Source: an uncultured Phascolarctobacterium sp. (GTDB taxonomy: Bacteria; Bacillota; Negativicutes; Acidaminococcales; Acidaminococcaceae). Taken from it: DNA of 64,000 nt. The first letter of the stretch is position 1. Every line of letters begins with the position of its first letter. The stretch spans positions 1 through 64,000 of the forward strand of contig CASDXO010000009.1 of NCBI GenBank assembly GCA_949285135.1, written 5' to 3'. Made by a program: the position numbers and the translations under genes. This document shows positions 1 through 64,000 of the stretch, piece after piece. The notes below the pieces were generated by a model that saw only the letters and a program-made list of their open reading frames with translations, was not told where the DNA came from and made no database searches.

Positions 1-454
1 ATTGATCGGTATGCTGATGCTTGGTAACCTGTTCAAAGAAGCAGGCTGCCTGGATCGTCTGTCCGACACTGCACAAAACGCACTGATGAACACCGTAACC
101 ATCATGCTGGCAACCGGTACTGGTCTGACCATGAAAGCTGAATCCTTCCTGAACTATCAGACCATCCTGATTATCGTACTCGGTCTGGTTGCATTCGCAG
201 CTGGTACTCTGGCTGGCGTACTGTTCGGTAAACTGATGTGCATGGTAGACGGCGGCAAAACCAACCCGCTTATCGGTTCCGCAGGTGTATCCGCAGTTCC
301 GATGGCTGCTCGTGTATCTCAAATCGTTGGTCAGAAAGCTAACCCGGCAAACTTCCTGCTCATGCATGCTATGGGCCCGAACGTTGCAGGCGTTATCGGT
401 ACCGCAGTTGCAGCTGGTACCATGCTGGCTATGATTGGTCCTGCAACCAAATAA
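1..454 (+). CDS. Na+-translocating decarboxylase beta subunit (3' part)
   Basis: This is the C-terminal 150 residues of the membrane subunit of a biotin-dependent sodium-pumping decarboxylase (OadB/MmdB/GcdB family), which couples decarboxylation of carboxybiotin to Na+ export. The gene enters from the left edge; the reading frame starts at base 2. Family hallmarks are visible: [13 protein letters not shown], then the [16 protein letters not shown] helix, then [17 protein letters not shown] near the end. The stop at 452-454 is followed by a strong terminator, so it is the last gene of its operon. Whether the substrate is methylmalonyl-CoA, glutaconyl-CoA or oxaloacetate depends on the alpha subunit, which lies outside the window. 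Methylmalonyl-CoA would suit the carboxylate transporters and B12 uptake genes nearby, but that is inference. Confidence 0.93.
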
Positions 455-473
455 TTGCTTGCCACTCCCCTGA

Positions 474-505
474 ACAGGGTGCGAAATATCGCACCCTGTT
501 TTTTA
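474..505 (+). terminator. Intrinsic terminator of decarboxylase operon
   Basis: Ten-base-pair perfect stem (474-483 with 490-499), loop AAATAT, followed by a T run. Confidence 0.9.
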
Positions 506-822
506 TTATCTGGAATGTGTAAAATAAGCAGAAGGGGAAGGCATTGATAGAGATTTATGTCTTATTGTAAGTCCACAAAGGTTTAAAAGTGTATTTTGTA
601 ATAAAGTATAATGATTATGAAAATAAAAATTGTAACGAAAGCCGTTCAAGGTAGTATTTATCTTGTGTTTCACAGATAACAAGAGATATTTTTGTATATT
701 GAACGGTAAATTAATACGTAAAAAAAAACATATCACAGCCTTTGTGTTGAAAATTAAATATATAAGTACTAAACATAAAGACAAAGTGTGCAGATAAAGT
801 GTAAAAAATACAAAATTATCAC
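506..822. other. AT-rich intergenic region, no gene seen
   Basis: This stretch between the decarboxylase terminator and the first SLC13 promoter is very AT-rich. The only long open frame (506-784, minus strand) has low-complexity composition and no family resemblance. The motif AAAGTG at 797-802 is mirrored by CACTTT at 820-825 just upstream of the promoter and could be a regulator site, but there is only this one instance. Confidence 0.5.
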
Positions 823-851
823 TTTTTATTTTAGTAAAAGGGTGTTATAAT
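823..851 (+). promoter_or_regulatory. Probable promoter of first SLC13 transporter
   Basis: Extended -10 TGTTATAAT at 843-851. The -35 (TTTTTA, 823-828, 17-bp spacing) is poor. It predicts a 5' UTR of about 120 nt that contains the hairpin at 928-951. Confidence 0.5.
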
Positions 852-927
852 AAATGTATCGGATTGAAAGAAAATACAGAGAGAAAATCCGGTCGTTCTT
901 TAATATCTACATATTATACTGTTCCGA

Positions 928-951
928 TATATGGTGCTTCGGCATTGTATA
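928..951 (+). other. 5'-UTR hairpin with UUCG tetraloop
   Basis: Ten-base-pair stem including three G-U pairs, closed by the classic C(UUCG)G tetraloop. It ends 16 nt before the Shine-Dalgarno (AGGAGG, 968-973) of the first SLC13 gene and has no T run, so it is not a terminator. It may be an mRNA stabiliser or a regulatory element. Confidence 0.55.
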
Positions 952-981
952 TAAATAAATATTATAAAGGAGGAACACAAA

Positions 982-2259
982 ATGTCCCCAGCAGTAAAAT
1001 GTCTCATTCTGTTGGCAGTAGTTGCTTTATTCTTTGTAACTGAACTTATCCCTCTGGCAATTACTGCAATGGCAGGCGCTATTGCGTGCGGCCTGCTTGG
1101 TCTGATTCCTGCTAAACAAGTATTCTCCGGTTTGTCTGACTCTACCGTAGTACTGTTCGCAGGTATGTTCGTCGTAGGTGGTGCAATGTTCTACACTGGC
1201 CTTGCACAAGCTATCGGCAACAAAGTAGTTAAAATGTGCGGTACTGGTGAAAACAGCCTGATGTTCGGCCTGATGGTCGTAGGTACCCTGCTTTCTTCCG
1301 TACTTTCCAACACCGGTACTGCAGCTTGCTTACTCCCGGTTGCACTGGGTGTATGCGCAGCAGCTAAGATCCCTGCTTCCCGTCAATTAATGCCTTTGGC
1401 ATTTGCTTGCGGTTGGGGCGGTATCATCACCATGGTTGGTACCCCGCCTAACATTATCGCAACCGGCGCTATGAAAGCAGCAGGTCTGACTGATACCTTT
1501 ACTTTCTTCGAATTCGCTTGGATTGGTATTCCTCTTTCCGTAGCAGGTATGCTGTACATGATGTTCCTGGGCAAATATCTGCTTCCGAAAGCTGAACTTG
1601 ATGCTGATCAGGAAATTGAACAGGAAATCGAAGCTAACGAAACTTCCAGCAGCAAAATGGTCGTTTCTGGCGTTATCCTGCTTGCAGTAGTATTCGTAAT
1701 GGCAATCGGTATCCCTGGCGTAACCCTCGAAATGGCAGCAGTTATCGGTGCTCTGGTTTGCGTACTGACTGGTTGCTTAACTGAAAAACAGGCTTATGCT
1801 TCCATCGACTGGGTAACCATCTTCCTGTTTGCTGGTATGATGCCTGTATCTTCCGCAATGGATAAATCCGGCGCTGGCAAATTGATTGCTGACTGGACTG
1901 TTAGCCTGATGGGCGGTTCTCCGTCTCCGATGGTTGTAACTGCAGTACTGTTCATCCTGTCCTGCGGTCTGACCCAGTTCATGTCCAACACCGCATCCGC
2001 AGCTCTGCTGTGCCCGATCGGTATTGCAATCTCTAAAAACCTCGGTGCTGACCCGAAAGCAGTACTTATGGCAATTGCAGTTGCAGCTTCCTGCGCATTT
2101 GCATCTCCGGTAGGTACTCCTCCGAACACCCTGGTTCTTGGCCCTGGCAATTACAAATTCATGGATTATGTAAAAGCTGGTACTGGTTTGATTATCGTTT
2201 GCTTCGTAGTATCTCTGGTAATCATTCCTATCGTATGGCCTTTCTTCCCCGGCAAATAA
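982..2259 (+). CDS. SLC13/DASS family carboxylate:Na+ symporter (copy 1)
   Basis: A 425-residue polytopic inner-membrane protein of the divalent anion:sodium symporter family, which imports C4-dicarboxylates or citrate with Na+. Both halves carry the family's substrate/Na+ motifs: SNT at residues 109-111 with GTPPN at 153-157, and SNT at 335-337 with GTPPN at 378-382. A charged loop (around residues 203-225) separates the two inverted repeats. The start ATG follows AGGAGG by 8 nt. Codon choice looks strongly biased, as in a highly expressed gene. Copy 2 follows directly and has the same length. Succinate is the likely substrate given the propionate-type decarboxylase upstream, but specificity cannot be read from the sequence. 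Confidence 0.92.
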   Translation: MSPAVKCLILLAVVALFFVTELIPLAITAMAGAIACGLLGLIPAKQVFSGLSDSTVVLFAGMFVVGGAMFYTGLAQAIGNKVVKMCGTGENSLMFGLMVVGTLLSSVLSNTGTAACLLPVALGVCAAAKIPASRQLMPLAFACGWGGIITMVGTPPNIIATGAMKAAGLTDTFTFFEFAWIGIPLSVAGMLYMMFLGKYLLPKAELDADQEIEQEIEANETSSSKMVVSGVILLAVVFVMAIGIPGVTLEMAAVIGALVCVLTGCLTEKQAYASIDWVTIFLFAGMMPVSSAMDKSGAGKLIADWTVSLMGGSPSPMVVTAVLFILSCGLTQFMSNTASAALLCPIGIAISKNLGADPKAVLMAIAVAASCAFASPVGTPPNTLVLGPGNYKFMDYVKAGTGLIIVCFVVSLVIIPIVWPFFPGK

Positions 2260-2288
2260 TTTGACGGTTGTAAGTTAAAGAGCTTATT

Positions 2289-2322
2289 AATAGGCGTAAC
2301 GTATGTTACGCCTATTTTTTTA
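2289..2322 (+). terminator. Terminator after SLC13 copy 1
   Basis: Twelve-base-pair perfect stem (2289-2300 with 2305-2316), loop GTAT, then a T run. The two transporter copies are therefore separate transcription units. Confidence 0.92.
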
Positions 2323-2469
2323 TCTGTGCGAATAAGCGGCTTGCTATACATGAGGCAGAGAAAACACAAATAATAAATAGGTAGAAAAATGGAAAAAATA
2401 CTCATAAAATATTGCATAAAAATACAGGGACATATACTGTAAACTGAGAAGAAAAAATTAAGAAAAATA

Positions 2470-2498
2470 TTGAAATAAATGTGAAACTGTGCTAAACT
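2470..2498 (+). promoter_or_regulatory. Probable promoter of SLC13 copy 2
   Basis: TTGAAA (2470-2475), 17-bp spacer and extended -10 TGCTAAACT (2490-2498). It predicts a 5' UTR of about 190 nt. Confidence 0.55.
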
Positions 2499-2512
2499 TA
2501 ACAACAGCAGAT

Positions 2513-2553
2513 ATTAAGTAAATAAAGTAAGTGGATTAAGTAAGTAAAGTAAG
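2513..2553 (+). repeat. Two-copy 19-bp repeat in 5' UTR
   Basis: A 19-bp unit beginning ATTAAGTAA occurs at 2513-2531 and 2535-2553 with one mismatch and TGG between the copies. It lies just downstream of the predicted transcription start of SLC13 copy 2. It may be a paired protein-binding site or simple slippage-prone sequence. Confidence 0.6.
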
Positions 2554-2695
2554 CAAGAAAAAACTTTAATATTAGCTTATATCCACCGAGAAATTCATAA
2601 AAACACCTGCGACTACATAAAAATGACTTTCTGCTTTGCTTACTTGATATTGAAGTGCCACAGGGATGGCAAATAATATTTTAAGGAGGATTATA

Positions 2696-3973
2696 ATGTC
2701 CCAAGCAGTAAAATGTCTCATTATGTTGGCAGTAATTGCGATTTTCTTTGTTACTGAACTCATTCCTCTCGCAGTTACCGCTATGGCAGGCGCAATCGCC
2801 AGCGGCCTGTTAGGCTTTATCCCCGCAAAACAGGTATTCTCCGGTCTCTCCAATTCCACTGTAGTATTGTTCGCAGGTATGTTCGTTGTAGGTGCTTCCA
2901 TGTTCTACACCGGTCTGGCTCAGAAAATCGGCGGCGTTGTAGTTAAAATGTGCGGCACCGGCGAAAACAGCCTGATGTTCGGCCTCATGCTCGTAGGCAC
3001 CGTTCTTTCCGCAGTTCTTTCCAACACCGGTACTGCAGCCTGCCTGCTCCCGGTTGCACTGGGTATCTGCGCTGCTGCTAAGATTCCTGCATCCCGTCAG
3101 CTTATGCCTTTGGCTTTTGCCTGCGGTTGGGGCGGTATCATTACCATGGTTGGTACTCCGCCTAATATTATCGCAACCGGCGCTATGAAAGCAGCTGGTC
3201 TGACTGATACCTTTACTTTCTTTGAATTTGCCTGGATTGGTATTCCTGTATCTGTAGCAGGTATGCTGTACATGATGTTTGTCGGCAAATATCTGCTGCC
3301 TAATAAACAGCTGGATGCTAATCAGGAAATCGAACAGGAAGTTGAAGCAAATGAATATTCTGCTTCCAAACAGGTTGTTTCCGGCGTTATCCTGCTGCTG
3401 GTTGTTCTGACCATGGCAATCGGTGTTCCCGGCGTATCCCTGGAAATGGCAGCTATCATCGGTGCTCTGGTTTGCGTACTGACCGGCTGCTTAACTGAAA
3501 AACAGGCATATGCTTCCATCGACTGGGTAACCATCTTCCTGTTTGCTGGTATGATGCCTGTATCTACCGCTATGGATAAAACCGGTGCCGGCGCTCTGAT
3601 CGCTGAATGGACCGTAGGCATGATGGGCGGCTCTCCGTCTCCGCTGGTTGTTACCGCAGTACTGTTCATCCTGTCCTGCGCACTGACCCAGTTCATGTCC
3701 AACACCGCATCTGCAGCTCTGCTGTGCCCGATCGGTATCGCAATTTCTCAAAGCCTGGGCGCTGACCCGAAAGCAGTACTGATGGCAATCGCAGTAGCAG
3801 CTTCCTGCGCATTCGCATCTCCGGTAGGTACTCCTCCGAACACCTTGGTACTGGGACCTGGCGGCTACAAATTCATGGACTATGTAAAAGCCGGTACCGG
3901 TCTCGTAATCGTATGCTTTGTGGTATCTCTCGTAGTTATCCCGATGGTATGGCCGTTCTTCCCCGCTAAATAA
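2696..3973 (+). CDS. SLC13/DASS family carboxylate:Na+ symporter (copy 2)
   Basis: The second 425-residue DASS-family symporter. By eye it differs from copy 1 at about 50 positions, mostly conservative, so the pair is a recent tandem duplication. Both SNT and both GTPPN motifs are unchanged. Differences cluster in the central cytoplasmic loop (residues about 201-225) and around residues 77-82 and 300-318. I chose the ATG at 2696, preceded by AAGGAGG at 2683-2689, rather than the upstream in-frame ATG at 2666, which lacks a ribosome site and has no counterpart in copy 1. Its own promoter and terminator suggest the copies are regulated differently. Substrate probably a C4-dicarboxylate such as succinate (inference). 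Confidence 0.92.
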   Translation: MSQAVKCLIMLAVIAIFFVTELIPLAVTAMAGAIASGLLGFIPAKQVFSGLSNSTVVLFAGMFVVGASMFYTGLAQKIGGVVVKMCGTGENSLMFGLMLVGTVLSAVLSNTGTAACLLPVALGICAAAKIPASRQLMPLAFACGWGGIITMVGTPPNIIATGAMKAAGLTDTFTFFEFAWIGIPVSVAGMLYMMFVGKYLLPNKQLDANQEIEQEVEANEYSASKQVVSGVILLLVVLTMAIGVPGVSLEMAAIIGALVCVLTGCLTEKQAYASIDWVTIFLFAGMMPVSTAMDKTGAGALIAEWTVGMMGGSPSPLVVTAVLFILSCALTQFMSNTASAALLCPIGIAISQSLGADPKAVLMAIAVAASCAFASPVGTPPNTLVLGPGGYKFMDYVKAGTGLVIVCFVVSLVVIPMVWPFFPAK

Positions 3974-3986
3974 ATAAACCTTGCAG

Positions 3987-4023
3987 AAAAAGCATCGGAA
4001 AATTTTTTCCGGTGCTTTTTTGT
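3987..4023 (+). terminator. Terminator after SLC13 copy 2
   Basis: A/T-extended hairpin with core GCATCGG / CCGGTGC and a long T run. Confidence 0.88.
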
Positions 4024-4066
4024 TATTACGGACATAGAAAAAACATAAATATCTGGTAAGATAATT

Positions 4067-4095
4067 TTGACCGGAAAAGGAGTAATGTTTATAAT
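4067..4095 (+). promoter_or_regulatory. Promoter of macAB-type operon
   Basis: TTGACC (4067-4072), 17-bp spacer, TATAAT (4090-4095). It drives the adaptor/ATPase/permease genes that follow. Confidence 0.75.
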
Positions 4096-4134
4096 AAAGG
4101 TAAAAAGTATCACATATGTAAATGAGGGATCGAT

Positions 4135-5208
4135 ATGATGAAGTTTGTGAAGAAGAACAAATACGCTCTTATCTTATGTGCGTTTATCGCTTTGAGCAGC
4201 TACGGCGGCTATCAGTATTATCTGAGCACAACCCAGACGGAAGAAACCGTTAAGACGGCAGTAGTGGAGCAGGGAACACTGGTAGAGACCGTATCAGCAA
4301 CAGGCAGTCTCAGTGCCGTAGATAATGTTGATATCAGCTCCAAGATTACCGGCAGGATCGTAGAAGTGCTGGTAGTAGAAAACCAGCATGTTAATGCCGG
4401 TGATATTCTGGTAAAGCTGGATGATGTGTCCCTGCGGGCGACCATGAATCAGATGAAGGCCAAGCTGGATTATGCTGAGGCAAACTATATACGTTATAAG
4501 GATCTGGTAAGCCGTGGCGCTGTATCGCAGGCTGATTATGATAATATGTATGCTGAATATCTGGTGGCTAAGTCTAATTACGAAAAGGCGGCCTCCGATG
4601 TGCAGGATACTATCATTACAACTCCTATTGACGGTTACATTATCGGTGAACCTACACCTGTAGGTCAGACCATCAGCTCCGGTATCAGCGAGCCGCAGGT
4701 AATCATGTCTGTGGCAACACTGGATGACATGCAGATTGAAACAATGGTAGATGAATCTGATATTGGTCTGGTAAAAGTGGGGCAGAATGTAAAATTTACG
4801 GTAGATGCTTTTCCGGAAGAAACCTTTACCGGTAAGGTAAGGTTAATTTCCAGAGCAGCAGAAACGGAAAATAATGTTATTTACTATAAAGTATATGTAG
4901 ATGTTGATGATGCCAAGGGTAAACTGCTGCCGACCATGACGGCGCGCACGGATATTATCATCGACAGTGCAGAAAATGTGCTGATGATACCGCTGAACTG
5001 TCTGAACCGTGACGGTAAGCGTACCTATGTAAGCATTTATGATGCAAAGACCAGGACAAGCCGCGACGTGGATGTTAAGGCTGGTCTGAGCAATGACAAC
5101 GAAATCGCGGTAACAAGCTCCGAGCTCAAGGCTGGCGATGTGGTACTTGCTAAAAAGGCAGTAGCTAAACAGACCGGCACTAACGCAAGGGTTCCGGGCA
5201 TCCGCTAA
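4135..5208 (+). CDS. macA: MacA-like periplasmic adaptor (HlyD/RND adaptor family)
   Basis: A 357-residue membrane-fusion protein that would bridge an inner-membrane ABC exporter to an outer-membrane channel. Residues about 9-27 form an N-terminal membrane anchor. A biotinyl-lipoyl-like half follows (VDISSKITGRIVEVLV and NAGDILVKLDD), then a short coiled-coil hairpin (about 100-155), then the second lipoyl half (TTPIDGYIIGEPTPVGQTI) and a beta-barrel region. GAGGG at 4124-4128 supports the ATG at 4135; 4138 is an alternative. The next gene starts 13 nt after the stop, and the three-gene order matches MacA, MacB ATPase, MacB permease. Substrate unknown: macrolides, peptides or lipids are all possible. 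Confidence 0.88.
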   Translation: MMKFVKKNKYALILCAFIALSSYGGYQYYLSTTQTEETVKTAVVEQGTLVETVSATGSLSAVDNVDISSKITGRIVEVLVVENQHVNAGDILVKLDDVSLRATMNQMKAKLDYAEANYIRYKDLVSRGAVSQADYDNMYAEYLVAKSNYEKAASDVQDTIITTPIDGYIIGEPTPVGQTISSGISEPQVIMSVATLDDMQIETMVDESDIGLVKVGQNVKFTVDAFPEETFTGKVRLISRAAETENNVIYYKVYVDVDDAKGKLLPTMTARTDIIIDSAENVLMIPLNCLNRDGKRTYVSIYDAKTRTSRDVDVKAGLSNDNEIAVTSSELKAGDVVLAKKAVAKQTGTNARVPGIR

Positions 5209-5221
5209 AGGAAGTGAGCAT

Positions 5222-5905
5222 ATGACGGCGGTAATCGAATTAAAAGATATTATGAAGACCTATGTCATGGGCGATAGCGTTGTACATGCACTGGATCATG
5301 TATTTGTACAGATAGGCCGCGGGGAGTTTACCTCCATTATGGGGCCTTCAGGCAGCGGCAAATCGACGATGATGAATATTTTGGGCTGTCTGGACAGACC
5401 TACTTCCGGCGAGTATTATCTGGACGGCAAGGAAATTGCCGGTTATGATGACGATGAGCTGGCTCATACCCGTAATGCCAAGATAGGCTTTGTATTTCAG
5501 AACTTTAACCTGCTGCCCAAACTGACGGCACAGGCCAATGTGGCTCTGCCGCTGATTTATGCAGGTGTGGACGAGGAAGAACGCATGGAACGGGCGAAAA
5601 AAGCGCTGGAAGCCGTAGGTCTGGGCGAGCGTATTGAGCATAAGCCTACGGAAATGAGCGGCGGCCAGCGCCAGCGTGTGGCTATCGCCAGGGCACTGGT
5701 CAACAATCCGGCCATTATTATGGCCGACGAACCTACAGGTAATCTGGATACCAAATCCAGCTATGAGATTATGGATATTTTTAAGGCCATGAATGAAAGC
5801 GGCAAAACCGTAGTCATGGTTACCCATGAACCGGATATTGCCGAGCAGACCAAACGCATTCTGGTGATGCGCGACGGCAAAATCGTAAGTGATGAATGGA
5901 GGTAG
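5222..5905 (+). CDS. ABC transporter ATP-binding protein (MacB/LolD type)
   Basis: A 227-residue nucleotide-binding subunit of a type VII (MacB/LolCDE-like) ABC transporter. Visible motifs: Walker A GPSGSGKST (around residues 41-49), Q-loop VFQNFNLL, signature MSGGQRQRVAIARAL, Walker B IIMADEPTGNLD and the H-loop VTHE. In classical MacB the ATPase is fused to the permease; here they are separate genes. It overlaps neither neighbour, but the permease ribosome site lies inside its last codons, so translation is coupled. It provides the energy for mechanotransmission through the permease and the MacA-like adaptor. Confidence 0.93.
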   Translation: MTAVIELKDIMKTYVMGDSVVHALDHVFVQIGRGEFTSIMGPSGSGKSTMMNILGCLDRPTSGEYYLDGKEIAGYDDDELAHTRNAKIGFVFQNFNLLPKLTAQANVALPLIYAGVDEEERMERAKKALEAVGLGERIEHKPTEMSGGQRQRVAIARALVNNPAIIMADEPTGNLDTKSSYEIMDIFKAMNESGKTVVMVTHEPDIAEQTKRILVMRDGKIVSDEWR

Positions 5906-5910
5906 GAAGT

Positions 5911-7125
5911 ATGCTGAACGAATCCATTAAAATGGCCATCGACGGTATGGTTTCCAATAAGCTGCGTACCTTCCTGACCCTGCTGGGCATCATCATCGGT
6001 GTCGGTGCCGTTATCGCCATGGTGGGACTGGGCTTCGGCGTAAAGGAAAACATTCGTGAGAATATTTCCAAGCTGGGCAGCAATCTGCTCATCATCACCT
6101 CCGGCGGACGCACAGCCTCCGGTGCCAGACTGGCAGCCGGTGAAGGTGCACGTCTGACTTACGAGGATGCACAGGCTATTGAAAATCAGGTGGATGGCAT
6201 TGCCAATGTATCTGCCAGTGTCAGCAGCAGTTACCAGCTGGTTATGGGTAATCAGAACTGGACTTCCCGTGTGGAAGGTACAACGCCCAGCAATTTTATC
6301 ATGCAGAATTATGATATTGAAGACGGACGAGCCTTCACTGAGCGTGACCTTAACAGCCGTGCCAGAGTATGCGTTATCGGGCCAACGGTTGTGAACAGCC
6401 TGTTCCCGGAAGGAAATCCGGTAGGCAAAATCATGCGCATCAATAAAGCGCCTTTCCAGGTAATAGGTGTGCTCAAGAGCAAAGGGCAATCCGGCGGCGG
6501 TACCGACCAGGATGATATTGTTTTTATTCCGCTGACTACGGCACAGAACAGAATGATGGGTATTACCCACGTGCAGCGCATTACTGTACAGGCAGAAAGT
6601 GAAAATGTCATTAACGATGTGCAGGCAGAAGTAGAACAGGTGTTGCGGCAGCGGCATAAAATCAAGGAAGGCGATTATGACGACTTTACGGTAGGAAATA
6701 TGGCTGCTGTTATGGATACCATGATGGAGACGGCTAACAGCATTACCATGCTGCTGGGCTGCATTGCGGCTATCAGCCTTTTGGTAGGCGGTATCGGCAT
6801 TATGAATATTATGCTGGTATCAGTTACTGAGCGTACCCGTGAAATAGGTATCAGAAAAGCGCTGGGAGCTACCTATGACAACATCCTGCTGCAGTTTTTG
6901 ATTGAAGCCATGGTTATCGGTATCGTAGGCGGTTTCTTTGGTGTGGTTCTCGGCGTGGGTGCTTCTTATGCCATCAGCTATTTTGCCGGCTGGACAACGG
7001 TGGTTTCCTGGTGGGCAGTAGTTATTGCGGTGGTCTTCTCCGTCGGCATCGGCCTTTTCTTCGGTATCTATCCGGCCAGAAAGGCGGCGCTGCTTGATCC
7101 TATCGACGCACTGCGCTATGAATAA
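5911..7125 (+). CDS. macB: MacB-like ABC permease (FtsX domain)
   Basis: A 404-residue permease with the MacB layout: one N-terminal transmembrane helix (around residues 17-42, TFLTLLGIIIGVGAVIAMVG), a large periplasmic domain (about 45-275), then three C-terminal helices with the FtsX core (VGGIGIMNIMLVSVTERTREIGIRKA). The family acts as a mechanotransmission exporter from the periplasm through a TolC-like channel rather than as a classical flippase. I chose the ATG at 5911 because GGAGGTAGG lies just upstream; the in-frame ATG at 5896 is inside that ribosome site. No outer-membrane factor is encoded nearby. Confidence 0.92.
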   Translation: MLNESIKMAIDGMVSNKLRTFLTLLGIIIGVGAVIAMVGLGFGVKENIRENISKLGSNLLIITSGGRTASGARLAAGEGARLTYEDAQAIENQVDGIANVSASVSSSYQLVMGNQNWTSRVEGTTPSNFIMQNYDIEDGRAFTERDLNSRARVCVIGPTVVNSLFPEGNPVGKIMRINKAPFQVIGVLKSKGQSGGGTDQDDIVFIPLTTAQNRMMGITHVQRITVQAESENVINDVQAEVEQVLRQRHKIKEGDYDDFTVGNMAAVMDTMMETANSITMLLGCIAAISLLVGGIGIMNIMLVSVTERTREIGIRKALGATYDNILLQFLIEAMVIGIVGGFFGVVLGVGASYAISYFAGWTTVVSWWAVVIAVVFSVGIGLFFGIYPARKAALLDPIDALRYE

Positions 7126-7137
7126 ATCGGAGGATGG

Positions 7138-7323
7138 ATGATGAAAAAAACGCAGACTCCGCCAAAACATAAAACTCAATGGTATGAATATGTGCAGGCC
7201 TTCTTGGATTATCTGAGAAGGCCTAAAACTGTTTTTGATTTCAAGGACAGACTTAAAGCCCTGCTTTTGCTGGCGCTTATAATTATTATCCTGCAGATGG
7301 TTGTAGAAAAGCTTTCTGATTGA
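7138..7323 (+). CDS. Small membrane protein, unknown
   Basis: A 61-residue basic protein not assigned to a family. The N-terminal 45 residues are polar and Lys/Arg-rich (KKTQTPPKHK); the C-terminus has one hydrophobic helix (around residues 40-57, LKALLLLALIIIILQMVV). It begins 12 nt after the MacB-like permease with GGAGG upstream, so it probably belongs to that operon and may be an accessory subunit. A promoter for the next operon lies in its last codons (7301-7329). Confidence 0.6.
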   Translation: MMKKTQTPPKHKTQWYEYVQAFLDYLRRPKTVFDFKDRLKALLLLALIIIILQMVVEKLSD

Positions 7324-7329
7324 TATAAT
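7301..7329 (+). promoter_or_regulatory. Probable promoter of nadD operon
   Basis: TTGTAG (7301-7306), 17-bp spacer, TATAAT (7324-7329), overlapping the end of the preceding small gene. Confidence 0.6.
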
Positions 7330-7361
7330 TAAATGATAAGATAATCAATTAGGAGGCTGCA

Positions 7362-8000
7362 GTGGAGAAGAAGAAGCTGGGAATCTTGGGCGGAACCTTC
7401 GATCCCGTCCACAACGGGCACATATATTCGGCGCAGGCAGTATATGAACAGCTGCAGCCGGAAAAAATAATTTTTATTCCCGCCTTTATCCCACCTCACA
7501 AGGTAGGGCAGGATTTTGCTCCTGCGGCAGACCGTTACAATATGACGGTACTGGCTACGCGGGACTATCCTTATTTTGAGGTTTCGGATATGGAGCTGCG
7601 TCGCAGCGGTATTTCCTATACTTTGGATACCGTCAGAGAGCTGCAGCAAATATATCCGGAATATGAACTGTATTTTCTGATTGGTGCTGATACCATACCG
7701 CAGCTGCAGACCTGGCACAAAATTGACGAGCTGCTGCAGCTGGTTACCTTCGTGGCAGCCAAACGCCCGGGTTACCGGCAGGTGCTTGACCGTGCCTGCA
7801 GCAGTCTGGGTGTTATTGCCCGGGAAAAGATCGTGCTGGTAGATACGCCGGAATACGAGGTTTCCTCGACGGACATCAGGCAGAAAATCAGAAGCGGTGC
7901 AAGCCTGCAGGGATTGGTACCTGCACCTGTGGAGCAGTACATCCGGGAACACCGGCTATATTTATTTACAGATGAGGGACATAACTATGCTGAAGATTGA
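7362..8000 (+). CDS. nadD: Nicotinate-nucleotide adenylyltransferase
   Basis: A 212-residue cytoplasmic enzyme that joins ATP and nicotinate mononucleotide to deamido-NAD, an essential step of NAD synthesis. The nucleotidyltransferase signature GGTFDPVHNGH is at residues 9-19, and the second motif VSSTDIRQKIRSG is near residues 168-180. The start is GTG, with AGGAGG 5 nt upstream. The next gene overlaps its end by 14 nt. The order nadD-yqeK-LCP-rsfS is conserved in many Firmicutes, usually directly behind obgE-proB-proA, which here lie about 30 kb away. Confidence 0.95.
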   Translation: MEKKKLGILGGTFDPVHNGHIYSAQAVYEQLQPEKIIFIPAFIPPHKVGQDFAPAADRYNMTVLATRDYPYFEVSDMELRRSGISYTLDTVRELQQIYPEYELYFLIGADTIPQLQTWHKIDELLQLVTFVAAKRPGYRQVLDRACSSLGVIAREKIVLVDTPEYEVSSTDIRQKIRSGASLQGLVPAPVEQYIREHRLYLFTDEGHNYAED

Positions 8001-8586
8001 AGAAATGAAACGGATTTTAAAAGCGTCGCTGCCGCTGAAACGTTACAAACATTCGGTGGCAGTATATGAAACGGCACTGGAACTGGCTTCTGTGCATGGA
8101 CTCGATATGCAGAAGGTGGGCATTTCTGCCCTGCTCCATGACTGCGGGCGCGAAGTTCCGGGCAGAGAAAGTCTGGATATGGCAGCCAAACTGGGCATAG
8201 AAGCAGATGAAACAGAAAAAAATCAGCCTATCTTGCTCCATGCCAAACTCGGAGTTTATTATGCGCAGCATAAATACGGTGTCACTGATAAAGAAATCCT
8301 GGACGGTATTTTGTACCATACTACCGGTGCAGCCGATATGACGCCGCTGGCCATGGCAGTCTACCTGGCTGATCTGCTGGAGCCGACCCGTGATTTTCCG
8401 GGTATCAACAAAATGCGGCAGCTGGCAAAAGAGGATATGGAAAAAGCCATGATGTGCGCTTATGGTCAGACTATCCGCTATCTGCTGGAATATGATCTTC
8501 TGATTCATCCCAACTGCATTTATGGTTATAATCAGCTGGCAGGCAAATTTAAAAACAGGGACAGATGCGGAGCGATTAAAGGTTAA
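7987..8586 (+). CDS. yqeK: HD-domain phosphohydrolase YqeK (Ap4A hydrolase family)
   Basis: A 199-residue HD-superfamily protein. YqeK homologues hydrolyse diadenosine tetraphosphate symmetrically to ADP. Metal-binding residues are visible in order: KHS near residue 19, the HD pair in LLHDCGRE (around residues 45-52), the His of LLHAKLG, the paired His of YHTTG, and the Asp of VYLADLLEP. I chose the ATG at 7987, 9 nt after GAGGG. It overlaps nadD and its stop overlaps the next start (TAATG), so translation is coupled. Confidence 0.9.
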   Translation: MLKIEEMKRILKASLPLKRYKHSVAVYETALELASVHGLDMQKVGISALLHDCGREVPGRESLDMAAKLGIEADETEKNQPILLHAKLGVYYAQHKYGVTDKEILDGILYHTTGAADMTPLAMAVYLADLLEPTRDFPGINKMRQLAKEDMEKAMMCAYGQTIRYLLEYDLLIHPNCIYGYNQLAGKFKNRDRCGAIKG

Positions 8587-9614
8587 TGGAAGATAATAAA
8601 TTACAGCGTCCGGTTCATAAAAAACGCAAGCTGCGCTGGGGCAGGCTGGTATTCCTGCTGATTTTGCTGTCGGCTTTTTGCACGGCAGCCTTCTGGGGCA
8701 GTGTCTGGGTATATGATAATCTTATTAACCCGCCTCAGGCTAAGATAATCGGTGCAGATGAAAAAATAGTCAACGACGAAAAACTGAACGAAAGAATCAA
8801 TATCCTGCTTCTGGGTATAGATGACGGCGACAGTGAAGCTGCGGAAAGTGAGCCCAAGCGAACAGATGCCGTGCTGCTGGCCAGCTTCGACCCGGCTACC
8901 AATCAGGTGGCGGTACTGTCCATTCCTCGTGATACCAGGGTAGTGCTGCCCGGGCATCGCGATCCGGATAAGATTAATGCTGCTTATGCCTATGGCGGTG
9001 TAGTCATGGCCAAGCAGACAGTAGCCAACCTGCTGCGGGTGCCCATCCATTATTATGTACTGGCCAACTGGCAGGGATTTATCGACATCGTCAACCTGAT
9101 TGGCGGCGTAGATATTTATGTTGATAACGATATGTATTATGAAGACCCATACGCCAATCTGGTTATTGACATCAAGCACGGCTATCAGCATATGGACGGC
9201 GAGACAGCAGGCAAGTATGTACGCTTCCGTAAAGATGAGCTGGGCGATATAGGCCGCGTGCAGCGGCAGCAGAAATTTATGCGGGCAGCGGCAGAGCAGA
9301 TGTTCTCCATCCAGAATGTGGCGCAGATCAGTAATCTGCTGGCTACGCTGGATAAACATGTGGAAACTGACTTAAATACTCTGACCATGCTCAAGGCAGC
9401 AAACAGCTTTAAAATCTTTGGTGATGATAAGATTAAGAGTGGTATGCTGTACGGGCATTTTGACGATGCAACCGGCATCAGTTACTGGGCTACGGACAGA
9501 GCATCCGTTAATAAATCGCTGGATGAACTGGGGATTCCCTATATGAAGGATGACGATACGGTTCAGACAGACGGCGATACAGAACATGACGATATAACAG
9601 AAACAACTTTGTAA
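8586..9614 (+). CDS. LCP (LytR-CpsA-Psr) family cell-envelope transferase
   Basis: A 342-residue membrane-anchored protein. LCP enzymes transfer undecaprenyl-linked glycopolymers to peptidoglycan. There is a short cytoplasmic N-terminus rich in Lys/Arg, one transmembrane helix (about residues 18-42), then the LCP domain with INILLLGIDD, KRTDAVLLASFDP, the Arg/Asp-rich core LSIPRDTRVVLPG, and KINAAYAYGG. The C-terminal 20 residues are acidic and low-complexity. It starts on the last base of yqeK. In a diderm Firmicute the acceptor polymer is uncertain, since classical wall teichoic acid may be absent. Confidence 0.9.
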   Translation: MEDNKLQRPVHKKRKLRWGRLVFLLILLSAFCTAAFWGSVWVYDNLINPPQAKIIGADEKIVNDEKLNERINILLLGIDDGDSEAAESEPKRTDAVLLASFDPATNQVAVLSIPRDTRVVLPGHRDPDKINAAYAYGGVVMAKQTVANLLRVPIHYYVLANWQGFIDIVNLIGGVDIYVDNDMYYEDPYANLVIDIKHGYQHMDGETAGKYVRFRKDELGDIGRVQRQQKFMRAAAEQMFSIQNVAQISNLLATLDKHVETDLNTLTMLKAANSFKIFGDDKIKSGMLYGHFDDATGISYWATDRASVNKSLDELGIPYMKDDDTVQTDGDTEHDDITETTL

Positions 9615-9637
9615 TTATAACTATGGAGGTTGATGTA

Positions 9638-9991
9638 ATGACTACTAAGGAAATGGCAATGAAGATAGCTGCTTTCGCTAATGATAAAAAAGCTGCGGAC
9701 ATCCTGCTGCTGAACATGGAGGGATTGTCTCCTGTTACTGATTATTTTGTAATCTGCAGTGCTTCCAACAATATTCTGGTGAAGGCTATTGCCGATAATA
9801 TCGAGGACAAAATGGCAGAACTGGGCGTTTATCCTGCCCATAAGGAAGGCTATGCTGACGGGCGCTGGATACTTTTGGATTACGGCGATATTGTTGCGCA
9901 TATCTTCCTGGAAGAAGAACGCGATTTCTATAATATTGAACAGCTGTGGGCTGATGCACCTTCCGAAGCCTTTACGGAGACAGAAGCATGA
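9638..9991 (+). CDS. rsfS: Ribosome silencing factor RsfS
   Basis: A 117-residue protein that binds ribosomal protein uL14 and blocks subunit joining under nutrient limitation (RsfS/YbeB/Iojap family). The core (ADILLLNMEGLSPVTDYFVICSA, shown here in two parts: ADILLLNMEG and SPVTDYFVICSA) and WILLDYGDIVAHIF are typical. I chose the ATG at 9638 because GGAGGT (9625-9630) lies 7 nt upstream; the ATG at 9623 precedes that site. The stop overlaps the next gene's start (ATGA). Confidence 0.93.
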   Translation: MTTKEMAMKIAAFANDKKAADILLLNMEGLSPVTDYFVICSASNNILVKAIADNIEDKMAELGVYPAHKEGYADGRWILLDYGDIVAHIFLEEERDFYNIEQLWADAPSEAFTETEA

Positions 9992-10875
9992 GTGAGCAGC
10001 AAAAGCAGGTAAAATACCGTGCCGGCGACGTGGTAACCCTCAAGGTAGCACGCACCGGCGAAATGGGTGCATTCCTTGACGCCGGTACCGGCGATACCGG
10101 TGATGATATTCTGCTGCATAAGCTGCAGCAGACTGCACCGGTACAGATAGGCGATCAGGTGAAAGTTTATCTGTATCTTGACCCTAACAAACGCCTGACT
10201 GCCAGCATGAAGCTGCCCAAGATGCGTGAAGGACAGCTGGGATATGTGCGCGTGCTCAGCGTTACCCGTGACGGTGGCTTTGTCGATATCGGTGCGGAGC
10301 GCGGCGTCTTTCTGCCTTACAGCCAGATGCGCGGTCATGTAAGTCCGGACCAGCTGGTCTGGGTTAAGCTGTACCGCGATAAAAGCGGTCGCCCTGCTGT
10401 AACCATGCGCGTGGAAGAAGATATGGTACGAGCTTCCAAGCCGGCAGAGGGTGTAAAAGTTGGCGATAAGGTTACTGGTACCATTTATAATATTCTGCCG
10501 GAAGGCTTCTTTATTTTCACCAATCAGCGCTTTCTTGCTTTCCTGCACCGCAGCGAGGTTCCGGGCGGCAGGCTTGATTTCGGGCAGGAGGTAACCGGAC
10601 GCATTACCTATATCCGTCAGGACGGCAGACTGAATATTTCTCTGCGCCTGCAGAAGGAAAATGCCCTGATTGCAGATGCCGAAGAAATTTATAATTATCT
10701 GGTAAAACGCAGCGGCAGGATGCCTTACTGCGACAGCACGCCGCTGGAAATTATCAAGCAGAAATTTGGCATCAGCAAGGCGGCCTTTAAGCGTGCCCTC
10801 GGTCATCTGATGAAAGAAGGACGTATCTATCAGGAGGACGGCTGGACCTATCTGAAAGAAGACAGCAAAAAATAG
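9988..10875 (+). CDS. cvfB: S1-domain RNA-binding protein, CvfB/YitL family
   Basis: A 295-residue protein with three S1-like OB folds followed by a winged-helix domain, the architecture of CvfB. The first two S1 units cover roughly residues 5-140 (MGAFLDAGTG, then GGFVDIGAERGVFLP), the third about 150-215 (EGFFIFTNQRFLAFLH), and the C-terminal winged helix starts near residue 225 (IKQKFGISKAAFKRALGHLM). Family members bind RNA and affect virulence and growth, but a precise substrate is not established. It overlaps rsfS by 4 nt. A terminator-like hairpin follows. Confidence 0.88.
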   Translation: MSEQQKQVKYRAGDVVTLKVARTGEMGAFLDAGTGDTGDDILLHKLQQTAPVQIGDQVKVYLYLDPNKRLTASMKLPKMREGQLGYVRVLSVTRDGGFVDIGAERGVFLPYSQMRGHVSPDQLVWVKLYRDKSGRPAVTMRVEEDMVRASKPAEGVKVGDKVTGTIYNILPEGFFIFTNQRFLAFLHRSEVPGGRLDFGQEVTGRITYIRQDGRLNISLRLQKENALIADAEEIYNYLVKRSGRMPYCDSTPLEIIKQKFGISKAAFKRALGHLMKEGRIYQEDGWTYLKEDSKK

Positions 10876-10886
10876 CGTAGCCTTTC

Positions 10887-10923
10887 TATATGTATCATCT
10901 CCGGGTGATACATATATTTTTTA
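10887..10923 (+). terminator. Terminator after cvfB
   Basis: Eleven-base-pair stem (10887-10897 with 10906-10916), extended by G-U pairs, followed by six T. The TauE gene ribosome site begins right after it, so readthrough is likely the route to that gene unless a promoter is hidden here. Confidence 0.7.
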
Positions 10924-10932
10924 GGAGGATAA

Positions 10933-11679
10933 ATGGATATTTTTGTAATGCTGACAGCTTGCGTAGTATTTCTGGCATCTTTTTTTGCCACCGTTTCCGG
11001 TTTTGGTTTTGCCCTGGTAGCTACGCCGCTTTTGTCGCTCTTTATGGATGCGAAAGAAGCCGTGGTACTGGTACTGCTGGCAGGCTTTGTTCTGCGTATT
11101 ATTACGATGGTCAGAAACAGCACCGCTTTTGAGTGGGATACGGTGCTGCTGGTTACTGCAGGCAGTCTTATCGGTATTATTCCGGGCAGCGTGGCACTGA
11201 AAATAATTCATATTGAACAGCTGGAAATCTTCCTGGGTGTTATTCTGCTGGCGGCAACATTTCTTATGGGGCGCAGGATTGAGTTTGAGATAACCAATAA
11301 GACGCTGGGCAGACTGACGGCAGGCATACTCAGTGGTTTTTTCGGTTCGGCGACCAGTGTCAGCGGGCCGCCTTTAGTTTTGTATTTTCTTAATGAGAAT
11401 ATGGAAAAGGACCTGATGCGTGCCAATATGATCTGGTGTTTTGGCCTTAATGGCACGCTGATGCTGATAGGCAGCTATCTGGCAGGTACCTTGCAGTATG
11501 TAGCCATGGAGCCGCTTAATTTGTTGTACAGTCTGGCTGCGCTTTTGCTTGGCTGGTGGCTGGGTGAGCAGCTTTTTTATAAACTTAATCAGCATCTTTT
11601 TCGGCGTTTGTCGCTGCTTATTGTCTGTGCCGGCGCAGTAGGCATGCTGTACAGCGGAATAAAAGAGCTGTTAATGTAA
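10933..11679 (+). CDS. TauE/SafE family sulfite/organosulfonate exporter-like permease
   Basis: A 248-residue integral membrane protein with about eight hydrophobic helices and the repeated TauE/SafE core: SGFGFALVATPLLSLF in the first half and SGFFGSATSVSGPPLVLYFL in the second. Family members move sulfite, sulfoacetate or other small anions; the substrate here is unknown. AGGAGG lies 6 nt before the ATG. It stands between a hairpin and the aromatic operon and shows no operon partner. Confidence 0.85.
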   Translation: MDIFVMLTACVVFLASFFATVSGFGFALVATPLLSLFMDAKEAVVLVLLAGFVLRIITMVRNSTAFEWDTVLLVTAGSLIGIIPGSVALKIIHIEQLEIFLGVILLAATFLMGRRIEFEITNKTLGRLTAGILSGFFGSATSVSGPPLVLYFLNENMEKDLMRANMIWCFGLNGTLMLIGSYLAGTLQYVAMEPLNLLYSLAALLLGWWLGEQLFYKLNQHLFRRLSLLIVCAGAVGMLYSGIKELLM

Positions 11680-11711
11680 AATTATTTACAATTAAAAGTG
11701 TAAAATTTTTG
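11678..11711 (+). terminator. Weak terminator-like hairpin after TauE gene
   Basis: A/T-rich arms (11678-11690 with 11699-11709, two-base bulge) ending in a T run. It overlaps the stop codon of the permease gene. Confidence 0.4.
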
Positions 11712-11736
11712 TGCTGCTTAAAATACAATGTTTTTG

Positions 11737-11765
11737 TTGACGGGAAAATATAAAAGCGGTAAAAT
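11737..11765 (+). promoter_or_regulatory. Promoter of the aromatic amino acid operon
   Basis: TTGACG (11737-11742), 17-bp spacer, TAAAAT (11760-11765). The predicted start near 11772 puts the leader ORF about 45 nt into the transcript. Confidence 0.75.
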
Positions 11766-11815
11766 TGGCGTAATCAAGTTTTGATGCTTAATTATTTATC
11801 TTACAGGTGAGTAAA

Positions 11816-11962
11816 ATGGAATCTATGTTGAAGAAAACTGCAATTGAATACGGCTTTTATTTTGCACCGGTCTTTAGCTTTTACTTTAGCACCGGATTTT
11901 TTGCATGCCAGAATTCATACAGCAGTTCAATCGTAAATAGATGCCTTCCGGGTGGTATTTGA
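11816..11962 (+). CDS. Phe/Tyr-rich leader peptide (attenuator)
   Basis: A 48-codon ORF with AGGTGA 5 nt upstream of its ATG. Residues 12-29 contain seven Phe and three Tyr (YGFYFAP, then FSFYFSTGFF), with one more Tyr at 35: eleven aromatic control codons in all. An intrinsic terminator follows 26 nt after its TGA and precedes aroF by about 65 nt. This is the classical arrangement of pheA/pheST-type transcription attenuation: ribosome stalling at Phe or Tyr codons when charged tRNA is scarce would favour readthrough into the operon. I could not identify one convincing antiterminator pairing by eye. There is a pause-hairpin candidate (CCGGT 11867-11871 with ACCGG 11891-11895) inside the codon run. 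Confidence 0.85.
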   Translation: MESMLKKTAIEYGFYFAPVFSFYFSTGFFACQNSYSSSIVNRCLPGGI

Positions 11963-11988
11963 GATATCATCATTAACTTGCGTTTTAT

Positions 11989-12018
11989 AGCGGGCTCTCT
12001 TACGAGGGTCCGCTTTTA
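11989..12018 (+). terminator. Attenuator terminator upstream of aroF
   Basis: Eleven-base-pair stem (11989-11999 with 12004-12014, two G-U pairs), loop TTAC, followed by TTTTATT. It lies between the leader ORF and aroF, so it acts as the conditional stop of the operon. Confidence 0.88.
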
Positions 12019-12084
12019 TTATGTACGGTAAGATAGATAATTACTGATAGACTTACATCATGTATTTATAAAGGAGAGGTAAAA

Positions 12085-13098
12085 ATGGTCATAGTATTCA
12101 AACCGGGTGCACCGGAGGATGTCAAAACAAAAATAAAGGTCAATCTGGAACAGCAGGGCTTCCAAATTAACGAGATTAACGGTCTTAACATGACCATCTT
12201 CGGTATCATTGGCGATACCAGCACGCTGGATATCAATCTGCTGCGTGTCAACGACTGTGTAGATAAGGTAATGCGTGTACAGGAACCTTTCAAACGTGCC
12301 AACCGTATGTTCCATCCCGAGGACAGCGTCGTGGATGTGTGCGGCATACCGGTAGGCGGACGCAAGATACAGGTTATTGCAGGGCCCTGCTCCGTAGAAA
12401 GTGCCGAGCAGGTTATCCAGGTGGCAAAATCCGTCAAGCTGGGCGGTGCCAGCATGCTGCGCGGCGGCGCTTTCAAGCCCCGTACTTCCCCATACTCGTT
12501 CCAGGGTTTGAAAGAACTGGGCCTTGACTATCTGAAGGCTGCCAAAGAAGAAACCGGACTGCCCATAGTTACGGAGATTATGTCTGCTGATAAGATTGAA
12601 CGCTTCGTTGAGGATGTTGACCTTATTCAGGTAGGTGCACGCAATATGCAGAACTTCGAGCTGCTCAAGGAGCTGGGCAAAACACGTAAGCCCATCCTGC
12701 TCAAACGTGGCCTGTCTGCAACTGTTGAAGAATGGATTATGTCTGCCGAATACATTATGGCTGGCGGCAATGACAATGTTATCCTGTGTGAACGCGGTAT
12801 CCGTACTTTTGAAACCTATACCCGCAATACTTTGGATTTGAGCGCTATTCCGGCAGTGAAAAAGCTCAGCCATCTGCCGGTTGTTGTAGACCCCAGTCAT
12901 GCTGCAGGCATGTGGTGGATGGTAGAGCCGCTGGCCAAGGCTGCAGTGGCAGTAGGTGCGGACGGTCTGCTCATCGAGGTGCACAACGATCCTGAACATG
13001 CACTGTGCGATGGTGCACAGAGCCTGAAACCGGAGCGTTTTGCTCATCTGATGGGTGAACTGAAAGGCATTGCGCAGATTGTAGGACGTGATTTATAA
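12085..13098 (+). CDS. aroF: 3-deoxy-7-phosphoheptulonate (DAHP) synthase, type I-beta
   Basis: A 337-residue enzyme condensing phosphoenolpyruvate and erythrose 4-phosphate, the first step to chorismate. Residues 1-70 form the N-terminal ferredoxin-like regulatory domain seen in Thermotoga-type enzymes. The (beta/alpha)8 catalytic domain follows with GPCSVES (around residues 98-104), LRGGAFKPRTSPYSFQG, LLKRG and the metal-binding VVDPSHAAG. GGAGAGG precedes the ATG. As first gene of the operon it sits directly behind the Phe/Tyr attenuator. Allosteric control through the N-terminal domain is typical for this class, but the effector cannot be read here. Confidence 0.95.
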   Translation: MVIVFKPGAPEDVKTKIKVNLEQQGFQINEINGLNMTIFGIIGDTSTLDINLLRVNDCVDKVMRVQEPFKRANRMFHPEDSVVDVCGIPVGGRKIQVIAGPCSVESAEQVIQVAKSVKLGGASMLRGGAFKPRTSPYSFQGLKELGLDYLKAAKEETGLPIVTEIMSADKIERFVEDVDLIQVGARNMQNFELLKELGKTRKPILLKRGLSATVEEWIMSAEYIMAGGNDNVILCERGIRTFETYTRNTLDLSAIPAVKKLSHLPVVVDPSHAAGMWWMVEPLAKAAVAVGADGLLIEVHNDPEHALCDGAQSLKPERFAHLMGELKGIAQIVGRDL

Positions 13099-13171
13099 GC
13101 TGAGGCCGGTATGGCAATCATATATTGAGTTATAATAAGTAGTATGGAAGTATGGCAGACGAGGTGGAAAA

Positions 13172-14044
13172 ATGACTGAGGGGTTTTGTAATACGGAGTG
13201 GCAGAAATTGTGTTTTGCCGTAGTCGGCATCGGCCTTATCGGAGGTTCTTACGTTAAAGCATTAAGAAAGCTCAGGGTTAGGCGCATTATCGGTATCGAC
13301 AGAGATGAAGCGGTGCTGCGGCAGGCAACGGAGCAGGGACTGGTAGATGTGGCTCTGACGGGCGGTGACAGAACTTTGAAAGAAGCAGATGTGATTATCT
13401 GCGCTCTGTATCCTGATGCAGTGGAAAGCTTTGTTAAAGAAAACGTAGGCTTTTTCAAGCCGGACGTTTTGTTGACAGATGTTGCCGGCGTGAAAGGCAG
13501 TTTGCCCGAAAGAGTGCAGGCGCTGCTGGCGCCCGGAATGGAATTTATTTCCGGCCATCCTATGGCGGGCAGGCAGAGCAGCGGCTTTGCCATGTCAGAT
13601 GCGGCAATTTTTCAGGGGGCCAATTATATCGTGGTGCCTGATACTCACAATACGGAAGCTGCTGCCTGCTGGCTGGAGCAGCTGGCGCTGGCGTTGGGCT
13701 GCCGTCATACAGTGCGGGTTACGCCTGCTGAGCATGACAGCATCATTGCCTACACCAGCAATCTGCCTCACGCGGCAGCGGTGGCACTGATTAACAGCCA
13801 GTCCTACAGCGACAAGACTCCTTATTTTGTAGCTGGAAGTTTCCGTGATGCAACGCGCGTAGCAGATATTAATCCGGATTTATGGACGCTGCTGTTTTTA
13901 AGCAATAAGGAAGCTGTGGCCGATAAGATAGACGAATATATCCGGCAGCTGGAGCTGTGGCGCGATGCCTTGCGCAGCAGTGACGGACAGCAGCTGCGGG
14001 AAATGATGTGCAGTGCTGCTGCACGCAGAAAGGAACTGTACTGA
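13172..14044 (+). CDS. tyrA: Prephenate dehydrogenase
   Basis: A 290-residue NAD(P)-dependent enzyme that converts prephenate to 4-hydroxyphenylpyruvate for tyrosine. The Rossmann motif VGIGLIGGSYVKAL is at residues 17-30; the catalytic-region signatures ISGHPMAGRQSSG and SNLPHAAAVALI are present. It ends after the helical dimerisation domain with no C-terminal ACT domain, so Tyr feedback by that route is absent. It is 73 nt from aroF and overlaps aroB by one base (TGATG). Confidence 0.94.
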   Translation: MTEGFCNTEWQKLCFAVVGIGLIGGSYVKALRKLRVRRIIGIDRDEAVLRQATEQGLVDVALTGGDRTLKEADVIICALYPDAVESFVKENVGFFKPDVLLTDVAGVKGSLPERVQALLAPGMEFISGHPMAGRQSSGFAMSDAAIFQGANYIVVPDTHNTEAAACWLEQLALALGCRHTVRVTPAEHDSIIAYTSNLPHAAAVALINSQSYSDKTPYFVAGSFRDATRVADINPDLWTLLFLSNKEAVADKIDEYIRQLELWRDALRSSDGQQLREMMCSAAARRKELY

Positions 14045-15108
14045 TGAGGAAGATTCATGTTGATTTGGGACCTAAGGCCTATGATATAGAGATTGCTGCC
14101 GGACTTTTGCCGCAGGCTGGCGGCAGGGTGCGCGCGCTGCTGCCGAAAGCAAGGCAGGCGGTTATCGTTACCGACAGCAACGTAGGGCTGTTATATGGTG
14201 ATATTCTGCAGCAGAGCCTGCAGGCAGCAGGGCTTAAGGCGGCGCAGATAGTTATTCCGGCCGGGGAGCAGAGCAAGAATATGCAGATGCTGGCTTCCGT
14301 GCTGGAGCAGACGGCGCAGCTGGGTCTTACCCGCAGTGATGTGCTGATTGCTTTAGGCGGCGGCGTAACCGGCGATTTGGGTGGTTTTGCAGCTGCCAGC
14401 TATATGCGCGGGATTGCTTTCGTGCAGGTTCCGACTTCGCTGCTGGCGCAGATTGACAGCAGTGTAGGCGGCAAGGTGGCTGTAGATCTGGCGGCAGGCA
14501 AGAATCTGGCCGGAGCCTTTTATCAGCCGAAAGCTGTCTATATCGACCCGCAGCTTTTACAGACGCTGCCGGTACGCTTTTTGCATGACGGACTGGCTGA
14601 AGCGATTAAATACGGCTGCATCAGTGATGCCAGGTTGTTCGCCGCTTTGGAAGCCTGTGCGGATGATGCCCGGCTTTTGGCTGCAGCAGAAGATATTATT
14701 GCTGACTGCTGCGCTATTAAAGCCCGCATTGTAGAACAGGACGAATTTGACACCGGATTGCGTATGCTGCTGAATTTTGGGCATACGTTGGGGCACGCTG
14801 TTGAACAGCATTACGGCTACAGCGGCTATACCCACGGTGAGGGCGTGGCCATCGGCATGTATCAGCTGACGCTGCGCACAGAGTCGATGGGTTTAACGGA
14901 GCAGGGAACAGCAGCACGGCTTGCCGGACTGCTGACAAAATACAGTCTGCCGCTTACTGCAGATGCACCGCGGCAGGAGCTGCTGCAGGTTATGGGCAGA
15001 GATAAAAAGAAAGAGGGCAGTGCAATTACTTTGGTAATATTGGATAAGATAGGCAGCGGTAAGCTGCTGAAAATAGACTGGCAGCAGCTGCCGGAGTATT
15101 TGGGGTAG
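14044..15108 (+). CDS. aroB: 3-dehydroquinate synthase
   Basis: A 354-residue NAD- and metal-dependent enzyme that cyclises DAHP to 3-dehydroquinate. Recognised by GGGVTGDLGGFAAASYMRGI (residues 105-124), PTSLLAQIDSSVGGKVAVDL and the metal ligands in LNFGHTLGHAVE. The ATG at 14044 overlaps the tyrA stop and gives the normal N-terminus (MRKIHVDLG). Earlier in-frame TTG codons lie inside tyrA and are unlikely starts. Confidence 0.95.
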   Translation: MRKIHVDLGPKAYDIEIAAGLLPQAGGRVRALLPKARQAVIVTDSNVGLLYGDILQQSLQAAGLKAAQIVIPAGEQSKNMQMLASVLEQTAQLGLTRSDVLIALGGGVTGDLGGFAAASYMRGIAFVQVPTSLLAQIDSSVGGKVAVDLAAGKNLAGAFYQPKAVYIDPQLLQTLPVRFLHDGLAEAIKYGCISDARLFAALEACADDARLLAAAEDIIADCCAIKARIVEQDEFDTGLRMLLNFGHTLGHAVEQHYGYSGYTHGEGVAIGMYQLTLRTESMGLTEQGTAARLAGLLTKYSLPLTADAPRQELLQVMGRDKKKEGSAITLVILDKIGSGKLLKIDWQQLPEYLG

Positions 15109-15111
15109 ATT

Positions 15112-16407
15112 ATGGATAAGGTACGGATTGCACCGACGAAATTTAACGGACAGATACATATTCCTTCATCTAAAAGCATGGGGCACCGAGAGATCATCTG
15201 CGCGGGATTGGCGGACGGAACGAGCGTTATCGACAATATCAGCATGTCAAAGGATATTGAAGCCACCTGCCGCTGCCTGCAGGCGTTAGGTGTGCGGATA
15301 GAAAATGTTGCCAGCCGTTTTGCCGGACGCACGGCGCTGCGCATTACGGGCAGCGGTAAACTGATGCCGGTAAGCAGCGGTGCTGACTGCGGCGAGTCTG
15401 GCTCCACCTTGCGCTTTATCATCCCGCTGGCGGCGCTGACGGGTACACCTTTTACGCTGACGGGGCATGGTCGGCTGGTGAGCCGACCGCTGCAGGCGTA
15501 TTACGATATTTTCGATAGGCAACAATTTAACTATGCAACGGAAAACGGACAGCTGCCTTTAACTGTAAACGGCAGGCTGCAGCCGGGGCATTATCAGCTG
15601 CCGGGAGATGTGAGCAGTCAGTATGTCAGCGGACTGCTGTTTGCTCTGCCGCTGCTGGAGGGAGATTCCATGCTGGAAATAACTTCGCCGCTGGAATCTG
15701 CATCTTATGTAAATCTGACTTTGAGCTGTCTGGCCAAGTACGGCATTAAGATAGAAAATGACGGTCACAGACTGTATAAAATACCGGGGTTGCAGCAGTA
15801 TCAGCCGCAAAACAGCAACGTAGAAGGTGACTGGTCGCAGGCTGCCTTCTGGCTGGTAGCAGGAGCTTTAGGCAAGCAGGTGAGCAGCATGGGTCTTGCT
15901 GCTGATTCTTTGCAGGGTGACAGAGCTGTGCTGGAAATAATAGGCCGGATGGGGGCAAAGCTTACAAAGGAAACTGACGGGGTAACGGCTGCGCAAAGCG
16001 CAGCAGCAGGCTGCCTTATTGATGCGGCCGACTGCCCCGATATTATTCCCGTACTGACGGTGCTGGCAGCGGTAAGCGCTGGTACGACCAGGATTATCAA
16101 TGCAGCGCGGCTGCGCATTAAGGAATGCGACCGTCTGGCTGCCATAACCAGTGAATTAAATAAGCTGGGAGCAAAAATTACAGAACTGCCGGACGGACTT
16201 ATTATTGAAGGCTGTGAGCAGGGACTGCGGGGCGGAGCTCAGGTTGATGCCTGGAACGACCACCGCATTGCCATGAGTCTGGCAGTGGCAGCAGCAGCCT
16301 GCGCCGAGCCTTTTATCCTGACGGGGGCGGCCAGCGTAGCTAAATCCTATCCTGATTTCTGGCAGGATTATGCACAGGCAGGCGGCAAAGTGGAGGTGCT
16401 GGCATGA
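15112..16407 (+). CDS. aroA: 3-phosphoshikimate 1-carboxyvinyltransferase (EPSP synthase)
   Basis: A 431-residue enzyme transferring enolpyruvyl from PEP to shikimate 3-phosphate. The N-terminal substrate loop is PSSKSMGHREI (the usual form is SKSxSxR); DCGESGSTLRFI, the DWSQAAFW segment and RIKECDRLAAI follow in the expected order. In the first domain the usual LxGNAGT loop reads CGESGST, typical of class II-like enzymes. It starts 3 nt after aroB and its last codons overlap aroC by 4 nt. Confidence 0.93.
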   Translation: MDKVRIAPTKFNGQIHIPSSKSMGHREIICAGLADGTSVIDNISMSKDIEATCRCLQALGVRIENVASRFAGRTALRITGSGKLMPVSSGADCGESGSTLRFIIPLAALTGTPFTLTGHGRLVSRPLQAYYDIFDRQQFNYATENGQLPLTVNGRLQPGHYQLPGDVSSQYVSGLLFALPLLEGDSMLEITSPLESASYVNLTLSCLAKYGIKIENDGHRLYKIPGLQQYQPQNSNVEGDWSQAAFWLVAGALGKQVSSMGLAADSLQGDRAVLEIIGRMGAKLTKETDGVTAAQSAAAGCLIDAADCPDIIPVLTVLAAVSAGTTRIINAARLRIKECDRLAAITSELNKLGAKITELPDGLIIEGCEQGLRGGAQVDAWNDHRIAMSLAVAAAACAEPFILTGAASVAKSYPDFWQDYAQAGGKVEVLA

Positions 16408-17498
16408 GCGGTATTTTCGGTATAAATATCAAAATGAGTATTTTTGGCGAATCACACGGCGCGTCCATCGGTCTGGTTATTGACGGACTGCCGCCGGGAC
16501 TTGCCCTTGACACGGAGCTTATTGCCCGGGAAATGGCCCGGCGCGCTCCGGGAAAAAATAACCTTTCCACACCGCGTAAGGAAGCGGATAATTTCCAAAT
16601 CCAAAGCGGCTTTTTTAACGGCTATACCACAGGTACGCCGCTGTGTGCAATTATTGCCAACAGCGACCAGCATTCCAAAGACTACAGCATCCTGAAAGAT
16701 AAGATGCGCCCGGGACATGCTGATTATGCCGGTTATGTTCACTATCAGGGCTACAATGACTACCGTGGCGGCGGACATTTTTCCGGCAGGCTCACGGCAC
16801 CGCTGGTTTTTATGGGTGCAGTGGCCAAACAGGCCCTGGCGCAGCAGGGAATTACCGTAGGTGCACATATCCTGCAGATTGCCGATATTAAAGAAGAACA
16901 TTTCAATCCCATGGGGATTGATGATATAATACTTACAAAGCTGAGTGAAAAAACATTCTGCGTGCTTGACGATGCAGCTGGCGAAAAGATGCAGCAGCGC
17001 ATTTTGGCAGCAAAGGCAGAGCTTAACAGCGTAGGCGGCGTGGTGGAAGCTATTGTACAGCACCTGCCCGCAGGTATCGGTGCTCCATATTTTGATTCAC
17101 TGGAAAGCAGGCTCAGTCATGCGCTGTTTTCCGTGCCCGCAGTTAAAGGGGTGGAATTTGGTGACGGCTTTGCCCTGGCAGAGCTGACAGGTGCCGAGGC
17201 TAACGACCAGCTGCATTATGCAGAGGGCAGGGTAACTGCCTGCAGCAATCATAACGGTGGTATTACCGGTGGTATCAGTAACGGCATGCCAGTGATATTC
17301 CGGACAGCTATCAAGCCAACGCCGTCCATAGCCAGAAAGCAGCAAACGATAAGCCTGCTGCAGCAGTGCGATACGGAACTGGAGATTACAGGCAGGCACG
17401 ATCCCTGCATTGTGCAAAGAGCGGTACCGGTTATCGAGGCAGTGACCGCCTGGACGGTATGGGATTTATTACTGGAAGCTAAAAAATGGGAGAGATAA
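16404..17498 (+). CDS. aroC: Chorismate synthase
   Basis: A 364-residue FMN-dependent enzyme eliminating phosphate from EPSP to give chorismate. Signatures: GESHGASIGLVIDGLPPG (residues 14-31), the RGGGHFSGRLTAP segment in place of the commoner GGRSSARET form, and HNGGITGGISNG near residue 290. The GRLTA variant is the shorter subclass common in Firmicutes. The ATG overlaps the aroA stop (ATGA). Confidence 0.94.
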   Translation: MSGIFGINIKMSIFGESHGASIGLVIDGLPPGLALDTELIAREMARRAPGKNNLSTPRKEADNFQIQSGFFNGYTTGTPLCAIIANSDQHSKDYSILKDKMRPGHADYAGYVHYQGYNDYRGGGHFSGRLTAPLVFMGAVAKQALAQQGITVGAHILQIADIKEEHFNPMGIDDIILTKLSEKTFCVLDDAAGEKMQQRILAAKAELNSVGGVVEAIVQHLPAGIGAPYFDSLESRLSHALFSVPAVKGVEFGDGFALAELTGAEANDQLHYAEGRVTACSNHNGGITGGISNGMPVIFRTAIKPTPSIARKQQTISLLQQCDTELEITGRHDPCIVQRAVPVIEAVTAWTVWDLLLEAKKWER

Positions 17499-17500
17499 CA

Positions 17501-18619
17501 GTGAGTGAATTGGATTTGGGAGCCATCAGGCAGCAGATTGATAAAGTGGACCGTGAGCTGGCGCAGGCTTTAGAAGCAAGGCTGCAGCTGGTCATGCAGG
17601 TAGCGGCTTATAAAAAGAGCAAGGGACTGCCGGTGAAGGACGCTGCGCGCGAAGCGCAGGTTATCAGCAAAGTGCAGGGACTGCTGACCAATGAGCAGTA
17701 TGCGCCGGCGGTAGGCAGCATTATGCGCTCTGTTATTGATGCGGCCTGCGAGCTGGAAGAAGCGGCACTGACAGCAGCAGAAAATAAAGTGCTGCAGATT
17801 GGCTGCTTTGGAGTACCGGGCTCCTTTACCCATCAGGCACTGGAAGAATATTTTGCCGGACGCAGTTACGAGCGGCAGCATTTTAATCATTTTGAGGAAG
17901 TAGTCAGCGCCGTGAGCAGCGGCAGGCTGGATTACGGCGTGCTGCCCATCGAAAATTCTTCTACCGGCGGTATTACCGAGGTTTACGACCTGTTGCGCAA
18001 GTACGACTGCAACATCGTGGGCGAGCGTTGCGTGCGGATTGAGCAAAACCTATTAGGTTGCAGCGGCGCCACTCTGCAGAGCATTACCAGGGTATATTCA
18101 CATCCGCAGGGCTTTGCGCAGAGCAAGGAGTTTTTCCGCGATTATCCTGATATGCAGCAGATACCTTATTTCAGCACATCCAAAAGCGCAGAAAAGGTGG
18201 CTGCCGAGCAGGATGTTACTATAGGTGCGGTAGCCGGACGCAAGGCGGCAGAGCTGTACGGGCTCAAGGTACTGGCGCCGGCCATCAACTATAACTCCAA
18301 CAATTTTACCCGCTTTGTCATTATTGCCCGCCAGATGGAAAAAGATGCGGCGGCGGATAAAATTACGCTGATAACGGCTGTCAAGCACGAAGCAGGCTCG
18401 TTGTATAAGCTGCTGGGCTATTTCTATCACAGCGGCCTGAATCTGATGAATCTGGAGTCGCGGCCTATGGACGGCAAGTCCTGGGAGTATTTCTTCTACA
18501 TCGATGTTACCGGCAGCCTGCAGGATAATGCGGTGAAGGATGCGCTGGACGAGGTACGCAAAAACTGTACCTATCTGAAGATACTGGGCAATTATAAAGC
18601 GGATTGCCGAAAGGAATGA
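17501..18619 (+). CDS. pheA: Bifunctional chorismate mutase / prephenate dehydratase
   Basis: A protein of 372 residues in three parts: an AroQ-type chorismate mutase (about 1-85), prephenate dehydratase (about 95-275; GVPGSFTHQALEEYF, NSSTGGITEVYDLL, and the catalytic TRF in NNFTRFVII), and a C-terminal ACT domain with the Phe-binding ESRP motif (LESRPMDGKSWEYFFYID). Allosteric inhibition by Phe is therefore expected. I prefer GTG 17501, 7 nt after GGGAGA, which begins after the aroC stop; the in-frame ATG at 17486 would add five residues and overlap aroC by 13 nt. It supplies phenylpyruvate for Phe, matching the Phe codons of the operon leader. Confidence 0.94.
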   Translation: MSELDLGAIRQQIDKVDRELAQALEARLQLVMQVAAYKKSKGLPVKDAAREAQVISKVQGLLTNEQYAPAVGSIMRSVIDAACELEEAALTAAENKVLQIGCFGVPGSFTHQALEEYFAGRSYERQHFNHFEEVVSAVSSGRLDYGVLPIENSSTGGITEVYDLLRKYDCNIVGERCVRIEQNLLGCSGATLQSITRVYSHPQGFAQSKEFFRDYPDMQQIPYFSTSKSAEKVAAEQDVTIGAVAGRKAAELYGLKVLAPAINYNSNNFTRFVIIARQMEKDAAADKITLITAVKHEAGSLYKLLGYFYHSGLNLMNLESRPMDGKSWEYFFYIDVTGSLQDNAVKDALDEVRKNCTYLKILGNYKADCRKE

Positions 18620-19440
18620 GCAGTATGCAGTACGGACTTTTAGGCGGCAAACTGGGACACAGCCTGTCGCCCAAAATACATGAACTATTTTTCCGCTATA
18701 CGGGTAAGAATGGTAGCTATGCTTTACTGGAAACGCCGGAAGCTGAACTGCCGGAACGGCTGCTCCAGCTGCGCAATGAAGGGTATGCCGGCTGCAATGT
18801 AACCATCCCTCACAAGGTGGCGGTTATGCCGCTGCTGGACGGTGTGGCAGAAGAGGCTGCTGCCATTGGTGCAGTCAATACCATTTATTTTACAGAGCAG
18901 GGAGCTTTTGGCTATAATACCGACTATTTTGGTTTCGGCAGGATGCTTGCCTATAACGGTATCGGTGTTGCCGGCAAAACAGCAGTTGTCCTGGGCAGCG
19001 GCGGTGCTGCCAGAGCCGTAGTCAGCTACTTAAAGAACCAGCAGGTAGCAGAGCTGTATCTGGTAACGCGCTCGCCCCGGCAGGTTGATAAATATTTTTA
19101 TCAGATAGCGCCGCAGCTGCGTGTTATCAGCTATGAAGAGCTGGCGCAGCTCAGCGGCAGGTTACTGGTAAACTGTACGCCGGTGGGCATGTATCCCGCC
19201 GTGGAGGCAAGTCCTGTTAGCAGTGAGGTTTCTGCTGCATTTGACGCTTCTGTTGACCTTATCTACAATCCGGCACAGACGCTGTTTCTGCAGCAGGCGC
19301 AAGGTGCAGGCAAACAGGCTGTCAACGGACTTTTTATGCTGGTGGCGCAGGCAGTAGCGGCGCAGGAAATCTGGCAGCAGGAAAGCTACGGCAGTGAACT
19401 GATAGAAAAAATTATGACTGAGCTGGAGAATTGCTTATGA
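18616..19440 (+). CDS. aroE: Shikimate dehydrogenase
   Basis: A 274-residue NADP-dependent enzyme reducing 3-dehydroshikimate to shikimate. The substrate site GGKLGHSLSPKIHELFF is at the N-terminus; NVTIPHK holds the catalytic Lys; NTDYFGF and the dinucleotide-binding VLGSGGAARAV follow. The ATG at 18616 overlaps the pheA stop; 18625 is a possible alternative. The stop overlaps aroK (ATGA). Confidence 0.95.
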   Translation: MSSMQYGLLGGKLGHSLSPKIHELFFRYTGKNGSYALLETPEAELPERLLQLRNEGYAGCNVTIPHKVAVMPLLDGVAEEAAAIGAVNTIYFTEQGAFGYNTDYFGFGRMLAYNGIGVAGKTAVVLGSGGAARAVVSYLKNQQVAELYLVTRSPRQVDKYFYQIAPQLRVISYEELAQLSGRLLVNCTPVGMYPAVEASPVSSEVSAAFDASVDLIYNPAQTLFLQQAQGAGKQAVNGLFMLVAQAVAAQEIWQQESYGSELIEKIMTELENCL

Positions 19441-19943
19441 AGAAGAATCTTGTACTGATAGGAATGCCGGGCTGCGGCAAATCGACTTTTGGGCAGGTAC
19501 TGGCCAAAGAGCTGAAACGGGACTTTTATGATGCTGACCAGGTGCTTGAGGAGCGGGAGAAAATGTCCATTAAGGACTTTTTCAAAATCGGCGAGGATGC
19601 CTTTCGGGAAGCAGAGACCAGAACTATTGCCTATCTGTCCGAGCTGGAGGGCGTTGTCATCGCTACCGGCGGAGGCGTAGTTACAAGGCAGGAGAATATT
19701 GAGCTGCTGCGTAAAAAAGGCGTACTGCTCTTTATCGACCGCCGTCCGGAAAATATTATTCGCTGCATTCACGATGATCACCGCCCGCTTCTGGCAGATG
19801 ACAAGCTGAAAATCTTCCGGCTGTATGAACAGCGCCGTGACCTGTATAAAAAATATGCTGACTACATTATCGGCAATAACGGTAAGCCTGACGATGCTAT
19901 TGCGGGAATAGTAAATTATGCCAGAAGGGAAGGCCTGATATGA
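19437..19943 (+). CDS. aroK: Shikimate kinase
   Basis: A 168-residue P-loop kinase phosphorylating shikimate. Walker A GMPGCGKSTFG is at residues 8-18, the substrate-binding Asp in YDADQVLEE, ATGGGVVTR (shikimate site) and the lid/adenine region HRPLLADDK follow. Translation is coupled to aroE and to aroQ by 4-nt overlaps. Confidence 0.94.
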   Translation: MKKNLVLIGMPGCGKSTFGQVLAKELKRDFYDADQVLEEREKMSIKDFFKIGEDAFREAETRTIAYLSELEGVVIATGGGVVTRQENIELLRKKGVLLFIDRRPENIIRCIHDDHRPLLADDKLKIFRLYEQRRDLYKKYADYIIGNNGKPDDAIAGIVNYARREGLI

Positions 19944-20377
19944 AAAAAATACTGGTACTGAACGGCCCCAATATTAATATGCTGGGCATCAGAGAGAAAA
20001 ATATTTATGGGCATAATGATTATGCCAGTCTGTGTGCACTTATCAAGACGGCTGCAGCAAGGCTGGGCGTACAGGTGGAGCTGCTGCAGAGCAATTACGA
20101 GGGCGATATTGTAACAGCCATTCAGCAGGCGTATGGTGTGTATGACGGCATCATTATCAATCCGGCTGCTTTTACCCATTACAGCGTGGCTATTTTAGAC
20201 GCGTTGAAAGCAGTAAATATTCCGACCATCGAGGTGCATATCAGCAACATTCATACCAGAGAAGAATTCCGGCATAAATCCGTGACAGTGGCAGGCTGCA
20301 CCGGACAGATCTGCGGACTTGGTTTTACCGGCTATATCCTGGCATTGGAAGCGCTGACGGTTTACAGTGAAGAATAA
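19940..20377 (+). CDS. aroQ: 3-dehydroquinate dehydratase, type II
   Basis: A 145-residue dodecameric-type dehydratase (third shikimate step). Signatures: LNGPNINMLGIREKNIYG with the catalytic Tyr, INPAAFTHYSVAILDAL with the catalytic His region, and EVHISNIHTREEFRHKS. It is the last gene of the nine-gene operon and is followed by a strong bidirectional terminator. Confidence 0.96.
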   Translation: MKKILVLNGPNINMLGIREKNIYGHNDYASLCALIKTAAARLGVQVELLQSNYEGDIVTAIQQAYGVYDGIIINPAAFTHYSVAILDALKAVNIPTIEVHISNIHTREEFRHKSVTVAGCTGQICGLGFTGYILALEALTVYSEE

Positions 20378-20382
20378 AAGAA

Positions 20383-20424
20383 AAAAGGCGTATGCAGTAG
20401 TGAAACTGCATACGCCTTTTGGTT
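20383..20424. terminator. Bidirectional terminator between aro operon and M20 gene
   Basis: Sixteen-base-pair perfect stem (20383-20398 with 20405-20420) bounded by A-rich and T-rich flanks on both sides. It serves the aro operon on plus and the amidohydrolase on minus. Confidence 0.92.
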
Positions 20425-20428
20425 ATTT

Positions 20429-21532
20429 TCAGCCTAATTTTTTCAAAGTCATCTTTACCAGGAAGTCAACACCGTTTTGCAGGCCGTCGGTGTTAAAGTG
20501 CATATTGGGGTCGTGCAGGCCGGGTTCTGCGCCTACGCCTACGCCGATATAAGCGGATTTAAGTTTAGGATAGGTTTTTGCATAGTAGTGGAAATCTTCG
20601 CCGCCGGGGTTATTGAGCTCAGGAGCCAGTTTGTCTTCACCAACAACTTCTTTGATGCATTCTGCTGCTTCAGCAGTCAGTTCTTCATCCAGCATGGCAG
20701 CGGGAATGATGCTGTCTGGCAGGATTACTTCTGCAGCAGCACCGTAAGCGGCTGCTACGTTTTCCGCTACGCGGCGGAGTTTATCCAGCAGCAGAGTCAT
20801 ATCTTCATTGGTTTGCGAACGGATATCGAAAGTAACCTCTGCGGTATCGGGGATGATGTTGGTAGCAACGCCGCCGCCTTTGATAATAGTCGGTTTGCAG
20901 GACCAGGCAACGTTAGGATTAATCTTGATTGCAGCAACGGAGGTGATAATGGCTGCTGCCGCTTCAATAGCGTTGATGCCCAGATGCGGACGGGAACCGT
21001 GGCAGTTTTGTCCTTTTACAACTACTTTGGCAAAGGTGCTGGAGGAATGTTTAACGGCAGGAGAAAGGGTGCCGAAAGGAATATCCTGAATGGGACGGAT
21101 ATGCAGGCCCAGCATGATGTCGACATCTTCAATGGCACCGGTTTTGATAACAGACAGCGCGCCGTTTAATACTTCTTCACCCTGCTGGAACAGGATGCGC
21201 AGAGTACCGCGTTTGATTTTGCCGTACAGTTCGGAGGCTGCTGCCAGTACCATGGAGCAGTGAGAATCGTGTCCGCAGGCATGAATATTTTTATGTTCGC
21301 CGTTGATGACGAAAGGCAGAGCATCCATATCGGCGCGCAGCATCAGCACGGGGCCGGGTTCGCTGCCTTTGATTTCACCAATAACACCGGTGCCGCCTAC
21401 ATTGCGGGTAACTTTATAACCTATTTTTTCCAGAGCATCTGCCAGATAGGCAGAGGTTTTGAATTCCTGAAAACCAACTTCAGGAATCTGATGCAGATCC
21501 TGATAGATTTCTTTTACATTCAATACTGTCAT
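20429..21532 (-). CDS. M20 family amidohydrolase/peptidase
   Basis: A 367-residue zinc-dependent amidohydrolase of the M20D group (N-acyl amino acid, hippurate or N-acetyl-diaminopimelate deacylases). Metal-ligand regions are visible: RADMDALPF, HACGHDSHCS (around residues 81-90), the catalytic FQQGEE, GLHIRP, and the late GGEDFHYYAKTYP. AGGAGG lies 8 nt before the ATG. It is divergent from the YjiH/YjiG pair, with which it may share a peptide-related role, as iadA does with yjiHG in E. coli. The exact substrate cannot be told. Confidence 0.88.
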   Translation of the reverse strand: MTVLNVKEIYQDLHQIPEVGFQEFKTSAYLADALEKIGYKVTRNVGGTGVIGEIKGSEPGPVLMLRADMDALPFVINGEHKNIHACGHDSHCSMVLAAASELYGKIKRGTLRILFQQGEEVLNGALSVIKTGAIEDVDIMLGLHIRPIQDIPFGTLSPAVKHSSSTFAKVVVKGQNCHGSRPHLGINAIEAAAAIITSVAAIKINPNVAWSCKPTIIKGGGVATNIIPDTAEVTFDIRSQTNEDMTLLLDKLRRVAENVAAAYGAAAEVILPDSIIPAAMLDEELTAEAAECIKEVVGEDKLAPELNNPGGEDFHYYAKTYPKLKSAYIGVGVGAEPGLHDPNMHFNTDGLQNGVDFLVKMTLKKLG

Positions 21533-21640
21533 AGAAGATAACCTCCTTCATATATTTTATGGTAGAGAAAAGTGGCAGTCATGTCTGCCGCCGGACTGCA
21601 GTCATTAGGTGCTGCTTACTCCGGGTTTAAATATATGAGA

Positions 21641-21669
21641 ATTTTATCACATACTATACAATAATTCAA
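21641..21669 (-). promoter_or_regulatory. Promoter of M20 amidohydrolase
   Basis: On the minus strand TTGAAT, 17-bp spacer, TAAAAT. Confidence 0.65.
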
Positions 21670-21708
21670 GGACAAAGTAGCATATAAGAATATAGTAAAT
21701 AAAAAATA

Positions 21709-21737
21709 TTGACAATATTTTTGAAAAACAATATAAT
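21709..21737 (+). promoter_or_regulatory. Promoter of yjiH-yjiG pair
   Basis: Consensus TTGACA (21709-21714), 17-bp spacer, TATAAT (21732-21737). It lies 40 bp from the divergent promoter of the amidohydrolase, so one regulator could control both. Confidence 0.85.
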
Positions 21738-21791
21738 TTATACAACCAGTGTAACAGTCTGGATTTTTGAGTTATATTGTTGGAGGGTAAG

Positions 21792-22487
21792 ATGAAAGAG
21801 GAAAAAGACGTAAAACAACAGGAAACAACGCCGGAATTTAATCCTGAGCAATGGAAAGCAGGCCCCAAGGCCTTTATTGCGTTAATAGTTGCAGTCCTGT
21901 TCTTTTCGGGATTAATGGTAAAATTCCCTGATATGAAATGGCTGGCTGCTTTTGACTTTACTACTTTGGTAGGTAACTTTGGTGTTATGAAGAATATCGG
22001 CAAGGATACCTTTGTCGGCAGCGGCGGCCTTGGTGCAAGAGGCGGCTTCATGTTCGCACTGTCTCTGGTGCCCAGCGTTATGTTTGCTATCGGCTGTATC
22101 GAAGTACTGGATCATTACGGTGCAATCAGAGCAGCACAAAGACTGCTGACTCCGCTGCTGAAACCGTTACTGGGCCTGCCCGGTCTGACCGGTCTGGCAC
22201 TGATTACCGACCTGCAGAGCACGGATGCCGGTGCTGCATTAACTAAGGAATTATACGATAATAAGCTGATTAATAAGAAAGAATTGACCGTCATGGGCTC
22301 CTGGCAGTATTCCGGCGCAGGCCTGATCAACAACTACTTTATGATTGGTTCTGCCGTATTTTCCTATCTGACCGTACCTTTGCTGCTGCCGCTGATTTTG
22401 ATGTTCGTTTTCAAATTTATCGGCGCAATTTATGTACGTATCATCCTGAATACTGTTTACAAGGAGGATTTCAAGAATGAGCAATAA
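21792..22487 (+). CDS. YjiH-like nucleoside-recognition (Gate) domain membrane protein
   Basis: A 231-residue integral membrane protein resembling YjiH: a polar N-terminal tail of about 30 residues, then hydrophobic helices with a Gate-domain core (LVPSVMFAIGCIEVLDHYGA, then TGLALITDLQSTDAG). I chose the ATG at 21792, which follows GGAGG; the upstream TTG frame is unlikely. The family is thought to transport small metabolites with its partner YjiG, but the substrate is not established. It overlaps the next gene by 11 nt. Confidence 0.82.
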   Translation: MKEEKDVKQQETTPEFNPEQWKAGPKAFIALIVAVLFFSGLMVKFPDMKWLAAFDFTTLVGNFGVMKNIGKDTFVGSGGLGARGGFMFALSLVPSVMFAIGCIEVLDHYGAIRAAQRLLTPLLKPLLGLPGLTGLALITDLQSTDAGAALTKELYDNKLINKKELTVMGSWQYSGAGLINNYFMIGSAVFSYLTVPLLLPLILMFVFKFIGAIYVRIILNTVYKEDFKNEQ

Positions 22488-22959
22488 TGCCCAGAGTAAA
22501 CATCAGACAAATAATCCTTTCGATATATTCATCATCGGTGCCCGTAAGGGTTTCAACGTAGCTATCAATAATTTGGTACCGAACATCCTGATGGCTTATG
22601 CTGTAGCCCAGGTATTGCAGATTATGGGCGTTATGAAATTTTTGGGCGAAGTATTCGGCCCGGCCATGGTTGTATTTGGTCTGCCTGGCGAAGCTGTTAC
22701 CGTTATCCTGACTGCCTGGTTATCCAGCTCCGCTGCTGTAGGTCTTGCAGCTAACATGGCAGCTAACGGACTGCTGGATGCGCATGCTATTACCGTGCTG
22801 ATGCCCTGCTTCTTCCTGCTGGGTGCACAGCTGCAATACATGGGACGTCTGCTGGGCGTTGCCGACGTACCTAAGAAATACTGGCCGCTGCTTATGTCTG
22901 CCAGCTTCCTCAACGCCATCTGCGCTATGCTGCTGATGAACTGGGTTTTTGCCAGATAA
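22477..22959 (+). CDS. YjiG-like nucleoside-recognition (Gate) domain membrane protein
   Basis: A 160-residue membrane protein resembling YjiG (SpmB-like Gate domain). Features: NPFDIFIIGARKGFNVAINN at the N-terminus, GPAMVVFGLPGEAVTVILTA and a hydrophobic C-terminus. It follows and overlaps the YjiH homologue; together they make a two-part membrane complex. AAGGAGG lies 9 nt upstream of the ATG. Confidence 0.82.
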   Translation: MSNNAQSKHQTNNPFDIFIIGARKGFNVAINNLVPNILMAYAVAQVLQIMGVMKFLGEVFGPAMVVFGLPGEAVTVILTAWLSSSAAVGLAANMAANGLLDAHAITVLMPCFFLLGAQLQYMGRLLGVADVPKKYWPLLMSASFLNAICAMLLMNWVFAR

Positions 22960-22964
22960 AATTT

Positions 22965-22997
22965 TCCCGGATACTTTGGTGTCCGGGATTTTTTTGC
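22965..22997 (+). terminator. Terminator after yjiHG
   Basis: Ten-base-pair stem (22965-22974 with 22979-22988), loop TTTG, seven T. Confidence 0.9.
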
Positions 22998-23135
22998 TTA
23001 AAAGACAGATGTACTGTAAATAAAGACAGGCAGACGGTAAAAAAATTTATGGCACTGCCGTACCTGTAACGAAGATTACATTAAAAAGGTGTTGACTTGC
23101 CGGTCAGCAGGTTTTCCAGAATTTTTGAAAAAAAG

Positions 23136-23163
23136 TTGAAGAAAATATTAGCATACGCTATTA
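23136..23163 (+). promoter_or_regulatory. Probable promoter of DAACS symporter
   Basis: TTGAAG (23136-23141), 16-bp spacer, TATTAT (23158-23163). Confidence 0.5.
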
Positions 23164-23204
23164 TATGTATATGTAACAATATTACCAATAAAGGAGTGTG
23201 AAAA

Positions 23205-24395
23205 ATGAGTAACTTTTTAAGTAGCCTGCCTATGCGTCTGCTGTTGGGCGTTGTCCTGGGTATAGGAGTGGGGCTTTATGCGGATGAATCATTGATGCAG
23301 GTGATACTTACATGTAAAAGCCTCCTTGGATATCTGATTACATTCTGCGTACCGCTGATTATCATCGGCTTTATTGCGCCTTCCATTACCAGACTGGGTC
23401 AGAATGCCAGCGTCATGCTGCGTGTGGCTATCACCCTTGCCTATATTTCTTCTATCGGTGCGGCCTTTTTCTCCACCGCCGCAGGCTATACCATTATTCC
23501 GTATCTGAATATCACCCCGACTGTCGAAGGGCTCAAAGAGCTGCCCAAGCTGCTTTTTGATTTGAAAATCGATCCGATTATGAGCGTTATGAGCGCATTG
23601 GTCTTCTCCGTGCTCATTGGTCTGGCTGCTGCCTGGACCAAGGCAGTTACTGTAACCTCTTTTCTGGAAGAATTCCAGCAGATTGTACTGTCCATTGTTA
23701 CCAAGGTAGTTATCCCGCTGCTGCCAGTCTTTATCGGCTGCACCTTCTGCGGGCTGTCCTATGAAGGCACCATCACCAAACAGTTGCCTGTCTTTTTGCT
23801 GGTAGTAGTTATCGTTATGGTTGGTCATTACATCTGGCTGGCATTACTTTATCTGCTGGCTGGTGCTTATGCCAAGGCTAACCCTATGGAAATACTCAGG
23901 CATTACGGTCCGGCGTATATTACTGCGGTAGGCACCATGTCTTCGGCAGCAACGCTGGCAGTGGCGCTGGAATGTGCTTTAAAAGCCAAGGTGCTGCGCC
24001 GTGACCTGGTTAATTTCGGTATCCCGCTGTTTGCCAATATTCATCTGTGTGGCAGCGTGCTGACAGAAGTTTTCTTTGTCATGGTTGTTTCTCAGGTACT
24101 GTACGGTACTTTGCCGGCTTTTGGTACCATGGTGCTGTTCTGCCTGCTGTTGGGTATTTTTGCCATAGGTGCGCCCGGTGTGCCCGGCGGTACGGTTATG
24201 GCTTCCCTTGGTCTGATTATCAGCGTACTGGGCTTTGATGCTACCGGTACGGCGCTGATGCTGACTATCTTCGCGCTGCAGGACAGTTTCGGTACTGCCT
24301 GCAACGTTACCGGCGACGGTGCACTTACCCTGTTCCTGACCGGCTATGCGAAAAAGCATGCGGTGGAAGAAGTGGAAAATATTCATATACTGTAA
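23205..24395 (+). CDS. Dicarboxylate/amino acid:cation symporter (DAACS)
   Basis: A 396-residue membrane protein of the SLC1/DAACS family, which takes up glutamate, aspartate, C4-dicarboxylates or serine/threonine with Na+ or H+. The serine-rich re-entrant loop reads GTMSSAATLAVAL (HP1), a second re-entrant segment reads GAPGVPGGTVMASLGL (HP2), and the last core helix has NVTGDGALTLFL in place of the usual NxxGDG/NMDG. The TM7 position usually carrying NMDGT-like Na+ site reads FANIHLCGSV here. Substrate unassigned. AAGGAG precedes the ATG by 9 nt; a strong terminator follows. Confidence 0.88.
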   Translation: MSNFLSSLPMRLLLGVVLGIGVGLYADESLMQVILTCKSLLGYLITFCVPLIIIGFIAPSITRLGQNASVMLRVAITLAYISSIGAAFFSTAAGYTIIPYLNITPTVEGLKELPKLLFDLKIDPIMSVMSALVFSVLIGLAAAWTKAVTVTSFLEEFQQIVLSIVTKVVIPLLPVFIGCTFCGLSYEGTITKQLPVFLLVVVIVMVGHYIWLALLYLLAGAYAKANPMEILRHYGPAYITAVGTMSSAATLAVALECALKAKVLRRDLVNFGIPLFANIHLCGSVLTEVFFVMVVSQVLYGTLPAFGTMVLFCLLLGIFAIGAPGVPGGTVMASLGLIISVLGFDATGTALMLTIFALQDSFGTACNVTGDGALTLFLTGYAKKHAVEEVENIHIL

Positions 24396-24443
24396 TTATC
24401 AACAGCATGGTAAAAGCGGACGCTTTGGCGTCCGCTTTTTTGC
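24388..24443 (+). repeat. Direct repeat, left copy (56 bp)
   Basis: Matches 27916-27971 without gaps at 49 of 56 positions by eye. It begins in the last codons of the symporter gene and includes its whole terminator; four of the seven mismatches are in the hairpin loop. The right copy lies 3528 bp downstream, so the two bracket the mgtA unit. Confidence 0.8.
24412..24442 (+). terminator. Terminator after DAACS symporter
   Basis: Twelve-base-pair stem (24412-24423 with 24428-24439), loop TTTG, T run. Confidence 0.93.
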
Positions 24444-24542
24444 TGTTTTTAAGCGACGGTTTTCCATTTAAAACTCCTATAATTGTTTAAAATTTTTATA
24501 CATTGCAAAGCAGAAAAAAGCAAGATTTCAGATAAAATAAAG

Positions 24543-24578
24543 AATCTTTCTCTATGTTATTAGAGAAAGATTTTTTTT
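24543..24578 (+). terminator. Orphan terminator-like hairpin
   Basis: Twelve-base-pair stem (24543-24554 with 24561-24572) followed by six T. No gene ends here: the symporter already has a terminator 100 bp upstream. It may close a short untranslated RNA or be left over from a rearrangement. The rest of 24441-24815 shows no convincing gene. Confidence 0.7.
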
Positions 24579-24815
24579 GCAGCGGCATGTTTTTTATGGA
24601 TATCGTCACAGTCAGAGAGCTGCATACGGCAGTGCTGGTGCAGGTGCCGCTTGAAGGGACTTTGATGCAATAAGCAAAGACAGATGTCAGTGACATGCTG
24701 TAATGACTGTTTATGTATTTTCTGTTTGTACTAAGCTGTCTTATGTATAGTGCAGGAGAAAAGAACATAAATTATAAATTTATAGAGCCTTTTAGTTAAA
24801 AGCGAGGTGAAAGAT

Positions 24816-24902
24816 ATGGATTATGACGGGCACTCTGAAAAGTATAAATTAATACGAGGCACGGATATTCCATGTCTTTCAGGGGTATCTGCGCCTCAGT
24901 AA
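24816..24902 (+). CDS. 28-residue leader ORF upstream of mgtA
   Basis: A short ORF with GAGGTGA upstream of its ATG, ending 18 nt before mgtA. The peptide begins MDYDGHSEKYK and ends LSGVSAPQ; residues 2 and 4 are Asp and two Pro occur later. Its second half overlaps a long hairpin (24856-24897) whose 3' arm can instead pair with the mgtA Shine-Dalgarno. The arrangement recalls mgtL of Salmonella, whose translation controls mgtA, but the peptide sequence is unrelated. Real translation is an inference from the ribosome site and position. Confidence 0.6.
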   Translation: MDYDGHSEKYKLIRGTDIPCLSGVSAPQ

Positions 24903-24913
24903 AATGAGGAGGC
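24856..24913 (+). promoter_or_regulatory. Alternative RNA structures over the mgtA ribosome site
   Basis: Structure A pairs 24856-24871 with 24882-24897 (16 positions, one mismatch, three G-U, 10-nt loop) and leaves the Shine-Dalgarno AGGAGG (24907-24912) free. In structure B the same GCCTC at 24893-24897 pairs with GAGGC at 24909-24913 (or CCTCA with TGAGG) and masks the Shine-Dalgarno. The two cannot coexist, so leader translation or Mg2+ could decide which forms. Confidence 0.6.
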
Positions 24914-24920
24914 AGAACAG

Positions 24921-27674
24921 ATGAATAAGAAAAAAGATTACATTACTGCTGAAAAGACTTTAATGAGGGAGGAACACAAAAAGCGCATACAGGAAGCCGC
25001 TACCAATACGGTCAGAGATGTGCTGCAGAACATGCGCACTGCGCTAAGCGGACTTGATTCAGATGCTGTTGAAGAGAGTCGTAACAGGTATGGCAATAAT
25101 AAAGTTACGCGTGAAAAGAAAAAATCTCTGCTGCAAAGATTAACTGGTGCATTTATTAATCCATTTACAGCTATTTTATTTTGTCTGGCTGTTGTATCAA
25201 TATTAACAGATATGGTTTTTCCATATTTATCATTATTTGGCAGCAGTCCGGAGGATTTTGACTGGCTGACAGCAGTTATTATTTTAACCATGGTAATTAT
25301 TTCGGGTACTTTGCGTTTTAGTCAGGAGTCAAGAAGTGGCAATGCGGCAGAAAAACTGATGTCCATGATTACGACAACCTGCACTGTTACCCGTAAAGGA
25401 CAGGGCAAAACAGAAATACCCATCGATGATTTGGTGACAGGCGATATTGTTCATTTAGCGGCAGGCGATATGATTCCGGCTGATATAAGAATTTTGGAAG
25501 CTAAAGATTTATTTATCAGCCAGTCTGGACTTACCGGAGAAAGTGAGCCGGTAGAAAAAATTTCCCAAACCAATTTGCCGCAGGAAAGTATTATTGATTA
25601 TACCAATATCGCCTTTATGGGCAGCAATGTAATTTCCGGCAGTGCTGTGGCTGTGGTAGTATGCGTGGGTGATTATACCTTATTTGGCTCTATGGCAGCA
25701 TCTGTTGCCGGCGAAAGCGTTGAAACAAGTTTTTCCAAGGGTGTGAATGCTGTTTCCTGGGTATTGATTCGTTTTATGTTTGTTATGGTACCATTGGTAT
25801 TTTTGATTAATGGCATTACTAAAGGGAACTGGACCCAGGCGTTTTTATTTGGCATTTCTGTTGCTGTAGGACTGACCCCGGAAATGCTGCCGATGATTGT
25901 TACAACCTGTCTTGCCAAAGGTGCTGTATCTATGAGCAAAAAGCAAACGATCGTCAAGAACCTGAATTCCATTCAGAATTTTGGTGCTATTGATGTTCTT
26001 TGTACGGATAAAACGGGTACTCTTACTCAGGATAAGGTAGTGCTGGAATATCATCTCAATGTTAATGGAGAGGACGATCTCAGAGTATTACGGCATGCGT
26101 ATTTAAACAGCTATTTTCAGACAGGATATAAAAATCTGATGGATCTGGCTATCATTTGCAAAACAGAAGAAGTGGAAGCAGCAGACCCGCGTTTGCCTGA
26201 TTTATCGGAAAACTATACAAAGGTAGATGAAATACCGTTTGATTTTAAGCGCAGACGGCTGACTACGGTAGTACAGGATAAAACAGGCAAAACACAGATG
26301 GTTACCAAAGGTGCTGTAGAAGAAATGCTTTCTGTCTGTACTTTTGCTGAGTATGATGGCGGTGTAAAGCTTTTAACTGATGAGATTAGAAATAAAATTC
26401 TGACCACGGTAGATAATTTAAATGAAAAAGGTTTCCGAGTACTGGCCATTGCTCAGAAAAATAATCCTTCACCGGTAAATGTTTTTACAGTTGATGATGA
26501 ATGTGAAATGATTTTAATGGGCTATCTGGCTTTTTTAGATCCACCAAAAGAATCTGCTGCGGATGCCGTTAAAGCGTTAAAGCATTATGGAGTGGTGACA
26601 AAAATTCTTACCGGCGACAACGATAAAGTGACGCGCACCATTTGCAAACAAGTAGGATTGGAAGTACATAATATGCTGCTGGGGTCGGAAATAGAAAAAA
26701 TGAGTGATACAGAGTTGGCACAAGCTGTGGAATATACCGATGTTTTTGCTAAACTGGCACCGGAGCAAAAGTCGCGGGTTGTAACCGTATTAAGAGGCTG
26801 CGGACACGTTGTCGGTTTTATGGGTGATGGCATTAATGATGCGGCTGCCATGAAAGCTTCTGATATTGGTATTTCGGTAGATACTGCAGTTGATGTGGCC
26901 AAAGAGTCTGCGGATATTATCCTGCTGGAAAAAGACTTGATGGTTTTGGAGCAAGGAATCATTGAGGGGCGTAAAACATATGCCAATATGCTGAAATATA
27001 TCAAAATGACTGCATCCTCTAATTTTGGCAATGTCTTTTCTGTGCTGGCAGCTTCGGCATTGTTGCCTTTTTTGCCCATGATGAGTGTGCATTTAATTTT
27101 TCTGAACTTAATCTATGATTTATCCTGTACTGCAATTCCGTGGGATAATGTAGATGAAGAGTTTATTGCTCGGCCACGTAAATGGGACGCTTCCAGTGTT
27201 GGCAGTTTTATGCTTTGGCTTGGGCCTACAAGTTCTGTATTTGATTTTACGACCTATATTTTTATGTACTTTGTTTTTTGTCCGGTATTTGTATCAGGTG
27301 GTATTTTATACAATGACTTGCCAAAATATTTTAGCGATATGCAGTTAATGAAACTGCAGGCTGAATATATGGGAATGTTTCAGGCGGGATGGTTTGTTGA
27401 ATCCATGTGGAGCCAGACGCTTGTTATCCATATGATCAGAACTGCCAAATTGCCGTTTATTCAAAGTCGTGCTTCCGCGTCTTTAACCCTGCTGACTCTT
27501 TTAGGGAGTGTTCTTCTGACAATAATTCCTTTTACACCCTTAGGAGAAATACTGGGCTTTGTGGCTTTGCCATCAGCTTACTTTGCTTATCTTATACCCT
27601 GCATTTTGTTGTATATGCTGTTAGCTACCAGCTTAAAGAAAGCTTATGTAAGACATTATGGTAAATTACTCTGA
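24921..27674 (+). CDS. mgtA: Mg2+-translocating P-type ATPase
   Basis: A 917-residue P3B-type ATPase importing Mg2+ across the inner membrane. Domains in order: a long cytoplasmic N-terminus (about 1-75), two helices, actuator domain with LTGESEPV (around residue 205), the phosphorylation site [11 protein letters not shown] (Asp near residue 364), nucleotide-binding domain, hinge [18 protein letters not shown] (near 635), then six C-terminal helices. Codon use looks more AT-rich than in the surrounding aro and decarboxylase genes. The upstream leader ORF and RNA hairpin suggest Mg2+-responsive control. A 49-residue membrane protein follows in the same unit. No M-box riboswitch consensus is apparent. 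Confidence 0.95.
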
Positions 27675-27690
27675 AGAGGGGGAGAAATGT

Positions 27691-27840
27691 ATGAACTGGA
27701 ATGATATTTTTATGTGTGTGTTTGGCAGACTTTCCTTCTGTGGTCTTGATATGGGTTTTTGGGTTTCTCTTGCGGCAGTAACAGTGATAGTTATTGTTAT
27801 GCATCTGGTATTTTGGGGGCTTAAGTCAAAAAAGTATTAG
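27691..27840 (+). CDS. Small membrane protein downstream of mgtA
   Basis: A 49-residue protein starting at ATG 27691, 16 nt after the mgtA stop, with a purine-rich GAGGGGGAG site upstream (27675-27684). One strongly hydrophobic helix spans about residues 20-43 (GFWVSLAAVTVIVIVMHLVFWG) and can be seen as two pieces GFWVSLAAV and TVIVIVMHLVFWG; the C-terminus is basic. I do not recognise the family. Its place recalls MgtS/MgtU/MgtR, small proteins that stabilise or destabilise MgtA in enterics, but there is no sequence similarity I can claim. Confidence 0.65.
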   Translation: MNWNDIFMCVFGRLSFCGLDMGFWVSLAAVTVIVIVMHLVFWGLKSKKY

Positions 27841-27915
27841 TTGGGCTGCCAGTTTACTTAAGATTAATACATATCTTTACGTAATAATATGCCACAGAAA
27901 GAAAAAATATCCCTG

Positions 27916-27971
27916 TACTGTAATGATAAACAGCATAGTAAAAGCGGACGCAGAAGCGTCCGCTTTTTTGC
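27916..27971 (+). repeat. Direct repeat, right copy (56 bp)
   Basis: Partner of 24388-24443. It contains a terminator with the same stem and a different loop. The bases matching the end of the symporter gene are not coding here. Confidence 0.8.
27940..27969 (+). terminator. Terminator of the mgtA unit
   Basis: Twelve-base-pair stem (27940-27951 with 27956-27967), loop AGAA, T run. Confidence 0.92.
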
Positions 27972-28069
27972 ATATTTTACTTATATTTATGTTTTGCTTA
28001 ATCTGTATTTAAAATAAACATAGTACATTATAGTCATAGCCATTAAAAAATTTTTTTCTATCTTTTGGT

Positions 28070-28094
28070 GGGCCTGCAGGGCAGGTCTTTTTTT
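28070..28094 (+). terminator. Second terminator-like hairpin facing the regulator gene
   Basis: Eight pairs (28070-28077 with 28081-28088, two G-U, 3-nt loop) and seven T. Orientation is plus, so it would block readthrough into the antisense of the regulator. Confidence 0.6.
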
Positions 28095-28098
28095 GTTT

Positions 28099-28746
28099 TT
28101 AGATTTTAAGTAAAATATGATTCTTTTTGTAGGTAAGCAAGCCGTCTTTCTGCATCTTGGAAAGTTCATTGCTCATGGTACTGCGGTCTACATTGAGATA
28201 ATCAGCTAATTGCTGACGGTTGTAGGGCAAAAGAAAAGAATTGCTGCCGGAACTTCTGGCACATTCAGAGAAATAGGACATTAACCTTCCCCGGATTGAT
28301 TTGGAGCCGGTGTGTAAAATTCTTTGCGACAGCTGCAGACTTTTAGTGGCGCAGACAGTAAGCAGATTGCGTACAAGCTTGGTATGTACTGGACAGGCAT
28401 TAGTACAGGTTGTTAAAATGCGTCTGGCGTTGATAAATAATATACAGGTATCTTCTGCCGCAGCCACTGTTACCAGCAGCGGCTGTCCGGGGATGCAGGC
28501 GTATACTTCAGCAAAGACGGCGCCGGGAGCAGCATTGCCTAAAATGCTGGTATTACCCCATATGTCACTGTTAGAAATCAGAACCATGCCGGATAGTACG
28601 ATACCGATATTTTCAGTCACATTGCCGTCAGAAAGAATAATTTCTCCTTTTTTATAATTACGTTTAAAAGCATTCAGACATTCTAACAATGTCTTTATTT
28701 CTTCTTCCTGCAGACCACGGAATAACTGGGTATCAGCTAAATTCAT
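28099..28746 (-). CDS. Crp/Fnr family regulator, HcpR-like
   Basis: A 215-residue transcription factor with an N-terminal cyclic-nucleotide-type effector domain (about 15-130) and a C-terminal winged helix (recognition region RQQLADYLNVDRSTMSNELSKM). It lacks the N-terminal cysteine cluster of FNR. It is divergent from a ferredoxin and hcp, the standard neighbourhood of HcpR, which senses nitric oxide or nitrosative stress and activates hcp. A perfect 14-bp palindrome lies in the shared promoter region. AAGGAG precedes the ATG. Naming it HcpR rests on context. Confidence 0.82.
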   Translation of the reverse strand: MNLADTQLFRGLQEEEIKTLLECLNAFKRNYKKGEIILSDGNVTENIGIVLSGMVLISNSDIWGNTSILGNAAPGAVFAEVYACIPGQPLLVTVAAAEDTCILFINARRILTTCTNACPVHTKLVRNLLTVCATKSLQLSQRILHTGSKSIRGRLMSYFSECARSSGSNSFLLPYNRQQLADYLNVDRSTMSNELSKMQKDGLLTYKKNHILLKI

Positions 28747-28761
28747 CTTTTTTCTCCTTTT

Positions 28762-28775
28762 GTTGTTATAACAAC
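28762..28775. promoter_or_regulatory. Palindromic operator, probable HcpR-type site
   Basis: Perfect palindrome GTTGTTATAACAAC between the divergent regulator and ferredoxin-hcp genes. A -10 (TATAGT, 28793-28798) lies downstream on plus, placing the palindrome centre near -36 to -41, the class II activator position of Crp/Fnr proteins. Confidence 0.7.
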
Positions 28776-28836
28776 GGATTTATGGGTTTAATTATAGTAT
28801 GGTAAAGGCAGAAACACAAGCGAAAGGGTGATTAGA

Positions 28837-29535
28837 GTGATCAGGAAGATTATCCGGATAGATGATAATAAATGTAACGGTTGTGGTGCGTGTGCAGCTG
28901 CCTGCCATGAAGGTGCCATCGGCATGATAGAGGGCAAAGCCAGACTTTTGCGTGACGATTACTGTGACGGGTTGGGTGACTGCCTGCCGGTGTGTCCGAC
29001 AGGAGCCATTTCTTTTGTAGAGCGTGAGGCTGCTGCCTATGATGAACATGCTGTACAGGCAAATATGCAAAAACGCCGACAGCTTAATGCTGCTGGAGGC
29101 TGCCCCGGCAGCAGGATGCAGCGCCTGCAGCCTGTGCAGCAAGTTGCCTCTTCTGGTACAGTGCAGGCTGCATCGCAGTTAGGACAATGGCCCTGCCAGA
29201 TTAAACTGGTTCCGGTTAATGCGCCTTATTTTGCCGGTGCCAAACTGCTGATTGCCGCTGACTGCAGCGCCTATGCCTATGCCAGAATGCACGATGAATT
29301 TATGCGCGGCAAAATTACGCTGATTGGCTGTCCTAAACTTGATAATACAGATTACAGCGATAAGCTGACGCAAATTATCCAAAATAATGATATCAGGAGT
29401 GTGACTATTGTCAGGATGGAAGTTCCCTGCTGCGGCGGTCTGGAAATGGCGGCAAAAAAAGCTTTGCAGGCCAGCGGTAAGTTTATTCCCTGGCAGGTTG
29501 TCACTATCTCGGTTGACGGAAAAATTTTAGAGTAA
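28837..29535 (+). CDS. 4Fe-4S ferredoxin-type protein associated with Hcp
   Basis: A 232-residue iron-sulfur protein. Two 4Fe-4S motifs are near the N-terminus: CNGCGACAAAC (residues about 13-23) and the variant CDGLGDCLPVC. After a Gln/Ala-rich linker (about 75-120) a C-terminal domain with LLIAADCSAYAYA and EVPCCGG follows. Proteins of this type are widely found next to hcp and probably pass electrons to it. Start chosen at GTG 28837, with AAGGGTG 6 nt upstream; GTG 28828 lies within that ribosome site. It is 30 nt from hcp, so one operon. Confidence 0.85.
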   Translation: MIRKIIRIDDNKCNGCGACAAACHEGAIGMIEGKARLLRDDYCDGLGDCLPVCPTGAISFVEREAAAYDEHAVQANMQKRRQLNAAGGCPGSRMQRLQPVQQVASSGTVQAASQLGQWPCQIKLVPVNAPYFAGAKLLIAADCSAYAYARMHDEFMRGKITLIGCPKLDNTDYSDKLTQIIQNNDIRSVTIVRMEVPCCGGLEMAAKKALQASGKFIPWQVVTISVDGKILE

Positions 29536-29565
29536 AATTTACTGCAATGTAAGGAGGACAAATAT

Positions 29566-31206
29566 ATGGAACAAAAAATGTTTTGCTATCAGTGTCAGGA
29601 AACAGCCGGGTGCAAAGGCTGCACGGTTTCCGGCGTCTGCGGTAAAAAGCCGGAGGTTGCGGCCATGCAGGATTTACTGGTCTATGTTACCAAAGGACTG
29701 GCTGCCGTTACCACTGCCCTGCGGCAGGAGGGCAGGCCGGTAACGGCTGAGATAAATCATCTGATTACCTTAAATCTGTTTACCACGATTACCAATGCGA
29801 ATTTTGACCAGGAGAGCATCGAGGCAAGAATCCAGGCTACGCTGACAGCGAAACAGGCACTGCTGGTACAGGTGCAGGCCCCGGACGGTTTGCCCGAAGC
29901 TGCGCGCTGGGACGGTACCGGCGACTGGGCGGCAAAAGCTGCTGCCGTAGGCGTTCTTGCAACTGCTGATGAAGATATTCGTTCTCTGCGTGAGCTCATT
30001 ACTTATGGGCTTAAAGGTCTGGCGGCATATTCCAAACACGCCAACGTACTGTTAAAGGACGATGAAGCCATAGACGCCTTTTTGCAGAAAGCATTGGCAG
30101 CGACTTTGGATGATAGTCTCGGTGCGGAAGATTTGTTTGCATTAGCCTTGGAAACGGGCAAATATGGCGTAGCCAGCATGGCTATGCTGGATAAAGCTAA
30201 TACGGACGCTTATGGAAACCCGGAAATTACTCAGGTTAATATTGGTGCAGGGCAGAATCCCGGCATCTTAGTATCCGGCCATGATTTGCGCGATCTGGCA
30301 ATGCTGCTGGAACAGACCCAGGGAACAGGCGTCGATGTCTATACTCATTCTGAAATGCTGCCTGCCCATTATTATCCGGCTTTTAAAAAATATCCTAATT
30401 TTGTCGGCAATTATGGCAATGCCTGGTGGAAGCAAAAGGAAGAATTTGAAGCTTTTCATGGGCCAATCCTGATGACGACCAACTGTATCGTGCCGCCTAA
30501 AGACAGTTATAAAGACAGGCTGTATACCACAGGGGCGGCGGGCTTCCCAGGCTGCACCCACATTCCTGGAGAAATAGGCGGACAGAAAGACTTTTCCGTA
30601 ATCATTGAACACGCTAAAAAATGTGCGGCACCGGCTGAGCTGGAAACAGGAACCATTATCGGCGGTTTTGCTCATGCGCAGGTACTGGCTTTGGCAGATA
30701 AAGTTGTCGAAGCTGTTAAAAGCGGTGCTATCAAAAAATTTGTCGTCATGGCCGGCTGTGACGGACGTGCTAAAAGTCGTGAATACTATACTGAATTTGC
30801 AAAGTCTCTGCCGCAGGATACCGTAATCCTTACAGCAGGCTGCGCCAAATATAAATACAACAAGCTTGCTTTAGGCGATATCAATGGCATTCCGCGTGTT
30901 TTGGATGCCGGTCAATGCAACGATTCCTATTCTTTGGCAGTCATTGCTTTAAAGCTTAAAGAAGTTTTTGGACTGCAGGATATTAACGACCTGCCGATTA
31001 TTTATAATATTGCCTGGTATGAACAGAAAGCAGTTATTGTATTACTGGCGTTGCTGTATCTTGGCGTGAAAAATATTCATTTAGGGCCAACGCTGCCGGC
31101 TTTCCTCAGCCCTAATGTAGCAAAAGTGCTGGTTGAGAAATTTGGCATTGCCGGTATTGGTACCGTAGAAGATGACATGGCTATCTTTTTTAACGATAAC
31201 AAATAA
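29566..31206 (+). CDS. hcp: Hybrid cluster protein (hydroxylamine reductase)
   Basis: A 546-residue cytoplasmic protein with an N-terminal Cys cluster [14 protein letters not shown] (class with the CxxC motif at residues 5-8, typical of anaerobes) and C-terminal hybrid-cluster ligands in segments such as [35 protein letters not shown] and [10 protein letters not shown]. Hcp reduces nitric oxide to nitrous oxide and hydroxylamine to ammonia, protecting against nitrosative stress. AAGGAGG precedes the ATG. Co-transcribed with the ferredoxin and probably activated by the divergent regulator. Confidence 0.95.
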
Positions 31207-31251
31207 ATAATTTCAGGAAACTTTCCCTGTTTTTACAGAGTGGGAAACAGG

Positions 31252-31305
31252 TAAAACCTCCTTTATTTTTTAAGTATGAAAAAGTAAGGGAGGTTTTATT
31301 GCATT
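31252..31305 (+). terminator. Terminator after hcp
   Basis: Long inverted repeat: TAAAACCTCC (31252-31261) with GGAGGTTTTA (31289-31298), extended by further A-T pairs around a central loop. A smaller nested repeat TTTCCC/GGGAAA lies at 31222-31247. Confidence 0.6.
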
Positions 31306-31523
31306 TCTTTAGTTAAAAATAATTTGAATTCATATTTAACGGGCATTTTTAGGTATTACTTTTATGGGAGAAATGTGAATTATGTATCTTGGGAGTAGGG
31401 AAATGTAAAAATTTAGTACCTTTTGCCAAACCATGCAGGGATTTGCTGATATTGATAGTATTTATAATTATCAATACTATAGTTTTTCTGCAAAATATAT
31501 ACGGTAAAAGAAGGTAAAAGATA
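31306..31523. other. Intergenic region, nothing clear
   Basis: AT-rich DNA between the hcp terminator and the small membrane protein gene. I see no gene and no confident promoter. Confidence 0.4.
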
Positions 31524-32027
31524 ATGTTGGGTAAAGGTAATTTCTGGAAGATTCTCAGTATAATGTTCCTGCTGGTAGCGGTTATCGGTGCCGGTATGGG
31601 TATCAGGAATATGGCAGCCATTCGTCCGGCTTCGGATTATGAGGATAAAGGAGTATATGAATTTATTCCCTACAGAGTATTGCCTGCTCAAAGAGAAAAT
31701 ACCGGCGCTGTGGGCAGGCAAAGGCGTCTGCATCCTACCAAAACGGTTTATGTCCTGCACTATAAAGCACAGGGTCATTCATCATACAGATATAAACTTG
31801 ATACTGCAGGGGAATATACGGCCAGACAAATGCTGGCAGAGAAAAAGAGCGTTGCACGCAGGGTACTGGCAATCAGGTCGACTAACAGATATATAACTGT
31901 GGAGCCTGAACTGACAGCAGAAACATATACCCGTAACCAGCAATATAAATATATCTGGATAATTGGCTGCTCGCTGCTTTATATAATTTATTTTGCAGTT
32001 TACGGAAGAAAACGGTTAGGCTTTTGA
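31524..32027 (+). CDS. Hypothetical two-helix membrane protein
   Basis: A 167-residue protein of unknown family. One hydrophobic helix lies at residues about 10-27, followed by a basic extracytoplasmic domain of about 110 residues (strand-rich; TVYVLHYKAQG, RYITVEPELT) and a second helix near the C-terminus (about 142-160). The layout resembles DUF3592-type proteins, in which a small beta domain sits between two helices, but I cannot confirm this. AGAAGG precedes the ATG. Isolated between hcp and the carbonic anhydrase. Confidence 0.65.
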   Translation: MLGKGNFWKILSIMFLLVAVIGAGMGIRNMAAIRPASDYEDKGVYEFIPYRVLPAQRENTGAVGRQRRLHPTKTVYVLHYKAQGHSSYRYKLDTAGEYTARQMLAEKKSVARRVLAIRSTNRYITVEPELTAETYTRNQQYKYIWIIGCSLLYIIYFAVYGRKRLGF

Positions 32028-32144
32028 ATTTTGCTTGATATTGTCGGGGAAATATGTTAAATGAGAAATTTTTTTGAACATATTTTGCAGACGGACAATA
32101 TCTGCTATAATCCTGATGGATATAAAGTGTAAAGGAGTGTCATC

Positions 32145-32702
32145 ATGGCCTTGTTAGAACAGATTTTAGAAGAAAATGCAAAATTTGTGGCAGGCTTGCC
32201 GGAAAGTTACCTGCATCGCAATGAAGGAGTCAGCAAATATCCGGCCAAGCAGCTGGCAATTTATACTTGCATGGATACACGTCTGGTAGATTTTTTAGAA
32301 CCTGCCATGGGCATTTCACGCGGTGAGGCAAAGATTATTAAGGCGGCAGGCAATATGATTACCGGGCCGTTTGATGAGGTTATCCGCAGCCTGATGGTAG
32401 CAGTTTACGAACTGGGGGTAACCGAGATTATGGTCGTAGGCCACGAGGACTGCGGTATGCAGCATTCTACTTCCGAGTCGCTGAAGGCACGGATGCTGGC
32501 GCGTGGTATTAAGCCGGAAGCCATTGCCGCTGTGGAAGGAGAATTTGCCAGCTGGGTAGATGCTTTTCACCATCCACGTGAAAATGTGGCTAAAACAGTA
32601 GAGGCTATCAGGAATAATCCGCTGCTGCCGGAGGATGTAAAGGTACATGGACTGATATTCTGTCCGGAAAGCGGCAGACTGGAAGTAGTCGTACGCGGCT
32701 AA
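32145..32702 (+). CDS. Beta-class carbonic anhydrase
   Basis: A 185-residue zinc enzyme interconverting CO2 and bicarbonate. Zn ligands and catalytic dyad are visible: Cys42, Asp44 and Arg46 in TCMDTRL, His100 and Cys103 in GHEDCGM. Length fits the compact beta-CA subgroup of anaerobes. AAGGAG is 7 nt upstream of the ATG, and a TATAAT lies at 32106-32111 with a weak -35. Bicarbonate supply for carboxylases would suit a propionate-type metabolism (inference). Confidence 0.92.
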   Translation: MALLEQILEENAKFVAGLPESYLHRNEGVSKYPAKQLAIYTCMDTRLVDFLEPAMGISRGEAKIIKAAGNMITGPFDEVIRSLMVAVYELGVTEIMVVGHEDCGMQHSTSESLKARMLARGIKPEAIAAVEGEFASWVDAFHHPRENVAKTVEAIRNNPLLPEDVKVHGLIFCPESGRLEVVVRG

Positions 32703-32719
32703 AAACAGGGGAAAATACC

Positions 32720-33682
32720 ATGAAAAAAATAATTTATTTGATATGTTCTGTGTTATTGGCTCTGAGTTTTGTGACGGCAGGTTTTGCTGCTTCTGTAACA
32801 GACAATGAGCATGGAATTTTAAAGCTGGACAGGAAAAATAGTGCTGCTTTACCGGATAATTTTCGTACTTCTGATGATGCTTTTATCCATACACTGCCCG
32901 GAGGGCATCTGCCGTCTCGGGAGGGAATGGAGAAGCTGCATATTTCCGGCAGTCAGGCTTTTTCAGAGCAGCAGTATCTGACTGTTTTGCAGCATATACC
33001 TGCAGCGCCGGATAAGATATACGACATTGACCTGCGCGGGGAAAGCCACGGTTATATTAACGGCAATGCCGTAAGCTGGTATAAGCCTGATGACTGGGGC
33101 AACAAGGGGCGCGCCTACAACGAGATTGTCAGCAGCGAGCGGCAGATGCTGGCAGAGATAGCGGAACTGCCTTTTATTAATGTTGGTGTGTTGGGGGACG
33201 ATAAAAAAATTGTGCCGGACAAGTATTATACATGGCCTGTGGAAAGTGCGCTGACAGAGCAGCAAATGACTGCTAAATGCGGCACCCGCTATCTGCGCCT
33301 GACTTTGACGGACCATCTTACGCCAAAACATTTGGAAGTAGACAGATTTATCCGTTTTTATAAGACTGTACCCGAAGATGCCTGGCTGCATTTTCACTGC
33401 TTTGCCGGCAAGGGACGCACAACGACTTTTATGGTTATGTACGATATGCTGAAAAATGCTGACAGGGTAAGCTTTGACGATATCGTTCTGCGCCAGTATG
33501 CCATAGGCGGCATTGATCTTGAGGCTTATGACCCGGCGAAGCCACTCTGGCGTCAGCAGGCAGTAAGCGACAGAATTGAGTTTCTGAAAAATTTTTATCG
33601 CTATGTACAGGAAAATCCTGCCCTGGAAAAATCCTGGACACGCTGGTGCAAGGAAAACAATCTGCCGCTGGCAACAGAATAA
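32720..33682 (+). CDS. Secreted PTP-like phosphatase (cysteine phytase family)
   Basis: A 320-residue exported protein with a signal peptide (KKIIYLICSVLLALSF, cleavage near residue 24, AGFAA). The catalytic P-loop is HCFAGKGRTT, with nucleophile Cys227 and Arg233; general acid candidate Asp198 in TLTDHLTPKH. The surrounding DRFIRFYKTVPEDAWLHF and the C-terminal FYRYVQEN match the PTP-like inositol phosphatases of Selenomonas and Megasphaera. In those the loop is usually HCEAGVGRT, so positions +1 and +4 after Cys are Phe and Lys here. Periplasmic or secreted. It could be a phytase, a lower inositol-phosphate phosphatase, or a protein phosphatase. It starts 18 nt after the carbonic anhydrase. 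Confidence 0.87.
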   Translation: MKKIIYLICSVLLALSFVTAGFAASVTDNEHGILKLDRKNSAALPDNFRTSDDAFIHTLPGGHLPSREGMEKLHISGSQAFSEQQYLTVLQHIPAAPDKIYDIDLRGESHGYINGNAVSWYKPDDWGNKGRAYNEIVSSERQMLAEIAELPFINVGVLGDDKKIVPDKYYTWPVESALTEQQMTAKCGTRYLRLTLTDHLTPKHLEVDRFIRFYKTVPEDAWLHFHCFAGKGRTTTFMVMYDMLKNADRVSFDDIVLRQYAIGGIDLEAYDPAKPLWRQQAVSDRIEFLKNFYRYVQENPALEKSWTRWCKENNLPLATE

Positions 33683-33705
33683 TGAGTTTATTTTGCTGGA
33701 AAATA

Positions 33706-33736
33706 AAAAACCTGCACATTTTGTGCAGGTTTTTGT
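33706..33736. terminator. Bidirectional terminator between phosphatase and leuB
   Basis: Twelve-base-pair stem (33706-33717 with 33723-33734), loop ATTTT, A-rich before and T-rich after. Confidence 0.9.
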
Positions 33737-33752
33737 TATGTTGATCAGATTT

Positions 33753-34826
33753 TTATTTAAGCAGTTCCTGTGCTACCAGATGACCCATTTCGGAGGTAGA
33801 AACTTTTTTCAGACCTTCTGCGTATAAGTCGGGAGTACGGTAGCCCTGTTCCATAACAGCATCTACAGCCGCTTCGATAGCGTCTGCTGCGGCAGCCTGA
33901 TCCAGAGAGTAGCGCAGCATCATAGCGGCGCTGAGAATGGTTGCCAGCGGATTGGCAATACCCTGGCCGGCAATGTCGGGAGCGCTGCCGTGGATAGGTT
34001 CGTACATGCCTGCGCCGTCACCAAGGCTGGCGCTGGGCAGCAGGCCGATGCTGCCGGCAATGGTGCTGGCTTCATCGCTGAGGATGTCGCCAAAGATGTT
34101 GTTGGTCAGGATAACGTCGAACTGACGGGGATTGAGGATAAGCTGCATGGCGCAGTTATCTACATAAAAATGATTCAATTCGATTTCGGGATATTCCTTA
34201 GCCTGCATCTCAGTAACGATTTTGCGCCACATACGGCTGGAACCAAGGACGTTGGCCTTATCTACGCTGGTTACCTTGCCGCGGCGTTTTTTAGCTGCTT
34301 CAAAGGCAAAGCGGGCGATGCGTTCAACTTCGGGACGGGTGTAGAGCTCTACGTCGCTGGCTTCTTCCACGCCCTGTTCATTAAGGTGTGCTTCGTTATG
34401 CTGACCAAAGTAGATGCCGCCGGTCAGTTCGCGCACGATTAAAAGGTCTGCACCTTCAGCTTTTTCTGTTTTAAGCGGAGAAAGATGTGCAGTGAAGCGT
34501 GATACGCTCATGGGGCGCAGATTGCAGTACAGGCCGAGGGCTTTACGGATGCCCAGCAGGCCTTTTTCCGGACGGATGTCAGGAGCAACATTATCCCATT
34601 TGGGACCGCCTACAGCACCAAGCAGTACAGCGTCGGCAGCTTTGGCGGAAGCAACGGTGGCTTCTGGCAGGGGCACGCCGGTAGCGTCGATAGCGCAGCC
34701 GCCGATGAGCTGTTTATCATATTCTATCTGCAGGTTAAATTTTTTTGCAGCAGCGTCTAATACTTCTACTGCAGCATCGACGATTTCCACACCGATACCG
34801 TCGCCGGGAAGTAAGGTTATCTTCAT
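33753..34826 (-). CDS. leuB: 3-isopropylmalate dehydrogenase
   Basis: A 357-residue NAD-dependent enzyme oxidising and decarboxylating 3-isopropylmalate in leucine synthesis. [13 protein letters not shown] is at the N-terminus; [25 protein letters not shown], the catalytic Lys in [14 protein letters not shown] and [18 protein letters not shown] all match the family. Its ATG overlaps the leuD stop (TAATG). Last gene of leuCDB on the minus strand. Confidence 0.96.
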
Positions 34827-35308
34827 TATTTGTTTTCTCCTTTAATATAGTTAATAAGTCCGCCGCAGTCGGCAATTTTCTGAATAAATTCCGGCAGGGG
34901 TTTAGTATGGATGGTAATACCTTTATTGATGATTTTGATTTCGCCCTTGCTCATATCTACTTCCAGCTGGTCGCCGGCTTCGATTTTTTCTACTTCGCTG
35001 CCGATTTCCAGTACCGGCAGGCCGATATTGATGGCATTGCGGTAGAAAATGCGGGCAAAGCTGTCGGCAATCAGGCATTTGATGCCTTTTTCCTTAATAA
35101 CTACGGGAGCGTGTTCACGGCTGGAACCGCAGCCGAAATTTTTGCCGGCTACCATATAATCGCCGGGCTGTACGTTAGGAGCAAAGGAGGTATCAATATC
35201 CTCCATGGCGTGTTCGGAAAGTTCTTTAAAATCGGCAATATTAAGATATCTTGCCGGGATGATTACGTCGGTGTCTACATGATCGCCGTAGCGCCAAACC
35301 TTACTCAT
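34826..35308 (-). CDS. leuD: 3-isopropylmalate dehydratase small subunit
   Basis: A 160-residue swivel-domain subunit that pairs with LeuC to isomerise 2- to 3-isopropylmalate. Features: [15 protein letters not shown] near the N-terminus and the conserved [10 protein letters not shown] loop (residues about 57-66). The ATG overlaps the leuC stop (ATGA), with GAGGAGG just upstream. Confidence 0.96.
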
Positions 35309-36570
35309 TTCATTACCTCCTCGGGGCTGGTGATATAGCCGGTAACGGCACTTGCTGCCGCAGTATAGGGACTGGCCAGATAAACTTCGCTGTCTACATG
35401 GCCCATACGGCCGCGGAAATTACGGTTAGTGGTAGATACTGCGCGTTCACCTGCTGCCAGGATGCCCATATAGCCGCCCAGACAGGGGCCGCAGGTAGGA
35501 GTGGAAACGGCTGCGCCGGCTTCGATAAAGGTGTCGATATAGCCGAGGCGCATAGCTTCTTTATAAATTTCCTGGGTGGCAGGAATAACAATCATGCGGA
35601 CATGGTCGCATACCTTGCGCCCATGCATGATTTCAGCAGCCTGAGCCAAATCTTCCAGACGGCCGTTGGTGCAGGAGCCGATAACAACCTGGTCGATTTT
35701 AATGTCGCGGCCTTCAGCAGCCGGATGGGTATTTTCCGGCAGGTGGGGATAGGATACAACAGGCACCAGTTTATCCAGTTCGATAGTGATTGCGCGGGCA
35801 TAAACTGCGTCTGCGTCAGCAGTTACAGCTTCCCAGCTGCGGTCAGTAACGCGTTCTTTAAGATAGGCTTCGGTTTTTTCGTCTACCGGGAAAATGCCGT
35901 TTTTAGCGCCTGCTTCGATAGCCATATTGCAGATGGTAAAACGGTCAGCCATGGTCAGCTCACTGATGCCGTCGCCGCAGAATTCCAGAGACTGATAGCG
36001 GGCACCGTCCACACCAATCATACCGATGAGGGTGAGGATGATGTCTTTGCCTTTAACGAAACGGGGCAGCTTGCCGGTAAGGGTTACCTTAATAGCTTGC
36101 GGTACCTTGAACCAGGTTGTGCCGCTGGCCATAGCTGCACCGATATCGGTCTGACCCATGCCGGTGCTGAGTGCATTAAGCGCGCCATAGGTGCAGGTGT
36201 GAGAGTCGGCACCGATGATGATTTCGCCGGGAGCAGCAAGACCGCTGTCAGGCAGCAGGGCATGTTCGATGCCCATACGGCCTACTTCAAAATAGTTTTT
36301 AATCTCATGCTTGCGGGCAAAGTCACGCATACGTTTGCACATGGTTGCAGATTTAATGTCTTTACAGGGAGAGAAATGGTCGGGTACCAGAGCGATTTTG
36401 TTTTTATCAAAAACGGGACGCCCGATTTTTTCAAATTCGTTAATGGCCGGGGGGCCGGTGATGTCGTTTGCCAAAACCATATCCACCTGGGAAACGAGCA
36501 GGTCTCCGGCGCTGACGCAGTCGCGGCCGGCATGTTTAGCAAGGATTTTTTCTGTCATTGTCATTCCCAT
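35305..36570 (-). CDS. leuC: 3-isopropylmalate dehydratase large subunit
   Basis: A 421-residue aconitase-family protein carrying the 4Fe-4S cluster. Cluster ligands are in GSCTNGR and TCGPCLGG; other signatures are [13 protein letters not shown] and EFCGDG. The start is the ATG at 36570 (MGMTMTEKI), 9 nt after GGAGG; a longer frame to 36633 is not expected because it runs into the T-box leader. First gene after the leucine T-box. leuA is not in the window. Confidence 0.95.
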
Positions 36571-36633
36571 AAACTGATTCCTCCAAATAAATATAATAAA
36601 ATAAAAGTTAATCTTATTGCGGCAGGCGAACAA

Positions 36634-36895
36634 TAAAAAAGCCCCTACCTGCGCTTGCAGATAGGGGCGAAAATCGCGGTACCACCCTAAAATTTCTCTT
36701 CATTTTTCCGAATAGCTGATTCGGCGGCATAACGCTGCCTCTGCGTCTGCTTCTAAAGGGCTGTGCCCGGCTCAAAGCAGCTGCTTGCGGGTGAGTTTCT
36801 TCATCTGTCCTGTAACGGCTTGCACCTGATGCCGTCTCTCTGTAAGCAGGGGCAGATAAATCTGTCCGTTCATTGCATTTTCTTTGGTATTTTGT
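36634..36895 (-). promoter_or_regulatory. Leucine T-box leader of leuCDB
   Basis: On the minus strand the leader has a Stem I with AGAGAG and a GGTGCAAGCC distal loop, a specifier loop with CTC (Leu; plus coordinates 36793-36795), then the T-box consensus AGGGTGGTACCGCG (36675-36688). A terminator follows: stem 36641-36669 and a T run at 36634-36640. Uncharged tRNA-Leu would bind the specifier and T-box bulge and prevent termination, inducing leuCDB. Confidence 0.95.
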
Positions 36896-36923
36896 TTTGT
36901 GAACACGTTTGTGTACTTTTTAC

Positions 36924-36952
36924 ATTATGACAACACAATGGTAAGTTGTCAA
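36924..36952 (-). promoter_or_regulatory. Promoter of the leu T-box transcript
   Basis: Minus-strand TTGACA, 17-bp spacer, CATAAT. It starts the leader about 20 nt before Stem I. Confidence 0.85.
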
Positions 36953-36993
36953 GCGGTAAAAAGGCAAAATGATAAGAAAAAACATACCTGTGT

Positions 36994-37512
36994 TTATATA
37001 CTGGATTTTGCCCAATACAGATAAACATCACTGCTGCCGGTGTAATAAAAGTTACTCTTTTGCAGGACACGGACAGAGGCGGTATTGTCTTTGGCGGTAA
37101 CGGCAGTAATCAGGCGTACGGAAGGCAGCGCCAGCGCAGTGTCAGTAAGCAGCTGTACAGCTTCCGTCATATAGCCGTGACTGCGGAACCTGCTGCCGAT
37201 GCCGTAACCGATTTCGACAGCTCCGTCTGTATTGGGACTGCCTTTAAAGGCGATATTGCCGATGCTGATTTTTTGCTTCGGCATAGTCAGCAGCCACAGA
37301 GTGTGAAAGAAAGGCTGCTGGCGTGAGGCAAGAAATTTGAGATAGCGCTGCTGCAGAGCAGTGCGAAAAGCACCTTCTACCGGGCGACCCTGATACTGCA
37401 GGTCAAGTTCCTGTTCCAGCTGCGCCTGCTGATAGATAAACTTATAGTATTGCGGCAATGTCAGCGGCAGCAGGGTAAGATGGGTACCTGTAAGCGGTTG
37501 TGGCTGCAGCAT
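36994..37512 (-). CDS. GNAT family N-acetyltransferase
   Basis: A 172-residue acetyltransferase of the RimJ/RimL type. The acetyl-CoA loop lies in GYGIGSRFRSHGYMTEAVQLL, here GSRFRSHGYMTEA (around residues 110-122), preceded by the strand IGNIAFKG and followed by AVTAKDNTASVRVLQKSNF. The substrate cannot be predicted (ribosomal protein N-terminus, amino acid or antibiotic). AGAAGG is upstream of the ATG. It ends about 40 bp before the leu promoter and appears to be a single-gene unit. Confidence 0.85.
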   Translation of the reverse strand: MLQPQPLTGTHLTLLPLTLPQYYKFIYQQAQLEQELDLQYQGRPVEGAFRTALQQRYLKFLASRQQPFFHTLWLLTMPKQKISIGNIAFKGSPNTDGAVEIGYGIGSRFRSHGYMTEAVQLLTDTALALPSVRLITAVTAKDNTASVRVLQKSNFYYTGSSDVYLYWAKSSI

Positions 37513-37599
37513 GAGGGCACCTTCTTTCGTTTATTTTCTGCCTATATTATAACATAGAAGTATTTAGCGTAAATTAGCAGTTAATTTGTATGGCAGGTA

Positions 37600-37629
37600 T
37601 TGAACAGAAGCCTTTAAACACGCTATAAT
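37600..37629 (+). promoter_or_regulatory. Promoter of obgE-proB-proA
   Basis: TTGAAC (37600-37605), 18-bp spacer, TATAAT (37624-37629). Confidence 0.7.
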
Positions 37630-37643
37630 AATGATAAGTATAG

Positions 37644-38963
<1,320 letters not shown>

Positions 38964-39006
38964 GCTGCAACAGGAAAATTTACCGATATGATGAGGGGAT
39001 GAGGTT

Positions 39007-40137
39007 ATGAGCTGGGAAAGAGAGGCTTTGAAGGCCGCTAAAAGGATAGTAGTCAAGGTTGGTACCAGTACAATTACTTATGGCAACGGCAAGCGCAATT
39101 TCAGTCAGATTGACAGACTGGCACGTGAACTGTCTGATTTGCAGAATCAGGGCAAGGAAATGATACTGGTAACTTCCGGTGCTGTAGCCGTGGGTGTAGA
39201 CCGTCTGGGACTGGCAAAAAAGCCGGATACCATACCGGGCAAGCAGGCGGCAGCGGCAGTGGGGCAGGGCGTACTGATGCATACCTACGAAAAGCTTTTT
39301 GCCGATTACGGGCAGGTAGTGGCGCAGGTACTGCTTACTAAAACCGAATCTCTGGACAGACATCGCTATACCAATTCCCGCAATACCTTTATGGAGCTTT
39401 TGCGGCAGCGGGTTATCCCCATCGTCAATGAAAATGACGTAGTGGCACTGGATGAGCTGAAAATAGGCGATAACGACAATATGTCGGCGCTGGTAGCGGG
39501 CATTGTCGATGCCGACCTGGTCATCATCCTGTCTGATGTGGACGGCCTGTATACCGCCAATCCGCAGACTCATCCTGATGCTAAGCTGGTGCATACGGTA
39601 ACGGAGATTACGCCGGAGATAGAAGAAAGCGCCGGCGGCGCCGGTACCCTGCGCGGTACGGGCGGTATGGCGACCAAGATTCAGGCGGCTAAAGCAGCTA
39701 CCAGCAGCGGTATCAGTCTTGTCATTGCCAGCGGCACGGAGAAAAACGCTGTGCCCCGTATTGTAGCAGGCGAAGAAATCGGCACGTTGTTCGTCAGCCG
39801 TGAAAACAGGCTGCAGTTCCGTAAACGCTGGCTGGCTTTCGGGGCACGCATCATGGGCAGCATCGTCGTGGACGAGGGCTGCTGTAAAGCGTTGCATAAA
39901 GCAGGGGGCTGCAGCATTTTGCCTGCCGGTATTACCGGCGTGGAAGGCAGCTTTGAAGCCGGCAGCACTGTCAGCGTTAAGGACGCGCAGGGGCATGAGC
40001 TGGCTCGCGGTCTGGTACATTACAGCTCAGAAGAGCTGGCTAAAATCAAGGGCTGCCGCTCCGGAGAAATAGAAGAACTTTTAGGTCATAAGAATTTTGA
40101 CGAGGTTATCCACAGAGACGATTTGGTTATCTTGTGA
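39007..40137 (+). CDS. proB: Glutamate 5-kinase
   Basis: A 376-residue enzyme phosphorylating glutamate, the first step of proline synthesis. The amino-acid kinase domain (about 1-260) shows VVKVGTSTITYG, VTSGAVAVGVDRLGL, NENDVVALDELKIGDNDNMSALVA and GTGGMATKIQAAKAA. A C-terminal PUA domain (about 280-365) is present, the usual site linked to proline feedback. GAGGGGA/GAGG sites precede the ATG. Its stop overlaps the ribosome site of proA. Confidence 0.95.
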   Translation: MSWEREALKAAKRIVVKVGTSTITYGNGKRNFSQIDRLARELSDLQNQGKEMILVTSGAVAVGVDRLGLAKKPDTIPGKQAAAAVGQGVLMHTYEKLFADYGQVVAQVLLTKTESLDRHRYTNSRNTFMELLRQRVIPIVNENDVVALDELKIGDNDNMSALVAGIVDADLVIILSDVDGLYTANPQTHPDAKLVHTVTEITPEIEESAGGAGTLRGTGGMATKIQAAKAATSSGISLVIASGTEKNAVPRIVAGEEIGTLFVSRENRLQFRKRWLAFGARIMGSIVVDEGCCKALHKAGGCSILPAGITGVEGSFEAGSTVSVKDAQGHELARGLVHYSSEELAKIKGCRSGEIEELLGHKNFDEVIHRDDLVIL

Positions 40138-40148
40138 GGGGGATGGAT

Positions 40149-41405
40149 ATGGAAACTTATGAACTGGTAAAGACGAAAGCGACAGCAGCAAAAAAAGCTG
40201 CGGCAGAACTGGCCGTAACCGGTACGGCTGTAAAAAATAAGGCGCTCGTGGCAATGGCGCAGGCTTTGCTGGACAGACAGCAGGAAATACTGCAGGCTAA
40301 TGCCGAAGATATGCGTCAGGCGGCAGACAAAGGTATGAAGGCTTCCATGCTGGACAGGTTAAAGCTGACAGAGCAGCGCATAGCTTCCATGGCCGAAGGA
40401 CTGGAACAGGTTGCGGTGCTGCCCGATCCTGTGGGCACCGTTGTGGGCGGCAGCCGTCTGGCTAACGGGATGACGGTTACCAAGGTACGGGTGCCGCTGG
40501 GCGTTATCGGTATCATCTACGAAGCGCGTCCCAATGTTACTGCCGATGCTGCCGGTCTGTGCCTGAAATCCGGTAATGCCGTTATTCTTAAAGGCGGCAG
40601 CGAGGCCATGCAGTCTAACAAGGTTATTGCTTCTGTTCTGTCTGAAGCAGCTGAAAAGGCAGGCATTCCACAGGGCGCAGTGCAGTTTATCGACACCAGC
40701 GACCGTCAGGCGGTAACCGACCTGATTCATATGAACGGACTGGTGGATGTAGTTATACCCCGCGGCGGGGCAGGCCTGATTAAGGCTGTAGTAATGAACG
40801 CTACGGTGCCGGTTATTGAAACAGGCGCCGGTGTGTGCCATACTTTTGTAGATGCTTCTGCCGATGTGCAGATGGCAATGGATATCGCCTACAATGCCAA
40901 GGTGCAGCGTCCGTCCGTGTGCAACGCCATGGAAACGCTGCTGGTACATAAAGATATTGCCGGCAAGTTTTTGCCGCCCATGCTGGAAAAATATTTTGCA
41001 GCAGGCGTGGAAATCCGCGGCGATGAACGTGTACAGGCTTTCAGCGGCCAGGTGCTTCCTGCTGTGGAAGAGGACTGGAGCACGGAATACGGCGACCTGC
41101 GGCTTTCCGTCAAAGTTGTCGACAGCCTCCAGGAGGCGCTGGCACATATTGCCGCGTACAGCACGGGACACAGCGAATGCATCGTTACTTCCGATTATGC
41201 TAACGCGCGCCAGTTTCAGCTGCGCGTGGATGCGGCAGCGGTATATGTAAACGCGTCGACCAGGTTTACCGACGGTTTTGAATTCGGTTTCGGAGCAGAA
41301 ATAGGCATCAGCACGCAGAAACTGCATGCCAGAGGACCGATGGCACTGCCGGAGCTGACCAGTACCAAGTATCTGATCGACGGCAGCGGTCAGGTGCGTG
41401 GCTGA
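40149..41405 (+). CDS. proA: Glutamate-5-semialdehyde dehydrogenase (gamma-glutamyl phosphate reductase)
   Basis: A 418-residue NADPH-dependent enzyme that reduces gamma-glutamyl phosphate in proline synthesis. The catalytic Cys lies in RPSVCNAMETLLVH (near residue 257), with VPLGVIGIIYEARPNVT and VIPRGGAGLI earlier and RGPMALPELTS at the end. I chose ATG 40149, 6 nt after GAGGGGG; ATG 40143 is too close to it and GTG 40134 overlaps the proB stop. Confidence 0.95.
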   Translation: METYELVKTKATAAKKAAAELAVTGTAVKNKALVAMAQALLDRQQEILQANAEDMRQAADKGMKASMLDRLKLTEQRIASMAEGLEQVAVLPDPVGTVVGGSRLANGMTVTKVRVPLGVIGIIYEARPNVTADAAGLCLKSGNAVILKGGSEAMQSNKVIASVLSEAAEKAGIPQGAVQFIDTSDRQAVTDLIHMNGLVDVVIPRGGAGLIKAVVMNATVPVIETGAGVCHTFVDASADVQMAMDIAYNAKVQRPSVCNAMETLLVHKDIAGKFLPPMLEKYFAAGVEIRGDERVQAFSGQVLPAVEEDWSTEYGDLRLSVKVVDSLQEALAHIAAYSTGHSECIVTSDYANARQFQLRVDAAAVYVNASTRFTDGFEFGFGAEIGISTQKLHARGPMALPELTSTKYLIDGSGQVRG

Positions 41406-41418
41406 CGGATAATGCAGT

Positions 41419-41452
41419 AAAACAGGCGGAAGATTATTCCGCCTGTTTTTTT
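41419..41452 (+). terminator. Terminator after proA
   Basis: Thirteen-base-pair stem (41419-41431 with 41437-41449), loop GATTA, T run. Confidence 0.92.
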
Positions 41453-41613
41453 GTGCCGTTTTCAGCAGAATATTTTTCTTAAAAATTGCGATTTTCTTCA
41501 TAATTTGTATTTAAGAAACTATATGCTTTACCGGGAAAATTTGATATAATAAATAAGATTTATAAGGGAAAGTGTTTTCCTATAATTATACAGAGAAATT
41601 TGGAGGGACTATT

Positions 41614-42117
41614 TTGGAAGAGTTGTATCGAGAAGAATCATCTACCAGCGGCGACAGAAAAGTTGTAGCGATTATTGCATTGCTGGTTATCGGCGTGCTG
41701 TTCAGTTATGAAGGGTATGGCTATTATACTACCGGCAGGATTGACGCACTGGGCTGGGGCATGAATATCTGTTTTCTGCTTTTATGGATCTGGCGCGTTT
41801 CTTTCCACTATACTCTGATTCTGTACCGGGATCACCGGCTGGAAGTAATCAGTCATGGCTGGGGAATTCGCCGCAGCTACATTGTTGACCTGACCCGTAC
41901 GGAAAGCTTTACCAACAGATATGTTAAAAGTTTTTTCCGTAAGACCAAGATCAGCCACTATATTCATCGTTACAGCTCTCTGGACTCCAATCCGCAGCGT
42001 CTGCTGGTATTTACAGAAGGCAGAAAGAACAAGCTGGCAGGTCTTTTGTTTAAGGCCAGCGACCAGTTTGTACACCATCTGCGTAAACAGATGCCGGACA
42101 AATATATTGAATTATAA
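41614..42117 (+). CDS. Hypothetical membrane protein with PH-like region
   Basis: A 167-residue protein of unknown family. Two hydrophobic helices lie at about residues 18-36 and 46-68, followed by a C-terminal cytoplasmic domain of about 95 residues whose strand-rich pattern (YRDHRLEVISHGWGIRR, RLLVFTEGRKNKLAG) recalls bacterial PH-like domains; this is only a resemblance. I prefer the TTG at 41614, 6 nt after GGAGGG; the GTG at 41572 has no ribosome site. First of three small membrane-protein genes leading to maf. Confidence 0.65.
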   Translation: MEELYREESSTSGDRKVVAIIALLVIGVLFSYEGYGYYTTGRIDALGWGMNICFLLLWIWRVSFHYTLILYRDHRLEVISHGWGIRRSYIVDLTRTESFTNRYVKSFFRKTKISHYIHRYSSLDSNPQRLLVFTEGRKNKLAGLLFKASDQFVHHLRKQMPDKYIEL

Positions 42118-42146
42118 TTTTGACAGGTTGATTTGAGGAGGACGAA

Positions 42147-42440
42147 ATGGAAGAAGCAATTGCACATGTAGAGCCTGTACTGGTCTGCAGCAGAATTATT
42201 CAGGTATTTGTATTAGCATTCTTATATATATTCCTGGTAGCCAAGGTCATCGGACCGGAAAGAAAAGAACAATGGTTCAGACGCCGTACTAAATATACTT
42301 TCTTTAACAGACGCGGTATCTTTGGCGAATACATCAATTTCGGCTATCCCGTCTGCTGGCAGGGCATTCTCGTATTCATCGCTATCTATGGCGTTATCTT
42401 CGGTATCGGCTACTGGTATATTTTCAATTTAGCATATTAA
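42147..42440 (+). CDS. Hypothetical small membrane protein
   Basis: A 97-residue protein of unknown family with two hydrophobic helices (about 14-34 and 71-93) joined by a basic loop (GPERKEQWFRRRTKYTFF). GAGGAGG is 6 nt upstream. It lies 29 nt after the preceding gene and 13 nt before the next, so the three are probably co-transcribed. Confidence 0.65.
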   Translation: MEEAIAHVEPVLVCSRIIQVFVLAFLYIFLVAKVIGPERKEQWFRRRTKYTFFNRRGIFGEYINFGYPVCWQGILVFIAIYGVIFGIGYWYIFNLAY

Positions 42441-42453
42441 GAGAGGTTCAGGT

Positions 42454-42885
42454 ATGACTGATATAAAGGGTATTGTAATTAAAAGACAGGGTGAAAGAGC
42501 AGAGGTCAAAGTAGATAAGACCAGAAGCACTGGCAGTAATCTGCCCAAATATCTTGACTGCTGGAATCCTGTCAATGCCAAAGCCGGAGAGGTTGTCGGC
42601 GTGGAGTATCAGGAGCTGGACAAACGTAAGGCACAGATGATTATGTACGGCCTGCCCGTACTGGGACTTTTGGCCGGTGCAGCTTTTGGCAACAGTCTGG
42701 CTATCTTTTTTCATATGGACAGACTGTATTTCATTGCCGGCGGTATAGTTCTGTGGCTGCTGGTGGCAATAAATTATGCGCGTATTTTCAAACGCGATGC
42801 CATGCGCCAGGGCAAACAGCCGGTTATTGTGGAAATAGAAGTTCAGAAAATGGTTATCGATATGAGCGATAATCCGGGAAAATAA
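42454..42885 (+). CDS. RseC/MucC-like membrane protein
   Basis: A 143-residue protein resembling the RseC/MucC (SoxR-reducing system) family: an N-terminal domain beginning DIKGIVIKRQGERAEVKVDK, a GEVVGVEYQ strand, then two hydrophobic helices in the region 68-112. The cysteine motif usually found after the first strands (CGSC-like) is missing; only one Cys remains in the domain. In other bacteria RseC-type proteins sit with Rnf or sigma-E genes. Here it precedes maf by 12 nt. Family call is tentative. Confidence 0.6.
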   Translation: MTDIKGIVIKRQGERAEVKVDKTRSTGSNLPKYLDCWNPVNAKAGEVVGVEYQELDKRKAQMIMYGLPVLGLLAGAAFGNSLAIFFHMDRLYFIAGGIVLWLLVAINYARIFKRDAMRQGKQPVIVEIEVQKMVIDMSDNPGK

Positions 42886-42897
42886 CAGGAGTGTATT

Positions 42898-43500
42898 ATG
42901 CGGGTAATCCTTGCTTCATCTTCTCCCAGAAGGTTGCAGCTGCTGCAGCAGATTGGCATGGAAGCCGAAGTACGTCCGGCAGATTTTAATGAGCTGGACG
43001 GGAACGACAGACAGGCGGAAGAAGTAGTGCTGGCAAATGCCACAGGTAAATGTCAGACAGTTGCCGGCAGTTACGGAGATGCTGTTCCGGTTGTCGCAGC
43101 AGACACGGTTGTTGTACTGGACGGCCAGATTTTAGGCAAACCAAGGAATGCTGCGGATGCCGTGCGGATGCTGACGGAGCTGTCCGGCAGGACGCACAGA
43201 GTGATGACTGGCATTGCAGTACGCTTCCAGGGCAGGCTGCTGTCAGAAGTATGTGAGACAGAAGTGGTTTTTCGCACTCTTACAGACGCTGAAATATCTG
43301 CTTATGTGGCGACGAGAGAGCCTTTGGATAAGGCAGGAGCTTACGGCATTCAGGGTAAGGGTGCTGTTTTTGTAGAAAAAATCAATGGCTGTTATAATAA
43401 CGTTGTGGGCTTGCCACTCACCCGTTTGCATTTAATGCTGGCAAAATTAGGAGTGGACGGCAGTGCCGTTAAAGACAATCAAGAAAATACCGCTGTGTGA
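42898..43500 (+). CDS. maf: Maf family nucleotide pyrophosphatase
   Basis: A 200-residue house-cleaning enzyme that hydrolyses dTTP/UTP or modified nucleoside triphosphates. The N-terminal ILASSSPRRLQLLQQIG motif is at residues 3-19, the catalytic Asp in VVAADTVVVLDG, GKPRNAADAVRML and the late YGIQGKGAVFVEKINGCYNNVVGLP all fit. AGGAG precedes the ATG. It overlaps radC by 38 nt and heads the maf-radC-mreBCD gene order common in bacteria. Confidence 0.94.
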   Translation: MRVILASSSPRRLQLLQQIGMEAEVRPADFNELDGNDRQAEEVVLANATGKCQTVAGSYGDAVPVVAADTVVVLDGQILGKPRNAADAVRMLTELSGRTHRVMTGIAVRFQGRLLSEVCETEVVFRTLTDAEISAYVATREPLDKAGAYGIQGKGAVFVEKINGCYNNVVGLPLTRLHLMLAKLGVDGSAVKDNQENTAV

Positions 43501-44149
43501 CAGGCCCAGGGAAAAAATGGCTGCCTGCGGTGCCCGTGGGCTGACAGACGCAGAACTGATTGCAATATTGCTGCGTACAGGGACCACGGAGAAATCGGCA
43601 TTGGACATTGCCGGAGAAATGACTGCCGATGGCGGTCTGTATAACCGTCTGGCAGGAATCACACGGCTCAGTGAGCTTATGCACATCAAAGGGCTGGGGC
43701 AGGCTAAAGCGGCCACAGTATTGGCTGCATTGGAAATAGGCAGACGTCTTGCGTCGGCCAGACCGCTGGAAAGAGTCCATATTGGCAGCCCGCAGGAGGG
43801 CGCTGATTTTTTGATGCCGCGGCTGCGCTATGCGACACGGGAACAGTTTATTGCCGTCATGCTCAACAGTAAGAACAGAGTTATCGCTACGGAGATTATT
43901 TCCGAGGGAACGCTGACGGCTTCGGTTGTACACGCACGAGAGGTATTTGCACCGGCTTTGCTGCATCATGCTGCTGCCGTTATTGTGGCACATAATCATC
44001 CTTCCGGCGATCCCCGTCCGAGCAATGAGGACAGACAGGTCACGGATATGCTGGCTGCTTCCGGTAAGGTGCTGGGTATACCGCTGCTTGATCATCTTAT
44101 TATTGGTGACGGTGAGTATTATAGTTTTCAGGAATATGGAGCATTATAG
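43463..44149 (+). CDS. radC: RadC family JAB/MPN-domain protein
   Basis: A 228-residue protein with an N-terminal helix-hairpin-helix region (PREKMAACGARGLTDAELIAILLRTGT can be seen in pieces; PREKMAACGARGLTDAEL, then LLRTGT) and a C-terminal JAB metalloprotease-like domain whose Zn motif is HNHPSGDPRPSNED. The historical DNA-repair role is unproven. Start at GTG 43463, 9 nt after AGGAG; it lies within maf. 21 nt separate it from mreB. Confidence 0.9.
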   Translation: MPLKTIKKIPLCDRPREKMAACGARGLTDAELIAILLRTGTTEKSALDIAGEMTADGGLYNRLAGITRLSELMHIKGLGQAKAATVLAALEIGRRLASARPLERVHIGSPQEGADFLMPRLRYATREQFIAVMLNSKNRVIATEIISEGTLTASVVHAREVFAPALLHHAAAVIVAHNHPSGDPRPSNEDRQVTDMLAASGKVLGIPLLDHLIIGDGEYYSFQEYGAL

Positions 44150-44170
44150 TTTTAGGAGGACAATAAGGAA

Positions 44171-45214
44171 ATGAAGTTTACTTTCCCTAATATAGGTTTT
44201 TTTAACAATATGTCCGATGATATGGGTATAGATCTGGGCACTGCCAATACGCTGGTGCACTGTAAAGATAAAGGCATTATCATTCGCGAACCGTCCGTAG
44301 TGGCTGTAGAGAAAGATACTAATGAAGTACTGGCTATCGGTGCGGAAGCCAAGAGGATGATTGGCCGTACACCGGGCAATATCGTAGCCATCCGTCCCAT
44401 GAAGGACGGGGTTATTGCTGACTACGAAATTACCCAGTCCATGCTGAAGCATTTCATTAAGAAGGCTATGGGCAACAGAAGTTTTGTACGTCCGCGTATC
44501 CTGGTTGGTGTTCCTTCCGGTGTTACCGAGGTGGAGAAACGTGCCGTTATCGATGCTACGATTGAAGCAGGTGCACGTGAGGCTTATCTGATTGAGGAAC
44601 CCATGGCAGCGGCTATCGGGGCAGGTCTGCCTGTGCAGGAAGCTACCGGCAGCATGGTTGTCGATATCGGCGGTGGTACCTGTGAAGTTGCCGTTATTTC
44701 TCTGGGCGGTATCGTAGTAAGTAAAAGTACCCGTACCGGCGGTGATTCTATTGATGCGGCCATTGTGCGTTATATTCGCAAGTCCTTTAATCTTCTGATT
44801 GGCGAGCGTACTGCGGAAAGCATTAAAATTGAAATCGGTACCGCTATGCCTGTTGAAAATCCTGATACCATGGAAGTACGTGGCCGTGACCTGGTCAGCG
44901 GTCTGCCGAAAAATATTATCATTGATGCCAACCATATCTGTGAAGCGGTGGAAGAACCGGTCAGCAGTATTGTTGATGCTGTGCGCAATACACTGGAGCG
45001 TACTCCGCCTGAACTGTCTGCAGATATTATGGACAGAGGCATCGTGATGACGGGCGGATCTTCCATGCTGCGCAATCTTGACCGTCTTATCTCCCGTGAA
45101 ACAGGTATGCCCGTTTATGTATCTGACGAGGCGCTGAACTGCGTTGCGCTGGGGACCGGTATTGCTGTAGAAAATGTTGATGTGTATAAAAAAGGATTTA
45201 TGACTTCCAAATAA
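44171..45214 (+). CDS. mreB: Rod shape-determining actin homologue MreB
   Basis: A 347-residue actin-fold ATPase that polymerises under the inner membrane and guides the elongasome. Phosphate-1 motif [27 protein letters not shown], phosphate-2 [19 protein letters not shown] (pieces MVVDIGGGT and EVAVISLGG), EIGTAMP and adenosine motif [19 protein letters not shown] short N-terminal FTFPNIGFF may aid membrane contact. AGGAGG lies 11 nt upstream. Starts mreBCD-mrdA-rodA. Confidence 0.96.
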
Positions 45215-45233
45215 AATAGTGTAGGGCAAAAGC

Positions 45234-46100
45234 ATGAGTAAGAAAACTATGCTCTGCATGCTGTTTGTGCTGACAGTCTTTTCCATGCTGATACTGGCTG
45301 TGGCAGGAAAAAGCCGTTTTCCGCTGATTAACAGGGCGGTGGCAGTAGTGCTGCTGCCTGCAGAAAGCGGTATTACGGCTGTGGGCCATCTGGGTGACAG
45401 TATTCGTGGATACTGGCGCTCTTTAACGGTCTTGCAGGAAGAAAATGAAGAACTGAAAAGAGATAATGCTGAGCTGCGTAATGCCAATATTGCCATGGCC
45501 TCTATCTATGCAGAAAATCAGCAGCTGCGTCAGTTGTTGCAGTATAAAGAGCAGCATAAGTCACAGACTACGGTGCCGGGTAAGGTTATTGCCAGAAATT
45601 TCGGCGATCTGCGCGACAGTCTCTATATTAATATAGGGGCTGATATGGGCTTGCAGCGTGAAATGGCTGTAGTCAATAATGAAGGATTTATCGGCATTAT
45701 CGACGAGGTGTATGACGATTACGCCAGAGTACTGCTGATAACTTCGTCTAAATGCAGGATTGGCGGCCGTGTGCTGCGCAACGATTCGCGTGCTGTAGGT
45801 GTTACCTGTGGGCGCAGCTCTGCCGGTGACAGCCTTATTATGGAGCATATCTTCCGTGAGGCCAGCATCCGCAAAGGCGACGTTATTGTAACCAGCGGTT
45901 ACAGCGGCAGCCATCCGGAAAATATCCTGATTGGCAAGGTTACCGATGTAAGCGTAGACAGCGTGGGCCTGCTGCAGCAGGCGGAAGTAACACCGGCAGC
46001 TGATATTGCCGATGTAGAACAGGTGCTGGTAATAACTTCTTTTACACCGCAGCCTAAAATTGATATTAATAGTGTTGAACAGGGAGGACAGGCAAAATGA
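45234..46100 (+). CDS. mreC: Rod shape-determining protein MreC
   Basis: A 288-residue bitopic periplasmic protein. One N-terminal transmembrane helix (about 5-22), a coiled coil (about 65-105, LQEENEELKRDNAELRNAN), then the paired beta-barrel domain with GKVIARNFGDLRDSLYINIG and GDVIVTSGYSG. It links MreB to the cell-wall synthases MrdA and RodA. The ATG follows a weak AGGG site; the stop overlaps mreD. Confidence 0.93.
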   Translation: MSKKTMLCMLFVLTVFSMLILAVAGKSRFPLINRAVAVVLLPAESGITAVGHLGDSIRGYWRSLTVLQEENEELKRDNAELRNANIAMASIYAENQQLRQLLQYKEQHKSQTTVPGKVIARNFGDLRDSLYINIGADMGLQREMAVVNNEGFIGIIDEVYDDYARVLLITSSKCRIGGRVLRNDSRAVGVTCGRSSAGDSLIMEHIFREASIRKGDVIVTSGYSGSHPENILIGKVTDVSVDSVGLLQQAEVTPAADIADVEQVLVITSFTPQPKIDINSVEQGGQAK

Positions 46101-46597
46101 GGAGACTGATTTGGCCCGTCCTATTTCTGTTCTTATTACTGCTGCAGGGGTCGCTGTCTGTATTTTACACAGGCTGGCTGGCGGTCGATTTGCCTTTGCT
46201 GGCTGTCTACAGTTATGCACTGCTGCGCGGTGAAAATTTTGGCGCTTTTACCGGCGTCTGTGTGGGGCTGCTGCAGGATGCCATGACCGTAGGTTTTTTT
46301 GGTTTTCACATCCTGACCCGTGGTGCTGTAGGCTATCTGGTGGGCATGACCAAGGAAAAGGTATTCAAAGAGGGCAGCTCCTATCACATTGTCCTTATCG
46401 GACTGTGCAGCCTGCTCATCAGGTTCTGCTACTGGTGGCTGGAGCTTATCAGGGCAGACTGGCACTGGGATATACTGCCAGGTTTTCTGTGGGATACACT
46501 GGGGTATTGCCTGGGAAATATGCTGCTGGTAGTGCCGATGTATTACATAGTTAAGAAAATGTACGACTGGATAAAGAAAGAGGATATTTCTTACTGA
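46097..46597 (+). CDS. mreD: Rod shape-determining protein MreD
   Basis: A 166-residue polytopic membrane protein with about five helices, typical MreD segments being GENFGAFTGVCVGLLQDAMT and a C-terminal helix ending in basic residues. It overlaps mreC by 4 nt. The protein belongs to the elongasome, where it stabilises MreC. Confidence 0.9.
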   Translation: MRRLIWPVLFLFLLLLQGSLSVFYTGWLAVDLPLLAVYSYALLRGENFGAFTGVCVGLLQDAMTVGFFGFHILTRGAVGYLVGMTKEKVFKEGSSYHIVLIGLCSLLIRFCYWWLELIRADWHWDILPGFLWDTLGYCLGNMLLVVPMYYIVKKMYDWIKKEDISY

Positions 46598-46613
46598 CAG
46601 AAAGGGGTAAGCC

Positions 46614-48437
46614 ATGCTTAATAAACATCATATGGAACGTCTGCATATAATGTTCGTTATCTGCCTGGTACTGTTTGCTGTACTTATCGGGCGCATGGCC
46701 TATCTGCAGCTGTGGCGCGGAGATTATTATTCGCAGCAGGCAGACGGCAACCGTCTGCGGCAGTCGAAAATTATCGCGCCCCGCGGCCTTATTGTTGACA
46801 GTGAGGGACGCGAGCTGGTAAACAATCTGCCTGGGTATGCAGTGGCGCTGCAAAAACAGAGCAGTTACGACCCGATAATGCTGCAAAAGCTGAGTGAACT
46901 GCTGAATATTCCTCTTGCAGATATTAATAAACAGATTCAGGAAAGTAAGAATTATTATGAGCCTATCCGGCTGAAAAGCAATCTGTCGCCTGAGCTGGTG
47001 ACCAAGATAGAGGAAAACCGCAGAGATATGCCGGACGTGCTGCTGGAGGTGCAGCCCATCCGCAACTATCTCTATAAGGAATTTGCCGTGCATGCGCTTG
47101 GTTATGTGGGCGAGGTAAGTGCCTATGAGATAGAGCAGGGTCTCTTCAAGGACGTTACGCAGGGCAGTATTGTCGGTAAGGCTGGGCTGGAAAAAAGCTA
47201 TGACAAATATCTGCGCGGTGAAGATGGCGCATTTATGGAGGAAGTGGATGTTGCCGGTAATGTGGTCAAACATTTTGATACCGTACAGCCTGTACCGGGC
47301 AAGAATTTAAAGCTGACCATTAATTATGACCTGCAGATGACACTGGAAAAATTTATTGACCAGCATCTTGCGTATCTGCGCAGCTCAGGTCTTGCTCCTA
47401 ATGCGAGGGCTGCTGCTGTTGTGGCTATTGACCCGCGTAATGGTGCCGTACGCGCCATGGTCAGCCGTCCTGGTTATGACCCAAATCTTTTTGTACAGGG
47501 TATTTCTTTCGATGACTGGAATAAAATCAATGATGACCCCAATTATCCTATGAATAATAAAGTCATTACCGGTGAATATCCACCTGGTTCTACTTTTAAG
47601 ATTGTTACGGGCAGCGCGGCTTTTGAATTAAATAAAGTACGGCTGGACGAAATGATATATGACGGTGGTTTTCATCCCCTTGTACCCACCATGGGTAATG
47701 CTGAAGGCGAGGTGCTTGGCTGGCTGAGCTTTATCAAGGCGCTGGCCATGTCGGATAACGTATATTTTTACGAGCTGGGTTATCGTGTCGGTATCGATAA
47801 TATTGCCAAATATGCCGGTATTTATGGCTTTGGGCAACCCACGGGAATTGACCTTGTTGGTGAAAGTACGGGACTGGTGGCATCCAAAAAAGTTAAATGG
47901 GATATCTGGCATGAAGACTGGCGTTTAGGTGATACTTTCAATGCAGCTATCGGACAGGGCTTCAATCTGGCAACTCCCATGCAGCTTGCTGTAATGCTCA
48001 GCTGTGTGGCTAACGGCGGTATACGGTATCAGCCGTATCTGGTAGACAGTATTTTGAATGCTGACGGCAGCAGGTACATGACGCCGGAAAGAGCAGCAGG
48101 AAAACATATAGATATTTCTCAACGAACACTTGACTATATGCAGCAGGGTATGAGTGCCACGACTCAGGAGGGCGGTACCGCTTCTTACTTCCAGTCGCTG
48201 CCGCGCAAGGTAGCCGGTAAGACCGGTACGGCAGAAAACTCTCATGGACGTGACCACGGTTTGTTTGTTGCTTACGGACCGGTGGAAAATCCTGAACTGG
48301 TAGTTGTCGCTATCGTGGAGCAGGGTGGTTTTGGTACATCTGCCGCAGGCCCTATTGTTTATAAGGTTTTTGAAGAGCATTTCCGTGAAGAAGGGCTGCT
48401 GCCCCCGGAAAATGCACAGGACAGTAAAAAAGACTGA
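46614..48437 (+). CDS. mrdA: Penicillin-binding protein 2 (elongasome transpeptidase)
   Basis: A 607-residue class B PBP that cross-links peptidoglycan with RodA. One N-terminal transmembrane helix (about 11-30), the PBP dimerisation/pedestal domain (about 60-230), then the transpeptidase with active-site GEYPPGSTFKIVTG (STFK), the MSDNVYFYELG (SxN) motif and KTGTAENSHG (KTG). AAGGGG precedes the ATG. minC and minD, often found between mrdA and rodA in related genomes, are absent here. Confidence 0.95.
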   Translation: MLNKHHMERLHIMFVICLVLFAVLIGRMAYLQLWRGDYYSQQADGNRLRQSKIIAPRGLIVDSEGRELVNNLPGYAVALQKQSSYDPIMLQKLSELLNIPLADINKQIQESKNYYEPIRLKSNLSPELVTKIEENRRDMPDVLLEVQPIRNYLYKEFAVHALGYVGEVSAYEIEQGLFKDVTQGSIVGKAGLEKSYDKYLRGEDGAFMEEVDVAGNVVKHFDTVQPVPGKNLKLTINYDLQMTLEKFIDQHLAYLRSSGLAPNARAAAVVAIDPRNGAVRAMVSRPGYDPNLFVQGISFDDWNKINDDPNYPMNNKVITGEYPPGSTFKIVTGSAAFELNKVRLDEMIYDGGFHPLVPTMGNAEGEVLGWLSFIKALAMSDNVYFYELGYRVGIDNIAKYAGIYGFGQPTGIDLVGESTGLVASKKVKWDIWHEDWRLGDTFNAAIGQGFNLATPMQLAVMLSCVANGGIRYQPYLVDSILNADGSRYMTPERAAGKHIDISQRTLDYMQQGMSATTQEGGTASYFQSLPRKVAGKTGTAENSHGRDHGLFVAYGPVENPELVVVAIVEQGGFGTSAAGPIVYKVFEEHFREEGLLPPENAQDSKKD

Positions 48438-48449
48438 GAAAGGAATGCC

Positions 48450-49556
48450 ATGGATTTAAAACGCATTTTAAGAAATCTGGACTGGTGGCTTATTGGGGCA
48501 GTACTGCTGCTCATGGGCAGCGGCCTGCTTCTCATTGACAGTGCTACCCATTCGTTTGCTGTAAGCACGGGTAAGGCCTGGCATGTAGAAAGACAGGGCA
48601 TTTTTATGATTATAGCTCTGCTTTTGGCGGCGTTTTCCTTGCGCTTTGATTACCGGATTTTAAAAAATTATGCTACCCAGCTCTACATAGCCAATATTAT
48701 CCTGCTGGTAGCGGTAATGGCCTTCGGCATTTCGCAGCTGGGAGCGCAGCGCTGGATTCAGATTGGTTCTTTTTCCTTTCAGCCCAGTGAGTTTGCCAAG
48801 GTATTTCTGATTATCTGTCTGGCGTCTTTTATGGAAAAACGTATTGAATGGCTGGAAACCTTTAAAGATTATCTGCCAGTGTTTGCGTATATTCTGCTGC
48901 CGTTCGTGCTGGTTATGAAGCAGCCGGATCTTGGAACATCGCTGACCTTCATTGCTATTTTATTGGGAATGATTTTTGTCAGCGGCTTTAAATTTAACTG
49001 GTTTGCCAAACTGGGAGTTTTATTTGTTGCCATGCTGCCGGTATTCTGGATGATTTTGAAGGATTATCAGAAAAACCGTATCCGTGTTTTTTTAAATCCG
49101 GAGCTTGATCCTTTCGGCAGCGGCTATCATGTTATCCAGTCAAAAATTGCTATCGGCAGCGGCGGATTGTTAGGTAAGGGCTGGCTGGCAGGAACTCAGA
49201 GCCAGCTTAATTTTCTGCCGGAAAATCACACTGACTTTATTTTTGCCGTAGTGGGAGAAGAATTTGGCTTTATAGGCGCGGCCTTTATTATTCTGCTGTA
49301 TCTGATTATTATCTGGCGCGGTATTACTATTGCGCTTAATGCAGAAGATGATTTCGGTACGCTTCTGGCCGTGGGCGTAACTTCCATGTTTATGTTCCAC
49401 ATTATGGTAAATATTGGCATGACAGCCGGCATCATGCCGGTAACAGGCGTGCCGCTGCCGTTTTTAAGCTACGGAGTCAGCTCGCTGATAACTAATGTAG
49501 CGCTGGTAGCCATCTTACTTAATATCAAGCTGCGCGACCGCAAGCTGCAGTTCTAA
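48450..49556 (+). CDS. rodA: Peptidoglycan glycosyltransferase RodA
   Basis: A 368-residue SEDS-family polymerase with about ten helices. Signatures: GAQRWIQIGSFSFQPSEFAK, KQPDLGTSLTF, NHTDFIFAVVGEEFGFIGA and the C-terminal PVTGVPLPFLSYGVSS. It polymerises lipid II for lateral wall growth with the PBP2 encoded just upstream. It is followed 9 nt later by the radical-SAM pair, probably in the same operon. Confidence 0.95.
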   Translation: MDLKRILRNLDWWLIGAVLLLMGSGLLLIDSATHSFAVSTGKAWHVERQGIFMIIALLLAAFSLRFDYRILKNYATQLYIANIILLVAVMAFGISQLGAQRWIQIGSFSFQPSEFAKVFLIICLASFMEKRIEWLETFKDYLPVFAYILLPFVLVMKQPDLGTSLTFIAILLGMIFVSGFKFNWFAKLGVLFVAMLPVFWMILKDYQKNRIRVFLNPELDPFGSGYHVIQSKIAIGSGGLLGKGWLAGTQSQLNFLPENHTDFIFAVVGEEFGFIGAAFIILLYLIIIWRGITIALNAEDDFGTLLAVGVTSMFMFHIMVNIGMTAGIMPVTGVPLPFLSYGVSSLITNVALVAILLNIKLRDRKLQF

Positions 49557-49565
49557 GGAGGAAAT

Positions 49566-51425
49566 ATGGATAAAGACCTTACCATTGATATATTAAGCAG
49601 TGTACAAAAGCCTGCCCGCTATACAGGCGGTGAATTTGGCAGTATTGTTAAAAGTGCCGAAGAAACGGAAGTAACCATAGCTTTAGCTTTTCCTGATGTT
49701 TACGAAGTAGGTATGAGCTATCTCGGTTTTAAGATTCTGTATCATCTTCTTAATAAAGAACAGGGTGTAGCGGCAGAACGTGTTTACGCGCCCTGGATTG
49801 ATATGGAAGCCAAAATGCGCGAGCATAATATTTTGCTGCGTACACTGGAAACAGATAAGGCGCTGAAAGAATGTGATTTTGCGGGTTTTACGCTGCAATA
49901 CGAGCTTTCTTATACCAATATCCTCAATATGCTTGATCTGGGCGGAGTACCGCTGTTAAGTGCTGAGCGCGGCGAGGATGATCCTTTTGTTATCGTAGGC
50001 GGACCGTGTGTCTATAATCCTGAACCGCTGGCTGATTTTGTTGATTTTGCCATTATCGGCGAAGGCGAAGAAATCATGGTAGAGCTGATGGATTCCTACA
50101 AGGCATGGAAAAAGGCTGGCAGACCGGGAGGCCGTCAGGGCTTTCTGCAGGAAGCTGTAAAGCTGCAGGGAATTTATGTACCGTCATTTTACGAAACTGA
50201 ATATAACGAAGACGGCACTGTAGCTGCAGTGCGTCCGCTGACAGATAAGGCGCCGGCAGCGGTGCAGAAACGCGTAGTAAAAGACCTTAATACTGTTGAT
50301 TTTCCGACTGCACCGATTGTACCTTTTGGTGAAATAGTGCATGACCGTATTATGCTGGAGGTATTCCGTGGCTGCAGCCGTGGCTGCCGTTTTTGCCATG
50401 CGGGCATGGTCTATCGTCCGGTACGCGAACGTAAACCGGAAGTGCTGAAAGAGCTGGCGCGCAAGCTGGTGGATAATACAGGTTATAACGAAATCTCGCT
50501 GGTATCTTTGAGTACGGCGGATTATTCCTGTCTGGCACCGCTGATTCACGATTTGATTCATGAATTTAAAGAGGAAAAAGTAAGCGTTTCACTGCCGTCG
50601 CTGCGTATTGACAGTTTCAGTGTGGATATTGCCAAGGAAGTGCAGGCAGTGCGCAAAAGCGGTCTGACCTTTGCCCCCGAAGCAGGCAGTCAGAAGATGC
50701 GCGATATTATCAATAAGGGAGTGACGGAAGACGATTTGATGAATGCCGTGGGTGCGGCTTTTGCCTCCGGCTGGAGCAGCGTCAAGCTGTACTTTATGAT
50801 TGGTCTGCCCGGTGAAACAGATGAGGACGTACTGGCTATTGCTGACCTTGCCAAAAAGGTGCAGTATAAATATTATCAGGTAACCGGTAAGCGCGGTGCC
50901 AAGGTTACTGTCAGTGCTTCTTCCTTTGTTCCCAAACCTTATACGGCTTTCCAGTGGTTTGGTCAGAACGATTTGGAAACTTTGCGCCGTAAACAGTTCC
51001 TTTTGAAAGATGCGCTGAAAGTAAAAAATATCACCTTCCAGTATCATGATGCCAAAACCGGCATTATTGAAGCAGTCTTTGCCCGTGGAGACCGTCGTCT
51101 GGGCAAGGCGTTGCTTCTGGCATGGCAGAAAGGCGCACGTTTTGACGGCTGGAGCGACTGCTTCTCCTTTGAGCGCTGGCAGGAAGCCGTAGCGGAAGCA
51201 GGTCTTGATATTGATTTTTATGCTGCCCGTGAGCGCGGCATGGAAGAAGTTTTCCCATGGGAGCATATTCAGCCGGCTGTAGACCGCAGATTCCTGCGTC
51301 GTGAGTGGGAAAAAGCACAGGCGCAGCAGCTCACCCATGACTGCCGTCGCAGCAGCTGTACCGGCTGTGGTGTCTGCCAGAAGCTGGGTGTAGATATTAT
51401 TGACTGGGGACGGGGTGAAGCATAA
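49566..51425 (+). CDS. TIGR03960-family B12-binding-like radical SAM protein
   Basis: A 619-residue radical SAM protein. An N-terminal cobalamin-binding-like domain (about 30-190) is followed by the radical SAM barrel with the cluster motif GCSRGCRFCHAG (Cys near residues 270, 274 and 277), then a C-terminal region ending in a Cys-rich motif CRRSSCTGCGVCQKLG. The family always pairs with the DUF2344 protein downstream, and its reaction is unknown to me. Usually an RNase G gene follows the pair; here a terminator does. AAGGAGG precedes the ATG. Confidence 0.9.
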   Translation: MDKDLTIDILSSVQKPARYTGGEFGSIVKSAEETEVTIALAFPDVYEVGMSYLGFKILYHLLNKEQGVAAERVYAPWIDMEAKMREHNILLRTLETDKALKECDFAGFTLQYELSYTNILNMLDLGGVPLLSAERGEDDPFVIVGGPCVYNPEPLADFVDFAIIGEGEEIMVELMDSYKAWKKAGRPGGRQGFLQEAVKLQGIYVPSFYETEYNEDGTVAAVRPLTDKAPAAVQKRVVKDLNTVDFPTAPIVPFGEIVHDRIMLEVFRGCSRGCRFCHAGMVYRPVRERKPEVLKELARKLVDNTGYNEISLVSLSTADYSCLAPLIHDLIHEFKEEKVSVSLPSLRIDSFSVDIAKEVQAVRKSGLTFAPEAGSQKMRDIINKGVTEDDLMNAVGAAFASGWSSVKLYFMIGLPGETDEDVLAIADLAKKVQYKYYQVTGKRGAKVTVSASSFVPKPYTAFQWFGQNDLETLRRKQFLLKDALKVKNITFQYHDAKTGIIEAVFARGDRRLGKALLLAWQKGARFDGWSDCFSFERWQEAVAEAGLDIDFYAARERGMEEVFPWEHIQPAVDRRFLRREWEKAQAQQLTHDCRRSSCTGCGVCQKLGVDIIDWGRGEA

Positions 51426-52129
51426 TGAAATTGCGCATGCAGATTACCAAAGAAAAAGATATTCGTTTTATTTCACATCTGGAATATATACGTACCATAG
51501 AGCGCGCAATTCGTCGTGCCAGGATTCCGGCAGCATATTCAGAGGGTTTTAATCCCCATATGAAATTTTCGCTGGCTTCTGCCTTAGGCGTAGGTGTCGT
51601 AAGTTACGCGGAGTTTGTGGAAATTGAACTGGCAGAGCCTATGGAAGTGAAAGCAGCGGCTGTGGCACTGAGTAAAGCATTGCCGCGCGGCATCAAGGTA
51701 CTGGCTGCTGATGCAGTTGATACTCATCATGCTGCGTTGATGGCGCAGGCTGGCGGAGCAAGCTACAGGGTGACAGTACCATATGAAGGTGATGTAGGTG
51801 CGGCAGTAGAAGCATTTAATACATCAGAACAACTGCTGTTTAAAAAGGCGGCTCCCAAACGCAAGGAAAAGTTTAAAGAAATAGATGTTAAATTCTATAT
51901 TCCGCAGCTGGCGGTGCAGCAGCAGGATGGACAGACTGTCTTCACTTTTGACTGTAAAATTACTCCTGATGGCAGTATGAAGGCTGTGGATCTGCTCAAT
52001 GCGCTGAATGAGCATTACGCTTTGCAGCTACCGGTAGAAAAGGCAGATATTGAGCGTTTATCCTTATACAGGCTGGATAAAAAAGGCAAGAAATGTTCCA
52101 TGCTGGAAGCCGATGCTGTACTTATGTGA
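51425..52129 (+). CDS. TIGR03936-family radical SAM-associated protein (DUF2344)
   Basis: A 234-residue partner of the preceding radical SAM protein. Typical N-terminal segment LRMQITKEKDIRFISHLEYI and RRARIPAAYSEGFNPHMKFS. Its start overlaps the upstream stop by one base (TAATG). In some bacteria the two proteins are fused, which argues for a complex; the function is unassigned. Followed by a very strong terminator. Confidence 0.9.
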   Translation: MKLRMQITKEKDIRFISHLEYIRTIERAIRRARIPAAYSEGFNPHMKFSLASALGVGVVSYAEFVEIELAEPMEVKAAAVALSKALPRGIKVLAADAVDTHHAALMAQAGGASYRVTVPYEGDVGAAVEAFNTSEQLLFKKAAPKRKEKFKEIDVKFYIPQLAVQQQDGQTVFTFDCKITPDGSMKAVDLLNALNEHYALQLPVEKADIERLSLYRLDKKGKKCSMLEADAVLM

Positions 52130-52137
52130 ATTTAATC

Positions 52138-52177
52138 AAAAAGACTTCAGAAAATATTTTCTGAAGTCTTTTTTTAT
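52138..52177. terminator. Terminator after the radical SAM pair
   Basis: Perfect 30-nt palindrome (52141-52170) extended by A/T pairs to about 52138-52173, followed by more T. It works in both directions. Confidence 0.92.
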
Positions 52178-52365
52178 TTCATTTATTATGTGTTGCAGGT
52201 AAATATTTTTGCATAAGATTGGAAAACAAGTAAATCATTTGCAAATAACTGTTTCAGATAAGAAATATTTGAAATTATAGCATAATAGAGAGTATTTTTT
52301 GATAGTATTAATAAGAAAATAGAAAAAGAAAACTTATAATCTTAAAGATTAAATAAGAAAAAATA
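52178..52365. other. AT-rich intergenic region, no gene seen
   Basis: Very AT-rich DNA between the terminator and the promoter of the first cobalamin riboswitch. No feature is supported. Confidence 0.5.
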
Positions 52366-52394
52366 TTGACAAAGAAGAAAAACAAAGGTAAAAT
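52366..52394 (+). promoter_or_regulatory. Promoter of cobalamin module 1
   Basis: TTGACA (52366-52371), 17-bp spacer, TAAAAT (52389-52394). It starts the riboswitch RNA. Confidence 0.82.
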
Positions 52395-52434
52395 TTGCAA
52401 TATAGTAATTAATACAAATAAAATATAAGTTGCA

Positions 52435-52673
52435 TTTAAATTCAGGCGTAGTATTACTTAAAAGTTAAACAGGTGAAAATCCTGTACGGTCCCGCCGCTG
52501 TAATGCCACAATATACTTTAGTCAGTGACAAGTTTAGTCTGCTAAAGAGGGCAAAGTCAGTCAGACTGCCTGAAAAAGCTTTTAATTTCTGCGAGCGACG
52601 GAAAAAGCCGGTAAGACAGTAAGAGGTATATAGATTTGGCGCTTTTTCGCTTAGCAGCGGAAAGGCGCTTTTT
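52435..52673 (+). promoter_or_regulatory. Cobalamin riboswitch 1
   Basis: The conserved core AAACAGGTGAAAATCCTGTA and CGGTCCCGCCGCTGTAATG (B12 box type) is at about 52468-52507, with the later GAGCGACGGAAAAAGCCGG segment. The expression platform is an intrinsic terminator: stem 52639-52650 with 52657-52668 (12 pairs, two G-U), loop TTAGCA, then T5. Cobalamin binding should stop transcription of the TonB receptor and transporter genes downstream. Confidence 0.93.
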
Positions 52674-52750
52674 ATATCTGATTTAAAATTTTACCAGCGT
52701 ACTTTGCAGTGCTCAGTAAAATTTTAAAAATAAATAAGTGAGGTGTGCCA

Positions 52751-54928
52751 ATGATAACGTGGAAGAAAAGACTTTTGACAGCATCTGTCCTGTGTACGGT
52801 TGCCAGTGCCGGTTTTGTTATGAATGCCTGGGCAGCGCAGCAAGGTGCTGATTGTGATGAAGTGCTGGATAATGTACATTTGGCAGAAGTTATTGTTAAT
52901 GGTGAACGTTATATTGCCGGTGAGTATGTGAAGGCGACGAACTATAAGGGCATTTTGGGGCAACAGGATGCGATGACGACACCTTTAAGCGTAACGACGA
53001 TTTCAGAAAAAGCGGTAAAAGATTTCATATCTTCTACGGAGGGGCTGAGTTCACTGCTGAGCTTGGTGCCATCAGTGCAGAAAACCTATGATGCCGCTGT
53101 TGACGTAATCAATATCCGTGGTTTCCAGGATGACGGCAGAGCTTTTCTGATTAACGGGATTCCTGGTATGCAGGCCATGACACGGCAATCAACCAACTAT
53201 ATTGATTCTGTCGATATTATTGAAGGGCCGTCTACCGGTATTACCGGATCTTCTATTGAAGCAAAGGGCGGCGGTACAGTTAATATTAACAGCAAAAAAG
53301 CCGGTGATGAACCTGTCAGCAGGATAGGTCTGAAATATCATGCCAAAGGATCCCATGAAGAAACCGTTGATGTGGGCAGCAGATTCGGTGCAGACAGGCA
53401 GTACGGTATCCGTATCAATGCTTATAATACTGATGGTGAACGCGCTATTGAAAACTGGGATCTGAAGCAGAGAAATATCTATCTCAATTTAGACCAGCAT
53501 TCTGAACACAGTAACAGTAATTTCCTCATAGGCTATACATATACTGACAGTCAGGGCAGACCATATGGCCTGGCGGTCAGCAGAAATTATGTCGGCAGCA
53601 GTTTGCCTTCTGCTCCGGATGGAGAGACTAATTTTAATCCTTACTGGCGCAGAGATAAGAATACCAATTTGGTCATGACGTTTAATCATGAACAAAAATT
53701 GGGCGAGCATCTGAGTGCGTTCTTTAATGCCGGCCATTTTAAACAGGACTGGTATTACTATACTGGTTTTGATAAGACGCTGCTGAATGAAAAGGGTGAT
53801 TTTACTGCCGTATCTGACAATTATTCGCTGCTGGAAAAAAGAGATTATGCCCAGATAGGGCTGCGAGGCGATTTTACAACAGGTAATCTGAAACATCATT
53901 ATGCTGCAGGAGTGGACAGACAATGGCATTATTACGGCGGTGCCAGAGACTATCAGGAAGAAGATGGCTGGAGCGGCAATATTTATCATCCTGATACCGG
54001 CAGCTGGGCTCCACCCTCATTTGCTCAGTCCGACGCATATTATGGCAGTAAAGCCAGAATCAGTGGCTGGTCTGTGATGGACAGTATTTTTACCGAAAAT
54101 GAAAAACTGAACATTCTTCTGGGCTTAAACGGTAAGCGTATTAAGGAAGATGATTATGATGTGGATGGGTCCCACAGTGGCAGTGCCGGTAATTATTATG
54201 CCGTATCACCTTCGTACGGTATTAACTATGCTTTTACACCGGCTGTGGCAGTGTTTGCCAATCATACGGAAGAATTTGTGGAAGGCGAGGTAGTTGGCCC
54301 TAATTATACTAATAAAGGTGCGACTTTAAGTCCTTATAAGACCAAACAGAATGAACTGGGCGTGAAAGTTAAGACCGGAGACTTTTTCCATAAATTAAGC
54401 TATTTTGATATTCGTAAGGCCAATGGTGTGGATCGTTTTAATGACGATGGCACCAAGACTCGTGTTACAGACGGTGAACGCAGGCATAAAGGTCTTGAAT
54501 ACACTGCTGCCGGCAAGCTGCACGATAAGTGGAATCTGATTGGCGGTGTGATGTACCTGGATGCAACACAGCATACCGGCCTTAATCAGGATGGTTCGCC
54601 TAAAGCTTCGGACGGCAAACGTCCTAACGGCATTCCGGCCTGGACAGGAAACCTGGGTGTGGAATATCAGGCGGATGATGCTGTGTCCGGACTGCTGCGT
54701 GCTAATTATGTAGGTTCCAGCTATGTACTGGATGAGAAATACAGTGTTCCGGGCTATTTTACGATTGATGCCGGCATGAAATATAAAACGGCACTCAACG
54801 GTACGCCGGTAACAGTAAATGCCATGTGTTACAATCTGACGAATAAAAAATATTGGAGTGCTGCAGGCAATACATTAAATCTTGGCGGTCCCAGAACGGT
54901 AATGGTATCGGCAGAATTTGATATTTAA
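52751..54928 (+). CDS. TonB-dependent outer-membrane receptor (module 1)
   Basis: A 725-residue outer-membrane receptor. Signal peptide residues 1-25 (cleavage after AWA), plug domain about 55-190 (LSVTTISEKAVKDF, VINIRGFQDDGRAFLINGIPG in pieces) and a 22-strand-type barrel ending in AEFDI. The plug looks like that of siderophore receptors (FhuA/FpvA class, no N-terminal signalling domain) rather than classical BtuB. The cobalamin riboswitch and BtuFCD-like genes in the same unit argue for a corrinoid substrate. Start ATG 52751 follows GAGGTG; the GTG at 52745 is part of that site. Confidence 0.88.
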   Translation: MITWKKRLLTASVLCTVASAGFVMNAWAAQQGADCDEVLDNVHLAEVIVNGERYIAGEYVKATNYKGILGQQDAMTTPLSVTTISEKAVKDFISSTEGLSSLLSLVPSVQKTYDAAVDVINIRGFQDDGRAFLINGIPGMQAMTRQSTNYIDSVDIIEGPSTGITGSSIEAKGGGTVNINSKKAGDEPVSRIGLKYHAKGSHEETVDVGSRFGADRQYGIRINAYNTDGERAIENWDLKQRNIYLNLDQHSEHSNSNFLIGYTYTDSQGRPYGLAVSRNYVGSSLPSAPDGETNFNPYWRRDKNTNLVMTFNHEQKLGEHLSAFFNAGHFKQDWYYYTGFDKTLLNEKGDFTAVSDNYSLLEKRDYAQIGLRGDFTTGNLKHHYAAGVDRQWHYYGGARDYQEEDGWSGNIYHPDTGSWAPPSFAQSDAYYGSKARISGWSVMDSIFTENEKLNILLGLNGKRIKEDDYDVDGSHSGSAGNYYAVSPSYGINYAFTPAVAVFANHTEEFVEGEVVGPNYTNKGATLSPYKTKQNELGVKVKTGDFFHKLSYFDIRKANGVDRFNDDGTKTRVTDGERRHKGLEYTAAGKLHDKWNLIGGVMYLDATQHTGLNQDGSPKASDGKRPNGIPAWTGNLGVEYQADDAVSGLLRANYVGSSYVLDEKYSVPGYFTIDAGMKYKTALNGTPVTVNAMCYNLTNKKYWSAAGNTLNLGGPRTVMVSAEFDI

Positions 54929-54957
54929 GCATCTGACAGGGTGTATGTCAGAAGACA

Positions 54958-55992
54958 ATGATGAGAAAAATTAGTATCTTACTGACGGCAGGTATATTTC
55001 TCCTGATAATTTTTATCGGCTGCAGGCAGAAAGCCATATATCACAGACCTGTCAGACAGGATGATAATTATCAGCCGCATTATATTGAAAATGTGGTGGT
55101 GGATGATTACCATGTGACAGGTACAAACAGGCAGTACTTTCAGGCTGCGCCGCAAAGAGCGGTAGTAGTCGGAGAAACTTTGCTGGAAACCTTTGTGGCA
55201 CTGGGAATTGACGACAGTATTTTGCTGGCAGCAGGGTATGAGGGAACTTCTTTCAGACCGGAAGCACAATATGCTGACGGCTACGCCAAACTTTCAGTGC
55301 AGCGGGGTCTGCGTTTAAACAAAGAAACGGTACTGGCAATGTGTCCGGATTTCATTGCATGCGGACAGGTAGTTTTTACGGCTGATGCTCTGAGCAGTAC
55401 GGAGTTTTGGAATGAACGCAATATTAATACTTATTGCTCGGTAAATGCCAATTCTCCTACCAGCAGCAGGCAGCGCGAAACGTTGGAAGGCGAATATGCA
55501 TTTTTGCTGGGGTTAGGTAAGATTTACGGACGGGAAGAGCTTGCGGGTGGATTAGTTGCTGCCATGGAACGTGATTTGCAGCAACTGCAGCAGGCGGCGC
55601 AGGGAAGACGCAGGCCACGGGTACTGATAGTAGAAGACCTGGGGGGAACTCTGGTCAGTTATGGCCGCAACAAACTGGCCGGAAATATTTGCAGCAGGCT
55701 GCATGGTATTGTAGAAGAAAGCGATGCAACTATCGGTCTGGAAGATATACTGCGTATTGACCCTGATGTACTGTTTGCAGTAACAAGTGACGGTGAGCCG
55801 GAACAGGCTGCTGAACACTTTCGGCAGCTGCCGGCATTGCGCCATTGCCGATGCGTAAAAAATAACCAGGTGTATGGTATTGCCTTAAGTTATACCTATA
55901 ACAGCGCGGTAAAGACTGGTGCAGGTATTCGACGTTTGGCAGGTGGTATGTACCCTGATTTGTATAAGGAGCTTGACAAGAGAGATTTATGA
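54958..55992 (+). CDS. Corrinoid-type ABC transporter substrate-binding lipoprotein (module 1)
   Basis: A 344-residue periplasmic binding protein of the BtuF/FepB cluster. The lipobox is IFIGC (Cys near residue 22), so it is anchored to a membrane. The two-lobed binding fold shows VVVGETLLETFVALGI, AMCPDFIACG and, in the second lobe, VLIVEDLGGTLVSYG and IDPDVLFAV. A TonB receptor precedes and the permease overlaps its stop. It should deliver a metal-corrinoid to the permease; siderophore or haem binding cannot be excluded by sequence. Confidence 0.85.
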   Translation: MMRKISILLTAGIFLLIIFIGCRQKAIYHRPVRQDDNYQPHYIENVVVDDYHVTGTNRQYFQAAPQRAVVVGETLLETFVALGIDDSILLAAGYEGTSFRPEAQYADGYAKLSVQRGLRLNKETVLAMCPDFIACGQVVFTADALSSTEFWNERNINTYCSVNANSPTSSRQRETLEGEYAFLLGLGKIYGREELAGGLVAAMERDLQQLQQAAQGRRRPRVLIVEDLGGTLVSYGRNKLAGNICSRLHGIVEESDATIGLEDILRIDPDVLFAVTSDGEPEQAAEHFRQLPALRHCRCVKNNQVYGIALSYTYNSAVKTGAGIRRLAGGMYPDLYKELDKRDL

Positions 55993-57020
55993 CGACCAGA
56001 CGGAAATTTTTGCTACCCTTTTTATGTTTGCTGCTGCTTATTTCTGTGCCTGCTGCTGCGGCTTTCGGCAGTGTGAAAATAAGCCTACTGGAAGTAGGCA
56101 GGATAATCTGCAGCCCGTTGAACCTGAATACGGAAGCTGTCAATTTGGTGCACAGTGACATTATTTGGCTGCTGCGGCTGCCGCGTATTATTTTAGCAGC
56201 ATGTATTGGCGGGGGACTTTCTGTTTGTGGTGTTGTCATGCAGGCACTGGTCAGAAATCCTCTGGCTGACCCGTATATACTGGGCATTTCTTCAGGAGCG
56301 TCTCTGGGAGCGACACTGGCGATTTTGCTGGGGGCCGGGTCTGTCTTTGGTGCGTACAGTACAGGAATGGCTGCCGCCGCAGGCGCTTTTGCCGCTGCTT
56401 TGGGAGTGCTGCTGCTGGCAAATACGGGAGGCAGAGCCGGGTCGGTAAAACTGCTGCTGGCAGGTATGGCAATGAGCGCCTTATGTTCAGCGTTTGTCAG
56501 TTTCGTGGTGTATTGTGCTCATGATAAAGATGGCATACAGACGGTTACCTACTGGCTTATGGGAAGTCTGGCAAATGCCCGGTGGCAGAGTCTGGCGGTT
56601 ATCTGTCCTCTGTTTATGGCAGGCAGCATATTTTTTACGCTGCAGAGCAGAATTTTAAATTTGATGCTTGTTGGTGATGAGACTGCCATTACCCTGGGGA
56701 CAGACCTGCAAAGATACAGAAAGCTTTATCTTATTATAGTCGCAGTAATTGTTGGTTTTGCTGTTTATGCTGCAGGAATAATTGGTTTTGTAGGACTGGT
56801 TATCCCCCATATATTTCGTACGCTGATAGGAACGGAGCATAAAATGCTGATAATTGCGGCAACTTTAGGCGGAGCGGTGTTTCTCATCTGGGCAGATGTT
56901 TTATGCCGAATCATCCTGCCCGGTGCAGAACTGCCCATCGGTGTTTTGGTGTCGCTTATTGGTGCTCCCTGTTTCATTTATCTGATGCTGCGGCGAAATT
57001 ATGATTTTGGAGGCAACTGA
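55989..57020 (+). CDS. FecCD/BtuC-type ABC permease (module 1)
   Basis: A 343-residue type II import permease with about ten helices. Family motifs are RLPRIILAACIGGGLSVCG (pieces RLPRIILAA, GGGLSVCGVVMQALVRNPLA) and LGISSGASLGA, and the ATPase-coupling helix GFVGLVIPHIFRTLIG. Its ATG overlaps the binding-protein stop by 4 nt. The product forms the membrane channel of the BtuFCD-like importer. Confidence 0.92.
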   Translation: MTTRRKFLLPFLCLLLLISVPAAAAFGSVKISLLEVGRIICSPLNLNTEAVNLVHSDIIWLLRLPRIILAACIGGGLSVCGVVMQALVRNPLADPYILGISSGASLGATLAILLGAGSVFGAYSTGMAAAAGAFAAALGVLLLANTGGRAGSVKLLLAGMAMSALCSAFVSFVVYCAHDKDGIQTVTYWLMGSLANARWQSLAVICPLFMAGSIFFTLQSRILNLMLVGDETAITLGTDLQRYRKLYLIIVAVIVGFAVYAAGIIGFVGLVIPHIFRTLIGTEHKMLIIAATLGGAVFLIWADVLCRIILPGAELPIGVLVSLIGAPCFIYLMLRRNYDFGGN

Positions 57021-57021
57021 A

Positions 57022-57792
57022 ATGGAAATACTGACTGAGGCGGTGAAAATGTTTGCCGGCGGCAGGGAGATTTTACATGGCATTGACTTTGAACTGCGTG
57101 ATAAAGAGTTTGTGGGTCTGGTAGGACCGAATGGCAGTGGTAAAAGTACGTTTCTGAAATGTTTGTACAGGGTGCAGCGGCCAACCTCCGGTAAAGTGTA
57201 TTTTAACGGTCAGGATCTTGATGAGCTTTCTTATCGTGAAACGGCGCTGCAGCTGGCAGTAGTGGCGCAGTACAATGTTTGCAGCTTTGATTTTTCTGTG
57301 CTGGAAATAGTGCTTATGGGTCGTTCGCCATATAAAAATGTATTGGAAAGAGATAATGCTTCTGATATACACATAGCTAAGCAGGCTCTGGCTACAGTAG
57401 GACTGGAGCATTTGGCTGAGCGCAGATTTCAGACGCTGTCCGGCGGTGAGCAGCAGCGAGTAATTCTGGCAAGGGCTTTAACGCAGCAGCCTGAGTGTCT
57501 GGTGCTGGATGAGCCGACCAATCATCTGGATATCAAATATCAGCTGCAGGTAATGGATATAGTCAAAAGGCTGGAATTAACTGTAGTTGCAGCCATCCAC
57601 GATTTAAACATTGCTGCTATGTACTGTGACCGCCTGATAGTACTGTATGAAGGTGCCGTTGTACGGATGGGGACACCGGCTGAAGTACTGACAGAAGATT
57701 TTATCCGGGAAATTTATGGTGTACAAAGTACTGTCAGCACGTGTTCTGACGGGCAGATTCATATCAGATATAAGGCAGGGATGCAGCTGTGA
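57022..57792 (+). CDS. BtuD/FepC-type ABC ATPase (module 1)
   Basis: A 256-residue ATPase of the corrinoid/siderophore importer. Walker A GPNGSGKST (around residues 36-44), signature LSGGEQQRVILARAL, Walker B CLVLDEPTNHLD and the His switch AAIHDLN. The ATG at 57022 lies 9 nt after GGAGG; ATG 57001 overlaps the permease and is less likely. It overlaps the next gene by 4 nt. Confidence 0.93.
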   Translation: MEILTEAVKMFAGGREILHGIDFELRDKEFVGLVGPNGSGKSTFLKCLYRVQRPTSGKVYFNGQDLDELSYRETALQLAVVAQYNVCSFDFSVLEIVLMGRSPYKNVLERDNASDIHIAKQALATVGLEHLAERRFQTLSGGEQQRVILARALTQQPECLVLDEPTNHLDIKYQLQVMDIVKRLELTVVAAIHDLNIAAMYCDRLIVLYEGAVVRMGTPAEVLTEDFIREIYGVQSTVSTCSDGQIHIRYKAGMQL

Positions 57793-58130
57793 CAAAAATA
57801 GGCTTGCTGACATGCCTGCGTTCCAATGATGTATGCCCCAGGGTTGGGTGTTTGCAGGCGTTGGCTGCAAGAGAGGATTATTTTTCCGTATATGCAGCTC
57901 AGAAGATTAAGCTGGCGGCAGTCTGGACATGTCAGGGCTGCGATAACCTGGTGCTGGGTGATGAAAGTGCCCGGGCTGAAAAACTGCAGTGTGTACTGCA
58001 GTCCGGTATACAGGCAGTGCATATAGGATGCTGCTGTAAACGGGACGGCGTCTGGTGCCCTGAAATCAGAAATATTGCCTGCATTTTGGAGCAACATGGC
58101 ATAAAAGTAATCTGGGGTACACATAAATAA
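57789..58130 (+). CDS. CGGC-domain protein in corrinoid operon
   Basis: A 113-residue cysteine-rich protein of the CGGC type (putative metal-binding domain). Cys positions: LLTC near residue 9, VCPRVGC near 16-21, WTCQGC (the CGGC motif with Gln in place of the first Gly), IGCCCK and WCPEI, and a C-terminal GTH. Start GTG overlaps the ATPase stop. Its place as the last gene of a riboswitch-controlled corrinoid import operon suggests a role in metal or corrinoid handling after import, but function is unknown. Confidence 0.75.
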   Translation: MTKIGLLTCLRSNDVCPRVGCLQALAAREDYFSVYAAQKIKLAAVWTCQGCDNLVLGDESARAEKLQCVLQSGIQAVHIGCCCKRDGVWCPEIRNIACILEQHGIKVIWGTHK

Positions 58131-58204
58131 ATTTTATGTACTGAACAGTCAGGACGATAAAAGCAGGTCAGCTTAATAATGAAGCATGACTGCAGTAAAA
58201 ATTA

Positions 58205-58458
58205 AATAAGATAACATTTCAGATGTAGCAATACTTAATAGATAAACAGGTGAAAAGCCTGTGCGGTCCCGCCGCTGTAATGCAGAGAAAGTCTTAATTA
58301 TGTCACTGGGATAACCGGGAAGGCAAGACGGACGATGAAGCAAAGCCAGAAGAACTGTCTGAAATGATGCTGGGTGTTTCTGCGAAAGACGGAAAAGGCA
58401 AGAGAAATAGTATGAAGGCGCTTTTTTGCATGTTTGCAGAAAGGCGCTGATTTTTTTG
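58205..58458 (+). promoter_or_regulatory. Cobalamin riboswitch 2
   Basis: Second core with AAACAGGTGAAAAGCCTGTG and CGGTCCCGCCGCTGTAATG at about 58245-58283, almost identical to riboswitch 1. The platform terminator is 58418-58430 with 58435-58447 (13 pairs with two G-U, loop TGTT) followed by TGA and T7. It controls the second TonB receptor module. The flanks diverge from riboswitch 1. No clear promoter was found in 58131-58204. Confidence 0.93.
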
Positions 58459-58516
58459 CCTGAATATTGCTGAATAGCAATGCATAGTGAAAGTAAAACA
58501 TAAGAGAGGTGCGCAA

Positions 58517-60769
58517 ATGGCAATTTTAGGAAAAAAGGCTTTTATTGCATCTGTTTGTTGTGCAATTGCCGGTGCAGGTTTTGTGATAAATGTTCATGCT
58601 GCAGAACAGAATGCAGCAGATAAGGTTATGCAGCATAATTTGGAAGGTATTATTGTTGAAGGTAATGCAGACGTACTGCCGGGAGGGTTTTTAAGCAATA
58701 AGACGAAGGTTGGTATTTTTGGTGATAAAAACATTATGGATGTTCCATATTCTGAAATGAGCATGACATCTAAAAGTTTGGCAGTTTTTGATGATCCAAG
58801 TCAGCCGTTGGCGAATGTGTTGCAAAATAATCCTTCTATCAGAGTAAGCTCCAGTTCACCAATGTATACTGATTTTAGTATGCGTGGAATAAATATGAAT
58901 GGTAACCATATGATGCTTAATGGCATACCAAGCTTATTTTATCAATTTACAACACCGCCTTCCCATATAATTGACAGAATTGATATTACATCTGGTCCTA
59001 ACGCGGGAGTAAATGGTGTAAGCATGTCAAATAATGGTACGAATAGTGGTTCTACAGCAGCTCCGGGAACGATTAATATCATAAGTAAGAAAGCAGAAGC
59101 AACACCTGTAACAAGATATACTCAGACATTTTCAGGCAGAGGTAATTATGGCGAGTACATAGATGTTGGAAGAAGATTTGGCAAAGATAAGGAATGGGGC
59201 GTGCGCTTAAATACAGAATATATGCAGGGAGGACTATCCTTGCCAGGTGCGGAAAAGAATGCGAAAAATATTTTTGTGAATATAGATCATCATAATGAAC
59301 GCAGTAATACTAACTTGTTGGCCGGGTATTTTGACTTACGTGTCAATGGCGGGCAAAGGTGGTTCCAGTTTAAACCGTCGGCAGATTATAAAAGTCAGGC
59401 GTTGCCTGCAGTTCCTGATTCAAAGAATAATTATGATTTTGATGGCACTACCAAATATGTGCATGGCTACATTATGACATTAAATCATGAACAAAAAATT
59501 ACGGATGACTGGTCATGGTTTGCCAATTTTGGACAGTCCAGAAGAAGCGGCAATAAAGATAATCAGGGTTCTGCAATAAAATTTGATCAAGATGGCAATT
59601 TTGTCAGCAATAGATTTAATCAGCAAAATGAGGCTGGAAAAAATGTTTATGCACAATTAGGTGTAAAAGGTAATTTTGATACTGGAAAATTAAAACATAA
59701 TGTTTCTTTTGCAGCTGACAGATCATGGGCAAGATATTGGAATAATGCAAAATCATACAGTCCAGGCAGCAGTGGTATTACCGGGAATCTGTATGAAGGA
59801 ATAATATTTCCGGATGACTATAAATTACAAAGTTTTGGAGCGGCTAAGCCGGAATGGGAAGAAACTAATGTCGGAATTACTTTAGGAGATAATCTGGAAT
59901 ACGGAAAATTGCAGGTATTGCTGGCAGCTTCGCGCAAACACGAAGATTTTAATAATTTAAAAGGAAAGGTAAAGCATACCAATAATAATATCCTGCCAAC
60001 TTATGGCATCAGTTATAAGCCGGTAGATAATTTGGCTGTATATGCCGGACATACTGAAAGTTTTTCCAGAGGATTAGTTGTATCCGGTGAATATGCTGGC
60101 GATAAAAACAATAATAAAAAATATAAATATGTCAATGATGGTGCTACCTTGGAACCGGTGAAAAGTAAACAAAATGAAGTTGGCATTAAATATGCAAATG
60201 CCGGCCTTTTAACTACTTTAAGTTATTTTGCTATTGATGAAGCCAACAGAATAGATTCTGTGGCCGGACTTAGTGTAGATGGAGATACCTTATACAAAAA
60301 AGTTCAGGACGGCAAGAACAGTTATAAGGGTTTGGAGCTTACCGTCAATGGTAAAATAGCAGAAAAGTGGAATACCACAGGTGGTTTGCTTTATCTGGAT
60401 GCGCAAAGAGAACATACTAAAAATGGATCAAAAGATGGTATGTTTGTTACCGGTGTATCCAGATGGAGCAGTGTAGTTGGTTTGGAGTACAAACCAAGTG
60501 ATGACTGGGGTATAGTTGGCAGAGCGGTATGGAATGATAAAGCTTTTGTTGAGGATACAAGCGGTAAAGGTAAATATGAAATTCCGTCACATCTTACCTT
60601 TGATTTGGGAGTAAATTATAAAACACAAGTCAATGCAATGCCGGTAAAATTCAGTGCAATGTGCTATAACGTAACTAACAGAGATTACTGGATGGGAAGA
60701 GGCGGCAGTTCGACTTTCGGCTTATCAATGCCAAGAACATTTATGTTATCAGCTGCTTTCGATATTTAG
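58517..60769 (+). CDS. TonB-dependent outer-membrane receptor (module 2)
   Basis: A 750-residue receptor related to the one in module 1 and of the same siderophore-receptor-like class. Signal peptide residues 1-26 (after NVHA), plug with DVPYSEMSMTSKSLAVF and MRGINMNGNHMMLNGIP, barrel ending AAFDI. Shared segments with receptor 1 include MTLNHEQKI/MTFNHEQKL and the SKQNEVGIK/TKQNELGVK region. Codon use is clearly more AT-rich than module 1. GAGGTG precedes ATG 58517; the frame open from 58487 is longer than needed. Confidence 0.87.
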   Translation: MAILGKKAFIASVCCAIAGAGFVINVHAAEQNAADKVMQHNLEGIIVEGNADVLPGGFLSNKTKVGIFGDKNIMDVPYSEMSMTSKSLAVFDDPSQPLANVLQNNPSIRVSSSSPMYTDFSMRGINMNGNHMMLNGIPSLFYQFTTPPSHIIDRIDITSGPNAGVNGVSMSNNGTNSGSTAAPGTINIISKKAEATPVTRYTQTFSGRGNYGEYIDVGRRFGKDKEWGVRLNTEYMQGGLSLPGAEKNAKNIFVNIDHHNERSNTNLLAGYFDLRVNGGQRWFQFKPSADYKSQALPAVPDSKNNYDFDGTTKYVHGYIMTLNHEQKITDDWSWFANFGQSRRSGNKDNQGSAIKFDQDGNFVSNRFNQQNEAGKNVYAQLGVKGNFDTGKLKHNVSFAADRSWARYWNNAKSYSPGSSGITGNLYEGIIFPDDYKLQSFGAAKPEWEETNVGITLGDNLEYGKLQVLLAASRKHEDFNNLKGKVKHTNNNILPTYGISYKPVDNLAVYAGHTESFSRGLVVSGEYAGDKNNNKKYKYVNDGATLEPVKSKQNEVGIKYANAGLLTTLSYFAIDEANRIDSVAGLSVDGDTLYKKVQDGKNSYKGLELTVNGKIAEKWNTTGGLLYLDAQREHTKNGSKDGMFVTGVSRWSSVVGLEYKPSDDWGIVGRAVWNDKAFVEDTSGKGKYEIPSHLTFDLGVNYKTQVNAMPVKFSAMCYNVTNRDYWMGRGGSSTFGLSMPRTFMLSAAFDI

Positions 60770-60779
60770 TTAGAATTTG

Positions 60780-60805
60780 CAGGAGAGAGCCTCGGCTCTC
60801 TCCTG
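60780..60805 (+). other. GC-rich hairpin without T run, between receptor and permease
   Basis: Twelve pairs (60780-60791 with 60794-60805; the innermost must open). No T run follows, so it is not a classical terminator. It may protect the receptor mRNA 3' end and so set receptor-to-transporter ratio. Confidence 0.65.
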
Positions 60806-60886
60806 TGTTCATAAAAATATACCTGAAGCATTCATTGCATCAGCTATCAGGATATTTTGAAATCATCTGTATACTGGGAGAACTAT

Positions 60887-61939
60887 ATGTTGCAGGAAAA
60901 CTATCGCAGAACAAGGTACAAAAAATGTGTTTTAATCTTAGCTGCATTTATATTTACTTTAATATCAGGCTATATTTTTACTACTGTTGGCATGAAACAG
61001 GTGCATATCTGGCAAGTATTCACTGCACTTGAGAAATTTTTTTCTGGAACCATTAATACTGGTTCTGACGAGGCTGTAAATAAAATTATTCTTTTGCTCA
61101 GATTACCCAGAATATTAATGGCTGTTTTAGCCGGTATCGGACTGGCTGTTGCAGGAGCAGTAATGCAGTCTGTAACAAGAAATTATTTAGTCAGCCCTTT
61201 TACTTTGGGCATATCTGCAGCTGCAGCTTTTGGAGCATCACTTTGTATTGTTTTTGGTACTGGCATGTTTTTTCAAAGTGATTTTGGAATTATTTTTTGT
61301 GCCTTTATTTCTGCATGTATCTGCGGGCTGATTGTTTATGGCGTTGCTCAAAAGACCGGTCTGAAGCCAAGTTCTATAGTATTGGTCGGTATAGCGTTAA
61401 ATTATCTGTTTAGCGCCATGACTGCGACCATCGAATTTTTTGCCAAAGAACATAAGCTGGAAGCTGTTGTACAATGGACTTTTGGTTCATTTAATCGGGC
61501 TGACTGGGATTATATTTTGATAACACTGGCTATCGTAGCTTGTGGTATATATATAATGATGTATTATTGCCTGCCACTGAATGCCATAGCTGGGAACGAT
61601 GATGAAATGGTAAAAAGTTTTGGGGTAAATCCGGAAAAAGTAAGGTCTGTATGTGGCATCATATCAGTATTAATTACCTCTGCAATAATAAGTTTTACTG
61701 GTGTTATTGGTTTTGTAGGGCTTATCGCACCACATATGGCGCGCATTATCATTGGCAATGATCATAGATTTTATATTTTATTTTCAGGGATTATTGGTGC
61801 AATGCTTTTACTGGTGTCGGACACAATAGGTAAATTTATTTTATATCCAGTAAATATTCCTGTTGGGATTATTATTTCTTTCCTGGGGGTTCCATTGTTC
61901 ATACACTTGATTCTTACAAAAAGGAATGGTTTGGAATAG
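60887..61939 (+). CDS. FecCD/BtuC-type ABC permease (module 2)
   Basis: A 350-residue import permease, about ten helices. Motifs: LLRLPRILMAVLAGIGLAVA (pieces), AVMQSVTRNYLVSPFTLGIS and IGFVGLIAPHMARIIIGNDH. I chose ATG 60887 with GGGAG 6 nt upstream over the TTG frame from 60857. It overlaps the next gene by one base (TAGTG). Confidence 0.92.
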   Translation: MLQENYRRTRYKKCVLILAAFIFTLISGYIFTTVGMKQVHIWQVFTALEKFFSGTINTGSDEAVNKIILLLRLPRILMAVLAGIGLAVAGAVMQSVTRNYLVSPFTLGISAAAAFGASLCIVFGTGMFFQSDFGIIFCAFISACICGLIVYGVAQKTGLKPSSIVLVGIALNYLFSAMTATIEFFAKEHKLEAVVQWTFGSFNRADWDYILITLAIVACGIYIMMYYCLPLNAIAGNDDEMVKSFGVNPEKVRSVCGIISVLITSAIISFTGVIGFVGLIAPHMARIIIGNDHRFYILFSGIIGAMLLLVSDTIGKFILYPVNIPVGIIISFLGVPLFIHLILTKRNGLE

Positions 61940-62982
61940 TGAGAAAAATTATTTCTGCTTGCTTGTTTTTACTGATATTTCTTATCTGTGGGTGCAGTAA
62001 TAACGAAGCAAAGATTAATAAAGAAGTTAAAATCAAAGACAGTATTGGAAGAAATATTGAGATAACATTACCCTTGTCAAAAGTAGTTGTGGCAAACGGT
62101 TATAATGCAGAACTGATTAATGCCATAGGAGCATTGGATGCGGTAATTGGTGTTGATTACAGGATTTTTCAGGATCAGGAGGAGTACAAGGGTAAATTTA
62201 CTTATGATCAGGTTATAGGCAAAAGTCAGCAAGAGCTGAACTATGAAAAAATTATTGAATTAGCTCCGCAGGCAGTAATTTTAACAGGAAATGGCAGATG
62301 GGAAGAAGCAGAAAGAAAACTGTCCGGATTTGGGATAAAGGTTATCGTCATTAACAGTTATTATACTGATGAATTTTTTGATAACTGTAAATTGATGGGC
62401 AGGCTCTTTGGCAGGGAAAAGCGTGCTGAAGAAATATGCCGATATTTTCAAAAACAGTTGCAATATGTGCAGGATAATGTAAAAAACGCTCCGTTAAGAA
62501 CTGTTTATTTTGAATATCGCAGGGAGGGCAATACTACTGTTCCGGGTGATTATTTTTATAATATGATTAAATATTCGGGAGCAAAAAATATTTTTGAAGA
62601 TGCCAAAAGTGTTTCGGTAAACAGTGAAAGTATTATCCTGAGAAATCCTGCTTATATTGTCAAAGTAGGCGAGAATAACATTTCGGCTAAATACATACCT
62701 CCTACAGAAACCGAAATGCAGGCAAGAAAGCAGGAAATAGTCAGCCGTGCCGGATGGGATAGCATAGATGCAGTAAGAAATAACCGTATTCTGCTTCTGT
62801 CGCATTTTTTGCACGGAGGAGCTTCTAAAATAATCGGTACTATGTATATCGCAAAATTTATTTATCCTGAGTATTTGCCGGATTTGTACCCGGAAGAGGT
62901 TTTTAACAAATGGCTGCAATATCAAGGGTTAGATTATCTTGAAGGGCATACATATCCTAAATTTCAGTTAAGAGACAGGTGA
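61939..62982 (+). CDS. ABC transporter substrate-binding lipoprotein (module 2)
   Basis: A 347-residue periplasmic binding protein with lipobox LICGCSNN (Cys near 19). First-lobe segments KIKDSIGRNIEITLPLSK and VVANGYNAELINAIGALDAV are typical of the corrinoid/siderophore-binding cluster. Start is GTG, the only option that keeps the lipobox, and overlaps the permease stop. The protein is quite different from the module 1 binding protein, so the modules are not a simple tandem duplicate. Confidence 0.87.
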   Translation: MRKIISACLFLLIFLICGCSNNEAKINKEVKIKDSIGRNIEITLPLSKVVVANGYNAELINAIGALDAVIGVDYRIFQDQEEYKGKFTYDQVIGKSQQELNYEKIIELAPQAVILTGNGRWEEAERKLSGFGIKVIVINSYYTDEFFDNCKLMGRLFGREKRAEEICRYFQKQLQYVQDNVKNAPLRTVYFEYRREGNTTVPGDYFYNMIKYSGAKNIFEDAKSVSVNSESIILRNPAYIVKVGENNISAKYIPPTETEMQARKQEIVSRAGWDSIDAVRNNRILLLSHFLHGGASKIIGTMYIAKFIYPEYLPDLYPEEVFNKWLQYQGLDYLEGHTYPKFQLRDR

Positions 62983-62987
62983 GATAA

Positions 62988-63761
62988 ATGAGTCTGAAAG
63001 TTACGAATCTTTCCTTTGGATATGACAAGAAGCGAAGGATACTAAGTGATATTTCCCTGGAAATACCGCAAGGAGAAATATTAGGAATTCTGGGGCCTAA
63101 TGGAACTGGTAAGACTACTTTTATTAAATGTCTTAACAATATCCATACGCCGGATGTGGGTGCAGTAAGCTATAACGGGCAATGTATAACAGATTTACGG
63201 CAGAAGGAAATTGCAAAAATTATTGCTTATGTACCTCAATATATAAATAATGTTTTTACAATGAATGTTATGGATACAGTTATGATGGGCAGGCTGCCCT
63301 ATACTGTCAAGGATTACAGTCAGCAGGATGAGGAGATTGTGTTTTCTGTTATTAAAAAGATGCATCTGGAACAATTTGCTTTCAGAAATATTAAAGAGAT
63401 AAGTGGTGGTGAAAGGCAAAGGGTATTTGTTGCCAGAGCTTTGGCTCAACAGCCAAAGATAATTATTTTAGATGAACCTACAAGTAGTTTGGATTTATAT
63501 AATCAGCTATTTATTTTGCATACTCTGACTAAATTAGCTAAAAAGAATAATATAACAATAATTATGACAATTCATGATTTGAATTTAGCTTCCATGTTTT
63601 GTGATAAGATTTTGATGCTAAAAGATACACATATTTTTGCGTATGGAACTCCGGAGAGTATTATTACTGCAGAAAATATATATGCAATGTACAAAGTAAA
63701 AACTGAAATTACTGCACCAGAACATTATAAGCATATCAGACTGTTAAAAAATTTAAGTTAG
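62988..63761 (+). CDS. BtuD/FepC-type ABC ATPase (module 2)
   Basis: A 257-residue ATPase. Walker A GPNGTGKTT (around residues 36-44), signature ISGGERQRVFVARAL, Walker B IIILDEPTSSLD, His switch MTIHDLN. It begins 5 nt after the binding-protein stop and completes the second importer. AT-rich codon use as in the other module 2 genes. Confidence 0.93.
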   Translation: MSLKVTNLSFGYDKKRRILSDISLEIPQGEILGILGPNGTGKTTFIKCLNNIHTPDVGAVSYNGQCITDLRQKEIAKIIAYVPQYINNVFTMNVMDTVMMGRLPYTVKDYSQQDEEIVFSVIKKMHLEQFAFRNIKEISGGERQRVFVARALAQQPKIIILDEPTSSLDLYNQLFILHTLTKLAKKNNITIIMTIHDLNLASMFCDKILMLKDTHIFAYGTPESIITAENIYAMYKVKTEITAPEHYKHIRLLKNLS

Positions 63762-63880
63762 ATATCTTTTTACGATGGAACATATAATGTCAGCAGGCAG
63801 ATTTTATATTTATTAAGTCAAATATGAATACTGAGCCATCAGTATCTTCATATATAAATATTATCAAGGAGGATAGAAAC

Positions 63881-64000
63881 ATGACTGAAGATTTTATCGG
63901 CAAAAACGGCAGACTGGAAGAAGAATTTGTTGCTGCTACAGATGCTAAACTGCATATGGTAGCATTTGAGAAAATGGAAATCAGGGCGGCCAGAGAAAAA
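63881..64000 (+). CDS. Unidentified gene, 5' part only
   Basis: An open frame from ATG 63881 to the right edge (40 codons), with AAGGAGG at 63867-63872. It begins MTEDFIGKNGRLEEEF and looks soluble, charged and helical. Its base composition is closer to the main genome than module 2. It may belong to the cobalamin modules or start a new unit; too little is present to identify it. Confidence 0.6.
   Translation, partial: MTEDFIGKNGRLEEEFVAATDAKLHMVAFEKMEIRAAREK

Follow-up and report, generated by a model that had tools for sequence, protein, structure and literature searches.

The 64,000-nucleotide stretch of DNA analysed here (the window) comes from an uncultured Phascolarctobacterium sp. and carries two modules, in each of which a cobalamin riboswitch precedes a siderophore-type TonB-dependent receptor and an ABC importer. 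Siderophore-type importers shut off by a B12-sensing RNA probably import corrinoids or complexed cobalt at low B12. Control of import by B12 is well supported, and we consider it probable that the two modules, repressed by B12 and driven by TonB, take up a cobalt-bearing cargo that supplements endogenous synthesis.

Domain matches in both modules confirmed what the earlier note had described, namely a TonB receptor, a binding lipoprotein, a FecCD permease and an ATPase behind each riboswitch, with permease and binding protein in a different order in the two modules. All genes lie on the forward strand. Module 1 starts with TonB-dependent receptor 1 (52751-54928; Plug and barrel; ATG at 52751 preceded by GAGGTG; listed start GTG at 52745), followed by substrate-binding lipoprotein (SBP) 1 (54958-55992; PF01497; closest solved structure 4ljs), FecCD permease 1 (55989-57020; PF01032, 297 bits; BtuC/F420-0-like in NCBIfam), ABC ATPase 1 (57001-57792; PF00005) and, as last gene, a CGGC-domain protein (57789-58130; PF08821, 71 bits). 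The latter gene had been missed in the earlier note. It was rejected as a B12-specific marker, as 126/300 genomes have one and the genome itself has a second copy downstream, at C9:65563. In module 2, TonB-dependent receptor 2 (58517-60769; Plug and barrel; ATG at 58517 preceded by GAGAGGTG; listed start GTG at 58487) is followed by FecCD permease 2 (60887-61939; PF01032, 280 bits; FhuB-like in NCBIfam; listed TTG start at 60857), SBP lipoprotein 2 (61939-62982; PF01497; YiuA/NiuB-like model) and ABC ATPase 2 (62988-63761; PF00005). The two receptors have low mutual similarity, as do the two SBPs.

The leader of module 1 has a sigma-70-like promoter (52366-52394, forward strand; TTGACA-17-TAAAAT, 11/12 consensus positions), which the earlier note had not mentioned. 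Riboswitch 1 (52427-52587, forward strand), with a poorly conserved distal arm, is a weak match to RF00174 (47.3 bits), and riboswitch 2 (58204-58376, forward strand) scores 92.3 bits; both exceed the gathering score of 31.5 bits. Each aptamer is followed by the P13 hairpin of its expression platform (UUUCUGCGAGCGACGGAAA, 52586-52604, and UUUCUGCGAAAGACGGAAA, 58377-58395, both on the forward strand), which contains the conserved CUGCGAnnGACGG motif in both leaders. The terminators reported in the earlier note were also recovered, as 14-pair hairpins at 52638-52669 (followed by a T-run) and 58417-58448 on the same strand. The riboswitch cores had been called near-identical. This holds for a 37-nt core, which differs at 2 positions, but not for the whole aptamers, which are 63% identical. 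Riboswitch 2 is nearer to a third riboswitch of the same genome (72%) than to riboswitch 1.

In both leaders, P13 and the terminator have complementary strands: the 3' strand of the former can form a duplex with the 5' arm of the latter (-9.8 and -8.7 kcal/mol), so that two mutually exclusive states are expected: P13 with the terminator, or an antiterminator. Cobalamin riboswitches work by a known L5-L13 mechanism, and because of this mechanism B12 is predicted to switch the modules off. With cobalamin bound, the aptamer would dock on L13, P13 would be held, the terminator would form and transcription would end. When B12 is scarce, pairing between the P13 3' strand and the terminator 5' arm would let RNA polymerase continue past each leader. 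On the forward strand before riboswitch 2, no promoter comparable to that of riboswitch 1 was seen. Since no terminator was found between the two modules, module 2 may be transcribed from the module 1 promoter, and the two riboswitches may act in series on a single transcript.

The two receptors of the window are the only full TonB receptors in the genome; a third candidate, at C13:60541, was rejected as a partial 25.5-bit match in a 305-aa frame. The genome has one ExbD, encoded in a single exbB-exbD-tonB operon. The leader of exbB (L010:14273-14409, forward strand) resembles the AdoCbl-type family RF01482 (31.3 bits against a gathering score of 50; E 0.001 over 801 bases), and the exbB-exbD-tonB set probably has its own AdoCbl riboswitch. 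We infer that the module receptors use this single ExbB-ExbD-TonB set. Once expressed, and driven by it, they would deliver a cobalt-bearing compound to the periplasm, for uptake by the lipoprotein SBP and the FecCD-type ABC importer.

A strong cobalamin riboswitch with a terminator was also observed at L010:13808-13976 (reverse strand; C7:23807), divergent from exbBD-tonB and 460 bases upstream of methylmalonyl-CoA mutase. In genome G036, the equivalent position leads a receptor operon, so this riboswitch may be a relic rather than a control element of the mutase. A TTGTTA-18-TATAAT promoter seemingly lies between it and the mutase.

The earlier note had proposed that the organism relies on imported corrinoids, a claim that the gene content does not support. 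The host genome (1.89 Mb, 13 contigs, Acidaminococcaceae, the family of Phascolarctobacterium and Succiniclasticum) contains the anaerobic B12 genes cbiD, L, F, G, H, J, ET, A, B and cobD, as well as cbiC, cobA/BtuR, cbiP, cobU, cobT and cobS, in a search that covered these genes. The cobU cluster is led by a riboswitch, and so is the cbi operon, where the riboswitch stays below the gathering score. Given these genes, the organism most likely makes its own B12 and does not depend on import, and the modules would add to this production at times of cobalt or corrinoid shortage. The cobUTS operon on C8 (L009:8212-10806) encodes two CobT homologues, the first closest to Sporomusa ovata ArsA (292 bits) and the second short and ArsB/CobT-like. 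This pair hints at phenolyl cobamides.

A genome of the same genus, G058, has no receptors, no module ABC genes and no ExbD. Its locus follows positions 44001-52673 of the window in an 84.6% alignment that runs through the promoter (both hexamers included), riboswitch 1 and the terminator. Past terminator 1 come about 190 bases, after which the alignment resumes at 63867; the receptors, ABC genes and ExbD are thus missing together while an orphan riboswitch 1 stays. The 190-base piece holds the last codons of a CGGC gene (CKQDGACCPGFTNIACSLERYGIKLIRVMHR*, read by eye from the sequence). This stump and the orphan riboswitch weaken horizontal gain as the sole reading for the modules. For module 1 the scar points to loss in G058, whereas either a gain by this lineage or a loss from G058 would account for module 2. 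Since G058 keeps CbiD, a riboswitch-led cbi operon and a riboswitch-led Nik-like operon, B12 synthesis and basic cobalt supply probably do not depend on the modules. A further weak cobalamin riboswitch of the host genome (28 bits, with P13 and terminator; L012:6730-6925, forward strand; C10:8729) is 88.6% conserved in G058. No downstream gene was seen on its own strand, and it could be an orphan or a small-RNA leader.

Both receptors align over nearly their full length with BauA and FemA, their nearest solved relatives, and the profile search agrees on a siderophore-receptor type. For TIGR01783 (cut-off 223.5), receptor 1 scored 227.5 and receptor 2, with 203.2, fell just short. Neither receptor had a BtuB match in NCBIfam, and BtuB chains stayed unmatched even at E 10. 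The receptors had been described as FhuA/FpvA-like and not BtuB; their siderophore-like nature and the missing BtuB match agree with this, but among solved structures BauA and FemA come closer than FhuA/FpvA. Both receptors cluster with known ferric siderophore receptors, one half of what the earlier note had set against its own proposal. As a sign of the other half, an iron response, Fur boxes were searched for and none matched with up to 3 mismatches, although such boxes may differ in Negativicutes. The known cargoes of the BauA/FemA receptor family are ferric siderophores.

A quick maximum-likelihood tree of 78 receptors, with SH-aLRT support only, placed both receptors inside a 37-row clade of 34 Negativicutes rows and 3 from Deltaproteobacteria. 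Riboswitch-bearing loci account for 26/34 of these Negativicutes rows, for three more Selenomonas/Veillonella rows outside the clade and for none of the proteobacterial rows outside it, in counts based on an RNA model trained partly on the same loci; moreover, a riboswitch may share a locus with a receptor that it does not control. Linkage between receptor and B12 riboswitch recurs in Acidaminococcaceae, Selenomonadaceae, Sporomusaceae and Veillonellaceae. In Selenomonas, orthologues of module 2 (L093 and L099) and loci of the module 1 type (L103 and L104) all have the same riboswitch linkage, and in S. infelix and S. massiliensis the module 2 orthologues are preceded by RF00174 riboswitches. 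Receptor 1 grouped with FecCD-linked receptors (93% SH-aLRT). The closest sisters of receptor 2 (99% SH-aLRT) adjoin Nik/Opp-type ABC importers, and the SBP beside one of them (Succiniclasticum) matches NikA. The ABC genes of module 2 are nevertheless orthologous to those of the Selenomonas modules, whose receptors form another subclade; because of this discordance, module 2 looks like a receptor-ABC mosaic.

Several variants were observed among the relatives. The closest homologue of receptor 1 (65%), in G054 (L070:367-2546), occupies two frames and is followed by CGGC, SBP, permease and ATPase genes; the split would be either a frameshifted gene or an assembly error. Phascolarctobacterium sp. 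S34M_St_78 (L071:737-10775, also L102) and Succiniclasticum ruminis (L067:1665-15842, also L090) carry cobalamin-riboswitch-led operons with one or more TonB receptors, a FecCD or Nik/Opp ABC, two nitrogenase component-1-like proteins and a NifB-like radical SAM protein. Among the papers listed by a literature search, none contains both "cobalamin riboswitch" and "nitrogenase-like". A search for nitrogenase-like genes in the system of the present genome found none, its one 18-bit match being at chance level. Finally, several further cobalamin riboswitches stand in a row in Pelosinus (L085:12390-13117, L091:17862-18588 and L086:3581-6873), downstream of a receptor/Nik operon and ahead of very long ORFs.

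None of the module proteins reached the Btu-specific curated cut-offs (BtuC, BtuF, BtuD). Permease 1, for which the nearest models are BtuC and F420-0, scored 246 bits against the BtuC cut-off of 334, and SBP 2 scored 42 against the BtuF cut-off of 234. BtuF entries were absent from the Foldseek top 50 of both SBPs. The SBP 2 model was nearest to iron and nickel chelate SBPs, among them YiuA with bound iron-siderophore and H. pylori HP1561 (CeuE; Ni-His entry 4ls3), which we take to be NiuB. This ranking was rejected as proof of cargo, since many SBPs for siderophores, heme and metals gave TM values of mostly 0.5-0.75. The unreached Btu cut-offs, the missing BtuF and BtuB matches and the ferric siderophores known for the receptor family all count against the preferred reading, a cobalt-bearing cargo imported under B12 repression, as does the weak score of riboswitch 1.

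Within that preferred reading, a corrinoid cargo is indicated by the riboswitches, by the nearest models of permease 1 and by the FecCD-type ABCs, the class that carries B12. A cobalt chelate is indicated by the Nik-linked sisters of receptor 2, by the SBP 2 model, by the absence of CbiM from the genome and by the precedent of Helicobacter NiuBDE. For module 1, we lean towards a corrinoid; for module 2, corrinoid and cobalt chelate are about even. A metal complex under B12 regulation, which the earlier note had offered as an alternative, is live and gaining ground for module 2.

It is possible, if doubtful, that both modules import corrinoids, whether different cobamides or cobinamide versus cobamides, as the earlier note had suggested. 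The B12 riboswitches on both modules, the dissimilar receptors and SBPs, the precedent of paired BtuB systems in Anabaena (PMC10878165) and the unusual endogenous cobamide hinted at by the ArsA-like and ArsB/CobT-like pair agree with such a division, but module 2 is closer to metal/siderophore systems than to Btu.

We regard as rather unlikely that both modules import complexed cobalt, through a BauA/FemA-type receptor and a FecCD ABC, to feed B12 synthesis. The Nik/Opp-linked sisters of receptor 2, the YiuA and HP1561 matches of SBP 2 and the missing CbiM argue for it, as does cobalt transport by NiuBDE (PMC5140060). However, a separate NikABCDE-like operon at C1:185170, riboswitch-led, with an SBP matching nickel-type NikA models and no receptor alongside, is a more obvious cobalt importer than the modules and is kept by the module-less G058; moreover, permease 1 is BtuC/F420-like. 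CbiD is present in almost every genome that has a close receptor, but also in 263/300 sampled genomes of the class (88%). This background makes the co-occurrence weak, and it was rejected as proof of a cobalt role.

A broader idea, tentative and in our view improbable, is that siderophore-type receptors were recruited by B12 riboswitches for cobalt-chelate ("cobaltophore") uptake across the Negativicutes and were swapped between FecCD- and Nik/Opp-type ABCs, and that the nitrogenase-like and NifB-like enzymes in the operons of some relatives may process the cargo. That the modules are ordinary ferric siderophore importers placed under B12 control with their cargo unchanged would suit the receptor family and the iron-siderophore-bound YiuA match of SBP 2, but is very unlikely given the repeated riboswitch linkage in four Negativicutes families, the B12-type leader of exbBD-tonB, the lack of a Fur box and the little sense that a B12-switched iron supply would make.

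The preferred reading, B12-repressed import of a cobalt-bearing cargo, has parallels in known systems. The modules share with BtuB-BtuFCD of E. coli and Anabaena a TonB receptor, a PF01497 SBP, a FecCD permease, an ATPase and B12-riboswitch control, but their receptors lie outside the BtuB family, their SBPs are not close to BtuF and their ABC genes stay below the Btu-specific cut-offs. To our knowledge, all known cobalamin receptors belong to the BtuB group. B12-riboswitch-controlled uptake through TonB receptors is already known for Anabaena BtuB1/BtuB2, where a cobalamin synthesis pathway has also been proposed (PMC10878165), and Zhang et al. noted that BtuFCD is hard to distinguish from siderophore transporters (PMC2667541). 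Among receptors of solved structure, those for acinetobactin (BauA) and mycobactin (FemA) are the closest; by contrast, the modules are controlled by cobalamin riboswitches, and neither a Fur box nor neighbouring genes for siderophore synthesis were seen. Helicobacter FrpB4/NiuBDE also combines a TonB receptor with a FecCD-type ABC, for complexed Ni/Co (PMC5140060). This combination is a weak discriminator, and the SBP 2 model adds a resemblance to HP1561; control is nickel-responsive in Helicobacter, whereas the modules have B12 riboswitches. Cobalt supply under B12 control is also found in riboswitch-led NikABCDE, treated by Zhang et al. as an exception to nickel specificity and predicted to import cobalt (PMC2667541). 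The present genome has one such operon at C1, but that system pairs an SBP of family 5 with a Nik-type ABC, whereas the modules are of FecCD type. A limited literature search, which is weak evidence, found no published account of a BauA/FemA-type lineage under B12 riboswitches in several Negativicutes families with ABC swapping.

In this genome, every full TonB receptor is part of the B12 regulon, and a congener lacks receptors and ExbD together; such a pair makes the proposed role easy to test. Annotation pipelines label receptors such as those of modules 1 and 2 "siderophore receptors". Should these receptors transport corrinoids or cobalt, the annotation of a group of Negativicutes genes would be wrong, and common gut bacteria would possess a second lineage of B12 or cobalt receptors.
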